Source: Panopea generosa
Taxonomy: Eukaryota > Mollusca > Bivalvia > Adapedonta > Hiatellidae
Direction of reading: 5' to 3'
NCBI GenBank assembly: GCA_029582155.1
Contig: CM055900.1
Span: forward strand, 41,957,236 to 42,021,235
Length of the DNA: 64,000 bases
Numbering within the stretch: position 1 is the stretch's first letter; each line of letters begins with the position of its first letter. Below are positions 1-64,000 of the stretch, piece after piece. The translations under genes and the position numbers were made by a program. The notes beneath the pieces were generated by a model. The model was not told the DNA's origin and did no database searches. It saw only the letters and a list, made by a program, of their open reading frames with translations.

Positions 1-563
1 ATCAATTTTTCCCACACTTCCTTCCCAGGCTCTGATGAGAAATCTTTAATTAAATTAAGTCAGCTTCCAGAGGCTGTCAGAGCTTTTTAATTCTTAATCC
101 AGTTTGATGCATATTTCTTAAGACGCTTATCAATATCAGTGCTACAGAATTAATAGATTTTGATGAAGAGTTGCTCACAAAATTTCTGTTAATCATGAAT
201 CATCCGTCTGCAGACAAAGCCAACAAGATGGAGATTTATATGACTTAGTTGATATGTCTCGATTAGCACAACGGCTACATTACTTCCACATATGATTCAC
301 ATTCAATTTTATATGATAAACTTAGTGTATCTTATTTCTATAATTCTTGTAATACCAATCTTGATTATGGTATGAAAATTAAATTCTATATTCATTGTAA
401 CAGGGAGCACCAAATTTTGTGAAAATACCATTGGTATAATTACGAGTTATCTTTCAAAAAAACTTTTTTTTATAAAATAAGCTATGAATAACACCTATGT
501 AAACAAGACATTTCATTGAAATCATTGGTTCCCTACCAATTTTTGTTGTTTTTTCATGAAGTT
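1..563. other. unassigned AT-rich sequence
   Basis: No open frame, RNA gene or repeat is recognisable here. The stretch runs up to the first MITE. It looks like ordinary intergenic or intronic DNA. Confidence 0.5.
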
Positions 564-780
564 TTAACCCTTTACTTCATATGGACGCCTTTGGATACCT
601 CTAATATAGAAGGTTTTTGAATTATTGAGTAAATTATGTTTATATACACTGACAGAGTGCAAAACAATGCAGGAAGTGTTCAGATTGCTCGTTACAAGCA
701 ATTTGAACTCTTCCTGCACTGTTTTCAAAGGGGTTCTGTGATTGATGTGGGAAAACGTGTATCTATGGAGTAAAGGTTAA
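564..780 (+). mobile_element. piggyBac-like MITE, copy 1
   Basis: The element starts with TTAACCCTTTACTTCAT and ends with the inverted form ATGGAGTAAAGGTTAA. TTAA stands at both ends, as expected for the target site of piggyBac-type transposases, and the inner termini start with CCC as in that superfamily. An internal inverted repeat at about 663..725 can fold into a long hairpin. There is no coding capacity, so it is non-autonomous. Four related copies occur in this window. Confidence 0.75.
663..725. repeat. internal hairpin of MITE copy 1
   Basis: The arm AATGCAGGAAGTGTTCAGAT and its imperfect complement close over a very short loop. The same hairpin is present in copies 3 and 5. Confidence 0.7.
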
Positions 781-810
781 CGCCATTTCCAACACATTTC
801 AAGTTCTATA

Positions 811-1006
811 TGGCATACATATCCTGTTTAATTGGTAGAGGAATATCTCGGAATGAACCCAAGTAAAACCACCCTCCTACTACAAGTAACTGGCAAACTT
901 TCTCACAATACATTACTGCAGCAAGCGTGACTCAAACCTATGACCTTAGCAGTGAGAGGTAAATGGTCTTGGTAAATGGTGCCACTCAGTCAGGGAAGAC
1001 CACACC
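811..1006 (-). mobile_element. tRNA-derived SINE fragment, family D
   Basis: On the minus strand the right part reads as a tRNA-like head with a box-B-like GGTTTGAGTC. The left part (TGGCATAC...AATTGGTAGAGG) recurs in diverged form near 11490, 26627 and 51465. The copy is truncated and diverged. Confidence 0.4.
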
Positions 1007-1456
1007 AAAAATGGTCAACTATTATATAATATTATATAACTCTCAAAGGGTCTCCCAAGCAGTATTTATTAACAAGTAACTTATTAACCTTCTAAATAAT
1101 ATAACAGTAATCCCAAATCAAGGGTGGAAGAATTTGGCACACAAATCAAGATGTTATTTGGTGGTAATCGTCTCTTTTAGAAACTTGGGGTAAGGTATAC
1201 AACAATAAAACATACGTACATATTCCGAGAGTGCAGTTGACTTGCTTGACATACGACCAGCATATTTCCCTGTAAACATAATACATGTAAGATAAGATTA
1301 TTGTATTGTGTCAGGGTTGATTCAGATAGAAGTTCTAACACTGCTGAAGATTCTGTTATGATAACACATATTATGCTAAAACAAAATGCTGTTGTTGCTG
1401 CCTCAGAAGACACTGCCGGTGGAGCATTGTAGCTGCATATTGACCTTAACTGATAG
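1007..1456. other. unassigned sequence
   Basis: No gene seen. A minus-strand open frame entering from 1542 is isoleucine-rich only because it reads through the adjoining ATG/ATA microsatellite. Confidence 0.4.
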
Positions 1457-1531
1457 ATGATAACAATAATGATGATGATAACAATACTGATGATGATAAT
1501 AATATTGATGATAACAATCATGATGATGATA
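1457..1531. repeat. ATG/ATA/ACA trinucleotide microsatellite
   Basis: About 75 bases made of GATGAT, AACAAT and AATAAT triplets, directly joined to the left end of the 12-bp minisatellite. Confidence 0.8.
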
Positions 1532-2638
1532 ACAATACACAAACCAATACACAGACAAGTACAAAGACCAGTACATGGACCAGTACAAAGCCCAGTACAA
1601 AGACCAGTAAATGGACCAGTACATGGACCAGTACATGGGCGAGTACACAGATCAGTACACAGACCAGTACATGGACCAGTACACAGACCAGTACAAAGAC
1701 CAGTGCACAGACCAGTACATGGACCAGTACACAGATTAGTACATGGACCAGTACAAAGACCAGTAAATGGACCAGTACACAGACCAGAACACCGACCAGT
1801 ACATGGACCAGTACATGGATCAATACACAGACCAGTTCATAGACCAGTACAAAGACCAGTACACAGACCAGTACACAGACCCGTTCACAGACCAGTTCAC
1901 GACCCAGTCCACTGACCAGTACAGGGACCAGTACACAGACCAGTACATGGACCAGTATACAGACCAGTACATCGACCAGTACATGGACTAGTACACAGAC
2001 CAGAACATGGACCAGTACATATACCAGTACACTGACCATTACATGTACCAGTACAAAGATCAGTACATGAACCAGTACACAGACCAGAACATGGACCAGT
2101 ACATATACCAGTGAACTGACCATTACATGGACCAGCACACAGACTAGTACATGGACCAGTACAAAGACCAGTACATAGACCAGTACACAAACAAATACAT
2201 AGAACAATACACAGACCAGTACATAGACCAATAAATGGACCAATACACAGACCAGTACACAGACTAGTACACAGACCTGAACATGGATCAATACATTGAC
2301 CACGACACAGACCAGTACACCGGCCAGTACACAGACCAGAGTATGGACCAATACACAGACCAGTACATGAATCAGTATATATACCAGTACATGGACCAAC
2401 ACATGGACAGTACATTGACCAGTACACAGACCAGTACATGAACCAATACATGGACCAGACACAGACCAGTACATGGACCAATACACAGATCAGTACATGG
2501 ACAGTACATAGACCGGTATATGGACAGTACATGGACCAGTCCACAAACCAGTACATAGTACAATACACAGATCAGTACATGAACCGGTATATGGACATTA
2601 TATATACACCAGTACAAAACCAACACATGGACCAATAA
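1532..2638. repeat. 12-bp minisatellite, about 92 units
   Basis: Consensus units are ACCAGTACATGG, ACCAGTACACAG and ACCAGTACAAAG in mixed order. The period divides by three and the unit lacks stops in several frames, so long frames stay open on both strands (for example 1518..2486 minus and 1457..1915 plus). These give low-complexity peptides such as DQYTDQYMDQ and are not genes. Purity falls towards the right end. Confidence 0.95.
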
Positions 2639-3292
2639 AATAACAAGTCCCTCACTACTTAACTTCTCTATTAATCAACAATCTGTATACATGAAAAAAA
2701 GCTAATCATAAAACAATAATGTTCATAGGAATATCTTTAAATGAACCATACATCCAATATTTGTTGATATACTGTCAAAACAAAGATAACCCCTTGATAA
2801 AAATGTAACTTGGTGGTAAAAGCTTCTAAAAGTGTCCAATCGGGGAACAAGTTTGATGTTTCTTGATGATTTTTTTTTCTTTAGAATTAATAATTAACAC
2901 AGTGGGGCAAGTCAGCATAGGTCTGAAAATCTCAGGGCACCCCAGCTGTGAGAATATAATTAGCCAAGTATGCTGAATATAAAGGCAAGGTTGGGTTTGA
3001 GTGTAAAATATCTACTGATATACTGTTTCGAAAAAAAAAATGGAATTGTGGTGGAGTTCATAATTACATAAATAAAAGCTGTCAACACCAGAGAAAATGG
3101 TGAGCCAAAATTTCTGGATAGAACAAACAGAATGATTGGAAAATGAAGCGTACCATATTTAATTATAAGCTAGACAAGACAACATTTCTCCCCAGATGTA
3201 CCATATACAGTAATCCAAGTCACATTAAATTGTGGACAAACAATCCAAACAATTCAAGTCACAGCAAGAGGTTTAAAATGTGTTTCAAATGA
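2639..3292. other. unassigned AT-rich sequence
   Basis: Nothing recognisable; this is the spacer between two minisatellites. It holds short homopolymer T and A runs only. Confidence 0.5.
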
Positions 3293-4126
3293 TTTCTATA
3301 TTTATGGTTGGTCAGTTCCATATCTATGATTGGTCAGTTCTGTATCTATGGTTGGTCAGTTCTGTATCTATGGTTGGTCAGTTCAGTATCTATGGCTGGT
3401 CAGTTCCATATCTATGGTTGGTCAGTTCCATATCTATGGTTGGTCAGTTTCATATCTATGGTTGGCCAGTTCCATATCTATGGTTGCTCAGTTTCAGTAT
3501 CTATGGCTGGTCAGTTCCATATCTATGACTGGTCATTTCATAACTATTGCTGGTCAGTTCCATATCTATGGTGGGTCAGTTCCAAATCTATGGCTAGTGT
3601 GTTCCATATCTATGGCTGGTCCATTCCATATCTATGGCTGGTCAGTGCCATATCTATGGCTGGTCCATTCCATATCTATGGCTGGTCAGTGCCATATCTA
3701 TGGCTGGTCCATTCCATATCTATGGCTGGTCAGTGCCATATCTATGGCTGGTCCATTCCATATCTATGGCTGGTCAGTGCCATATCTATGGCTGGTCCAT
3801 TCCATATCTATGGCTGGTCAGTGCCATATCTATGGCTGGTCCATTCCATATCTATGGCTGGTCAGTGCCATATCTATGGCTGGTCCATTCCATATCTATG
3901 GCTGGTCAGTGCCATATCTATGGCTGGTCAGTGCCATATCTATGGCTGGTCCATTCCATATCTATGGCTGGTCAGTTCCATATCTATGGCTGGTCCATTC
4001 CATATCAATGGCTGGTTAGTTCCATATGGCTTGTCAGTTTCAGTATCTATGGCTGGTCAGTTAAATATCTATGGCTGGTCAGTTCCACATATATATGGCT
4101 GGTCAGTTCCATATCCATGACTGGTT
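3293..4126. repeat. 22-bp minisatellite with 44-bp higher-order unit
   Basis: The unit CATATCTATGGCTGGTCAGT plus two bases recurs about 38 times. From about 3610 to 3920 two variants, ending CAGTGC or CCATTC, alternate strictly and make a 44-bp dimer. The left part uses TGGTTGG and the right part TGGCTGG. No frame of the unit contains a stop, so all three plus frames stay open for up to 270 codons; the products are repeat artefacts. Confidence 0.95.
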
Positions 4127-5074
4127 TTACTAAAAGCAAATCATGATAAATTCACTGACCATTACATCTATTTCTACATGAAGTTAAAATTGTGTCACTA
4201 TCAAATGAAAGTACCACAGATATCTTGTTATAGATTTTGTTTTTATTGTTTTGAAAGGGACATAACTCTGACTGATGTTTTAAAGTTGCCCCAAAGGACA
4301 AGTCATACATTTTCGTGTGACAATATATGATATGCAGTGTGTTATTGTCAATAGGAATTGGTATATACAAATCATAAATGCATTCAAAATATTTTTCTAA
4401 TATTTTGTTCACACATTTATGGGGACATTGGGGCTGTTTCATGAACCTTCCTAAGTCAAAGATTTTTGTATAAACACATTATGATACATGTACCTACAGA
4501 CATTTCATTAATGCAAAGTTATTATGAATTTTAAAAGGAATACAATTTATGGAATTTCTTGAAAATAATGTCAAACACCAAAACGAATTTTCCTGATTTT
4601 TGTCTGAAATTTATCAATCTTACACTAAGTTTTGAATGATAGCGATTAAAAATAGTCAATTTAAACTTTCTGATGAAAATACTGTCATTTAGCTCACCAA
4701 CCAGCATTTGATTCACCAATGTTTAATCTGATCTTAGCAATTTAAAAGCTATTAAGATAAATTTAACACTTTTTCACAACATAATTCTGTGATATTTTTA
4801 TTAAGTTTTTGGTCTTGTGGTTAGGGCAACCTCTATGTAAGCAGAAATGAGGCTTCTTTTATCTATGGCAGGGTCATAGCAAAGATTTCTCACACTCAAA
4901 CTCAGCACTATGAGGAATGTTCTAGAACTTGTGTGTTATCATACCACACATCTGTAGTAACATACTCCCCTGTGGTAAAGCTGATATGATATATAAACAA
5001 TATAAAAGAGGTCTCAGGTTTGATCCCAGGCTCAACCAAGTGGCTTCTCATAAACAGCACCCAGTACCTTTTAA
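4127..5074. other. unassigned sequence with old repeat debris
   Basis: The phrase TTTGAAAGGGACATAACTCT near 4250 resembles the AAGGGCAATAACTCT phrase of the pearl-like element at 32.7 kb, so this is probably degraded interspersed repeat. A SINE-like box-B phrase (GGTTTGATCCC) lies near 5018. The 96-codon minus frame at 4152..4442 lies in this debris and is not a supported gene. Confidence 0.35.
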
Positions 5075-5245
5075 CTTAAATACTTAAGACCTAACTCAAT
5101 TTTGACTGGTTACTTATTTATTATATAATAAATATCAAAGAAATCAAATGCATTTTTACTGGAACCAGTCTTCTTAGATTCAAGTTTTTATGTACTAAAG
5201 TATATATTTAAAACCTGTTGCTAAAACAGAAATCTGGTTCAACCC
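5075..5245 (-). mobile_element. diverged MITE, family G
   Basis: On the minus strand this matches the order and many words of the 53425..53623 element, including TTTCTGTTTTAGCAACA, AATCTAAGA, TTGGTTCCAG-like, AAATAAGTAACCAGTCAAAA and TTAAGTATTTAAG. It is an older copy with eroded ends. Confidence 0.5.
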
Positions 5246-7054
5246 AAGAAACAGACTTGAGAGGACTCGAGAGCAAGTCTCACTTGAGAACAAGTCGCAC
5301 ATGCTCTCTATTGAGATGCTTGCTTGTAATTGATTTATAAGGAATTAATACTCATCAATTAACTTAACTGATAAGATATTTTACATAAATAATGAATATT
5401 ATAAGTCATATATTATTCTTCAGACTGTTCAACTGTAGAATAGATTTGCCTGAAAATGAATACACAGTCTGTATGTAACTAGTTCACTTTCGCTCGTATA
5501 CACTTTAATTTTAGCATTTACTTTCGTAACAATTGCTTTGCCATTGTTAATACACAAAGGATAACTGAAAGCAAATCAACATCTTTGTAAAAAAAGAACC
5601 CTATACATTAGAAAGACGAATTCCATTTCTATTTTTCTTTTCATCTTAGTTTTTTAAAACAAGTTTTACAATTTTCTAACAAAAGTAATAATAGATGGTA
5701 TTTAACAGCTAAAAAAAACTCATTCCATCAGATCTTCCAATTGTTGCTTGATAACCTAAAAAACAAGATCATTCGTCATCCAGTCATTACATCTGATTGT
5801 CGATTCCACCATTAAATAAAGCGTCATCCGTACAACACACAGATGAACAATAGCGGAGCAACTTTTTAAATTCACATAAAGTCACATAACGGAATTTAGA
5901 CGCTATAATTATGGAAATAACACATTGATGGGGATAATGCAAATTGGGGAAATCAAAAACGTCTTAATCACACAAACAAGTTCCAACTCACGCTGATGCC
6001 AAGTTCGTATCAAATGAGAAATTAATCCCACAAAATTGGCACTTACGTTGACAAGGCAGGGCGATCTATAACAAAACCGAGCTAATTACAAAAACAATTA
6101 GTGCAGAATTGATCCAGTCACAGACTAAGCTTGCGTTATGTTGCGCACAGGCTGTTCTGTATAAATCAACTCAGATACAATTATTAAAAACAAGTTTGAC
6201 CTAATTAATAAGATAGCTCATTGTAATACACAACTCTATATACATGTATAGAAAAAACTACCTAATTACGGCGAAGATCAAAGGTAATGAATGTTACGAT
6301 TTTTGCATAATTGAAGAATATTAAAGGTGAAGAATTTTGTAACACTGGTCTAATTAAAAAGATTAAAGGTACATTAACATTACCATACCACACATCTACA
6401 AAGACAAGCAATCTGTTGAACCTTTTATTAACCGAGATATCATTTTATAAAAAATTACACAGTATTCATTATTCTTTAAACATTTATTAACTCATCTTAC
6501 TAGGGACATTTGATGTTCAGAGTTTTGTTTAAATCTGTTTTTGTTTTGTTTTTTTAACTAATATACATTCAAAGAAAAATTCACCAAAACAATACTTTCT
6601 GTGTCACTTTAATTATGCCATTTGAAGTATATGAAAACAGTAAGTCAATTATAAATCCAATATACTGTTGTGAAACAATGCCATCTTATTAAATCAACAT
6701 ATAGATAAAAAAAAAAAACATCAACAAATGAATATGCAGAATGAACCTAGAACCTTGATACCTGCAGAACTGCAAATTTTCAGCAAATTCTATCATATTA
6801 CTCAAATTGTCACTTCTTACAACATGCATAAGCCACAGTGATCCTATTCTTGCCATCACTCGTGGCTCTCTGGAATAACACAGGGGTTGGTAATTTAACC
6901 ACAATAATGAACATGACAAAAATTGATAAAATCAACATGACACCCATTCAGAGGATTCCTACCCCTCTGCAGAAATTGACAGTGATTCTATTCTTAGTCT
7001 GAACCACACAGCTACAGCAAGTTTATTTGTTACAATATTAAAATTATACAATAG
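5246..7054. other. unique AT-rich stretch; possible regulatory DNA at 5700-6330
   Basis: No gene seen. The part at about 5700..6330 is less simple in sequence and dense in AATTA, TAATTA and AATAAG words with interspersed GC-rich words such as TTGCGTTATGTTGCGCAC. This resembles animal conserved non-coding elements. The 76-codon minus frame at 6689..6919 has no supporting splice or start context. Confidence 0.25.
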
Positions 7055-7132
7055 ATAGATATCAAATATTAATGTGTTACCTGTATTAGACAATAGATAT
7101 CAAATATTAATGTGTTACCTGTATTAGACAAT
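7055..7132. repeat. 38-bp tandem duplication
   Basis: AGATATCAAATATTAATGTG and its continuation to TTAGACAAT occur twice without interruption, starting near 7057 and 7095. The two copies are almost identical, so the duplication is recent. Confidence 0.9.
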
Positions 7133-7151
7133 TGTAACAACATCATTTTGA

Positions 7152-7383
7152 TATATACTGAACGCAACAGCTAACCTGCCACTTTTGTATTTTTGATACT
7201 TTCGGCAAAATATTGAGTGGCGTTACCAAAATTTGTTTACGCATTAAAAAGATGGATTTAACATAACAATGTTCCTTCTTATTCAAGTTCAACTTTCCAG
7301 GAAATTGTACTTTTTAAGAAAATACATAAAATGTCAGGTACTTATTATACCAGGTGGTGGGTTAGTTGTCTGTTCAGTATATA
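7152..7383. mobile_element. MITE with TACTGAAC terminal inverted repeats
   Basis: The left end TATATACTGAACGCAACAG and the inverse of the right end, TATATACTGAACAGACAAC, pair over about 28 bases with a few mismatches and continue into CTAACC. The ends are flanked by TA. At about 232 bp without a frame it is a typical non-autonomous DNA transposon. Confidence 0.65.
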
Positions 7384-7840
7384 ATTGATTTATAAATGAT
7401 TTGTAACATGTCCTTTAAGTATAAACGTAACTATTTCATTGGACAACAATAACAGAAATGGCAGATTTCCCATCAATTATATGGCATGTCACATGTATTT
7501 ACTTTGTTTTATCTCCGCTCATCTATAAGATTATTAATGCTGGTAACAGTTGGTTCGACAATGGCCTCAGTAGCTGTGGACTTATTGTTTTATGTACTAT
7601 ATTAATTGCCTGATATTGACTATTCTCATTTATGACTTTTGTTCTATCTGTGGTGTGTACACAACAGAAGAATGCGTGAAACTAGCAGTAGATTGATTTA
7701 TGACATGATGGTGTTATGCTATTTCAAGAAGGCTCTCACAATAAACATGCATATATAAAGCCCAGTGTATATGAAATTTTTTTAGCATGCCAATATTTTT
7801 CAAAATACTTTTATTAGAGTACAAATCTCCTGTTGAGGAT
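7384..7840. other. unassigned AT-rich sequence
   Basis: Nothing recognisable before the 22/28-bp minisatellite. Confidence 0.5.
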
Positions 7841-8672
7841 GCATGCATGTCACTCTGGCAATACTACAACATCCATGTTTCAATACTACAACATGCATGT
7901 CTTTCAGGCAATATTACAACATGCATGTCTCAATACTACAACATGCATGCCAATCTGGCAATACTACAACATCCATATCTCAATACTACAACACATATGT
8001 CTCTCAGGCAATATTACAACATACATGTCTCTCAGGCAATACTACAACATCCATGTCTCTCAGGCAATACTACAACATCCGTGTCTCAATACTACAACAT
8101 GCATGTCACTCTGGCAATACTGCAACATCCATATCTCATTACTACAACATGCATGTCACTCAGGCAATATTACAACATGCATGTCTCTCAGGCAATACTA
8201 CAACATTCATGTTTCAATACTACAACATGCATGTCTCTCAGGCAATATTACAACATACATGTCTCTCAGGCAATACTACAATATCCATGTCTCAGTACTA
8301 CAACATGCATGTCACTCTGGCAATACTACAATATCCATGTCTCAATACAACAACACGCATGTCTCTCAGGTAATATAACAACATGCATGTCTCTCAGGCA
8401 ATATTACAACACGCATGTCTCTCAGGCAATACTACAACATGCATATCTCAATACTACAACATGCATGTCACTCTGGCAATACTACAACATGCATATCTCA
8501 ATACTACAACATGCATGTCTCTCAGGCAATATTACAACATGCATATCTCAATACTACAACATGCATGTCTCTCAGGCAATATTACAACATGCATATCTCA
8601 ATACTACAACATGTATGTCTCTCTGGCAATATTACAACATGCATGTCTCAATACTACAACATGCATGTCTGG
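7841..8672. repeat. composite 22-bp and 28-bp minisatellite
   Basis: Short units (CTCAATACTACAACATGCAT plus two bases) alternate irregularly with 28-base units that carry CTCTCAGGCAATA or CACTCTGGCAATA. Most junctions hold the perfect 10-base palindrome ACATGCATGT. The units lack stops, so plus frames of up to 299 codons stay open; these are artefacts. Confidence 0.93.
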
Positions 8673-9559
8673 ACAGCAACAAGTGACATACACAGCCAGA
8701 CAGCAACAAAACTAGGTGACATACATAACAACACATCAACAAGTGACACTAACATGAAACTATACTATCACAGTTGAATGTTACTTCAAATTTAAGAATA
8801 AATGTATTTAAGTTTATCCAATCCTAAATTGTTTAATGCTATCTTTATTTCTCTCTCCTTACAATGTACGTCCACTGATTATCACTTTTTAACTTGTTTG
8901 ATATAATTTCTTTTTTAACAAAATTTCAGTAAACAGTCTGCCAAAAATGATTTTCTAATATATGAACCAAAAAGCAACAGGGCAACACATTCAAACCATC
9001 AAAGCTCTGTTGTTTTTTCTTGTAATTAGCCAATTAGCTGAAATAAAGAAAGGAATAAACAAATGCCTTGGTTCTCAGGGCCATCAGGTGTCTGTCAGCT
9101 TGGAACAGGAAGTTTTTACCATTAATTAACAAGCTAATTACCAACAGGTTCACAACACATGGGGACTACAGGGGTAACCATATTCCAGTAGCGTGCTCAA
9201 CATGGAACTTTTTAAACTCACACTGAACATATGCCCTGTCCTCTATTTATTTTCTTCCTCTCCATTTATATATGTAACTGATCTATTGATCCATGTATAA
9301 GCATTGAAGGATTAAAACAGTTCTTAAGTAAGGTAACAAGTGTGTTTAAAGTAAATCACAGCATGTTTATTTCTTTGTCTATGTAATCATATATATTGCC
9401 TATATTTAAAAAAGAAGGAAAATGAGTTTTATCAATTACCGGTACTACTATCAATTATTACTTTTGTGATCCAAAATAAGTAAACGGTGTCAAATGGATC
9501 CTGCCCATGTGATCTCACATGAAGAGGGGAAAAAACTCTTTCTTGGCACATTACATAAG
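8673..9559. other. unique sequence; possible regulatory DNA at 8985-9185
   Basis: No gene seen. At 8985..9185 the sequence is complex, with TAATTAGCCAATTAGCTG, CAGGTGTCTGTCAG and TTAATTAACAAGCTAATTA words. Paired TAATTA sites and an E-box-like CAGGTG fit a conserved enhancer, which is an inference only. Confidence 0.25.
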
Positions 9560-9780
9560 TTAATCCTTTACTTCATTAAGACGCCTTTGGACACCTCTAA
9601 TACAGATGCCTTTGGATACATAATATGGAAAGCTTTTGAATTATGGGTGAATTATGTTTATATTGACTGACAGAGTGGAAAACAGTGCAGGAAGTGTTCA
9701 GATTGCTCGTTGCTGCACTGTTTTCAAAGGCCTTCTCTGATTGGTGCGGGAAAACACGAATCTATGGAGTAAAGGGTTAA
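9560..9780 (+). mobile_element. piggyBac-like MITE, copy 2
   Basis: It begins TTAATCCTTTACTTCATTA and ends TATGGAGTAAAGGGTTAA, with internal words matching copy 1. The second arm of the internal hairpin is missing: after TTCAGATTGCTCGT the sequence jumps to TGCTGCACTG. Part of the flank is duplicated (GATGCCTTTGGATACATAA). Confidence 0.72.
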
Positions 9781-9794
9781 AGTGATTATGGTCG

Positions 9795-10790
9795 ATATGA
9801 TATCAAGCAGTTAATTATAAATTTACTCATGTCAATGTCACCGCATACAAGTTAAATGGACAAAGAAAGTGGCATAATTATATCCATGTGACATTGCAAT
9901 CACATCCCATGTGACATCATAAAGGGACAGAATGACATTATATCCATGTGATCTCATGCAAGTTTAACAGTCAGAGTTGCATATTACTCATGTGACTTCA
10001 AACATGCTAAAGGGTCAAAATGACATATATTCATGTGATTTCACATACATTAAAGGGAGAAAAAATAAACATACAGTCATGTGACCTCACTCAAGTTAAA
10101 CAGACAAACTTACATACAGTCATGTGACCTCACATAAGTTAAAGGGACAGAGTGACATATAGCCATGTTACCTCACACAAGTTAAAGGGACATAGTGACA
10201 TATAGCCATGTGACCTCCCACAAGTTAAAGGGACAAAGTGACATATAGTCATGTGACCTTATCCAAGTTAATTGGACAGAGTGACATATAGCCATATGGC
10301 ATCTAATATAATTAAAAAAAGAAATCAAGTTCTGTTACTTTACAAAGTTGAAAGCGCAAAATTACGTGTGTGTCTGTGAGATTTCATGAAATGGATGAGG
10401 TAAAATGGTTGCTATGTTTGCCTATATGCCTGAAAAGATTATGTGATTTGTCAATGTGACATTACACACATATTCTGTATCAGTCTATGTGAACTTACAT
10501 GATTGCAATAGGGCAGAAAGGTTTTTGTCCACGAGATCTTAAATGATTGCTAAAGGACAACTTTGTTTCTGTTCATGATATTTTACATGTTTTAGATGGG
10601 TAGTGTTACTTCTGTCGATGTTACCTTACAGGATTTAAAAGGGCTGATTTTTTTTGGCGATGTGATCCTACATTATTTAAAGTTAATACTGTCCATGTGA
10701 TTAAAGGAGCAAAGTAATTTCTGTTCATGTAATCTTAACATGATTTGAAGAAGGTATAATTCTGTTCATTTGACCTTACTTCAATCCAAG
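9795..10790. repeat. degenerate 43-bp minisatellite
   Basis: The best core lies at about 10070..10300, where CATGTGACCTCACACAAGTT starts every 43 bases (10121, 10164, 10207, 10250), followed by AAAGGGACAAAGTGACATAT. On both sides the same words decay progressively (CATGTGATCTCA, CATGTGACTTCA, then CATGTAATCTTAACATGA), so the array is old at its edges and younger in the centre. Confidence 0.85.
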
Positions 10791-12355
10791 GGTAAAAAAA
10801 TATCACCCATGTAAACAAGCATGTGGCAAACTTCAGTGTCAATCATTGTTTGATTTCACATCAGTTGAAAAGGCCAAGAATTAGAAGTCTCAACAAGTTG
10901 TCAATTATTTTTAAAACACATTTTTAATACCTCCAACCCACCGAAGACAATAGGTACCCCCCTGTACCCATAAAACTTCTGCAGCAAGAAATGACCTCTG
11001 TATGACCTCTGTCCAAGCTTTATCTAAAGTACTCCAGTCATTTGCCATAATTAATATTTTTACAAATGCTGGGAAAATCTCATTAATGGACTGCCTGATT
11101 ACCATCTGAGCTATATTTTTGTTTTCCTTTAAATACTGTGGTCAGTGGTCAATCACAGAGGCTAACAGTGGGATGTCTCGGTCACTGGCCGTTTGCTCTT
11201 TGGGTACATTCCCATATCTCTCCATCCCATCAGAGGTATCAGCCAAAATAGTTGGGTTAAAATTGCTACTGTGAACACTGATGTACTGTTGATTATGGAG
11301 ATATACCTACAACTGCTGTTGTAGAATCACTTAATATAAGAAACAGCAACCTATTACAGTAAACCAATTTTAAATTCACTATTGCAACTATATGGACACA
11401 TTCTATATTATCCAACCTGTCCTAAGCAGTCAATAATCTGGAATATGGGTATAATAATGCCATTTTCAATACATGACAGGTTATAATATGGCATTTCCAG
11501 TTCAATTGGCAGACACTGATATCAGAATGTCTAAGTAGAACCACTGTCTTTCCACAAGAAACTGATAAATTGTCTCAAATAAAGTTAACCTGTTTTAAGC
11601 ATAAACCCGTCTTAAAAGATTACTTTTGCTCCTTCCCTCGACTGGCTGCTTAAGACAGGTTTGACTTTACCATTATTTGTCTCTATCTTTAATGCAATTG
11701 TTGAAAAAGAACATAACTTTAATACTAAAAACAAAATTTAATGTGGCAACTGATTTTACACTTTCATTTTAATTACCTTCCCTATATACAGACCTTGTCT
11801 GATTACAACAGCTACAATGGGATTATTGAAGCAGTCAGACGCACATTCACTACATGAGACAGAGGTAAGCAGATGGTTGCTGATAAATTCAAAGAGGCAA
11901 AACCAATTAAAATTATTAGTGTACTATACGGTTAATTAAGCAGGGATGGTAACCAGTTAGAGGCGACATTGCTTATTAACAAACTTTCTGGGTTATTTTG
12001 CGAGGCATGTGAAAAAGATAGAGTCTCAAAGTTCAAAGAGATTCAAATCTGTCAGTCAGACATGTCATGATGATAATACATGTCCTGATAATGAAAATAC
12101 ATCATAATGATAATGTAACTAACAGGATGAGAAAAAGTTTATGTGAAGAAAGGACCGATCTTTCTTTTGTGTAAAAATAAAAAATTTAATAACAAAGATG
12201 CTTTTTTAAATAAGAAACAATATTCTGAATAATGTTATCAAACAGTCATCAACATCATCAATACAGGAATTCATTCTACAACTACTGCAGTATAGAACAG
12301 CCTGCTGATGTTGCAGACTGACTTGGTATCCTTCAAGCAGGGGCTGTCCCCACTC
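10791..12355. other. unique sequence with SINE debris; possible regulatory DNA at 11760-12080
   Basis: A diverged family D SINE fragment lies at about 11490..11575 (ATGGCATTTCCAGTTCAATT). A complex stretch at 11760..12080 with AATTAAAATTATTAG and GGTTAATTAAGC words could be regulatory. A minus-strand ATTAAA (12185..12190) could serve as a poly(A) signal for the candidate exon just above. The 64-codon minus frame at 10911..11105 has no supporting context. Confidence 0.3.
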
Positions 12356-12442
12356 TCATTCTAGTCTGTAGGGGTCCAGCAACAAGTAGTCTCTAGTGAT
12401 TCCCATTGTTGTGCCGGCCGCGGTCACCACAATAGGAGAGGT
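12356..12442 (-). CDS. candidate terminal exon, unknown protein (partial)
   Basis: The minus strand shows a pyrimidine-rich tract (CTTCTTTTCTCCACTGCAAC) ending in CCAG, then 28 open codons and TGA. The peptide ends ITRDYLLLDPYRLE and starts TSPIVVTAAG. The stretch contains GCGGCCGGC in an otherwise AT-rich region, and an ATTAAA poly(A)-type signal lies about 170 bases downstream on the same strand. The frame is also open upstream of the proposed acceptor (VQLLFSTATQ), and a second frame is partly open, so the boundary is not certain. I do not recognise the protein. Other possibilities are debris of a retroelement or a GC-rich repeat. The upstream exons would lie at higher coordinates in or beyond the window. 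Confidence 0.3.
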   Translation of the reverse strand, partial: TSPIVVTAAGTTMGITRDYLLLDPYRLE

Positions 12443-12686
12443 CTGGGTTGCAGTGGAGAAAAGAAGCTGGACACATTTTATTCTTATTTCTACCTTTCAC
12501 TATCCGACCTCTTCTTACTGTCTATCCTTTCATTATCTTTTCTTGACCTAGCACCTCCCATTGCATAAAAGTCAAGTGTTACTGCATTGCCCTATGATGT
12601 AAATGTAGAAAAACAAACTTCTGAATCCATTGTACAGTAGAACTTTGATGGCTCAAACCCAATGGGACTGGACAAAATAAATTGAG
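12443..12686. other. unassigned sequence
   Basis: Pyrimidine-rich stretch (on plus: TTATTTCTACCTTTCACTAT) and no recognisable feature before the MITE. Confidence 0.4.
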
Positions 12687-12916
12687 TTATCCCTTTACTA
12701 TACAGATACGTGTTTTTCCGCACCAATCACAGAAGGCCTTTGAAAACAGTGCAGGAAGAGTTCAGATTGCTTGTAACGAGCAATCTGAACACTTCCTGCA
12801 CTGTTTTCCACTCTGTCAGTTAATGTAAACATAATTCACCCATTGCTGATATGGGGTGAATTAATGATTTCAATATTAGAGGTGTCCAAAGGCGTCTTTA
12901 TGAAGTAAAGCGTTAA
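12687..12916 (-). mobile_element. piggyBac-like MITE, copy 3
   Basis: This is the reverse orientation of copy 1: it starts TTATCCCTTTACTATACAGA and ends TATGAAGTAAAGCGTTAA. The left end has drifted from TTAACCC to TTATCCC. The internal hairpin (12743..12807) is intact and is the best preserved in the window. Confidence 0.75.
12743..12807. repeat. 65-nt hairpin inside MITE copy 3
   Basis: The left arm AAAACAGTGCAGGAAG continues to TTCAGATTGCT, and the right arm is its complement with a single mismatch over about 29 pairs, closing over a loop of a few bases. The length and near-perfect pairing resemble a MITE-derived small-RNA precursor. Confidence 0.75.
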
Positions 12917-13196
12917 GGGTTGCTCGAGACAAGAATTGTTCAGCATCATACCATACAGTAATGTACATAATGAAACAGGAATTAGGCTGTGACCAGATAA
13001 GTGCTTCGAGCTATATGTGGTGTTCTGGCCATCTGTGTTCGAGCCAACAAAGTTCTACTGTATTTAAAATGTAAAGACAGTAACGCAATACTGTGACCTG
13101 CTTCCTCCAATACATATGAAAATTTTTTTTTTCCCAAAACACATGACTGAATTCTCCTTTTTATCAAATTCGCTCTTGTCAATAAATAACCTCCCT

Positions 13197-13537
13197 TTAA
13201 CCCTTTACTTCATATGGACACCTTTTGTCACCTCTAATATAGACGCCTTTGGACACCTCTAATATAGATGCCTCTGGACACCTCTAATATAGACACCTTT
13301 TGTCACCTCTAATATAGACGCCTTTGGACACCTCTAATATAGATGCCTCTGGACACCTCTAATATAGACACCTTTTGTCACCTCTAATATAGACCCCTTT
13401 GGACACTTAATATAGAAGGCTTTTGAATTATTGGGTGAATTATGTTTATATTAACTGACCGAGTGAAAAACAGCACTGTCTTTAAAGGCCTTCTGTGATT
13501 GGTGTTGGAAAACACCTATCTATGGAGTAAGAGTTAA
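13197..13537 (+). mobile_element. piggyBac-like MITE, copy 4, with internal expansion
   Basis: It begins TTAACCCTTTACTTCATAT and ends TATGGAGTAAGAGTTAA. The left sub-terminal region has been amplified as a 25-bp tandem array, and the internal hairpin is almost completely deleted, leaving AAACAGCACTGTC. Confidence 0.75.
13212..13410. repeat. 25-bp tandem array inside MITE copy 4
   Basis: Units of the form GACGCCTTTGGACACCTCTA plus ATATA repeat about eight times. Three variants (GACACCTTTTGTC, GACGCCTTTGGAC, GATGCCTCTGGAC) recur in the same order, giving a 75-bp higher-order unit. Confidence 0.9.
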
Positions 13538-14408
13538 GCCACATAAAAATCAAAATTCAACTAATTTTTATTATTAATTTTAATTATTTTCTTTTTGTTG
13601 CAGACTCAGTTTTAAGTAATGACATTCGTAATTTAAATGACTGGCTAGGTACCTATCTGATTTTACATGCATATTCATTGCTCACGTTACTGAACTAAAT
13701 ATAGTTAGGCATACTAGATTTCTTACAGCCACACTTAGTAATAAACTGATATAGGGGAGACATTTAACTTGGTTGAATTCTCTTTTTAATAAGTATTTAC
13801 TAAATAAAATCACCCATAACTGTTAAAGGCATACGCATGTATTAGAACATTCAACATGTTATAATTAATATATCAAATAACTTTGGGGGGTCTTTGGTGT
13901 GATTTTTGAAGAGTTCATACTACTATGTCTAAGGACCAGGTAGAATATATAAACCATTTGGTCTCTGATGAAGTTATTTACTAGATAGGAGATAGCCTCT
14001 CAACCCAGCCTGACTTATAATCTGGTATATGATGAAACCTGGTCTCCAGAGCTCTCTATATCTGACTGGTTTTATCTGTTTGGTGAACAAGTTAAGTACC
14101 TCCCTGCTTCTGGACAGAAAAATCAAGCTACTGGTAAAACACAGTCATGTTAATTAGGACATCATTATAATCACAGAGCAATGTAAGGAGATGTTAGAAG
14201 GAAATGAAATGAACAGTTTTAAGTGGCATTTTATTTAATTGTTTTGTATACATATTCAATGCCATTTTCAACACATCATACACATTATAATTATGGCATC
14301 CAGTTAACACTCCAAAAGTCTATTTAACCTGGTACTAGCCTTTCTCAAGTATCTGGCAGTTTTGCATAGCTCGGTTGAAACTTGCAAATTCACCAGTAAG
14401 ATGTTATT
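13538..14408. other. unassigned AT-rich sequence
   Basis: No gene seen. A family D-like phrase (TTATGGCATCCAGTTAACAC) lies near 14291. Confidence 0.4.
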
Positions 14409-15071
14409 TACCGTATATTCCCTTATAAATGCCCCCACTCTAATAAATGCCCCCCCACCTATTTTTCTGGAAAATCAAAAAATAAAACGTATATGCGATT
14501 TGAGTGCGTATACGTCCATCTTTCCCTGATCGATTATTTTGTTACACAGACAACAATTAGCGGAGTGTTTATTACCTTTGAACTCTTTAACCCATTGTTT
14601 ATATCTTGGGTGACCACTTAACCACTTTTGGTTGAACAAATACTTCCCCATATTTGCTGTTTAATACTAGTAAAAATACCGTCTGCCAATTAAAACATTA
14701 CAAAACATTGACAATGCGGTTAGTCCGTGTACGCTGAAAGCTCATTGTTCCACGTTGATAAGAGCAAGCGTCCAAGTGATTTAAAGTGAAGAGTACACTG
14801 ACCATAAATTCGAATATTCCAGTATGCAGACTAGTAATTTCATACAGATTTTCAACTTTTTTTCATTCTATGTCGATTATTTCATTCACTCTCAAATAAT
14901 TCTGAACCACTTTTTCGGGGATTTAAACCGGATTTAAGGTTTTTTCCATGGCTTTATTGGTTTTATTGTATTTTTAACTGTTGTTAAATTTGATTTTTTT
15001 ATCTTTTATAAACGCCCCCACCTTGTAAAATGTAACGCCCCCAGGGGGCGTTAATTAGGGAATATACGGTA
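14409..15071. mobile_element. 663-bp DNA transposon with TACCGTATATTCCCT ends
   Basis: The left end TACCGTATATTCCCTTATAA and the right end AGGGAATATACGGTA are perfect inverted repeats over 15 bases. Both continue into matching AAATGCCCCC and GGGGGCGTT sub-terminal words. TA is present at both outer edges, consistent with a TA target duplication. No transposase frame is present, so it is non-autonomous. Confidence 0.8.
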
Positions 15072-15199
15072 GTTATCTGGACACATCAGCTAAAACCAAC
15101 CTGCCATAAAGCTCCCATGACTAGTCACAACTTCATGTCGTAGTTGAACAGTGGGTTCTGCACACTGCCTGAATAAAGTGGTCACTTCCAGAGGTTTAG
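15072..15199. other. unassigned sequence
   Basis: Short spacer without recognisable features. Confidence 0.4.
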
Positions 15200-15690
15200 A
15201 AGATATAGAGAGGACATGAAATAAATGTTGAAAACAGTTGGTCTTGAATGGTGATCTCGACCTTGACCTTAAACCACCATGGCTAAATCAAGGCTGAAAA
15301 CATTTGGCCTTGAACCGTGAACAAACATGGTTGGAATATGAGCTCAGCTCTTCATGTAGACTTGAGCAAGGTTCTTTTAAGGATTCAGGGAAAACAGAGC
15401 AATTACAAAATCATGGCTAAATCAAAGCTGAAAACATATGACCTTGAGCCACGTCTTGAACCAACATGGCTGAAATGTAAATTCTGCGTGTTATCTAACA
15501 CAAAGTTCATGAAAATCCTTAAAGAGATTTTGGGAATACAGACCTGATACAAAATCATGGCTAAATTAATGCTTAAAACATTTAACCTTGAACTGTTACC
15601 TTCACCTTGAACCAACATGGATGGAATGTAGGTTCTACATGTCTCAAGGAGATAAAATGTGATCCAAGTTTTATTAAGCTATACAGAGTG
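15200..15690. repeat. diverged tandem repeat of about 140 bp, three units
   Basis: ATGGCTAAATCAA with following GCTGAAAACAT and CCTTGA words recurs at about 15279, 15413 and 15557. Each unit also contains ACCAACATGG-like and CTTGAACC words. The 76-codon plus and 71-codon minus frames here lie within these units and are not supported genes. Confidence 0.7.
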
Positions 15691-16612
15691 GACACAAAAT
15701 TATGGAAGTACAGAAAGATGGGTGGGGGGAGGGGGGAATTATAACAGAAATTCACAACCAATTCATGATCTTGTATGTTTATTACAAGTAACTGCAGAAA
15801 GAAATGAGATTTTATTTCAATCTTATGAATGTATTTGAGATATAAAGCTTACTATCACAAAAATCTTTTATATTGAGGTCGTGGACTTGTAGTTAGGCAT
15901 ACATGATTTTGGAAGGTAATTATGTAGCCAGCAGGAAGTAACAATACATGTTTATTTTCCTCTTACAACTAAATGACAACAAAACTAGAAAAAAATAAAC
16001 CACCAGAATAAACTTAGAATATCGCCAACAGAAGAATGTCATGTTTCAACAAGTAGTTTTAAGATAACAAATTAACGCTCAATATCAAAATATAAATCCG
16101 GGCTCCAATCAAAATCTTAACAACGAGCTTTTTGTTCTCCTAATAAGACAAGGTTCTTGTTTGGCAAAATTAACAATAATTCTGTCAATGTGTAAAGAAT
16201 GTCCCAGCATGCATTAGCTGCAGTTATCTGCTATCTTTTTAAAATGCTTGAAACACAAAACATGTGATTTATGACTGGAGAAATTTAGTTAAGAAATCAG
16301 ATAGCATAAAAAACAGAAGAAAGGGGAACCAGTTAATTAGTTTAACAGCATCAGAATTGAGAGGTACCTTGGGGGAGTGTTGAAATGATTACCTAGTTCA
16401 TGCAGTGAAAATTTAAATAACTACTAGTTAGTTACAGTAGTTTAAGTCTACAGTTATTTCATTGAATTGTCTGATGTTTTTTATATTTCTTTTGTTTTAT
16501 TTTTTCTACATTAATTGAAGAAAAAGGGGAATGAGAAGTGCATGTGATGGGAAATACTTTATTACTAAACAATTCTCATTTTCTTTTCCTGTTATTAAAC
16601 CATAAGCCGCTA
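15691..16612. other. unique AT-rich sequence; possible regulatory DNA at 16040-16260
   Basis: A G-run (GGTGGGGGGAGGGGGG) lies at about 15721. The stretch at 16040..16260 is complex and unique-looking, with AATTAACG, GCATGCATTAGCTGCAG and AACAATAATTC words. No gene is seen. Confidence 0.25.
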
Positions 16613-16690
16613 TGGAAGTCATGGTCTAGTGGTAGAGCTTCTGACCCAGGAATAGAGGAGTGTGCATGGTTGCCCTTAGCAACACACTTT
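16613..16690 (+). mobile_element. tRNA-like SINE head fragment
   Basis: ATGGTCTAGTGGTAGAGCTT is a tRNA-like box A block seen in the SINE heads at 45.9 and 52.3 kb. A clear box B is lost and no tRNA cloverleaf can be completed, so this is a SINE relic and not a tRNA gene. Confidence 0.45.
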
Positions 16691-18061
16691 AATTATATAT
16701 CACCTCAACAAGATTATAAGAATCTTACATGGATTTGAGAAAGAACTGTTTTTTGCGGGAACGAGGTAACTGAGTAACGCAAAAATAGTTATCCGAAGGG
16801 ACAAAATTTTCTATCCAAATCGAAAAGGCCATGAATGATTCTTTTTCTTTCATACTAAATTTTTTAACATATTGGATAATTATTTAAACTTACTTCATCA
16901 TTATAATTTTAACAACAGTCATTTTTTATGTTAAATCATAATCATATGATCTACGTCATATATTTTTTACGTTATGTCATAAATGAGTCGTTACGTCATA
17001 GCGCGAGAATTTTATCTCGACCCTAGGGTTTCAAACATACATGTACTTAAAATGATACCCATTTCTGAGTAAATGGTGAAAATAATATACTTGGAGCCTG
17101 AGACTTCTAATTATATAATAATTAAAATAGAGTTATATAGATGTTCTTGAATTTTCCTTTAAAGACGCCTCACCTATATCGCTGATTTTTTTTCGATATT
17201 AGCAATTAAATTGCACATTTATATCAAACATCATATACATGTATTAGGGATATTCTGTTTAATAACTTATATTGTATTTTCTTCCTGTAGCGTAAAATTC
17301 TTTAATTTTGTTGACCAAAAACTAAATCGTGTCCCACGATAAAGTCACTCATTGGCCAGTATCGGGCTATGCTAAAACATTAATGAATAAAACAGAATAT
17401 GCTGACCTGTGTATTAACAAATTATGACAAGGACAGAATCAACCATTATCTTTGAATGGGATCTTCCTCTTTGTGATTCAATAAACTTTCTATCATTTAT
17501 TGAACAGAAAATTATAGGTGATGCAACATTAAAAATTTAAGAAGTACTGTAAAAAAAAATAAAACAGTACACATTCCACTACATCCCACCTTTTTCCAAA
17601 ATAGTTAATCTACAAAAAATCCCCCCTCCCTTCCCACCCTGTTGAAAATTGAAAATTGAAAATTTGTTAAACAAATTTAAATCAAGTAATAAACCCTCTT
17701 TTTTTTTGGAAAATTTGCCAAAACAAAGTTGTAACAATCTCCTGCCCTGGATCCACCTATCATATATATCTTACACTATAAGAAATTGACATCACATCGG
17801 ATGGTGTTTAATTTATACACAGTTTTAATTTTATCTTATTCTTTATGATTGTAAATGTAAAATGAACCATCTGAGAGATCAAAGGAAGCCTCTACTGTTA
17901 CGCCTGTGAACACCCACATGTTTATCCAGCAGTAGTCATAGCGATCTTCACATATTGTTGACTTGTACCAGTCTTCATTAATAACCAGTCAGCAGCCCCA
18001 TCTTTGTTTAGTATTCTTTGTGATAATTTTACCACATTACAAAATGAAAATCAAAGTCTTG
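16691..18061. other. unassigned sequence with ACGTCAT cluster
   Basis: At about 16950..17015 the word TACGTCAT (a CRE/ATF-type half-site context) occurs twice with TACGTTATGTCAT between, ending in ATAGCGCGAG. The rest is AT-rich with a C-run near 17622 and GAAAATT repeats near 17645. No gene is seen. Confidence 0.35.
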
Positions 18062-19915
18062 ATAAGATAATATAAATATACATCATTATGTATCAACATT
18101 TCAACATTTTCAGGCTGCACATTGTCAAAGGGAGACAATTCTATACAAATACAGTATGTATCAACATTTCAACATGTAAGACGAATACTCCGTAAAGGCT
18201 TCACATTGTCAAAGAGAGACAATTCTGTATAAATACAAACTGCATCATTATGTATCAACATTTCAGTATGTAAGACAAATACTCCGTAAAGGCTTCACGT
18301 TGTCAAAGGGAGACAATTCTGTATAAATACAAACTGCATCATTATGTATCAACATTTCAACATGTAAGACAAATACTCTGTAAAGGCTACACGTTGTCAA
18401 AGGGAGACAATTCTGTATAAATACAAACTGCATCATTATGTATCAACATTTCAACATGTAAGACAAATACTCCGTAAAGGCTGCACATTGTCAAAGGGAG
18501 ACAATTCTAAATAAATACAAACTGCATCATTATGTATCAACATTTCAGCATGTAAGACAAATACTCCGTAAAGGCTTCACATTGTCAAAGAGAGACAATT
18601 CTGTATAAATACAAACTGCATCATAATGTATCAATATTTCAACATGTAAGACAAAAACTCCGTAAAGGCTGGAAGTTGTCAAATGAAGACAATTCTGTAT
18701 AAATACAAACTGCATCATAATGTATCAACATTTCAACATTTTCAGGCTGCACATTGTCGAAGGGAAACAATTCTATATAAATATAAACTGCATCATTATG
18801 TATCAACATTTCAACATATAAGACAAATACTCAAAAAAAAGGTGCACATTATCAAAAGTAGACAATTCTGCATAAATACAAACTGCATCATTATGTATCA
18901 ACATTTCGCATGTAAAACAAATACTCCATAAAGGCTTGTGTTGTCAAAGAAAGACAATTCTGTATAAATACAAACTGCATCATTATGTATCAACATTTCA
19001 ATATGTTAGACATCAATACCCCATAAAGGCTGCACGTTGTAAAAGGGATACAATTCTGTATAAATACAAATTGGACCATTATGTATCAACATTTCAACAT
19101 GTAAGACAAATACTCTGTAAACACTGCATATTGTCAAAGGGAGACAATTCTGTATAAATACAAACTGCATCATAATGTATCAACATTTCAACATGTAAGA
19201 CAAATACTCCATAAAAGCTGCACGTTGTCAAAGGGAGACAATTCTGTATAAATACAAACTGCATCATTATGTATCAACATTTCAATATATTAAATATAAA
19301 TACTCCGTAAAGGCTGCATGTTGTCATAAGGAGACAATTCTGCATAAATACAAACTGCATCATTATGTATCAACATTTCGCATGTAAAACAAATACTCCA
19401 TAAAGGCTTGTGTTGTCAAAGAAAGACAATTCTGTATAAATACAAACTGCATCATTATGTATCAACATTTCAATATGTTAGACATCAATACCCCATAAAG
19501 GCTGCACGTTGTAAAAGGGATACAATTCTGTATAAATACAAATTGGACCATTATGTATCAACATTTCAACATGTAAGACAAATACTCTGTAAACACTGCA
19601 TATTGTCAAAGGGAGACAATTCTGTATAAATACAAACTGCATCATAATGTATCAACATTTCAACATGTAAGACAAATACTCCATAAAAGCTGCACGTTGT
19701 CAAAGGGAGACAATTCTGTATAAATACAAACTGCATCATTATGTATCAACATTTCAATATATTAAATATAAATACTCCGTAAAGGCTGCATGTTGTCATA
19801 AGGAGACAATTCTGTATAAATACAAACTGCATCATTATGTATCAACATTTCTACATATAAAACATAAATTCTCTGTAAAGGCTGCACATTGTCAAAGGGA
19901 GACAATTCTAAATCA
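18062..19915. repeat. 94-bp satellite, about 19-20 units
   Basis: Each unit holds GACAATTCTGTATAAATACA, AACTGCATCATTATGTATCA, ACATTTCAACATGTAAGACA, AATACTCCGTAAAGGCTGCA and TTGTCAAAGGGA in that order. The block from GACAATTC to AACATTT is much better conserved than the rest. Open frames at 18683..19157 and 19408..19629 are repeat artefacts; two of them are identical because of the duplication described below. Confidence 0.95.
18861..19804. repeat. 472-bp higher-order duplication within the 94-bp satellite
   Basis: A block of five monomers (about 18861..19332) is repeated head to tail (about 19333..19804) with the same private variants in the same places: TTTCGCATGTAAAACAAATA, GGCTTGTGTTGTCAAAGAAA, GACATCAATACCCC and AAATTGGACC. 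The offset is exactly 472 bases, so the duplication is recent. Confidence 0.9.
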
Positions 19916-20247
19916 CAAAACTTTGCCAAAAGTACAGTCCTTTTTGTTTAATCGAGAACAGCTGCAAACTTTACATTGACCTAACAGGCAAGACAGGTAT
20001 TCAATCTTAAATTGGTTGCGTCACACACTGTAGTTACCTGCTTTACCTATACTTATTCCAAGCAATGATGAACTTGCCTAATTATCAACTAACTCAGGTA
20101 ATACTGAAATGTTGTTTTTTGCAGTTTATTTATTTATTTTATGAGCACATAGATGTAAATAAAATCTGACTACATTTAGTACCAAACCATGAACACATGT
20201 AGATGAAATACCTCCTTCAAAGACACACAACACAAAGTCAAGGATTC
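19916..20247. other. unassigned sequence
   Basis: Unique-looking AT-rich DNA. On the minus strand there are two weak donor-like GTAAAG and GTAACT words near 20036..20048, without a convincing exon. Confidence 0.35.
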
Positions 20248-20480
20248 TTATTCTTAAAAAGAATATGATTATTATCATGATTTTTCAAAATTTTAAAATT
20301 CGCAATTTTTTTTCCCCAATAATTATACCTTTAATTTATATACTCACTGACACTATATTGCCATAAGGGATATCTATTTATACATGCCAAAATAATATAC
20401 TGTTAAGAAATTAACCATCTTGGTGCCCAGGTTAATCTAAAAACTAAAATAGATTTCCCACTTAAAACTGAATCATACTT
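20248..20480 (+). mobile_element. TTAA-end transposon, family E, 5' fragment
   Basis: Words such as ATGATTTTTCAAAATTTT, ATATACTCACTGACAC, CATGCCAAAATAATATA and CCCAGGTTAATCTAA match, in order, the left part of the full element at 27643..29185. Only the left part is present. Confidence 0.5.
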
Positions 20481-20616
20481 ACTTTGGACAAACTAAAAAA
20501 CACAAAAAGGTACACATAGAAGTAAATTTCCTGCATTGACATGTTAAATTCAGTCACCAAGTGAAAGTTAGTTTATACTAAATTATTTTAGCTTATATAA
20601 ACTGCACCTGAGTCCA

Positions 20617-20987
20617 CTTCCTGGATAGAACCAGTACTGAGTGTTGTCAGCTTACTGGATAGAACCAGTACTGAGTGTTGTCAGCTTACTGGATAGAACC
20701 AGTACTGAGTGTTGTCAGCTTCCTGGATAGAACCAGTACTGAGTGTTGTCAGCTTACTGGATAGAACCAGTACTGAGTGTTGTCAGCTTACTGGATAGAA
20801 CCAGTACTGAGTGTTGTCAGCTTACTGGATAGAACCAGTACTGAGTGTTGTCAGCTTCCTGGATAGAACCAGTACTGAGTGTTGTCAGCTTACTGGATAG
20901 AACCAGTACTGAGTGTTGTCAGCTTACTGGATAGAACCAGTACTGAGTGTTGTCAGCTTACTGGATAGAACCAGTACTGAGTGTTGT
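20617..20987. repeat. 34-bp minisatellite, 11 units, derived from a SINE
   Basis: The unit CTTACTGGATAGAACCAGTA plus CTGAGTGTTGTCAG repeats with an exact 34-base period: ten full units and one partial unit. Only an A/C change (CTTACTGG or CTTCCTGG) varies, so homogeneity is very high. The flanks (GAGTCCACTTCCTGG at left, TTTTATGAGAGGCATCAA at right) and the unit itself match the tail of family C SINEs at 30.2 and 32.4 kb. Confidence 0.95.
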
Positions 20988-21141
20988 TTTATGAGAGGCA
21001 TCAACAAAATAATCTTTACATTAAACTTGTCTGAGAGAAAATTGCTTTATTCTTTTAAAATTGTCCATCATGTTCAACTTCCTTAAAATTTTCATTACAA
21101 TTTCAAAAATGTAATTGCTTGCACAGGACAGAATTTAACAA

Positions 21142-21265
21142 GCTTCTAATGAGAGCACCTGTTTGTTATGTTGGTATGTTACAATTATGTAGCAATTTCC
21201 AAAACAAGCCACCAATTAGAGTACCTATTTGTGATGTTGGTATGTTACAATTATGTATCTATAAT
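21142..21265. repeat. 66-bp tandem duplication
   Basis: TGTTGGTATGTTACAATTAT and the preceding AGAGCACCTGTTTGT-like stretch occur twice, 66 bases apart. Confidence 0.75.
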
Positions 21266-21325
21266 GACACTGATTTTCGTATTGTATTTATTTAAATTTC
21301 TTTGATTAGAGAATCAATAAAATGT

Positions 21326-21646
21326 CTTCTTTAGGAATATAATTATCACGATTTTTTCAAATTTTGAAATTTGCAAAAAACATTTGACTAAAAAGGATTT
21401 ATTTACTCAGGCTACACGATTCAACATATTTTGTGATGTGAATCACATGATTTCATTTTGATTTCAATTTGATGTTATACAGGTTTACATGTCATTCAAA
21501 TTATTTCATCTTAGAAAGAGACTGAATGATGACGTAAAGGTCATCAAGCAGTATTTAACTGCTGTCTATTATTATCCATTTTAGATATAATTTTATTTTC
21601 TAAGACATTTTAATAGCACATTTCCTGATATATTCCCTTTAAATTA
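21326..21646 (+). mobile_element. TTAA-end transposon, family E, short copy
   Basis: It starts CTTTAGGAATATAATTATCA, shares CATTTTGATTTCAATTTGAT and AGAAAGAGACTGAATGAT with the 27643 copy, and ends CCTGATATATTCCCTTTAAA. It is about 320 bp and internally deleted. Confidence 0.55.
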
Positions 21647-22299
21647 AAATGTTGACTACAGGCTCATGGTATACAATGCAACATGTTTCGTGGCATTTTA
21701 CCTCTTTTATGAAGGCCATCTATCAGATAGTTCACGTTATTAGATAAATCTCATCTTTCTACTCAAGTGTGAACAATATTGCGCATTCATAGTGCATTTT
21801 GGTTATTTAATGAAAATTAGAAACCATTAATTACAATTGTTACTCGAATATTTGCCATTGAGAAGTGCATTCAGCATAAAATAATGCATGCTTCTACAAC
21901 ACATTGATTATGGCAATATATCAGCATGAAACAGGTCTAATATTAATTTTTTTAAGTTTGTGTAATAAGTGTCAACTACAGAAATAATATTAGACCAGTT
22001 TTTGTTTAGTTACGAGTTAATGAAAATAAAGACAATGTGAAGAACAAAATAGGGCACAAATGGTGCGCTTGAAGTTTGTGTGCCCTGTTCCATGTTATAA
22101 TGTAATGAAGTTTACTCCATATTAATTCCAACTGTCTGCCAACTTTTCCTTTTTCATAATTTAACAAATACATTAATACCATTATTAAATCTTATCAGCC
22201 ATCACATATAATTATAACTGCTATCATAGGCAGATTCAGTACTCTGGGTAAGGGGCTGATCAATGTGGATTCAATATTTCAGAACTGATGTTGGTCAAT
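21647..22299. other. unassigned AT-rich sequence
   Basis: No gene or clear repeat. A short repeat of AATATTAGACC- and AATATTAATTT-like words is present, without a defined element. Confidence 0.4.
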
Positions 22300-23046
22300 G
22301 ATTGACTGAATTTTCAGCGTCATTTTTATGCCATCGAGGGTTAAAGCAACACATCCACGTTTGAACTTTTAAAAAAAAAATTAATTGAGTTATGAGCACA
22401 TTTCCCATACAAACATATGATTTATTAGCTGTTTATGAGCATATAAACACAATCCGGAACAAAATGATGCCCAAATTATAATTCGTGACTAACACTTTAT
22501 AAAACAAGCGTGTAACTCACCCGAGTCAAAAAAAATTGTCAAAATGGCTTTCAAAGCAGGTAAAGTACACTATGCACTAAAACGTGAAGTTTTTTAATAC
22601 GACACGCATAATTCAATTTGAATCCAAGTTGGAATCCTCGTCAATTTAAAAATAATTTATAAAGCGTTTGTCACGCTTTATAATTTGGACATCTTTTTTT
22701 ATAATTCTAAAGCGTTCTGGATAGTGTTTGTTAGCACATATACAGCTCACTGACCATATATTTATGTATGGGAAATGTGCTCACAACTCAATTGAAAAAC
22801 TTTTTAAAAAAGTTTAAACGTGGATGTGTTGCTTTAATAAACAGAAAGATCAGTTAATCTAACCACTCTTTTCCCATCTCTGCAAGTAAACAATAGCTTT
22901 CTCACTTGAATCAGTGGTGAGAGATGAATGATAATGAGATGCAATGTTGTGTATCAATCATCATGGAGACTGTGGTGGTGGGGGAATTCAAACTCACGAT
23001 CCCTGGATTGAAAGTCAGACACACTACCGACTGAGCTAATCAGGTC
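22300..23046 (-). mobile_element. family A SINE split by a foldback element
   Basis: The right part (22838..23046) carries the tRNA-like head on the minus strand, with CCGACTGAGCTAAT as the box A complement and GGAATTCAAACTC as the box B region. The 3' tail lies at 22300..22340 (CGTCATTTTTATGCCATCGA). The two parts are separated by the insertion at 22341..22837. Without it they align with the SINE at 52449..52742. Confidence 0.75.
22341..22837. mobile_element. 497-bp foldback DNA element inserted in a SINE
   Basis: The left end TTAAAGCAACACATCCACGT is matched by its exact complement at the right end. Pairing continues with small gaps through CAATTGAGTTATGAGCACATT and TTTCCCATACA for about 90 bases per arm. 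TTAA stands at both ends. No frame is present. Confidence 0.85.
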
Positions 23047-24398
23047 TTGCAAATTTTGGTCAAATTCTTAAGGAAGGTGAAGTAAAATGGTATGGGAAAC
23101 TTGCTTATTTCATTTGGTCAGCAAATTCCAAAGGTTTGCAATTCAAAATCTTACAAAACAACCCAGCATAAAGTGTCTGTCACCAGGAACAACAGTTATC
23201 CCTAGAGATGGAAATTTCTATCTGGACCTAAATAACTAGGAATGAATCTCTTTTCTTGCGCACCAAACTCATACTTATTTAAACTCTATTCGTTATCATT
23301 TTTTAACCATGATCGCTTTGGCGATGTCATATTATATTATGTTAATCACACATGTTTATATGATACTTCATGAGGAAAGTAGAAAAGGTATGTGGGGGGG
23401 GGGTATAGGATGAAATTTCTATGCTCTATAAAATAAAAAATAGAAAATCCATGTCTCAGTATGGTATACATAAAACACCATGTCCCTGCTTCTCTAGATA
23501 CTCTAGCAACTATTACACTTTTCTAAAATAAACTTGCCTTCGGTAAAAAACAAATGATGTATATAAATCGTCATTTGAATATAAAATACAGTTATGTATA
23601 ATGTCCCTGATGTCAATTACTTAGAGCAGTCTGATGCTCCAAGGTGACTAGCTATGGCACTAATTAAGGAAAAAACTAATTAATTGCTGGCACATTAAAG
23701 TTGTGATCAATTTAATTAGTTTGCAGGGCTAATCAGCTGGCACATGAATCTTAATGAAATAAGGAAGTTAGTTAATTACTCAACTGTTAAACACCACACG
23801 CAATCAACACAAGTACATGCAAATTCGTAATCTACATTTTTATGAGGGAACTAGTAATAGGTCTGTGTTTGGTTTAATTAATAAAATGCAAAAAAGGTAT
23901 ATTAATAAAATTGGTGTATTTACAAATAAAACATTTTTTTTTTTATCATAGTTGTAACGGTTTTGAAAGGCTCCTTTTTTAACTAATTAAGACTTGAATT
24001 TTTTTTTTTGAGCATGCATCTTCATAAAGATTTATTTATTTATCAAATTAGATGTTTATCTGTAAAGTTGAGTCAATTTAAATCCACATTAGCTCCAATT
24101 ATACTCAAAACCATGTTTTATAGCGGTGAATTGCTAACTGTAACATTAGTTATCTTGGTAGTAACTTAATCAGTTTGATGAAAATCATTTATATTAAATA
24201 TTGTACGGACGGTCATCATATACAAAAATATTGGGGTTCCCTTCATTAAGTATTGTTGTTTCTATTAAACTATTTAATTTACCCAGGTATTTCGTTGCTA
24301 TTAATGACCATTACTGCATGAACAAACAGTCGACACAGCCTGCAATTTTTAAGGAACAGTGTTACTCCATAACAGGGCGATTTGGCTACTTTAGCCTA
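23047..24398. other. unique sequence; possible regulatory DNA at 23620-23800
   Basis: At 23620..23800 there is a dense cluster of TAATTA-type sites (CACTAATTAAGG, CTAATTAATTGC, TTTAATTAGTTTGC, GTTAATTACTC) mixed with non-simple words such as GCTAATCAGCTGGCAC. This resembles a conserved homeodomain-responsive element. A G-run lies near 23393. No gene is seen. Confidence 0.3.
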
Positions 24399-24628
24399 TT
24401 AACCCTTTACTCCATAGATACGCGTTTTCCTACACCAATCACAGAAGGCCATTGAAAACAGTGCCGGAAGAGTTCAGATTGCTCGTAACAAGCAATCTGA
24501 ATACTTCCTGCACTGTTTTCCACTCTGTCAGTTAATATAAACATAATTCATCCATTGCTGATACGTGATGAATTAATGCTTTCAATATTAGAGGTGTCCA
24601 AAGACGTCTATATGAAGTAAAGGGTTAA
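24399..24628 (-). mobile_element. piggyBac-like MITE, copy 5
   Basis: It starts TTAACCCTTTACTCCATAGA and ends ATATGAAGTAAAGGGTTAA, reverse to copy 1, with intact TTAA at both ends. The internal hairpin at 24455..24519 is preserved with few mismatches. Confidence 0.8.
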
Positions 24629-25863
24629 ATGTGAACAAGTGACTGTTTTGCTGAATGTCTTCTCTAACTTTAAATCAATTTCCTACACTGTTGTGATGTG
24701 TTTATATGACTTATATAATTATATATATGTTATTATAAATTTTTATACAAGGCTTTATAATCTACATTTGAACAAAATCCATTTAATTCTTGTTTTCACT
24801 CTCAATCCAACCATACATTGTATGCAAAGTACATAGATATATGTGGTGTATAAACATACAAACGTATGTTTACTTTGTAATTTCACATATATGAACTTTC
24901 AATGCATGAATTGTTTATTTGTTTTGATATGTTGATAATTAGCTGTCATGTATGCTGAAGTCAAATAAAGTACCTGTATTTTTTATAAATTTTTTAAATG
25001 CTTAACTCTCTTAACATGTTTCTTCAATAAAGTCAGATACATAATAATTAATTACATCAATAATAATATATCAACACACATGTAATTAATTATATGCCGA
25101 CTTGAACCTATGACCTCTGCTGTAAGTGATCTTGAAACAGTCAGAGCTTGAGGACCCTGGGTAATCAATATATTAAGTCAATGTCTAATTTTAAATGAGG
25201 TTTTACAGATATGAAATTGTTACATGGTCGCGATAATTATGCCATAACCTTATTAATGCATTTTCTTCTCCACCCCCCCCCCCCCCATTAGTCATAAATA
25301 CACTCATTATAATTAATTAAGGCACACACATGCTTACATTTTACTCTCAGTGTATCTACACGTCAAACTAAGCGTATTAATTTCCAAGAAGAATGGTAAT
25401 TAATATTTGTCAGAATTTTGCCAGCCATCATATCAATAAGGCTGGGAGCAAGATTACGCAGTTATTTAATTACGACAGAAGACTTATGTCAGACAACATG
25501 AAAATGTGTTCGTAAATTAACTTTCCTTATCTCATAAATTGTAGATTTCAAAATGAGTAAATATTCATTTAAACAGTAGGGCATCGTAGAGATATGATTA
25601 AAAGCGGGCATCTGGGTATGCTCAAATGACAGAGCGCGGTATAAATAATAAAATATATCGGAATTAATGGCTTCACGTCACTCACTTATCAAAATTAACC
25701 TAATTATGACTAAAAGGTTTCTGCAATTTAAGACATTTTTAGATTGTTGATTAAAATGTAAACTCCCTTTGTAATCTAATTTTTATTTTTTGTTTCCACG
25801 ATAAAGACATTCCAGAAGGCGTTAATACCATAAAATTTCATAAATATCCAAACTATTCAGAGT
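24629..25863. other. unique AT-rich sequence; possible regulatory DNA at 25290-25720
   Basis: A C-run lies near 25270..25286. The stretch 25290..25720 has AATTAATTAAGG, TATTTAATTACGAC, AAATTAACTT and CAGAGCGCGG words in complex sequence and could be a conserved non-coding element. No gene is seen. Confidence 0.3.
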
Positions 25864-25871
25864 TTACTTAC

Positions 25872-26070
25872 CAAAAATTAGGAGAGGATAGATAGGGGAT
25901 ACATCACGATGTTTCAACATTTGAAAAATAAGAGCATTTACTTGAGCCATTAAAAGAATTAAAACTCGGTAAGATGAATGACTATGTAAGTAAACTGCAC
26001 ACGAGGGAGTTTCTACTGTCACCGAATCAGCAACTTTCCATTTCCTTAAAGAAGATGGTGTCACTTTCAC
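25872..26070 (-). CDS. weak candidate exon, unknown protein (partial)
   Basis: A minus-strand open frame of about 66 codons runs into a very good donor (AATTTTTG then GTAAGTAAAC). The peptide ends KHRDVSPIYPLLIF and contains SSYRVLILLMAQV. Several AG acceptors are possible; CTCCCTCGTGTGCAG is the best and would give a shorter exon. Base composition is a little less AT-rich than the flanks. No domain is recognised. It could equally be a conserved non-coding element with a chance donor, so support is low. Confidence 0.2.
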
Positions 26071-26626
26071 GCTACATTCTATGCCAGTTTACTCAGTTAT
26101 TTTCCACACTAGCACCTTCAGTGTTTGATATATCTTCATAATTTTCCCCGAGTTTAATGGGAATGATTTTAAATGGCAGAGTACAACACCGATATATCAA
26201 GTTGATTCTTTTAGAAGCATATCTTCAATTACAATTTAACTAAACTAGCTCCCATATGTATAAAAAGTTGTTCCCTCCAAAGTCAAATTTAGTAGTAGCT
26301 AGAGCAGAAGGTGTTAAAGCCATATATACAAGTCTACATTATAGATCTGGAAGAGCATCAACCTTGCAAACCTCTGCCAGTTTCAAAGAGTTCATGGAGA
26401 CAATTTTTTCTAAATCAAGAGTCATTTGAAGAACAGTCAAAAAGCTTACTTCTTGGGATTAGAATAATCATATAGATGCTGACTGGGCAAGACAAACATA
26501 TCTTGATAACAAGATTTTTCTAGAATCACAAATAAAGGGAATTATTAGAAATATAAAGAACTGTTGAGACTACCACATTATTATTAATAGAGTTTAACAC
26601 AATTTCTAACACCTTACAGGCTTTAC
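26071..26626. other. unassigned sequence
   Basis: No gene or clear repeat is seen. Confidence 0.4.
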
Positions 26627-26720
26627 ATAGCACCCAGTTTTATTGGTGGAGTCACACCGCAGTACGAGTCTGAGTAGAACCACTGTCCTCCTTCCTGCAA
26701 CTGACAAACATTATCCTGCA
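26627..26720 (-). mobile_element. SINE fragment, family D
   Basis: AGCACCCAGTTTTATTGGTG and TCTGAGTAGAACCACTGTCC match the phrase order of the 51465 copy. It is truncated where the next SINE begins. Confidence 0.45.
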
Positions 26721-26730
26721 CAATGTATGC

Positions 26731-26993
26731 CAGCACATCTGACTATCAATTCAGGGGTCATGTGTTTGAATCCCCATCCGGCAACAGTCTCCATGATGAC
26801 TGATATATGACATTGTGTCAAAATTATCATTCGTCTCTTATCGCTGATTCAAGAGGGAAAGTTATCAGTTGCTTGTGGAGATGGGGTGTGCTAGAGTACT
26901 GGTTAACCTTTCAGGATCCCAGGAAACAGCGGTTAGGTTAACAGTTACTGATTGTCTGTTAGCCTTTGATGGCTTAAAATAACGCTAAATATC
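26731..26993 (+). mobile_element. family A SINE, plus strand
   Basis: GTGTTTGAATCCCC is the box B block of the tRNA-like head; box A is lost. It is followed by the family body (CAACAGTCTCCATGATGACT, ATCATTCGTCTCTTATCGCT, GGGAAAGTTATCAGTTGC) and the tail GATGGCTTAAAATAACGCTA. Confidence 0.75.
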
Positions 26994-26999
26994 CAAGTA

Positions 27000-27642
27000 C
27001 CAATGTCACTGTGTAGAATTACGGACATAATTATGAAGAGTGTTTGAGCAGAAACCAAGAGTACATGTTCAAAACAATCAGGCAGTGACCATACCAAGTC
27101 TAGAAAACTTAGATAATTTCATGTATAATATCATAATACTGAAGTTTTTCTGGAAGCAACCATTTACAAGAGGCCAAAGTGGGCCTTGAATTTGACAGTT
27201 ATGGCACCCCCCCCCCCCCCCCCCCCACCAAGGCCCAGGGGGACCAAGCCATACACAAATCTGATTCACCCTTAGGTATCAAAGCTGCATACATTTCATT
27301 ACGATTGAGCTTATGGTTTTTGAGAAGAAGTCTAAAATGACAAAAGGCGATCACAAAAGGTCATATGAGACAAAGTCTCCGAGTGATCTTAAAATCTGAT
27401 TTGAAAACAGCACTTTATGTCATCCTGGCACTTCCAGGTACAGGTATGTGTACAACATTTATTGTATTTTCTTAAAGATAATATTTTTGTCCCCCCCCCC
27501 CACCCCCCCAATTTTGTAAACTTGGATCAGGAGACAGTAAACAATCCCTATATTTATAATATTAATGCACTCATAACACCAACGTTTCCAGTTTTACATC
27601 TACCGAGCAATGATAAACATGTCTTTAGTACGAGTAGCATAC
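27000..27642. other. interspersed repeat F debris and C-runs
   Basis: AAGCTGCATACATTTCATTA near 27282 and GAGAAGAAGTCTAAAATGAC near 27321 also occur, modified, at 52080 (AAAATTTCATTACATTTGGG, GAGAAGAAGTAAAAAATG). This marks a shared interspersed repeat. Long C-runs lie at 27207..27226 and about 27491..27509. No gene is seen. Confidence 0.45.
27207..27226. repeat. poly-C run of 20
   Basis: Twenty consecutive C residues, the longest homopolymer of this kind in the window; a second run of 10 or more lies at about 27491. Runs of this length are error-prone in assemblies. Confidence 0.9.
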
Positions 27643-29185
27643 TTAAAGGGAATATATCAGGAATTTTTTAAATATTTAAAGTTGGCTATAAACATTTTCC
27701 CCCAATATATCATGCCTATATATATTCACTGACCCTGTTTTGCCAAAAGAATATCAATTTAAACATGCCAAAATAATATAATGAAAAGGGATTTCCTAAC
27801 TTGGACTCGTGCCTAGGTTAGTGTAATATAATTTTCCTGCTTAAAAATGCAATGTATTAAATAAGTCATTTTGATTTCAATTTGATCCATTATACAGATT
27901 GGCATGCTGTAGTAAACATTGTTTCATCTCAGAAAGAGTCTGAATGATAATGCAAAGGTCGCCTAGCAGTATCTAAGTGTTGTTTTTTTTGGTTAGGTCG
28001 CATGAGCGACCGAACCCTACATAAGCGCCAGTTAAGAAATTGACTCTGGGTGCTGCCATATTGAAACGTCACGATCACGTGTTAAAAACATGGCATTCGT
28101 CACATGGAGGTCGCCATTATTTTTTCTAAACCGTGCACCATGTAATGTACAAACGGCTATTGATATTAAAACCTAGTCATGTTCCGACCACTTTCCGGCT
28201 AAAAGGAAAATTCAAATGCAGTGTGTGTAATAATTGATTGTGACGTTTAAATGCACTAATTGAGATCACTATGAATTGTTCTTTGCATATTTAACCAGGG
28301 GAAAAAATGATACTGCCTTAAACCAAGGAATTTTCTTAAACTCATTGGTTAAATGAGGTCTTGAATCTTATATTTTTTGACAATATATCGCCGTTTCTGA
28401 CAGGTTCCTATCGAGTTAATGTAAATAATTTTCAAATAACGAAGTAGTTACTCAATTTTTATATCCTGAACCCATAACAATGGAAATAATAACAAAATTG
28501 AACAGCTACAGTTGTTTATTTTACTCGATACAACAGAAATATAAAGATAGTTTACCGGTGTGACATATTTTCAGCACGTCGTCAGAATCAGATATATTAC
28601 CGAACATGCACAAGTTTTGGAAAAACAGTAATTTTTAACTGTGGTTTTTTAAAAATAATATATCCACAGATTAGTTTAAAGTATGGATACGAATTATTTT
28701 AAAATATATTATGATCACAGTAGTAAATTGTATAGAACATAGCAGTACGTACATTAGACAATATATAAGGTAAGTTTCTTTTTAAATATGCAAATGGCAA
28801 TACATATTGATTGAGATTAGTACATTTAAACATCAAATTTACTATCAGGCATACCTGCAGCCAGGAATTCGCTGTATCAGCCGGAACCTTATTGGGATTT
28901 GGTATCACCCGTGTATTTAGTACCCTGTACAAGGAACCAAACTTACACATTCATTCACTTTAATTACCACATTGTTAAAAGACCTAACTTGTTTTTGAAT
29001 GGGGATATCATTGCAAGATAACACTCCAATTTAAATACAGATTTTGTCATGTTTTGGTGGATCTGACATACCAAGCTACTTGGATTTTATTTATTAATGA
29101 TAATGAAATGTATTTTAACCATTTAAAAAATATTTTTATTTTTTAAGACATTTTTAGACCTTTTTCCCAAATATACTCCCTTTAA
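27643..29185 (+). mobile_element. TTAA-end transposon, family E, 1.5-kb copy
   Basis: The left end TTAAAGGGAATATATCAGGA and the inverse of the right end TTAAAGGGAGTATATTTGGG pair over about 18 bases with mismatches, and TTAA is present on both sides. The length exceeds the 320-bp copy at 21326 because about 1 kb has been inserted near 27991. No transposase frame is present. Confidence 0.6.
27991..28988. mobile_element. possible nested insertion inside the family E element
   Basis: The segment begins GGTTAGGTCGCATGAGCG and ends GACCTAAC, giving a short inverted repeat GTTAGGTC. It is absent from the 21326 copy at the corresponding place. The start carries a palindrome GGTCGCATGAGCGACC. The exact borders are uncertain. 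Confidence 0.4.
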
Positions 29186-29602
29186 GTTGCAGTTAATGCT
29201 AGTAATGGCACAACTGATGCCTTTTCTTGCATAACTGCATTGCTTCATGATGTCAAAACAAGTTAATAATTGTGATGTTTTTGGCATTATTATCAATATC
29301 AAATCTCAAACAAGGTCGATTTAACCAAAATTAAGCTAAAAGTCAAGGATCATGTTTTTTCGATCATCGTAAAATGAATGCTAAAATTCCATAAAGGTTT
29401 ACTGAAGGAGCTATGTATTGAATGTGAATACATACAATATTTTTGATGATACTAAATAATTGCATAGATGTTCACTACAGAGTAACACAACATTTAGTAA
29501 CAGAGTTATTTTCATATTCTTAATGAAATAAAAAATGTGCATACGGTTTATTTTGGAGATTGTAATTTTGAAAACGTCTTTTGTATAGTATTTATTGAAA
29601 GT
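29186..29602. other. unassigned AT-rich sequence
   Basis: No gene or clear repeat seen between two mobile elements. Confidence 0.4.
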
Positions 29603-29852
29603 TTATCGTCATTTTTATGCCATTGAGGGCTAACAGACGATCAGTAAACTACTGCCAGGGATCCTGCCAGGTTAACAAATACTCCAGCATACCCATCTCT
29701 GCAAGTAACTGAATCAGCAGTTAGAAACAATGATGATGAGACATAATGTCGTATATCAATCATCATGGAGACGGTGGCTGAGCGCATATCCGATCTCACA
29801 ACCCCTGAATTGATAGTCAGATGCACTTTGGACTGAGCTAACTGTGCATGAC
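29603..29852 (-). mobile_element. family A SINE, minus strand
   Basis: The tail TATCGTCATTTTTATGCCAT lies at the left, and the head region (CTGAGCTAACTGTGC with ATCTCACAACCCC) at the right. The body matches the other copies, with a deletion in the region of the AGTGGTGAGAGA block. Confidence 0.75.
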
Positions 29853-30182
29853 TATGTTTTATATTGGAATGGATAGGCCTGAATCACATACAAATTAGCA
29901 ACAATATTCTTGTAGACAAGTTTAGTCTACGTAGTTAACTAGAAACAAGATATTGTTTATTATGTAGCAACAAAACTGTTGAAATTCAGTTACAGTGATA
30001 CATGCCATTTGTAGAAAAAACAAATGTCATCCCAACAACATTATGTACTTGTTTACATCGCTTAATGACTATTATTATATACTTTTATCAGCCCTTGAAA
30101 AATAAAGAATTTAAAAGTACATCATATTTCAGTATACTAATTTAATATAACAAGATTTCAATGAAAACTTACAGCTTATATG
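29853..30182. other. unassigned AT-rich sequence
   Basis: Nothing recognisable. Confidence 0.4.
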
Positions 30183-30322
30183 AACTGATCTCAAGTTGGC
30201 TTTTTGAGTAGAACCAGTACTTAGTTTTGTTTTTTAAGATGATATCTGGTTGAGTTGGAAATTAAACTCGCAACCTCTAGCATGAGTTCTCAACACTCAA
30301 TCCACAGTATTACCGCCGCTCA
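30183..30322 (-). mobile_element. tRNA-derived SINE, family C
   Basis: GAGTAGAACCAGTACTTAGT is the tail-side block shared with 32441..32571 and with the 34-bp array. AATTAAACTCGCAACCTC is the box B complement of the tRNA-like head. It is diverged. Confidence 0.6.
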
Positions 30323-32440
30323 CATCTTGAAAACAATGACATAATTATATCTACAATATTGTCACAAATCATAAAACAAGTTCGACAACTATTGAGAAAC
30401 CAAGATAATAATGACAAAATTTGAAGAACAAAACCGCATTTCAAAAATTAATTTATAACAAATTTTGAAAACTGTAAAATAAAATGGAAAGACACAATAC
30501 ATTAAGGACATAATTTTAAGACATTTGAAGCAGGAAAATAAATTGGAGGTTAAACAATTCACTCACAAGACATTTGAACCAAGATCCTCAACAATCATAG
30601 AAACCATGAAAGTTTTTGGAGAACAAAAAGAAACAAAGATTTTCAAGAAAGGACTTTATTCCAAAATCACACGAGACATTTTGAAAATACATGCAGTATA
30701 TCTATTCTTATTAATGCAAAGCACTTCAATAACCACCTCCATTTCTGCCTTAGTTCGCTACAATCTCATCCTTTATCTGCCAAGGTCATAATTAATGTGA
30801 CAGGAGAAAATGAAGAAGAGATAGAGGAAAAATCGCAATAAAGATAATTTACTACAGACAAATTTCAGGAAAACAAAAGCTTTTCTCTGCAGTCTTTAAA
30901 CAATTCCAAACCTGTTTCCATCTCATACTGACATGCACTCTCTGTCTCTGCAGGGAACCCCTTGGCCCCTGTCAACAGACTCAACAGGGACCAAACTCGA
31001 ATTAAGAAAAAATTGCTGAAAGTTCATTTAATCACACCATTAAAACAGGAGGTAAAATCAATCATGTTCAATTAAGTTACTATGGTAATTAACACAGATT
31101 GTCTGTGAGATACGGATGCTTGTGGGCTCTATCAAGGAATGGGTCTGACATAAAATATATCCGCATATTACCATTTTAATAGCTTTTGCAAATGTGAGAT
31201 TCACTGTTAATCAGATTGGCAGTAATTGTTATAAACTGAAATAAGCAAACTGAATATAAAGTAAATTTGGTAATTTTGAACTTTTCAGACAGACAAGATT
31301 TCAGAGAGATGGAAGCAGGGAAGGTAGTGCTTGGAGAGTTGTTTTATCTGTTGTTGTCATCTGTTGATGTTAAAAAGTGGTTGGCCATCTAAAATGGTAA
31401 AGAGTTAAAACTCCTGTAAAAGATTTCATCTGAATTCACACAATCAGTATTATATTACATGGGGCTCCCTTGACTTCACAAATCAATAAAATCTGGGTAA
31501 TACTTAGCAAAGGGAAGTTATAGTACATGTTTTTTTTTAAGTAAAAATAAACTGTTTTTTTTAAATGTTTAGCCTCTTAGCCTTCACCAAGACACAAGTC
31601 TCTATTACAACTGTGTTGCATCCAATAAACTTGATTAATTTTAAAAATTACAAAATTGATCACCGTGGTTGTAATAAAGTTTTGATAAGTTCTAGTCATA
31701 ATAAATACCAGGATACTCAACATTTGACAAAGACTTTTACTTTCATAATTATATATTATGAAATAAATATTTTTGCATATTTAAACAATTACTGAAATCC
31801 TAAAATTGCCTTTGTTGAAGAAATTGTGTTGGTTTACTTTATAATGTTCTGAGTTAGTTATACCGTTATTAATGTGCTAGTTAGGACCTTATTTTTTTAA
31901 AAGAAATTTTTAAATGTATAAACAGGTACTTCTGACTGACCAAGAATCAAGGTTAAGTGAATATCAAAGTTTTAGTATGTTTGCCAGGTCAAATTAAAAG
32001 AAATTTAAATTATTTGCACACCATATTTCAAACTCAATTCCGTTTCATCACTGAAGTTACTCATGTTTAAAGAATTGGTCCAACCTGAGCCATGATTAGA
32101 TAAGCCAAGTAACCCCTGGGTGCAAATAAACTGAGAATTAATCCTTTGCTTATAATATTAATTGCCTGTCTCCAAGATATCAAATGATCAAGCCATGCCT
32201 GAACCTGAAAACGGCAGCCACACCTTGAGAGAAGCCATAGTAAGTTGAACTTTTGGTAGATAAACAAAATAATCAATCTCCAACAAAATACATAAACTAA
32301 ATCAAAGTGTCAAATGTTACCATGTAACTGTTTTTCAATACATGTACAGCAATAATCTAAACTGTAAGAATTATTGTTCTAAGTTTATTCTGATTTATTT
32401 GAGCAATTGCAAAGAAAACTCAGCACTTATAGATTACAAA
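30323..32440. other. unique sequence; possible regulatory DNA at 30480-31100
   Basis: The stretch 30480..31100 is complex and includes a good pyrimidine tract with acceptor (CACTCTCTGTCTCTGCAG, ending at 30954), but no donor follows an open frame of useful length. TTCATTTAATCACACC and GGTCATAATTAATGTG words suggest regulatory DNA. The 88-codon plus frame at 30525..30791 has no coding support. The remainder is plain AT-rich DNA. Confidence 0.25.
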
Positions 32441-32571
32441 CTGCTCTCGAGTTCGCTTCCTGGGCAGAACCAGTACTGAATGCTGTTAACTGAGCAGCAT
32501 CAAGTCGTGCTGGCTATCGAACCTGCAACCTCTGGAATGAGCAACCAGTTCTGTATCCATTCCACTACAGT
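32441..32571 (-). mobile_element. tRNA-derived SINE, family C
   Basis: On the minus strand a tRNA-like head (GTAGTGGAATGGATACAG, then GGTTGCAGGTTCGATAG as box B) is followed by GCTGCTCAGTTAACAGCATT and the tail block CAGTACTGGTTCTGCC. It is the clearest family C copy and gives the ancestor of the 34-bp array at 20.6 kb. Confidence 0.7.
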
Positions 32572-32589
32572 CCTTGTATTAACTAGAGC

Positions 32590-33225
32590 TATCACTGAAG
32601 GTGATGAATACCCCCGAACGCCGCCATGACAGAAAATGGTTTACCATTATGAAATATGAAGTATGAAATTCCATCCAGTACTTTAAAAGTAATGCTCCAG
32701 ACAAGGGAAATATATCAAAGGGCAATAACTCTGTAATTAGCAAGAATAAAGTTATGTTTCTTGTACACTGCTCTTCCTGTCATTATATTCTACCATTGTA
32801 TGAAGTTTGATAAAATTCCATCCAGTACTTTAAAAGTAATGCTCCGGACAAGGGAAATATATCAAAGGGCAATAACTCTGTAATTAGCAAGAATAGAGTT
32901 ATGTTTCCTGTACACTGCACTTCCTGTCATTATATTCTACCATTGTATGAAGTTTGATGAAATTCCATCCAGTACTTTAAAAGTAATGCTCCAGACAAGG
33001 GAAATATATCAAAGGGCAATAACTCTGTAATTAGCAAGAATAGAGTTATGTTTCTTGTACACTGCACTTCCTCTCATTATATTCTACCATTGCATGACGT
33101 TTGATGAAATTCCATCCAGTACTTTTCAACTGATGCTCCGGACAAGGAAAATTGCAACGGACAGACCGACCTACCGACAAACTGACAGACCGACCACAGG
33201 GTGACTCTGTTTGTCTGGGGTATAA
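32590..33225 (+). mobile_element. pearl-like element with 147-bp tandem core
   Basis: A left segment starting GATGAATACCCCCGAACG is followed by a core in which CCATCCAGTACTTTAAAAGT recurs at 32671, 32818, 32965 and 33112, an exact 147-base period. The right side is a GACC/GACA-rich tract (GACAGACCGACCTACCGAC) and GGGGTATAATAATA. Tandem cores of about 150 bp followed by an ACGG-type microsatellite are the described layout of bivalve pearl elements. The assignment rests on this architecture, not on a database match. Confidence 0.65.
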
Positions 33226-33800
33226 TAATATAAATAAATGATAGATATGAATATGACAGACAAATGTATTTTATGCAACTACTGCAAACTTACATTTATC
33301 TTACTGCATATATCACGAATGTTAAAACATCTTCATCAAATTGACTCATACATATTCATTATAACACCGATACATTTAACATCTTATTTTTTTTCCCAAA
33401 CATAATTTTCTTGAATTTGTTAAACTCAGAAAAAATTTACACCTCTGAACGTGAACAACCCAGAGTCATCATTTTTAATACAATAATTACCTCCACTGAT
33501 CCATTGACTTGTCATCAAGATTTGATATTAGACATTTTACGCACATTAGCTACCAGAATGAGTCTTCATTACCTAAATAACCATCAATACTGGAAAGACG
33601 GCTTAAATTAATTACAATCTTTAGATAATATATGATTCTTATAACTTAACTTTACTCTCGGGATTCCAAAGCCTTTAAAAGTGTTGACTGCTACCTTTAG
33701 CATAATCGATACATTCCCAAACAGGGACATGACGGCAACACAAGAACAGGTAATGATATCCGATACATTTACAGAGGATTTCCATCATATTAACAAGAAA
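33226..33800. other. unique sequence; possible regulatory DNA at 33400-33660
   Basis: Complex sequence with TACAATAATTACCTCC and TTAAATTAATTACAATC words. The 66-codon plus frame at 33411..33611 has no splice or start support. Confidence 0.25.
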
Positions 33801-35372
33801 GCAAACCCAGCCTCATGGTTTTTCATCTGGCAAACATGGGAGTGAACCCAGCCTCATGGTTTTTCATCTGGCAAACATGGGAGTGAACCCAGCCTCATGG
33901 TTTTTCATCTGGCAAACATGGGAGTGAACCCAGCCTCATGGTTTTTCATCTGGCAAACATGGGAGTGAACCCAGCTTCATGGTTTTTAATCTGGCAAACA
34001 TGGGAGTGAACCCAGCCTCATGGTTTTTCATCTGGCAAACATGGGAGTGAACCCAGCCTCATGGTTTTTCATCTGGCAAACATGGGAGTGAACCCAGCTT
34101 CATGGTTTTTCATCTGGCAAACATGGGAGTGAACCCAGTCTCATGGTTTTTCATCTGGCAAACATGGGAGTGAACCAAGTCTCATGGTTTTTCATCTGGC
34201 AAACATGGGAGTGAACCCAGCCTCATGGTCTTTCATCTGGCAAACATGGGAGTGAACCCAGCCTCATGGTCTTTCATCTGGCAAACATGGGAGTGAACCC
34301 AGCCTCATGGTCTTTCATCTGGCAAACATGGGAGTGAACCCAGTCTCATGGTTTTTTCATCTGGCAAACATGGGAGTGAACCCAGCCTCATGGTTTTTCA
34401 TCTGGCAAACATGGGAGTGAACCCAGCCTCATGGTTTTTCATCTGGCAAACATGGGAGTGAACCCAGCCTCATGGTTTTTCATCTGGCAAACATGGGAGT
34501 GAACCCAGCCTCATGGTCTTTCATCTGGCAAACATGGGAGTGAACCCAGCCTCATGGTTTTTCATCTGGCAAACATGGGAGTGAACCCAGCCTCATGGTT
34601 TTTCATCTGGCAAACATGGGAGTGAACCCAGCCTCATGGTTTTTCATCTGGCAAACATGGGAGTGAACCCAGCTTCATGGTTTTTCATCTGGCAAACATG
34701 GGAGTGAACCCAGTCTCATGGTTTTTCATCTGGCAAACATGGGAGTGAACCAAGTCTCATGGTTTTTCATCTGGCAAACATGGGAGTGAACCCAGCCTCA
34801 TGGTCTTTCATCTGGCAAACATGGGAGTGAACCCAGCCTCATGGTCTTTCATCTGGCAAACATGGGAGTGAACCCAGCCTCATGGTTTTTCATCTGGCAA
34901 ACATGGGAGTGAACCCAGTCTCATGGTTTTTTCATCTGGCAAACATGGGAGTGAACCCAGCCTCATGGTTTTTCATCTGGCAAACATGGGAGTGAACCCA
35001 GCCTCATGGTTTTTCATCTGGCAAACATGGGAGTGAACCCAGCCTCATGGTTTTTCATCTGGCAAACATGGGAGTGAACCCAGCCTCATGGTTTTTCATC
35101 TGGCAAACATGGGAGTGAACCCAGCTTCATGGTTTTTCATCTGGCAAACATGGGAGTGAACCCAGCCTCATGGTTTTTCATCTGGCAAACATGGGAGTGA
35201 ACCCAGCCTCATGGTTTTTCATCTGGCAAACATGGGAGTGAACCCAGCCTCATGGTTTTTCATCTGGCAAACATGGGAGAGAACCAAGCTTCATGGTTTT
35301 TCATCTGGCAAACATGGGAGTGAACCCAGCCTCATGGTTTTTCATCTGGCAAACATGGGAGCGAACCAAGCC
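33801..35372. repeat. 41-bp minisatellite, about 38 units
   Basis: The unit is GCCTCATGGTTTTTCATCTG followed by GCAAACATGGGAGTGAACCCA. Identity between units is very high. Variants (GCTTCATGG, GTCTCATGG, GAACCAAGTC, TGGTCTTTC, and a six-T slip) mark a 14-unit higher-order block whose marker GAACCAAGTC recurs with a 575-base offset (about 34171 and 34746). Units carry no spacers, so this is not a CRISPR array. Confidence 0.97.
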
Positions 35373-35632
35373 TTGTGGGTTCAATCCCTGGCCGGGTCAT
35401 ACCAAAGACTTTTAAAATGGTACTAGAAGCTTCCTCGCTTGATGCTCAGCATTTAGAGGAGAGTTCTAGGTCTGGTCGGCCCAGTGTCAGTATAATGTGA
35501 CTGGGTGGGATATCATACCATGTGTCTGCGGCATGATACTCCAGTGTGACAGCACTTAGAATACTGTCTCAAGTAGACACCGCCGCGATATGACTGAAAA
35601 ATTGTTGAAAGCGACGCTAAACACCATACAAC
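35373..35632 (+). mobile_element. tRNA-derived SINE, family B, inside the 41-bp array
   Basis: GTGGGTTCAATCCCTGGC is the box B part of a tRNA-like head. The body contains TACTAGAAGCTTCC, GAGAGTTCTAGGTCTGG, CCAGTGTCAGTATAATGTGA and CTGTCTCAAGTAGACACCG, and it ends CGACGCTAAACACCATACAA. Two further array units follow it, so it sits within the array. Confidence 0.75.
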
Positions 35633-35716
35633 TCCCTCTGGCAAACATGGGAGAGAATCCTGGTTCATGGCTTCCCTCTGGCAAACAAGGGAGTGAGCCA
35701 ATCCTCATGGTTTCCT
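35633..35716. repeat. two outlying diverged 41-bp units
   Basis: CTGGCAAACATGGGAGAGAA and CTGGCAAACAAGGGAGTGAG, each followed by a TCATGG block, are diverged members of the array left of the SINE. Confidence 0.8.
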
Positions 35717-36360
35717 ATGCTAAATAAATCATTTGAAACAAATTGTTATTCTGACATTTTTAAATGAATAACAATCATTAAATATGTTCTTAATTATAGG
35801 TCTGACAGACAGATAAAACAGCCCTGACTTAAGTGGCAGTCATCTATTATTACATACATAGATCTGGCAAAATCAATTAAATAAACAAACAATTGTTCTC
35901 TAGGCGGTGGTGGTGTATGTTGTACAGCTACTTTTACAATCTATGAAGATAACCGTCAAGTCCTTTACATGCTTACTGAAGATCCAAGCATATCCTATCA
36001 CCCGTGAAATGGGGAAACTACAGACAGTGTCACATGATCTCCCAATAAACTGTCACCGAATGCTGAATGTGAAGATATTGGGCTGATGGTTAGATAGTGG
36101 GCACAATAGAATGATAAAAGAATAGAACAAAAAGGTTTACTGGATAAACAAAAACACATACAAAATCCTTCAGTAGTCTAATCATCGCATAAGCACTTCT
36201 GGCCTTTGTCCAGTAGAGTTAGACATCAATTCCCCTTACCTGGTCCCAATGGACCCTAGCCTCTTTGTTTTAACAAACTTGAACGTCACAGTGATCATTT
36301 ATATTATATATAAACAATTTGGCTGGTCAGTTGTTGAAAAGAAGATTGTTAAATGATAAT
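35717..36360. other. unassigned sequence
   Basis: No gene or clear repeat seen. Confidence 0.4.
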
Positions 36361-36735
36361 ATACCTATGTTAAACTAGTAAGTCCCTGGGTAGGGCCAAT
36401 TTCATGGCCTGAGTAAACCTCAGAGAAGATCTTAAGGTGATACTACATGCAATATATAAAAGCTTCAAGCCTTGCGCTTTCGGTGAAGATTTTTGAACTT
36501 TGAAAAAAAACACAACAACAACAATTACTGATAAGTCCCTGGGGCCGGACCAAATTTGACCCCAGGGTCATGAATTGAAGAAAAATGGGACATCTTCATG
36601 TGAGAATGCTCCATACAACATTGTGAAAATCTGTCAAGTAGGTTTCAGAAAAGAAGTTGTTCATAGCAAATGTTAATGGCAGACGCATGACAAAAGGATG
36701 GACAGACCAAGGACACAAGACAACCACAAAGCTCA
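36361..36735 (+). repeat. interspersed repeat F
   Basis: TAGTAAGTCCCTGGGTAGGG with GCCAATTTCATGGCCTGAG matches TGACAAGTCCCTGGGATGGG with GACATGGCTTGAACAAAC at about 51720. An internal near-duplicate (ATAAGTCCCTGGGGCCGG) follows 165 bases later. The end GATGGACAGACCAAGGAC resembles the end of other mollusc repeats. Confidence 0.55.
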
Positions 36736-36846
36736 CCTGTGCACTTTCAGCTCAGGTCAGATAAAAATCTTTAAAAATACAAATTGGTTGTTCTATTTTC
36801 TTTTCCTAAATTTCCATATTAAAATATATTTTGCTCATTTTGTCAT

Positions 36847-37773
36847 AGATGACCACAAATGTAGGAGACAAATGACAACAGATGTAGGAAAAAGGTGACC
36901 ACAAATGTAGGAAACAGATGACCACAGATGCAGGAAACAAATGACAACATATGTAGGAAACAGGTGACCACAGATGTAGGAAACAGGTGAACAGGTGACC
37001 ACAGATGTAGGAAACAGGTGACCACAGATGTAGGAAACAGGTGACCACATATGTAGGAAACAGGTGACCACACATGTAGGAAACATATGACCATAGATGT
37101 AGGAAACAGGTGACCACAGATGCAGGAAACAAATGACAACATATGTAGGAAATAGGTGACCACAGATGTAGGAAACAGATGAACAGGTGACCACAGATGT
37201 AGGAAACAGGTGATCATAGATATAGGAAAAAGGTGACCACATATGTAGGAAACAGGTGACCACACATGTAGGAAACAGATGACCATATATGTAGGAAACA
37301 GGTGACCTAATATGTAGGAAACAGGTAACAACATATGTAGGAAACAGGTGACCACACATGTAGGAAACAGATGATCACAGATGTAGGAAACAGGTAACCA
37401 CAGATGTAGGAAACAGATGACCACAGATGTAGGAAACAGGCAACCGCAGATGTAGGAAACAGGTGAACAGGTGACCACAGATGTAGGAAACAGGTGACCA
37501 CAATTGTAGGAAACAGATGACCACAGATGGAACAAATGACAATAGATGTAGGAAACAGGTGACCACAGATGTAGGAAACAGTTGAACAGGTGACCACAGA
37601 TGTAGGAAACAGGTGACCACAATTGTAGGAAACAAGTGACCACAGATGTAGGAAACAGATGACCACAGATGTAGGAAACAGATCACTACAGATGTAGGAA
37701 ACAGATGACCACATATGTAGGAAACAGGTGACCACAGATGTAGGAAACAGATGACCACAGATGTAGGAAACAG
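36847..37773. repeat. 23-bp minisatellite, about 40 units
   Basis: The unit GATGTAGGAAACAGGTGACC plus ACA repeats with an insert variant GTGAACAGGTGACC every few units. The period is not a multiple of three but no minus frame has a stop, so minus frames of up to 266 codons stay open with a 23-residue cycle; these are artefacts. Confidence 0.95.
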
Positions 37774-38458
37774 GAAGCCATTAAACTATTTACGCCCCTT
37801 TCTAAAAATGTCTAAAATTGAACAAGAATTATTGAGAGGCAAAAAAGAATTGCTTACCTGAATCAAAATTATTTAATATTTATTCTTGAACATCTCTTTT
37901 GGGAATACTTGTTAAAGAACAGCAAGTTATTCCTACCAGTGTTAATTAATTAATCAAAGCATACTTAATTAATAAATGCATACTTAATGAAAAGCTTGCA
38001 ACAGAGTTTAAAGGCAAATGTGACATTTTCACCCTACTATATAACCTTGACTTTCAATTTAGGAGCCTGATATGTTACATACTGCCTCAGAGTGTTATAG
38101 GCATACACACTTATGCCAAGTTCCATCGAATGAACTGCAAGCAGTGCACACTTATGAGCAATTTAAATAACTTTAATTTAGGTGAAACACTGACACCGAT
38201 ACCGTGACAAGTACAAAAACTCCCCAATTCATAGAATAGTCAAGTTAAAAATCCAGTTGGTAGAACAATTTTTGATGAATCAAAGGTCACAACTGACATT
38301 AATTAACCAATAAGTTGTTTGAGATATAAAAGTTATATAATGCTATTTAAAGTTTGTTGTATACAACAAATCTCTATGGAAGGCTAACAACAGACACAGG
38401 ACAATCAGAATAGCTTTGCTCAGATGAGCTAAATATAAGTAGGGTGAAAGCAACCCAC
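37774..38458. other. unassigned AT-rich sequence
   Basis: Nothing recognisable apart from short TTAATTAATTAATC words near 37940. Confidence 0.4.
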
Positions 38459-38494
38459 CTCAGCTAATGTCTGTTTCAATTCCTGCTTGAAGAC
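38459..38494 (-). CDS. candidate 36-nt microexon, unknown protein (partial)
   Basis: On the minus strand an acceptor (TTATTTTGAATTTCAG) is followed by 36 bases and a donor (GAG then GTGGGT). In phase 0 they read VFKQELKQTLAE, an amphipathic helix-like peptide. The composition is richer than the AT-rich flanks. If joined to the 63747..63809 candidate (also phase 0) the frame would stay open, but there is no direct evidence that they belong together. Short matches of this kind arise by chance. Confidence 0.22.
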
Positions 38495-39397
38495 CTGAAA
38501 TTCAAAATAAGTAAGTTTAATATAAAATTGTTATAGATTTCCATTTCACAGACATGTACATGAAGGCAACTTCTCATGCTGTCACGCACATTTAGCCTTT
38601 TTTTAAAACTAATTTTGTGTTTGTCTTAAATTAAACCCCTATTAACTGAAAAGAAATATGTCCATTTTACGTAACCACTATCTACAATTTCATAGAATTG
38701 CCATATATTTCCAATTTGTTATAATTTTCTTGTCATTAGGAGTTATTAGTGCTTTTTATTCCAACTGCCATGTAGTCTTCTGCCTGAATTTCAGAGCAGA
38801 TAAAGCCTGCCAACTAGAAAATGCAGGTACTTTGTCTTAATATTGCTAATTGGCAATGGTAATTACAATCACATATAATTCTCTCAAGGAAACGACATTG
38901 TTGAAAAGAAGAGACCGATATTTGTTGAATTCACTGGAGACGGCTTTGAATTATCACCACATGTGTAACAGGGGAACTTTCAATTTAATTTGCACCTTCA
39001 TGAAGTTTCATAAAAGTTAATCATCAGACATGCTAACAACAAATGATTATTTACTGAAATTACTGAACGTTTAGTTTACAACGTTATTAATGAGCACTTG
39101 TCCTGTAGTTCACCACTGCCAATGTGTCAACTATGAAGCCCTGTGATTGTGTTGCGAGTCTTGTAACCATATGTTTCTACTTTGATTACCTGACTCACTG
39201 ATGATAGAGTCTATCCGGCATCTTATGAAATCAGTAGCACCGATTAATAGAGTCACTTAATAAAATATAGTGGGCATGGTACAAGTAAATTTTTTCACAA
39301 TCTTAGAAATTTAATCGAACAAAAGTTTCAGTTGAACCATAATATAAGATGCATTATTGTATAGCATCATTATTGTATAGCACGAGATTCTTGTAGT
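38495..39397. other. unique sequence; possible regulatory DNA at 38840-39150
   Basis: Complex AT-rich sequence with TTGCTAATTGGCAATGGTAA, GGTAATTACAATC and TTTCAATTTAATTTGC words. A plus-strand acceptor and donor pair near 38790..38830 encloses 32 open bases but is not convincing. Confidence 0.25.
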
Positions 39398-39520
39398 CAT
39401 TGTTATGTATTTCTTCATATAAAACAGCAGTACCTTGTAATCAATGTAATGTATTTCTTCATATAAAACAACAGTGCCTTGTAATCAATGTGATGCATCT
39501 CTACATAAAACATGTGTGCC
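39398..39520. repeat. 44-bp tandem repeat, three diverged units
   Basis: TGTATTTCTTCATATAAAAC with following AACAGTGCCTTGTAATCAA-like text occurs three times and degrades to the right. Confidence 0.8.
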
Positions 39521-39544
39521 TTGTAAAACACAATTTCCAACACA

Positions 39545-40735
39545 TTACCTTAGACACACTTTCATAACCATTTCCATGCACTTCCATACACAATATCCAT
39601 ACACACACTTCCATACACACTTTCCAAACATTTCTATACATAATATCCATACACACATTTCCATACATCATTTCCAAACATTTCTATACATAATATCCAT
39701 ACAAACACTTCCATACATCATTTCCACACATTTCTTTACACAATATTCATGCACACACTTTCATACACAAATTCAATACATTATATCTATGCAAGCACTT
39801 CCATACACCATTTCCACCCATTTCTATACACAATATTCATACACACATGTCCATACACCATTTCCACACATTTTATACATAATATTTATGCAAACACTCC
39901 TATACATCATTTCTAAATATTTCTATACATAATATCCATACAAACACTTCCATACACCATTTCCACACATTTCTATACATAATATCCATACACACACACT
40001 TCCATACATCATTTCCACACATTTCTATATATATACAATATACTTACACACACTTCTATACACCATTTTGACACTGTTATATACACAATATCCATACACA
40101 TACTTCCATACACCATTTTCACACATTTCTATACATAATATCCATACACACACTTCCATACATTTCTATACATAATATCCATACACACACTTCCATACAC
40201 AGTTTCCACACATTTCTATACATAATATCCATACACACACTTCCATACACCGTTTCCACACATTTCTATACATAATATCCATACACACACACACTTCCAT
40301 ACACCATTTCCACACATTTCTATACATAATATCCATACACACACTTCCATATACTGTTTCCACACACTTCCATACACAATATCCATATACACACACTTCC
40401 AGACACCATTTCCATACATTTATATACATAAAATCAATACACACACTTCCATACACCATTTCCACACATTTCTATATATAATATCCATACACACACCTCC
40501 ATACACCATTTCCACACATTTCTATACATAACATACAAACACACTTCCATACACAGTTTCCACACACTTCCATACACAATATCCATACACACACTTCCAG
40601 ACACCATTTCCACACATTTCTATACATAATATCCATATACACACACTTCCATACACTATTTCCACACATTTCTATACATAATATTCATACACACACTTCC
40701 ATACACCATTTCCATGTAATTTATACTCACTCATT
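39545..40735. repeat. 50-bp minisatellite, about 24 units
   Basis: The unit TTCCACACATTTCTATACAT, AATATCCATACACACACTTC, CATACACCAT has a 50-base period that varies between 48 and 54 because of slippage in the ACAC tract. The left part is more diverged (CAAACACTTCC, TTTCCAAAC). The minus frames of 65-99 codons at 40166..40669 and the plus frame at 39474..39932 are artefacts. Confidence 0.92.
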
Positions 40736-41353
40736 TCATATAACCTTTCCATACAATTTTTTTAATGAAGTTTAAATCAAAATCATGCATACATTATTTA
40801 TTTTTTGCTTGGATAGGTTTTTACTTAATTTTTAATGATGGGTTTTATAATGTTTTACAAATATCAAAGAGATAACTATTATTAAAGTTATTATCCACAT
40901 TACCCAGGATGCATCTGCAGCATGCATTACAAATATTCCAACAACACCTGGCAAATGACTGGATCTCCAACCATTAATCAAGATGTTATCAATAACTTCT
41001 GTATTTATGGTGTACAGTTGTATATTGAGAACTCGGCAACAAAGCCAGAAGAGTGGATATTTTCATATCATGGGAAGTAACCTGTAAAAACGTATTAGTG
41101 ATCAAGAGCTACTGCAAGCATAGGTAGTATTCCATGCTAACTGCTGATTTACAGCACTGCTCTGTTAATCTGTTACCACCCTGAAACCAGATAGGATACA
41201 ATGCCACAGATCATACAAGGGGGATTTACAATCTACACCTCCCCCCCCCCCCACACACACACACACCCCACATCCCCTCCAACACACTCCTCCACCCATC
41301 AGCATCAATTAAAGATCTTTATGACTGCTGTGATTACCCATTAAGTTAGCTGG
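40736..41353. other. unassigned sequence with C and AC runs
   Basis: GGATGCATCTGCAGCATGCA near 40909 is a short palindromic region. A C-run followed by (AC)n lies at about 41240..41267. No gene is seen. Confidence 0.4.
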
Positions 41354-41667
41354 TCATATGGTGTTTAGCCGTGTTTAGCCCTAGCCCGGCTTTCAACAAT
41401 TTTTCACTCATTTCACAATATTTTCTACTTGAGACAGTATTCTGAGCACTGTAACACTAAAGTATCATGCTGCAGACACATGGTATAACACACCACTTAG
41501 TCACATTATACGGACACAGACCCAACCAGACCTAGAACTATCCTCTAAAATGGTGAGTGCCAAGACAAGCTTCTAGTACTATTTCTAAAGTATTTTATGT
41601 GACCGGTCCAGGGACTGAACCAACAACCTTCTGCATGCTAGGCGGACTACCCATTGAGTCAAGTGGA
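41354..41667 (-). mobile_element. tRNA-derived SINE, family B
   Basis: This is the reverse of the 35373 copy. The left end (ATGGTGTTTAGCC...GGCTTTCAACAATTTTTC) is the tail. The right end on the minus strand is a complete tRNA-like head with GACTCAATGGGTAGTCCG as box A and GTTGGTTCAGTCCC as box B. This copy shows the 5' head that the 35373 copy lacks. Confidence 0.75.
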
Positions 41668-43244
41668 TTTTCAATATTTTGACTTACATCAAAACACCAT
41701 TACAGCTGCTTCCAGGGCATCAAGAATGACTTGAATAAATGGTGTACATTGTCTCTATATCTTTCTTTCTGTTAATTTCTTTCTTCCATTCCTATTAATT
41801 AAACCAGTCTGATTATTTTTTACCTTCTGTGACAAGAACTTGCACAGATACAATTCAATTTAAGTAAAAAAAGATTATTCTATCAAAAAACAACAATTTA
41901 AACATAGAAATAAATCTCAATTCTTCTATTCCACTCTGAGGGTCACTTCAATACTGAAATTTACACGAAAAAAAAAATGGTGTAAATGTATCATGAAGGA
42001 ATTGTCGCATTGTCACTAACAGTAATCTTTATATTTCATAACCACCTTGCTGAAAACCAAAATTTAACCATAACTTTCTGAGTTATACTCGAGCATATCT
42101 GTTTAAATAATGATCACATTTTGTGTTTGTATCACTAATTATAAACAGAGCTCAAATTTGAATTTAAATCATCAATAAAAGGACACTCAAACAGGGAACT
42201 TGCATTATATTATTGCATCTAGACTTGTTGAAATCATTTTGCCCAGAAAAGATAAACCCTTCATCGAAAAACTTGGATAATCATTATGAAACAATCTCTA
42301 TAATAAATAGAAAATACAATATCTCTAAAACATTACGTCCCACAACCGAGAGAACTACCAGTTTAAATATGCAAATGAGGTCAAGAGACGCAGCTCCCTA
42401 ATGGTTAATGAAAGCCTCAGTGCTTGTTAAAACGGAGTTACAAACGTCAATGTGAAACTGTTCTAATCAGAATGACTGTCGATTTTTGCATTAATTGATT
42501 GAGAAAATCTCAGCCGTCAGAGTTATTGTCAGCAAAAGTAACAAGTAAATTAGTTTTGGGTCATCTCACAAAGTGAGGAATTCAGAACAGAAGTATTAGT
42601 AAATTGACTTAGCGTAGGACCTTAATTGGTAATTTGCATTAATTTGCAAGCTTCCTTTTCTAAATTCTACTGATTTTTTTGCTAGGGCTTTGCATTTGAT
42701 GCAGATTTTATACAGAGGGAAACATAAATTTTGTACTGATTTTTTTTTGCAGTTAAAAATGACCTAAGTGACTGAAGTACTGTCTCAAGGTCACTTAAAT
42801 TTCACTGCAGACAACAAAGGGTTGAGATCCACTTTTGTCCCTGAAAAAGTAAAAAGTGGAAGAGTTTGTCAGTTTCTTGCCGAAGGACGGCAGTTCTTCT
42901 AAGTTTTATACACATGAATCTGAAGTCGTAAAGAAAAAAAAATGATTACTAGCTATTACATTTAAATATGTAGATATTCAGACCATTTCTTTCTTGTTTC
43001 AAATTTGAGAATAAAACTAACTGCTTTTATTCTGTTTCATCATGCTAATGCACTATAATTAACTTGATATATAATAGTACAAGATAATTCAGTTGATCAT
43101 GCTTGTTTAAAAGTTTTTAAAAACCAATATGTAGTCATTTTACTCTATTACTTTTAGCTGCAACAGAATTATTAGTAGATACTTAATAAATTGATTGCTA
43201 GAAGTAATGAAAATAGAGATTGTTTTCATCACCATTATCTGGTG
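41668..43244. other. unique sequence; strong regulatory-DNA candidate at 42160-42680
   Basis: The stretch 42160..42680 carries two perfect POU-octamer words, ATGCAAAT (42369..42376) and its complement ATTTGCAT (42632..42639), plus TTGCATTAATTGATTG and GGTCAAGAGACGCAGC words in non-simple sequence. It resembles a vertebrate- or mollusc-type conserved non-coding element. The 62-codon plus frame at 42213..42401 lies inside but has no other coding evidence. Confidence 0.3.
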
Positions 43245-43417
43245 GTTACTTTCTTCTTTCACATCACAGATACCATTTTTCAAATTGCCTTTCACACCAC
43301 AGATACCATTTCTCAGACTGCCTTTCACATTACAGATACCATTTCTCAGACTGCCTTTCACATTACAGATACTATTTCTCAGATTGCCTGTTGCACAACA
43401 GATACCATTTCTCAGAT
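43245..43417. repeat. 33-bp tandem repeat, five units
   Basis: ACCATTTCTCAGACTGCCTT plus TCACATTACAGAT repeats five times, immediately left of the 25-bp array. The period is a multiple of three, so all frames stay open (69-113 codons) without coding meaning. Confidence 0.93.
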
Positions 43418-43423
43418 CCATCA

Positions 43424-45815
43424 TACTGATCTACACACTGATCCGTCATACTGGTCTACACACTGATCAGTCATACTGGTCTACAGGTGTCTACACACTG
43501 ATCAGTCATACTGGTCTACAGGTGTCTACACACTGATCAGTCATACTGGTCTACAGGTGTCTACACACTGATCCGTCATACTGGTCTACAGGTGTCTACA
43601 CACTGATCAGTCATACTGGTCTACACACTGATCAGTCATACTGGTCTACATACTGATCAGTCATACTGGTCTACACACTGATCAGTCATACTGGTCTACA
43701 CACTGATCCATCATACTGGTCTACACACTGATCAATCATACTGATCTACACACTGATCCGTCATACTGGTCTACACACTGATCCGTCATACTGGTCTACA
43801 CATTGATCAGTAATACTGGTCTACACACTGATCCGTCATACTGGTCTACACACTGATCCTTCATACTGGTCAACACACTGATCAGTCATACTGGTCTACA
43901 TACTGATCAGTCATACTGGTCTACACACTGATCAGTCATACTGGTCTACACACTGATCCATCATACTGGTCTACACACTGATCAATCATACTGATCTACA
44001 CACTGATCCGTCATACTGGTCTACACACTGATCCGTCATACTGGTCTACACATTGATCAGTAATACTGGTCTACACACTGATCCGTCATACTGGTCTACA
44101 CACTGATCCTTCATACTGGTCTACATACTGATCAGTCATACTGGTCTACACACTGATCCGTCATACTGGTCTACACACTGATCCGTCATACTGGTCTACA
44201 CACTGATCCTTCATGCTGGTCTACACATTGATCCTTCATACTGAGCAATCATACTGGTCTACACATTGATCAGTCATACTGGTCTACACACTGATCCGTC
44301 ATACTGGTTTACACACTGATCAGTCATACTGGTCTACACACTGATCAATCATACTGGTTTACACACTGATCCGTCATACTTGTCTACACACTGATCCGTC
44401 ATACTGGTCTACACACTGATCCATCATACTGGTCTACACACTGATCCATCATACTGGTCTACAAACTGATCCGTCATGCTGGTCTACACATTGATCCTTC
44501 ATACTGATCAATCATACTGGTCTACACATTGATCAGTCATATTGGTCTACACACTGATCCGTCATACTGGTGAGTCATACTGTCTACACAAAGATCCATC
44601 ATACTGATCTGTCATACTGGTCTACACAATGATCCGTCATACTGATCTGTCATACTGGTCTACACAATGATCCTATACTGGTCTACACAATGATCCATCA
44701 TACTGATCTGTCATACTGGTCTACACATTGATCTGTCAAACTGATCTGTCATACTGTGTACACAATGATCCATCATACTGTCTACACAATGATCCGTCAT
44801 ACTGGTCTACACAATGATCCAACATACTGATTTGTCATACTGGTCTACACAATGATTCATCATACTGGTCAACACAATGATCCATCATACTGATCTGTCA
44901 TACTGGTCTACACAATGATTTGTCATACTGGTCTTCACAATGATCCACCATACTGTCTACACAATGATCCATCATACTGATCTGTCATACTGGTCTACAC
45001 AATGCTTCATCATACTGGTCTACACAATGATCCATCATACTGTCTACACAATGATCTGTCATACTGTCTACACAATGATCCATCATACTGATCTGTCATA
45101 CTGGTCTACACAATGATAATTCATACTGGTCTACACAATGATCTGTCATACTGGTCTACACAATGATCTGTCATACTGTCTACACAATGATAATTCATAC
45201 TGGTCTACACAATGATCTGTCATACTGGTCTACACAATGATAATTCATACTGGTCTACACAATGATCTGTCATACTGGTCTACATAATGATCTGTCATAC
45301 TGGTCTACACAATGATTCTTCATACTGGTCTACACAATGATTGTTCATACTGGTCTACATAATGATCTGTCATACTTGTCTACACAATGATTCTTCATAC
45401 TGGTCTACACAATGATAATTCATACTGGTCTACACAATGATCTGTCATACTGGTCTACATAATGATCTGTCATACTGGTCTACACAATGATCTGTCATAC
45501 TGGTCTACACAATGATTGTTCATACTGGTCTACATAATGATCTGTCATACTGGTCTACACAATGATTCTTCATACTGGTCTACACAATGATCTGTCATAC
45601 TGGTCTACATAATGATCTGTCATACTGGTCTACATAATGATCTGTCATACTGGTCTACACAATGATCTGTCATACTGGTCTACACAATGATTGTTCATAC
45701 TGGTCTACACAATAAACTGTCATACTGGTCTACACAATGATTCTTCATACTTGTCTACACAATGATTCTTCATACTTGTCTACACAATGATTCTTCATAC
45801 TAGTCTACACATATT
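43424..45815. repeat. 25-bp minisatellite, about 95 units, two subfamilies
   Basis: The left half (to about 44560) uses ACTGGTCTACACACTGATCC and GTCAT; the right half uses ACACAATGATC in place of ACACTGATC. A 35-bp variant with CTACAGGTGTCTACAC occurs four times near 43480..43610. A ten-unit block repeats with an exact 250-base offset (marker CATACTGATCTACACAC at about 43738 and 43988). Many units contain the palindrome ACTGATCAGT. Confidence 0.96.
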
Positions 45816-45837
45816 AACTGATACAAATCAAGTTCAA

Positions 45838-45985
45838 AGTTTTCCTGTGCAGAACCAGTACTTAGCATATGAAGAAAGAGTGTCTTTCTCAAGGACAAAT
45901 AGCTGTGCATGGCAGAGGGGTGGGGGGGTCAAACCGACAACCTTCAATCAAGAGTTTGATGCTCTACCACTGGACCATGTGCTCC
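45838..45985 (-). mobile_element. tRNA-derived SINE, family C
   Basis: On the minus strand TGGTCCAGTGGTAGAGCATC is a clear box A region and GTCGGTTTGACCCC is box B, followed by CTTTGTCCTTGAGAAAGACA-like text and the CAGAACCAGTACTTAGCATA tail block (plus-strand sense). A G-run interrupts the head region. The 96-codon plus frame over it is an artefact. Confidence 0.65.
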
Positions 45986-46386
45986 AGATAAGGCATGGTT
46001 CTTCCAGCACATACTGTAAACAGCTTAAAATATCTTTAAACTCAAATAATTATTTTCATAATTTTCCTAATATCTAACCCAAATATTCTTCTTCTTTGGT
46101 TTTAAGCTCTGACTTGAACATGGCACTACTTGACATTGGTGATATAGTCAGTATGTTAGCCCCTTGCCCATACTGTTTGTATGTATGTATGCATGTACAC
46201 AATGTCAGTGACACGCACAACCTCACAACCAACTGGTACAGAAATATGAGAAGTGAGTAAGAGGATCTAAACAGCTTCTTCAACTTTTGTTACAGAAGCC
46301 CAGATAGAAACAGTTATTAAAATTGTGTTTTATGTTTTAATCATTAATTAAATAATCCATCTCTGCTAATCTTTCTTTACCCACAG
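45986..46386. other. unassigned sequence
   Basis: Short (GTAT)n near 46176. A pyrimidine tract at its right end leads into the candidate exon below. Confidence 0.4.
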
Positions 46387-46682
46387 GATCACATGCCAGC
46401 ATTCCCCTCTATCTGGTCTTCCACATCTCCTCTATTGGAGATATTTATCAAAAGATCGCAACTGTAAAAGGGGACACACAGAGGCCAACTTTTCCAACTT
46501 CCTCACCAAGATGTATGCCTTGTGCTGATCCACTTGGTATACAATTACAGTCAGCTCCTGTTGTGGAGGTCTTGGATTCAGATAAGATTAGATTTGAAGT
46601 CAAGGTTTTCATCTTTATGTTCATTATCTTATGGTCCAAACTTATTCCCTGGCTGTTAACAGTTGTAAAACCAACTGATTGA
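46387..46682 (+). CDS. candidate terminal exon with a hydrophobic segment, unknown protein (partial)
   Basis: A strong acceptor (CTAATCTTTCTTTACCCACAG) precedes 98 uninterrupted codons and TGA. Residues 2-20 read SHASIPLYLVFHISSIGDI. The middle is Pro/Cys containing (RPTFPTSSPRCMPCADPLG). The C-terminal part has a hydrophobic run of about 20 residues (FIFMFIILWSKLIPWLLTVV) that could span a membrane. Base composition is less AT-rich than the flanks. The frame has no early ATG, which fits an internal or last exon. A (GATT)n tract follows the stop, which would also fit the tail of a retro-element. I do not recognise the family. The opposite strand also has an 84-codon frame, so strand choice depends on the acceptor. 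Confidence 0.3.
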
Positions 46683-48154
46683 TTGATTGATGATTCAATC
46701 ATTCATTTATTCATCTATCGCTGTGGATCATTACTACTAATAATTTCTGAATATCTAGAAAATACTTCTCCATCCTTGGTTTCAGATGATTCCATTTGTT
46801 TAGAAGCGTTTTTACTAACATGACCCCATCCTTCAGGAATGGCTTGGTTGGCATAAAACTTGGGAATGGGTGGCCATTATTTTGCCCCATTCCCAATGGC
46901 AAATAGTATCTTTTTGTCCGAATTTAAAGTGACAAAACTCCCAATTTCAAAATGCAAAGAATCCAAAAGGAATATTTGGTGGGAAAATTTGGAGATTTTT
47001 AAATATTATGATTTTAATGTAGTCTTCTGCAAGAACATCACTTTTTTTTTACATTTAATATTCATTACACATTATATTATTACATATATCAAAAGAACCT
47101 GTGCGATGTAATTTTCCCAATTTCTTTAAAAATAATGCAAATTTTCCCAAAGTCAGGGACCCCATTCCCAGAAGTGCAAGCAAGAGCCTTGAGACTTGCT
47201 AATTTTTCATTTGCTTTTCCAGTCTTATTTAGATAAGATTTTAATAAGAATGTGTTCAATTAAAATAATTTATAAACATCTGACAATGTGACTAGAAATA
47301 TACAGCAAGGAGTCACAGGCTACTGGGAATTTGAGTACCACTCCTCTGTGGGTCCCTCTTATCTGAAGACTGTATCTTTCACGGAGATATGAAATTCCCA
47401 CTTCTAGCTATCACAGATAACACATCATAATAAAATTCTTGGTAAAATGCATTGAATTTCTTCCAAACTGTCATTAAAATATCATTCTGATAGATGGTAA
47501 ATTTACATCAAAAAGCATCTGAATTTGATTAATATTTATACCATTAGTTCCAGGAGAAATTGTTTTAATTTCTGCAATTAAATCGCCACTTTCATGCATA
47601 GCCTGATCATCTTTCAGATTTATTTCCTACAATTTGCGATCGTTAATGTATCATTTGCAAGATTCTTTTTTAAAAAAAAGATCAGAAAAAAAGAGAGATA
47701 ATTTTTTATGTTTTACGCATAGGTAAGCAAATCTGTAGACTCTTTTTCCTATTTTTTATTTAAATGTTTGTATAAACTAATTCAGTTAATTAGGCCTCAA
47801 AAGCAGATGCTTTCGGTTACACCTCAATTACGCTGTTATGAACACATCAAGGGCGTCTTCAAATTGGCTTATCGTCTCCCTTTCACATATCTAAAATATC
47901 TTACTCAGTCTAATTACCTCCCTTTACAGAAACACGAAGGTGAAATTTATTGTAACAACTTGAGCATGCACTTGCCAACTTCAATTAATATCAGAGAAAT
48001 TATCGATAAGCTCACATGTGTGCATTAATGTATATATAACACAGATCAGGGTCAGTCATAGAAAACTGGTAATCAGGATCTACCGTGTGATCCTTCTCAC
48101 CTAATCTGATGACCTTGACATTGAATAAAAGTATATTTAAGGCTCAATGAATGA
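46683..48154. other. interspersed debris and possible regulatory DNA at 47500-48030
   Basis: (GATT)n and (CATTTATT)n tracts lie at 46676..46720. The part to about 47200 looks like diverged interspersed repeat, with CCATTCCC words in both orientations. The stretch 47500..48030 is complex (TTAATTAGGCCTCAAAAGC, TTCAATTAATATCAGAG) and is a regulatory candidate. The 86-codon plus frame at 47768..48028 lies there without splice or start support. Confidence 0.25.
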
Positions 48155-50555
48155 CTACCCAGATACCTAGACTCACTTATCTAGTACATGTTACTGAACC
48201 AAGACTTACTGATCTAGTACTTGTTACTGAGCTACAACTCACTGATCTAGTACTTGTTACTGATCTAAGATTCATTGATCTAGTACTTGTTACTGAGCTA
48301 AGACTAACTGATCTAGTACTTGTTACTGAACTAAGACTAACTGATCTAGTACTTGTTACTGAGCTAAGACTAACTGATCTAGTAGTTGTTACTGAGCTAA
48401 GACTAACTGATCTAGTAGTTGTTACTGAGCTAAGACTAACTGATCTAGTAGTTGTTACTGAGCTAAGACTAACTGATCTAGTAGTTGTTACTGAGCTAAG
48501 ACTAACTGATCTAGTACATGTTACTGAACTAAGACTAACTGATCTAGTACATGTTACTGAGCTAAGACTAACTGATCTAGTAGTTGTTACTGAGCTAAGA
48601 CTAACTGATCTAGTAGTTGTTACTGAGCTAAGACTAACTGATCTAGTAGTTGTTACTGAGCTAAGACTAACTGATCTAGTATGTGTTACTTAACTAAGAT
48701 TCATTGATCTAGTACTTGTTACTGAGCTAAGACTAACTGATCTAGTAGTTGTTACTGAGCTAAGACTAACTGATCTAGTAGTTGTTACTGAGTTAAGATG
48801 AACTGATCTAGTATGTGTTACTTAACTAAGATTCACTGATCTGGTACTTGTAACTGAACTAAGACTCACTGATCTAGTATTTGTTACTTAACTAAGACTC
48901 ACTGATCTAGTATTTGTCACTAAACTAAGACTCACTGACCTAGTACTTGCTACTGAACTAAGACTCACTGATCTAGTATGTGTTACTTAACTTAGATTCA
49001 CTGATCTGGTACTTGTAACTGAACTAAGACTCACTGATCTAGTATTTGTCACTTAACTAAGACTCACTGATCTAGTATTTGTCGCTAAACTAAGACTCAC
49101 TGACCTAGTACTTTCTACTGAACTAAGACTCACTGATCTAGTATGTGTTACATAACTAAGATTCACTGATCTGGTACATGTTACTTAACTAAGACTCACT
49201 GATCTAGTATTTGTTGCTTAAGTAAGACTCACTGATCTAGTATTTGTTACTTAACTAAGTTTCACTGATCTAGTATTTGTTATTTAACTACGACTCACTG
49301 ATCTAGTATTTGTTATTTAACTAAGACTCACTGATCTAGTATTTGTTATTTAACTAAGACTCACTGACCTAGTACTTGTTAGTTAACTAAGAATCACTTA
49401 TCTAGTATTTGTTTCTGAACTACCACCAATTGATCTAATACTTGTAACTGAACTAAGACTCACTGATCTAGTACTTGTTACTGAACTAAGACTAACTGAT
49501 CTATTACATGCTATTGAGCTAAGACTCACTGATCTAGTATTTGTTACTTAAGTAAGACTCACTGACCTAGTACTTGTTACTTAACTAAGAATCACTGAAC
49601 TAGTATCTGTTACTGTGCTAAGACTAACTGATCTAGTACTTGTTACTGAAGTAAGAATCACTGAACTAGTATCTGTTACTGAACTCAGACTAACTGATCT
49701 AGTACTTGTAACTGAACTAAGACTCACTGATCTAGTACTTGTAACTGAACTAAGACTCACTGATCTAGTACTTGTTACTGAACTAAGACTCACTGATCTA
49801 GTACTTGTAACTGAGCTAAGACTAACAGATCTAGAACTTGTTACTTAACTAAGACTAACAGATCTAGTAATTGTTACTTAACTAAGACTTACTTATCTAG
49901 TATTTATTACTGAATTAAGACCCACTGACCTAGTACTTGTTACTGAGCTAAGACTAACAGATCTAGTACTTGTTACTGAACTAAGACTCACTGATCTAGT
50001 ATTTATTACTGAACTAAGACCCACTGACCAAGTACTTGTTACTGAACTAAGACTCACTGATCTAGTATTTATTACTGAACTAAGACCCACTGACCTAGTA
50101 CTTGTTTATGAGCTAAGACTAACAGATCTAGTACTTGTTACTGAACTAAGACTCACTGATCTAGTATTTATTACTGAACTAAGACCCACTGACCTAATAC
50201 TTGTTACTGAACTAAGACTCACTGATCTAGTACTTGTTTACCGAACTAAGACTAACTGATCTAGTATTTGTCACTGAACTAAGACTCACTGATCTAGTAC
50301 TTGTTACTGAACTAAGACCCACTCATCTAGTACTTATTACTGAACTGAGATTCACTGATCCAGTACTTGTTACTGAACTAAGACACACTGATCCAGTACT
50401 TGTTACTGAACTGAGACTCACTTATCAAGTACTTGTTACTGAACTAAGATTCACTGATCCAGTACTTGTTACTGAACTGAGACTCACTTATCTAGTACTT
50501 GTTACTGAACTAAGATTCATTGATCTAGTATTTATCACTGAACTTAGATTCACTA
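48155..50555. repeat. 33-bp minisatellite, about 72 units
   Basis: The unit is ACTGATCTAGTACTTGTTAC plus TGAACTAAGACTC. The left third (48260..48690) is very homogeneous with TAGTAGTTGTTACTGAGC; the middle (48690..49560) uses TTACTTAACTAAG, which introduces TAA stops; the right third is mixed. The period of 33 keeps a frame LTDLVLVTELR open for 180 codons at 48151..48693. Because the same unit carries stops in the adjacent part and no start or splice context is present, I treat it as non-coding. Confidence 0.93.
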
Positions 50556-51464
50556 GCTACTGAGGACAAAAAACATAAATCTGACAATGAAATGCCCAGG
50601 AACTGTGACCTGGCTCTAGGAAAATCAGTTTAGTGCTATTTATAAAAGTTATTTAAAAGTATTGAATGATTAACAGGACAGAACAGCAACATAAAAGGAG
50701 TAACTGAGCCAAGCTCTGCCACTTTACCCATCTTTACATCAGCAAATGAACTCAGTAGACATACCAGACAGGGACAACCATGTAACAAGTATTAATTTTG
50801 TCAAATTTTGTAATATAATAATCTCACCACTTTAGCAACATAAAGTGAGGAGTACCTTAGCTCTTAGTCAGCTTTGTGCCCAGTAACGCAGCATTGTTCC
50901 ACATTTTTCATCTCAATTATAATCATTGCAAGTCTGCTCTTGTCCCCAAATATAATTCCGTCCTGTTATTCTTCGAAATCTGTGAAAGAATTGCCCAAGA
51001 GGTTTAATGAAAAGCCGCTGACACTACGCAATTATGCGCGGACTAATTAAATCTTGACGCATGCAAGTATTTACCGAGGCGTCTTGATTGTTCAGTGAGC
51101 TCGGCACTGGTCCACAATTTGCATCTCATTAGTGGCTGACAGCAACAAAGTCTCAAGCAATCAACGCAGTTATTGAGCTACATGATTAGTTTGTGTAATA
51201 TATATCTTCAAATAGGTGCTACAATAGTTCTATTAATTTATTAAAGTAAACAGCCAGATTCAGAGAGAAATCTTCATTAGCCGTTTATTATTAATAATCA
51301 TTTAAGATTAATTTCACACTGATACTGTATCTTTGCTGCATTAATCAAATATTAATGAAAGAATGTAAAATTATCCAAGAGATGCAGCGTTTTAATTGTC
51401 AACAAAAACATAAAATTACAGTTTATTTGTGTATGTGTTTTTTTGTTGTTGTTGAAAATACATA
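50556..51464. other. unique sequence; strong regulatory-DNA candidate at 50830-51400
   Basis: GC-richer complex words (ACGCAATTATGCGCGGACTA, GGCGTCTTGATTGTTCAG) alternate with ATTTGCAT (51117..51124), TTAATTTATTAAAG, CATTAGCCGTTTATTATTAA and GCATTAATCAAATATTAATG. No frame is open for long. This is the most convincing conserved non-coding element candidate in the window by texture alone. Confidence 0.35.
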
Positions 51465-51610
51465 ATTATATGGCATCCAGTTTCATTGGTTGGGGAAGTA
51501 GGTCTTGGAATAAATCTGAATAGAACCACACTGTCTTAACTGGTAAACATAACATACAGTTTTTAGACTGAGCTAGACTTGAACCATAGCCCCTTTTGGG
51601 GACTAACCCC
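51465..51610 (-). mobile_element. SINE, family D
   Basis: TATGGCATCCAGTTTCATTG at the left, TGAATAGAACCACACTGTC in the middle and GACTGAGCTAGACTTGAACC at the right (complement of a tRNA-like head) give the clearest family D copy. Confidence 0.55.
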
Positions 51611-51830
51611 TTTATTTGCTCAAACTTCAAACTCATAGGGATAATTTATACCATATATGAACAAATTTGGCTGATCAGTTCTTGAGAAAAAGATTTTTAA
51701 ATGAAAATTTCTCTATGTTAAACTGACAAGTCCCTGGGATGGGGACAATTTTTACCCTAGGTAGTGACATGGCTTGAACAAACACGAAAGAAACTGATGA
51801 GGTGATACTACATTACACTAGGGCCAATAT
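51586..51830 (+). repeat. interspersed repeat F
   Basis: TTTGGCTGATCAGTTCTTGA, TGACAAGTCCCTGGGATGGG and GAGGTGATACTACATTACAC match words at 36318..36450 (TTTGGCTGGTCAGTTGTTGA, TAAGTCCCTGGG, AAGGTGATACTACATGC). Confidence 0.6.
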
Positions 51831-51841
51831 ACAATATTGCA

Positions 51842-51933
51842 TGTCACTATCTTTCGTCTCATACCACTGAATCAAATGGAAAAATTAATAGTTACTTGCA
51901 GAGTTAGGGTGTGCTCAAGTACTTGTTAGCCAT
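51842..51933 (+). mobile_element. family A SINE, short fragment
   Basis: CTTTCGTCTCATACCACTGA and GGTGTGCTCAAGTACTTGTT are from the middle of the family A body. Both ends are missing. Confidence 0.6.
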
Positions 51934-52019
51934 TTTACTGTATTTATATTCCCATATAACTAAGAATATTTTTTAAGTTTACCAGAAAATAGGCTGTTTT
52001 GTCTCATTCTCAATATAGG

Positions 52020-52200
52020 GGTAGGGACCATTAAATTCACAATATTTTGATTCACCTTAAAGTACCAAAGCCACATACAAAATTTCATTACATTTGGGCT
52101 AACATATTTGGAGAAGAAGTAAAAAATGTGAATTGTTTACGGACGCACAACAACGGATAAAGGGAGATGGCAAAAGGTCATCAGGTGACGTAATAATTCA
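52020..52200 (+). repeat. interspersed repeat F, second block
   Basis: CAAAGCCACATACAAAATTTCATTAC-type text, GAGAAGAAGTAAAAAATGTG and GGAGATGGCAAAAGGTCATC match the block at about 27270..27400. Confidence 0.5.
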
Positions 52201-52284
52201 GAAAACTAGATGTCAGTTTATCTTATTGCATCAAGAACTGGTCAATGTAGTAGTGTTCAAAGATAATGACTTATCTTACAATAT

Positions 52285-52448
52285 CAGTAGAGGTCGTGGT
52301 TTAGTGGTAGAATATCAGATCCAGGCTCAATGGGTTGCGAGTTCGATCCATGCGTTATGTTCTTGAGCAAGATATTTCATGTGTATATGTATATGTTTAG
52401 TATTAGTTCTGTACAGGAGGACATCAAGGGAGTTTTGTGTAAGTGGTC
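52285..52448 (+). mobile_element. tRNA-derived SINE, family C, plus strand
   Basis: GTCGTGGTTTAGTGGTAGAA is box A and GTTGCGAGTTCGATCC is box B. It is followed by TCTTGAGCAAGATATTTCAT and GTATTAGTTCTGTACAGGAG. It runs into a TTGATTGATTGATTGA tract shared with the next SINE. Confidence 0.7.
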
Positions 52449-52742
52449 AATTGATTGATTGATTGAATATTTAGCATCATTTTTATGCCATCGAGGGCTA
52501 ACAGAAGATTAGTTATCCTAACCACTGTTTCCTGGGATTAACCCGTACTCGAGCACACCACATCTCCGCAGGTAACTGATAACTTTCCCACTTGAATTAG
52601 TGGTGAGAGACGAATGATAATGAGACACAATGTCGTATATCAATCATCATGGAGACTGTTGTCTAGCGGGGGATTTGAACTCACGACCCCTGAATAGATA
52701 GTCAAACGTGTAACCGACTGAGCTAATCGGGCCCGGCTATAT
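52449..52742 (-). mobile_element. family A SINE, best-preserved copy
   Basis: On the minus strand the head begins GGGCCCGATTAGCTCAGTC, with box A TTAGCTCAGTCGG (52714..52726) and box B GAGTTCAAATC (52672..52682). The body is CTCCATGATGATTGATATAC, CTCACCACTAATTCAAGTGG and AACAGTGGTTAGGATAAC, and the tail GATGGCATAAAAATGATGCT ends in an (ATCA)n tract. At about 290 bp it is full length for this window's family. Confidence 0.85.
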
Positions 52743-53424
52743 AAGTAGTCAAAACAATCAATGTAAAATAAATAAATTTCAACAATTATAATTATGAGAT
52801 CAAGTGACACTGGAAGCTAATCAATGAAAATTTACAGATAGCCAAATGTTGTTGGTTATTTAAAAGCTGTTCCCTGTCTAGAAGACCATAATAAATTTAA
52901 TTCCTAGACTTTCATCTTTGCCCACCCATCTTTTTTTTTACCCACCCCAATATTTTTTATTGTCTTTTATTTTATTTATTTTTTTTAAAAGGGAACCTAA
53001 TTTGCAAAAAAAAACGGCACCAAATTTAAACCTGTTGATCTTTTTAATGATTTTCTATTATTTTGCGTCTAGTACGACACTTCAGTTTAAATATCAGGAA
53101 AAAAAATTAATAAAATTGCGCCCCACCCCCATTTTGAAACAAATTTGGATGAGATACTGGAAATTCATTTTTTTATAACCTAATTGAATTTCATTTTAGT
53201 TTCAATTTTCAATCTTGGATTAAAATTTGTATGCAACAGCAAGTAAACTGAGAAGATAAGTCATTTTACTGCCAAGAAGTGACCGACTATAACTTCACAG
53301 AAGCTCATCAAAACATCCTGTACGTGAAGTTTGGAACTACACAGCCCATTCTCATTTAAATACTGAATGCAGATTTAGATTTACACATCCGTGTACATGT
53401 GATTATGTAAACCAGTGGTGCCCT
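52743..53424. other. unassigned AT-rich sequence
   Basis: T-runs and A-runs around 52920..53110; the 86-codon plus frame there is low-complexity and not supported. Confidence 0.4.
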
Positions 53425-53623
53425 GGCTCCTGTTTCACCAACATATACTTAAATACTTAAGAACTTAAATCTAAGAAAAGCAGCCAGGTGATCATGATTT
53501 TAGATTGGTTCCAGTTAAACTGCATATTGTGTCAATGATATTGATTATATAATAGATAAATAACCAGTCAAAACTTAGTTAAGTTTTTAAGTAATTAAGA
53601 AAAATGTTGGTGAAACAGAAACC
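53425..53623 (+). mobile_element. MITE, family G
   Basis: CTCCTGTTTCACCAACAT at the left is matched by the complement ATGTTGGTGAAACAGAAA at the right. Adjacent sub-terminal words (ACTTAAATACTTAAG, TTTTTAAGTAATTAAG) are also inversely related. It has no frame. An older copy lies at 5075..5245. Confidence 0.7.
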
Positions 53624-54671
53624 TGGTCATCATGAACATTAAAAACAACAAAAACACTACAGTGAAAAAGGCTGAACCAAACACCATACACATGAAATTT
53701 GGTCTTCGGGTTTCAGAAGACATGATTTCAAAGTTTTTAGCTGACAACATATGATGATGACAACGGGTGATGATGCAGGAGTGCAGTTACATAAACACTG
53801 AGTTGACCTCTGCTCAGATGAACTCCACAATAGTTCAGCAATATACAAATCATTACATGAGGCATTACCACAAAAGCATTTATTTATATCATATTTAAAT
53901 ATAGATATAATTTACAAATATAAATGCACATACAAAAGGAATTCAGCCTACGCAAATGGAGTTTTGTCGCCTATAATATGGGGAAATTATCATCATTTCC
54001 AACAAGGTATATCACACTGACAAGATAATTGTCTACATAGTCATCATTAAAAAGTTTCACGCAATTATGTAGCTATAATTGATGAAGACAACGACACAAA
54101 ATAACAAATCAGTTTTGGATAATTGTTCCATCCACCGCCATTACTCTACCATATAATTGTCATTTCTACGTAACTTACTTTCAGCTACTTTAAGCTGCAT
54201 TTATTCAGGCTTACATGTAGCCGTTGGTTTGTGCCTGTGAAAAATAAGCACACTTAATTGGTCAGCCATTGTTATATGTGGCAGCTAATTATTTATCCAT
54301 TTGGAATTATTGTTCCCATTACCCAGCATTGAAGGAACATTGTAAATTAGTCATTATTTTTCATTATTTTCCTAATTAACAAGTTCACATTACCTTAAAT
54401 GGGAGAATTGATTTTTAAATTATGATCTGACACAGTGGGCAAAATAGATTAATTGCAACATTGCAGTTTATAAAAGAGGGAATGTTCTACAGGCAACTTA
54501 GGATGAAAACAAGGGGATGGTCCCTAAGACTGGGCCCTAAGATTGTTAATGTTTGTACACTGATGACAAGAGGAACACTGGAAATGGGGTAATTATGTCC
54601 TAGGCTTTAAAGCATCTTGTATAATGACAATCGATGGCAATTTTTTTTATGAATTTCCCCAAGGCTATGTT
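53624..54671. other. interspersed repeat tail and possible regulatory DNA at 54080-54400
   Basis: ACACCATACACATGAAATTT and GATGATGACAACGGGTGATG (53680..53775) are typical end phrases of mollusc interspersed repeats. The stretch 54080..54400 (GCTAATTATTTATCC, CACTTAATTGGTCAGCC, TTTCCTAATTAAC) is a regulatory-DNA candidate. The 63-codon minus frame at 53657..53848 lies in the repeat tail. Confidence 0.3.
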
Positions 54672-54790
54672 TGGTATCCTTGAGTTAGACACTTTATCCA
54701 AATATGCTCAGTACTGGTTCTGCCCGGGAAGACTTTGAGCGTGATTTGCACAAGTTGTAAGAACTTCTATCACAATCAAAGTAAAACAAA
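54672..54790 (+). mobile_element. SINE fragment, family C
   Basis: CTCAGTACTGGTTCTGCCCG is the tail block of family C in the plus sense, preceded by a CTTGAGTTAGACACTTTATC phrase equivalent to the CTTGAGCAAGA block of the 52285 copy. Confidence 0.55.
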
Positions 54791-54918
54791 TAAGTAATTT
54801 CAATGTTCTGTTATATTTCAACTGACAGAATTTTAAACTTTTTTCAACTGTTTGTTAACCATAGGTAACTGACATGATATTTATTTCCAATATATAACTA
54901 TGTTTTTAACTTATTTAT

Positions 54919-54942
54919 GGGTAGTTCTCAGTTATTCAGCAA
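54919..54942 (+). repeat. left terminal inverted repeat of the 3.34-kb element
   Basis: GGGTAGTTCTCAGTTATTC and five more bases; the 24 bases are identical to the inverse of 58234..58257. Similarity stops within a few bases on the inner side. Confidence 0.85.
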
Positions 54943-55304
54943 TTCAGTACCATGGAACTTTGATTATAATTTGTAATAAAAATAAAGTGTATTTGACATG
55001 TTTGTTGTGTTAATACTTTTAGATATGATCTGAATGAATAGTAAAGATAGTTTTATGGAGACATGGTCAGAAAGAAAAAAATTACAACATTTTTAAATTG
55101 AAAAATGCCAGTTTTGACAGGGTCGATTTTGGGACATTTTACCATCAGTATATACAATAAAGTTGTATTGTTACTTTCCGATGGATTATAAAGTCATTAT
55201 TTATGGTAACTGTAAAAACATAAATAAAATTAAAATATAAGCATCTCTAAAAGACTAAAATGCCGATAAAAATTTGATTTTAATAGAAATTAAATTCTGC
55301 GTAT

Positions 55305-56284
55305 GGACGTTACGGTGTCGGTCAATTTTAGTAAGAAACTCTGACATCTATTTTTAGACATTACAAGCATGGACAACATCATTTGCATGTGGGGGTGTTA
55401 GGTTTGTTTGTTTAAAGTTACCTTGTACTTAAGTAGAGTGATATACAGGATTTCACAATAAAAAAATATCATCGAACTTTCCTCAATGTAAAAATGTCGG
55501 TCAATTTGTAACGTCCAAAACGAATCGTCGTTAATTATCAATTTTATGATCGTACCATATCTAACACCCCTCAATGGATAAATCAACATGTCCAAAAATG
55601 CGTCATCAGTTTGTGTGTACACAACTCAACCACCAGCAGGGAGAATATAGAGGTAAGTGTTGTCGGTCAATCAAAAAGTCAGAGTAACGTCCAGAACATT
55701 TCATCACTCTATTGATATAACATCTATAGTGAATCCATGTACTATTGTGATGATTGCAAACAATAGACAATGAATGTTAATCGAAAGAAAAGATGGAAAT
55801 TGCCGTATTGACGCAGCTAGCGGTCCGTGTTATGAAATGAGTATACGGACGTTATACCTTGACATATTATCGTGTTTTGGATGTTACTATTTGACATGGT
55901 CAACTTGTCTACACCAAATGTCCTACGCTTTAATGTAATTAATAACCATGATGTATACCCCAGTATTTGATATCATACCATTTTCTCTGTAAATGAACAC
56001 AACAATTCTAGTTTGTCTATTCTGTCACCAAATATCTCCTGCGTCGTGTGTTGGACGTTACGGTTGCGGACGTTAGGTAATGTTGTGGATGTGACTTTGA
56101 CATTTGTTTCTACTTGAATGTGTAACATTCAAAACTGATTTTATATTATCTCTAATTGAAATAATATGAGAGGCAAGAAGATTAACAATTAATTATCCTT
56201 TTTTGGTAGTATGAGTTTGCCAGTACTCCCGATAAATAAGAAATATTATCAATTCATGGATGTTTTCTTTGTTATGGATGTTAC
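55305..56284. promoter_or_regulatory. left cluster of GTAACGTCC-type motifs
   Basis: Sites within one mismatch at 55305, 55508, 55684, 55847, 55879, 56053, 56068 and 56276 (a weaker one at 56087). Three of the first sites are accompanied by GTCGGTCAAT (55317, 55496, 55672). Both orientations occur. They could be transposase-binding repeats or remnants of a repeated sequence; no function is proven. Confidence 0.5.
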
Positions 56285-56577
56285 ATTTGACACAAGAATT
56301 TTGGAACAAACAATTATGTGTTAAAGTCTGAAACATAAATTATTAATTAATTGATCTAAGTTTACAAAATATCCTTTAGAATGTTATTCTCATGTTAACA
56401 GTTTAATTTTGAAAAATTTAATTGTAAATAATAATGCTTAGTACCAGTATTAATGATATAAAATATATTATATTAAAAACAATAGCTACAAAAATACTAA
56501 TTTTGTTCTCTTAATTACTTTAAGAAAATCTCATGCCCATAATTATGTTGCTTTATCATTTAATTTAAATAAATTTA

Positions 56578-56866
56578 CAGACAAAAAATAACTACAAATT
56601 TATCAAGAAACAATTTTTTATGTCCAAGTTGATCAATGGCCATGGGTTTGTTATTTAAACCATTTCCTTGAGCTTGGAGATCTTTGGCAGCTCTAGGAGA
56701 CCAGGCACAGTGATCTTTGAGGATATTGTGAGTGTTATCTCCTCTCCAGATTTGGCTACGAGTGGGCTTAAGAGATTCTTCTATGTATTCAAAGGTAAGA
56801 ACAGTGCCAATACACTTTAATATCAGTTTAGATAAAATAAAAGTAAATTGCCTTCTTACTCTCTCT
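56578..56866 (-). pseudogene. open GC-richer segment inside the 3.34-kb element, possibly coding
   Basis: The minus strand is open for about 96 codons without an early ATG, ending in TAA. Its middle part reads KPTRSQIWRGDNTHNILKDH and its end DQLGHKKLFLDKFVVIFCL. The region 56640..56800 has clearly higher GC than its surroundings. On the plus strand the same region has a 45-codon frame ending at a perfect donor (TATTCAAAG then GTAAGAAC). One of the two is probably a relic exon or part of a transposase; I cannot decide which and recognise neither. Confidence 0.25.
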
Positions 56867-57179
56867 CAGTAGGATTAATATACTAATTATTTACTTTTAT
56901 AGCGCTATAACTTTGTTATATGTGTACAAATAAACTTTTTGACTGTATAAAATACATAATAATAATATCAAAACTTTTAGTTGTGTATTTTCAGACCTTT
57001 GAGATGTCTCAGGAAGTTGTGAAGATGCCATTTTAATAGCAACAAAAGATTCTTTAGGGATCAAAAGAAGAAAAAACTTTGAAATATTATTCACTGACAT
57101 ATATGGATATAGTTTATTAATCTTCCAATAAATTTTAATTGTCATTTGTCAGAAGAGACTTGTATACTTTGTCAATACA

Positions 57180-57430
57180 TTTTCTGGTGGGGCTCATTTA
57201 TATACTATAGATATACTAAGTGCTGCTAGTCTAGTTCACAAAGTTTTGGAAAGCACTGTAATAATACAGTGAGCACATAGTGGCTTTAAGTGATTTTCTA
57301 TACTAGTTTGTTGGTGGGGCTCATAAACTTTATCTATAGTATATACTACTAGGAGCCTAGTACACAGATGTTGGGAAATCCTTCTTATAATACAGTTAGC
57401 ACATGTAGATAAATACTAGAAGTAAGACAA
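57180..57430. repeat. 126-bp diverged direct repeat inside the 3.34-kb element
   Basis: TGGTGGGGCTCAT occurs at 57186 and 57312, followed in both copies by TATACTA, CTAGT(T/A)CACA, TTGG(A/G)AA, AATACAGT(G/T)AGCACAT in the same order. Confidence 0.75.
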
Positions 57431-57668
57431 CATAATTTATTTATTTCAATATTACTAATATAACCCTTTAATATTACTAGTAGTTACTAGTTCAGTAGTT
57501 AGCAGTGAAACGAGTTCAAACCACTAAAGTACAAGTTTAAATATATATGTATACTAGGATAAAATGTTATAACACATGGCCAAGTGTGATAAGATGTACA
57601 CTATTAACAACAATATAACAACAATTATAAAACAATACAGAAGTAATCTTGTAATTTGTGTATGTTGT

Positions 57669-58068
57669 GGACGTTATTTTTAAGTTGTGGACGTTACATA
57701 TTTGCATATTTGTCAATTGTCAAAGAGTAACGTCCATATGAATTGTGACAAACTATTCTGATATATGTATGTCAGTTTGAAGTTAAAATGAAAAATCACA
57801 AGGATATGTTCTCTAATTGAAAGTTTTGAGTACTATTTCAGTTTGTTCGGATATAGATAGCAACGTGCTGAACTTTAATCATACAAATTTTGAGTAACAT
57901 CCACAACTACAAAATATATATAATTACTTTTGTTCTGGTCATATTTGATTTTTTCTATGATTATTATTTCATAGGTATTCTCCAGTCTTATCTAATAATC
58001 ATAAGTTATTGTATTGAAATCACCCATTAAATGCATAAACTATTGTCAATAAATTAAATGTAACGTCC
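57669..58068. promoter_or_regulatory. right cluster of GTAACGTCC-type motifs
   Basis: Sites within one mismatch at 57669, 57689, 57727, 57894 and 58060, in both orientations, lying within 600 bases of the right terminus. Confidence 0.5.
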
Positions 58069-58233
58069 AAAACCTTGAGGTTACCATACATAAATTTTGA
58101 TTTACATGATTTTCTTGTCACAAACTATCTTTTTATTATTAAAATCATACAGAGGAATGTTTAAACTATATTTTAACACCAAAATATTTACTCTAAGTTA
58201 TAATTTAATAAATCCATCATTGTGTCTGGAAAT

Positions 58234-58257
58234 TTGCTGAATAACTGAGAACTACCC
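58234..58257 (-). repeat. right terminal inverted repeat of the 3.34-kb element
   Basis: Exact inverse of the left terminus, ending GAATAACTGAGAACTACCC. Confidence 0.85.
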
Positions 58258-58323
58258 TTATATAACATCAACTTACTGTAAAACAAGTTTTTGCAACTAA
58301 GACAAATCATGCTTGAAATTTTC

Positions 58324-58443
58324 TTAAGTACAATAAGTACTTAGTGTCTTGCACAAGGACACCACACATATCTGTGGCGGAGGATTGAACCTATCAGCCA
58401 CTGATCTAGGATCCAATGCTGTATTACTGGACAACGCACTAAT
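58324..58443 (-). mobile_element. tRNA-derived SINE head fragment
   Basis: On the minus strand GCGTTGTCCAGTAATACAGC resembles box A and GATAGGTTCAATCCTCC is box B. AGTGTCTTGCACAAGGACAC (plus sense) is the CTTGAGCAAGA-type block. Confidence 0.5.
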
Positions 58444-58446
58444 ATA

Positions 58447-58530
58447 ATACATGTGTCTGTGGCAGGATACTCCAGTGTTGCAGCACTCAGTATATACAGT
58501 TGGGATACTTTTGAAAGTGATCCTAAGTAT
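58447..58530 (+). mobile_element. SINE fragment, family B
   Basis: CATGTGTCTGTGGCAGGATA and CTCCAGTGTTGCAGCACTCA match the family B body at 35520..35560, with a deletion after AGTATATACAGT. Confidence 0.55.
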
Positions 58531-59205
58531 AATGCAGTAATTCACACATCGGGACTTAATGAACTTGGTACTATAGTCCTTTAATACTCAAGGAGGTAGA
58601 ACTAGAAATACAGTCTGGACCTAGAATGAATGGAGGTACAACTATAAATACAGTCTCAGGTGGACACCATGGGAAAACATAAGTACCATACAGTCATTCA
58701 CACATCAGGACTTACTGGTCTTGGTACTACAGTCCTTAAATACTCAAAAAGGTAGAACTAAAAATACAGTCTGGACCTAGAAACGTAGGTAGAACTATAA
58801 ATACAGTCTCAGGTGGACACCGTAGGGAAACCTAAATATCATACAGTCATTCACACATCAAGACTTACTGGTCTTGGTACTACAGTCCTTGAATACTCAA
58901 AAAGGTAGAACTAAAAATACAGTCTGGACCTAGAAACGTAGGTAGAACTATAAATACAGTCTCAGGTGGACACCGTAGGGAAACCTAAATATCATACAGT
59001 CATTCACACATCAGGACTTACTGGTCTTGGTACTACAGTTCTTGAATACTCAAAAAGGTAGAACTAAAATACAGTCTGGACCTAGAGATGATGTAGATAG
59101 AACTATAAATACAGTCTCAGGTGGACATGGTAAGGAAACCTAAGTATCATACAGTAATTCAAACATCAGGACTTACTGTACTTGGTACTATAGTCCTTGA
59201 ATTGT
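58530..59205. repeat. 153-bp tandem repeat, about 4.4 units
   Basis: CATACAGTCATTCACACATC recurs at 58687, 58840 and 58993 (153 bases apart), with edge copies at about 58530 and 59148. Each unit contains CTTGGTACTACAGTCCTTGA, a block AAATACAGTCTGGACCTAGA and CAGTCTCAGGTGGACACCG. The last block resembles the CTGTCTCAAGTAGACACCG word of family B SINEs. Confidence 0.9.
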
Positions 59206-62200
59206 CAAGGAGGTAGAACTAGAAATATGGTCTGGACCTAGAGATGATAGACCCAGAAGTAGCAATACAATCTGGACTTAGAGATGATGGAGGTAGAACT
59301 AGAAATACAATCTGCACCTAGAGATGATGGAGGTAGATCTCGTTATACAGTCTGGGCCTAGAGATGATGGAGGTAGAACTAAAAATACAATATGGACCTA
59401 GAGATAATTCAGGTAGAACTAGAAATACAGTCTGGATGTAGAGATGATGGAGGTAGAACTACAAATATAGTCTGGACCTAGAAATGATAGAGGTAGAACT
59501 TGAAATACAGTCTGGACCTAGAGATGATTGAGGTAAAACTAGAAATACAATTTGGACATAGAGATGATGCAGGTAGAGCCAGAAATACAGTCTGGACCTA
59601 GAGATGATGGAGTTAGGACCAGAAATAGTCTGGACCTAGATATGGTGGAGGTAGAAATAGCAATGCAGTCTGGACCTAGAGATGATGGAGGTAAAACTAG
59701 AAATATGGTCTGGACCTAGAGATGATGCAGGTAGAACTAGAAATACAGTCTGGACCTAGAGATTATGGAGGTAGAACTAGAAATACAGTCTGGACCTAGA
59801 GATGGTGAAACTAGAACTAGCAAAACAGCCAGGACCTAGAAATGATGAAGGTAGAAGTAGAAATACAGACTGGACCTAGAGATGATAAAGGTAGATTTAA
59901 AAATACAGTCTGGATGTAGAGATGATTCAGGTAGAACTAGAAATACAGTCTGGACCTAGAGATGATTGAGATTGATCTAGAAATAGTCTTTACTTAAATA
60001 TGATGGAAGTAGAACTAGAAATACAGTCTGGACCTAGAGATGATTGAGATTGATCTAGAAATACAGTCTGTACCAAGAGATGATGGAAGTAGAACTAGAA
60101 ATACAGTCTGGACATAAAGATAATGGAGGAGAACTTGAAATACAGTCTGGACCTAGAAATGATGCAGGTAAAGCAAGAAATAGAGTCTGGACATAGAGAT
60201 AATTCAGGTTAAACTAGAATTACAGTCTTGATCTAGAGATGATGGAGGTAGGACCTGAAATACATTCTGGACCTATAGATGATGGAGTTAGAACTAGAAA
60301 TACAGTATTAACCTAGAGATGATGGTGGTTGAACTAGAAATATAGTCTGGATCTAGAGATGATGGCGGTATAACTAAAATATAGTCTGGACCTTTAGATG
60401 ATGCAGGTAGAATCAGAGATACAGTCTGGACTTAAAATGATTTAAGTAGAACTAAAAATAGGGTCTGGACCTAGAGATGATGGAGGTAGGACTAGAAATA
60501 CAGTCTGGACCTAAAGTTTATGCAGGTACAGCCAGAAATACAGTCTGAACCTAGAGATGATTGAAGTAGAATTAGAAATATGGTCTGGACCTAAAGATAA
60601 TGGAGGTAGAACTAGCAATACAGTCTGGACCTAAAGATGATGGAGGAAGAACTAGAAATACAGTCTGAACTTAGAGATGATTGAGGTAGAACTAAAATAT
60701 GGCCTGGATCTAGAGATGATAGACCCAGAAGTAGCAATATAATCTGGACTTAGAGATGATGGAGGTAGTACTAGAAATACAATCTGGACCTAGAGATGAT
60801 GGAAGTAGATCTAGCAATACAGTTTGGACTTAGAAATGATGGAGGCAGAACTTGAAATACAGTCTGGACCTAGAGATGATTGAAGTAGAACTAGAAATAC
60901 GGTCTGGACCTAGCGACGATGGAGGTAGGACTAAAATACAGTCTTGATCTAGAGATGATGGAAGTTGAACTAGAAATACAGTCAAGACCTAGAGATGATT
61001 GAGGTAAAGCCAGAAATACAGCCATGACCTAGAGATGATGCAAGACGAACTAGAAATACAGTCCAGACCTAAGGATGATGGAGGTAGAGGCAGAAATACA
61101 GTCTAGACCTAGAGATGATTGAAGTAGAACTAGAAATACAGTCTTGACATAGAGATGATGGAGGTAGAACTAGCAATACACTCTGGACATAGAGATGATG
61201 GAGGTAGAACTAGAAATAGGGTCTGGACCTAGAGATGATGGAGGTAGGACTAAAATATAGTCTTGATCTAGAAATGATTGAAGACGAACTAGAAAAACAG
61301 TCCAGACCTAGAGATGATGGAGGTAGAGGCAGAAATACAGTCCAGACCTAGAGATAACTGAAGTAGTACTAGAAAAACAGTCTTGACATAGAGATGATGG
61401 AGGTTAAACTAGCGATACACTCTGGACCTAGAGATGATGGAGGTAGAACAAGAAATACAGACTAGATCTAAGGATGATGCAGGTAGAGCTAGAAATAAAG
61501 TCTGGACGTAGAGATGATCGAGGTAGAACTAGAAATAGGGTCTGGACCTAGAGATGATGGAGGTAGGACTAAAATACAGTCTTGATCTAGAGATAATGGA
61601 AGTAGAACTAAAATACAATCCGGACCAAGAGATGATGGAGGTAGAGCCAGAAATACAGCCTGGACCTAGAGATGATGGAGGTACAACTAGAAATATAGTC
61701 TGGACTGAGAGATAATAGATGTAGAACTAAAAATACAATCTGGACCTAGAGTTGACAGAGGTTGAACTATAAATACAGTCTGGACCTAGAGATTATTGAG
61801 GTAGAACCAGAAATACAGTCTGGACCTGGAGATGATTGAGGTAGAATCAGCTATACAGTCTGGACCTAAAGATGATTGAGTTAAAACCAGAAATACAGTT
61901 TGGACCGAGGGATGATTGAGGTAGAACCAGAAATATAGACTGCACCTGGAGATGATTGAAGTAGAACCAGAAATACAGTCTGGGCCTAAAGATGATTGAG
62001 GTAAAACCAGAAATACATTCTTGACCTAGAGATGTTCATTGGAGGTAGAACCAGAAATACAGTCTGGACCTAGAAATGTTGGAGGTAGAACTAGAAATAC
62101 AGACTGGACTTAGAGATGATTGAGGTAGAACCAAAAATACAGTCTTGACCTAGAGATGATTGAGGTAGAACCAGAAACACAGCCTGGACCTAGAGATGTT

Positions 62201-62665
62201 CACTGCAGTTAGAACCAGAAATACAGTCTGGACCTAGAGATGATTGAGGTAGAACCAGAAATACAGTCTGGGCCTAGAGATGTTCATTGGAGGTAGAACC
62301 AGAAATACAGTCTGGACCTAGAGATGTTGGAGGTAGAACTAGAAATACATTCTGGACCTAGAGATGATTGAGGTAGAAACAGAAATACAGTCTGGACCTA
62401 GAGATGATTGAGGTAGAACCAGAAATACAGTCTGGACCTAGAAACGTTCATTGGAGGTAAAACCAGAAATACAGTCTGGACCTAGAGATGTTGGAGGTAG
62501 AACTAGAAATACAGTCTGGACCTAGAGATGATTGAGGCAGAACCAGAAATACAGTCTGGACCTAGAGATGTTGGAGGTAGAACTAGAAGTTTAGTCTGGA
62601 CCTAGAGATGATGGAGGTAGAACTAGAAATACAGTCTGGACCTAAATAGGATGGAGGTAGAACTA
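59206..62665. repeat. 40-bp minisatellite, about 86 units
   Basis: The unit is GACCTAGAGATGATGGAGGT plus AGAACTAGAAATACAGTCTG. It corresponds to the sub-block already present in the 153-bp units at its left. The left and middle parts are diverged. The right part (from about 61780) is more uniform with AACCAGAAATACAGTC and GATGATTGAGG, and contains a variant GATGTTCATTGGAGG that recurs about every four units (62030, 62280, 62450). Confidence 0.95.
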
Positions 62666-63185
62666 AATTTAGGTACCCTATTATTCCTTACAAACTGTGT
62701 TTCTTATTTTACTTGAAAACTATTTATGAATAGTTCAGAAGTTCTCAAAATAAGCTAAAAATGAATTAAAGTGAATCTTAAAATGAAATGAAATGTTTGG
62801 AAAGCCCAGTATTGTCTGACTAGAATAGGGAGGTACAGGGACTTTTTCCAGAAATTTTTGACATTTAAAACACCAAATGCTGCATTTTAGTGAGGTTTTA
62901 GAAAAGAAAATATGGAAGCCATATTCTCAAATATTTGTTCACTGCAGATAAGGGTATGAGACTTCCCAGAAAATTTGATAAAAAAATTATCTCAAAAACC
63001 AAAGGCTGCATCTAGCAAGTTTAAGGGTTTTGTTATGATTTTACACTTGGATTATAATCTCATGTTCTATGAGCAAAAATGTGAGGAAGTGTGTTTGAGA
63101 GAGGGCTTGTGGTGTTGCAGGGGCCTCCCCAGGAAATGTTTGTTATAAAAATCATCAAATTTTGCATTCTAGTGAACTTTTAGGA
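62666..63185. repeat. old interspersed repeat with three diverged internal units
   Basis: CCAAATGCTGCATTTTAGTG, CCAAAGGCTGCATCTAGCAA and CAAATTTTGCATTCTAGTGA, each preceded by a CCCAGAAAATTTGAT-like phrase, lie about 130-165 bases apart at 62836..63170. No gene is seen. Confidence 0.5.
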
Positions 63186-63478
63186 TAAACTGATTGATTT
63201 AATATTTAGCTTCATTTTTATGCCATCTAGGGCTAACAGATGATCAGTTAACCTAACCATTGTTTCCTGGGATCCTGAAAGGTTAACCAGTACTTAAGCA
63301 CACCTCATCTCCACAAGTAACTGATATCTTTCCCACTTAAATCAGTGGTGAGAGACAAATGATAAGAGACACAATGTTGTATATCAATCATCACGGGGAC
63401 TGTTGCCATGCAGGGCTTCGAACTCACGACCCCTGGATTGATAGTTGCGTTACCGACTGAGCTACTTGGGCCCAGCTT
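63186..63478 (-). mobile_element. family A SINE, minus strand
   Basis: Tail GATTGATTTAATATTTAGCT at the left; body AGTGGTGAGAGACAAATGAT and GTTGTATATCAATCATCACG; head complement GCTTCGAACTCACGAC and TACCGACTGAGCTACTTGGG at the right. It is nearly complete and close to the 52449 copy. Confidence 0.82.
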
Positions 63479-63746
63479 TAAGATAAAACATTTTACTCTA
63501 AATGTTTGCTATTTTATTTTTAAACGGTTTTATCAAAATAATAGGGCAGGAGAAGGGGATGCAAAGTATAAGTGACCCTCCCCAAACCCATACCTGCTAT
63601 GCATATGCTTATAAATACAGTATACCCACCTCTTCCTCCAAACAATGAATAAAACTTAAAAAGAATAAAACGTGAAATTTATAACAAATGTTACAGTTTT
63701 GTTACAATGAACCTGCAATTGTCATGCACATTATGTACGCCCTCAC
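63479..63746. other. unassigned sequence, putative intron
   Basis: Plain AT-rich DNA. If the next exon candidate is real this is intron on the minus strand. Confidence 0.3.
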
Positions 63747-63809
63747 CTGTTTGTGTATTATCTCAATGTACGCGTGTTCGGACTCTAGTTCTTGATAGAG
63801 TAACATATT
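63747..63809 (-). CDS. candidate coding exon of 21 codons, unknown protein (partial)
   Basis: On the minus strand an acceptor (TTCGCATTTTCTTGAG) is followed by 63 open bases ending in CAG and the donor GTGAGG. The peptide contains YQELESEHAYIEIIHKQ, a charged helix-like sequence with balanced codon use, and includes GTCCGAACACGCGTACATT, much richer in GC and CG than the flanks. The frame is also open upstream for about 40 codons, so the 5' boundary could be further right. There is an E2F-type site about 175 bases upstream on the same strand. The family is not recognised; the remainder of the gene would lie at lower coordinates across large introns. Confidence 0.35.
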
Positions 63810-63982
63810 CTCAAGAAAATGCGAATGTTCCAACAAAATAAGGTATACAGTCACAAAGATTTTAATATGATGTACACAAAATGATTTAGTTTTTTGAATG
63901 TCACTTCTTAAAATAAAAGAAACAGACAAAAATGCAGTTTGACAGCAAGCGATAAATTATTCAGTCTACACCGGAACTCGCA

Positions 63983-63994
63983 TTTGGCGCGAAA
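63983..63994. promoter_or_regulatory. E2F-type site, possible promoter
   Basis: TTTGGCGCGAAA matches the E2F consensus TTTSGCGCSAAA at every position and lies in a locally GC-richer segment (CCGGAACTCGCATTTGGCGC) at the window edge. It would lie upstream of the minus-strand exon candidate at 63747..63809, or could serve a divergent gene to the right. Confidence 0.4.
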
Positions 63995-64000
63995 GTGCAT

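Follow-up and report, generated by a model that had tools for sequence, protein, structure and literature searches.

What is the 3339-bp element that lies between perfect terminal inverted repeats (TIRs) in a 64,000-nucleotide stretch of the Panopea generosa genome, and what moves it? The stretch, which we call the window, is C7:41957236-42021235 of the host assembly (1,474,161,289 bases in 39 contigs). A first-pass annotation had proposed a DNA transposon of unassigned type with perfect 24-bp TIRs and motifs that might bind transposase. The two repeats do agree at 24 of 24 bases, and the termini read GGGTAG (Table 1). TTAT on either flank constitutes a 4-bp target-site duplication (TSD), a feature absent from that annotation, and the number of copies, their TSDs, the empty sites and a relative that carries a transposase now support assignment to the TIR type of DNA transposon. 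Sequence comparison indicates that the 3.3-kb element is almost certainly a non-autonomous, internal-deletion derivative of an autonomous-type element of ~9 kb in the same genome. We consider the whole explanation, in which such derivatives are mobilized in trans, a motif array plays a role, and the superfamily is likely Sola, to be very probable. An unassigned repeat would in this way become a two-part system, namely a non-autonomous family and its transposase-bearing relatives, with a target duplication and a candidate binding site.

Table 1. Features of the element, in window coordinates
Feature	Positions	Strand	Remarks
Left TSD, 4 bp, TTAT	54915..54918	.	
Non-autonomous DNA transposon, 3339 bp	54919..58257	+	TIRs, genome copies, comparison with long form
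Left TIR, 24 bp	54919..54942	+	24/24 bases match right TIR
Left GTAACGTCC cluster	55305..56284		Starts 55305-, 55508+, 55684+, 55847-, 55879-, 56053-, 56068-, 56276-; 4 exact, 4 with one mismatch
Relic, probable last large coding exon of transposase	56628..56794	+	Ends before GTAAG donor-like site; two frames in window copy
Two imperfect ~95-bp copies (74%)	57185..57404	+	Part of element without match in long relative
Right GTAACGTCC cluster	57669..58068		Starts 57669-, 57689-, 57727+, 57894+, 58060+; 3 exact, 2 with one mismatch
Right TIR, 24 bp, perfect	58234..58257	-	
Right TSD, 4 bp, TTAT	58258..58261	.	

A 22-mer from the TIR occurs exactly at 96 places in forward and 98 in reverse orientation in the 1.47-Gb host assembly, and its reversed control at none in either orientation. 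From the first 100 of these 194 places, which lie on C1 to C10 only, we took 35 TIR-to-TIR pairs and added the window copy, giving 36 copies. Perfect 4-bp TSDs flank 32 of the 36; at other lengths, perfect duplications were seen in nine copies for 2 bp, three for 6 bp, and none for either 5 or 8 bp. The copies lacking a perfect 4-bp TSD are L016 and L024, both 3.5 kb from TIR to TIR, together with L031 and L040. Seventeen different 4-mers make up the 32 perfect TSDs, most of them AT-rich (ATAT, the commonest, accounts for 9 of the 32); others include ATTC, AACA and GTTG, and TTAA is absent.

Paralogous empty sites tell the same story. Nine rows representing five copies passed the filter for spanning empty sites, and six pairings were viewed. 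The empty site of L023 in L051 has the 4 bp once and identical, and those of L023 in the window (27635-27852), L025 in L022, and L041 in L006 have the 4 bp once with one change each. In the pairing of L025 with L030 there is a gap at the junction; the alignment of L035 with L036 stops short of the junction and was not counted. These sites are paralogues, 72-88% identical to the targets, not alleles. Together with the copies they fix the target duplication, which the first-pass annotation had left to be established, at 4 bp, and the element is evidently neither a single copy nor one without an empty counterpart. The window itself holds a member of the repeat into which L023 inserted, an empty relative (27635-27852) 75% identical to the target site.

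A family consensus was derived as the majority of 28 of the 36 copies, chosen by length (3250-3400 bp) with eight left out. These range in length from 3267 to 3373 bp and depart from it by 0.60-3.30% substitutions, so the burst of amplification would be recent when measured against neutral change, and the 3.3-kb family thus appears to have been amplified recently. No open stretch of more than 95 codons was found in the consensus. Among the TIR-to-TIR copies listed, the larger L011, L022, L025, L028, L041 and L046-L048 were considered as autonomous elements and rejected, each being a short copy with foreign sequence inserted. A second family sharing the TIR was likewise sought and rejected: when position 27 after the TIR 22-mer was set to A or G, the two followers covered, one place was obtained, 161 bp of the same family, and GGGTAGTTCTCAG with any base but T next to it occurs at three places, none with family sequence.

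Some copies are reduced to their ends. In L003, L051 and L059, on C1 and C2, the match to the consensus stops at 1324-1344, and the end is 88% like the consensus; these three are 96-99% alike, flanks included, and therefore represent a single older end-only copy that was segmentally duplicated. L044 and L045, which agree at 99.6% across 4.1 kb, retain 82 bp of the end before different sequence begins. Other repeats lie in or beside the copies. L047, a 22-kb copy at C1:43124631-43146531, is a short element split by an insert with frames of 567 and 331 codons (2025-3729 and from 4437 on), presumably a non-LTR retroelement. L025 (1437-2648) and L041 (1669-2703) each contain a nested repeat whose ends are CAGGGCT...-like, and this repeat also lies next to a third copy of the element (L020 1-347). 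Positions 2359-4109 of L028 hold an insert of 1.75 kb whose inverted ends are 41 bp long (93%), nested in an 87%-identical copy, and frames at 3439-5150 of L049, directly adjoining an element copy, look to us like the remnant of a hAT transposase.

A longer form with the same ends was reached by way of the motif pattern treated below, which led to C2:30478272, with a solitary TIR lying 8 kb away. Genome-wide the pattern has 422 places, and among 100 of these, six (judged by eye) lie away from known copies; the reversed control pattern occurs at 62 + 53 places, and single 14-mers are therefore not specific. The long relative, C2:30477685-30486644 (L072 with L056), measures 8960 bp, has TIRs matching at 23 of 24 bases and the TSD ATAA/ATAA, and supplies the full-length transposase-bearing relative that the first-pass annotation lacked. 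The short consensus matches it over positions 1-1441 (83%), 1531-2131 (81%), 2221-2364 (80%) and 2752-3358 (90%); consensus positions 2365-2751 have no match in it. Between the first two of these matches the long form has ~6.1 kb that are absent from the short form and that hold an open reading frame (ORF) of 990 codons counted from the first ATG. The two forms have in common the TIRs, ~1.45 kb at the left, the greater part of ~1.4 kb at the right, and the motif clusters. Because the two forms are 80-90% identical, the C2 copy is, as judged from its sequence, a relative of the short family and not its exact parent.

How widespread is the long form? The first 673 residues of its ORF match 82 places in the host genome, the best being C2 (100%), C15 (95%, three stops) and C3 (80%, nine stops); the remaining matches are 28-89% identical, some of them decayed and in pieces and several without a stop. 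A marker from the left end of the long form is exact at four loci, on C2, C3, C4 and C15, and at all four a transposase match lies downstream on the same strand, at ~2.4 kb on C2, C3 and C15 and at 10.5 kb on C4. One more place, C2:30604166, differs from the marker by a single base and belongs to the end of a diverged short-form copy, L058. TSDs are perfect for the long copies on C2 (given above) and C4 (AGCT/AGCT) and read TAAT/TAAC on C15; in the C3 copy the right TIR is damaged and a clear TSD is lacking. The right end of the C4 copy is 95.5% identical to that of C2 over 2.0 kb.

A trace of the lost coding region appears to persist in the short element. Window positions 56628-56794 correspond to a stretch of 56 residues in the long form that is flanked by splice-like sites, and the window relic gives matches at C7:42013863-42013949 and C7:42013912-42014028. 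This exon stretch matches 135 places in the host, most of which are short copies by position. For twelve of the 135, one of the 82 transposase matches lies upstream on the same strand and no more than 10 kb away, at distances of 1.2-5.7 kb (the count takes in all 135 x 82 matches; hand-picked subsets of 36 of the 135 and 52 of the 82 gave the same 12). Six of the 12 are in relatives (on C7, C20, C21 twice, C3 at 38 Mb, and C14) whose cores are 31-40% identical to the long form's protein, P0001. For one further match of the 135, located in a short copy on C5, a transposase match lies 45 kb off and is arranged differently. Given the position of the exon downstream of transposase matches, we read the relic as most likely the transposase's final large coding exon, which survived removal of the middle and is bounded by what would be splice sites judging from the sequence. 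The occurrence of the same exon downstream of distant transposase matches led us to reject capture of a host gene as the source of the internal coding relic. Downstream of the core of a C7 relative, a distant one, L073 1-1500 (C7:30638300-30639800) has an open frame with VVGDGNCLPR, which is reminiscent of the beginning of an OTU protease domain; the frame has no match in Pfam, and the stretch has none to P0001.

To which superfamily does the transposase belong? Several familiar groups are set aside by the target duplication. The duplication of hAT elements is 8 bp, a length found in none of the 36 copies; Kolobok and piggyBac elements target TTAA, which is missing from the 17 4-mers described above; and Tc1/mariner duplicates TA, as against 4-bp TSDs such as ATTC, AACA and GTTG. 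CACTA/EnSpm elements, with TSDs of 2-3 bp, are ruled out by the GGGTAG termini and the 4-bp TSD. Searches for relatives of the protein were negative: the 990-codon ORF has no match in Pfam, NCBIfam or PDB sequences, the transposase has none in phages, viral contigs or prokaryote contigs, an Rfam search gave no match, and one further Pfam scan gave matches below the curated cut-offs only. Two structure models, with mean pLDDT of 34.2 and 33.2, were unusable for a catalytic fold. In the literature we found no transposon with GGACGTTAC in titles and the beginnings of abstracts, and nothing on the peptide DFAENY. The C-terminal part of the 990-codon frame (L056 ~4340 to 5280) contains RQPRG-type and acidic repeats.

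The traits of the element, as distinct from protein matches, fit Sola. Sola transposases are of the DDD type, and P0001 has a candidate triad in D411, D501 and D542, residues that are invariant in comparison with one 44%-identical relative, as are other acidic residues in this comparison of two sequences. Sola1 and Sola2 duplicate 4 bp, as does the present family (32 of 36 copies at 4 bp, none at 5 bp), with AT-rich duplications in Sola2 (excerpts of PMC3627910 and PMC10741241). The reported ranges for Sola, mostly 2-9 kb in size with TIRs of 11-1124 bp (an excerpt of PMC10741241), take in the 8960 bp and the 24-bp TIR of the long form. Loss of coding capacity has a parallel as well, some family members of Sola2 in Dictyostelium having lost most of their transposase (an excerpt of PMC3627910). 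We judge Sola to be the probable superfamily, with some reserve, the match being one of traits as described (TSD, size, TIR length, candidate aspartates).

The main alternative is AcademX, the Academ lineage with TSDs of 3 or 4 bp. The TSD length fits (PMC10045372, in part), and Academ elements have been amplified in bivalves (PMC10294476, in part); but Academ lineages encode a helicase or nuclease (PMC10045372, in part), and neither was detected when Pfam was run on seven plus-strand ORF stretches of the long form. AcademX in place of Sola seems to us rather improbable. More doubtful still is a transposase from a superfamily outside those in Repbase. Such a transposase would account for the lack of matches in Pfam, NCBIfam, PDB sequences, phages, and viral and prokaryote contigs alongside 82 matches in the host; but the libraries searched hold few eukaryotic transposases, so that absence of matches says little, and the lengths of TSD and TIR and the overall size fit Sola (an excerpt of PMC10741241). 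There is, by the same token, only a slim chance of an undescribed transposase lineage, marked by a 4-bp TSD and a two-sided array of 14-bp motifs reaching 1.4 kb, in which the numerous deletion derivatives, all with the array still in place, would be driven by a handful of copies that bear a transposase.

Whatever the superfamily, the ends carry a conspicuous array. In the window element GTAACGTCC occurs 13 times, seven exact and six with one mismatch, in both orientations and in two lateral clusters (Table 1) with none at up to one mismatch between them, all as the first-pass annotation had described; the remaining 60.7 kb of the window has no exact occurrence and one with a single mismatch. 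These numbers are far above those of shuffled sequence. The mean number of exact occurrences was 0.09 in 100 shuffles for the whole window, as compared with seven observed, and 300 dinucleotide shuffles of the element alone gave a mean of 0.003 exact occurrences (maximum 1) and of 0.25 at up to one mismatch (maximum 2). Each of the 28 near-full-length copies has 12-14 motifs at up to one mismatch, four to seven of them exact. The consensus has 14 sites, spread across 1.4 kb of the left end and 0.6 kb of the right; what they have in common is a stretch of 14 bp, RTAACRTCCANAAC. The long form on C2 has 12 motifs at up to one mismatch, six exact; their starts fall within 387-1391 and 8372-8763, and the intervening 7 kb are free of motifs.

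We regard the GTAACGTCC motif as probably a transposase-binding site. From sequence and arrangement, it is reasonably likely that the 14-bp motif is where the transposase, or a partner protein, would gather at the ends and select them. Could the sites instead bind a host regulator, or be what remains of an internal duplication in an ancestor? Conservation gives that idea some room. Of the 14 consensus sites, 13 have a recognizable counterpart in the long form and one has been lost; eight are unchanged and five changed, three of these five differing at CpG only, and CpG decays fast. With the lost site included, the motif cores are identical at 114 of 126 positions (90.5%) and the sequence elsewhere at 1609 of 1874 (85.9%), an excess that is not significant, 788 of 5000 random placements being equal or better. 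Dropping the lost site would increase the figure for the motifs, but such a choice would be post hoc. The sites also reach 1.4 kb from the left end, as against ~200 bp for Ac (PMC3260210, in part). But the sites lie scattered in either orientation and have little in common beyond the 14 bp, and the 13 matched sites flank an empty 7 kb in the long form, all of which speaks against an origin or role unconnected with the transposase and leaves such an origin or role unlikely, if worth keeping in mind.

The steps of transposition can be tentatively laid out as follows, where the sequences themselves show the 4-bp duplication on insertion, the ends common to both forms and the long form's ORF. Loss of the middle of the long form would have yielded the 3.3-kb form, with ends, motifs and exon relic staying in place. 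The protein of the long form would be a transposase of the DDD type, acting from its candidate residues named above; supplied by the few long copies, it would bind the ends and cut at both TIRs, the RTAACRTCCANAAC array serving to gather it or a partner protein there. Insertion would proceed with a 4-bp stagger at mostly AT-rich sites. On established DNA transposon biology, the 3.3-kb copies would be mobilized in trans by the long-form transposase.

The array may resemble in its logic, by analogy, the repeats of Ac and the sub-terminal motifs of CACTA elements. Work on sub-terminal motif arrays has dealt with plant elements, Ac and Spm among them. AAACGG repeats within ~200 bp of the ends bind Ac transposase and are kept in Ds2, and the Ac/Ds system of maize, a hAT, includes deletion derivatives that, like those here, have the TIRs and sub-terminal binding motifs of the full element (an excerpt of PMC3260210). 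The present family differs from Ac/Ds in having a TSD of 4 rather than 8 bp, a different TIR and motif, a 1.4-kb rather than ~200-bp spread of sites, and a 990-codon ORF without a hAT match in Pfam. CACTA/EnSpm elements, too, have sub-terminal motifs that recur in either orientation and are unequally represented at the two ends (an excerpt of PMC2613891); our element differs from them in its GGGTAG rather than CACTA termini, its TSD of 4 rather than 3 bp, and its lack of a tnp2 match in Pfam. AcademX, alike in TSD (3 or 4 bp; PMC10045372, in part), differs in that no accompanying nuclease is seen in the long-form ORF stretches scanned. The descriptions of Sola, as far as excerpts of PMC10741241 and PMC3627910 go, mention no sub-terminal motif array, unlike the element here. 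If the element is indeed a Sola, it would offer a test of an array logic like that of Ac and Spm in a group described, in those excerpts, without one.

Finally, we note that minisatellites are abundant in the window, at 18155-19909, 33804-35373, 43415-45811, 48169-50554 and 59209-62665. A minisatellite of 40 bp x 86 copies starts ~1 kb to the right of the element, and one array of 41 bp x 38 is 97% uniform.
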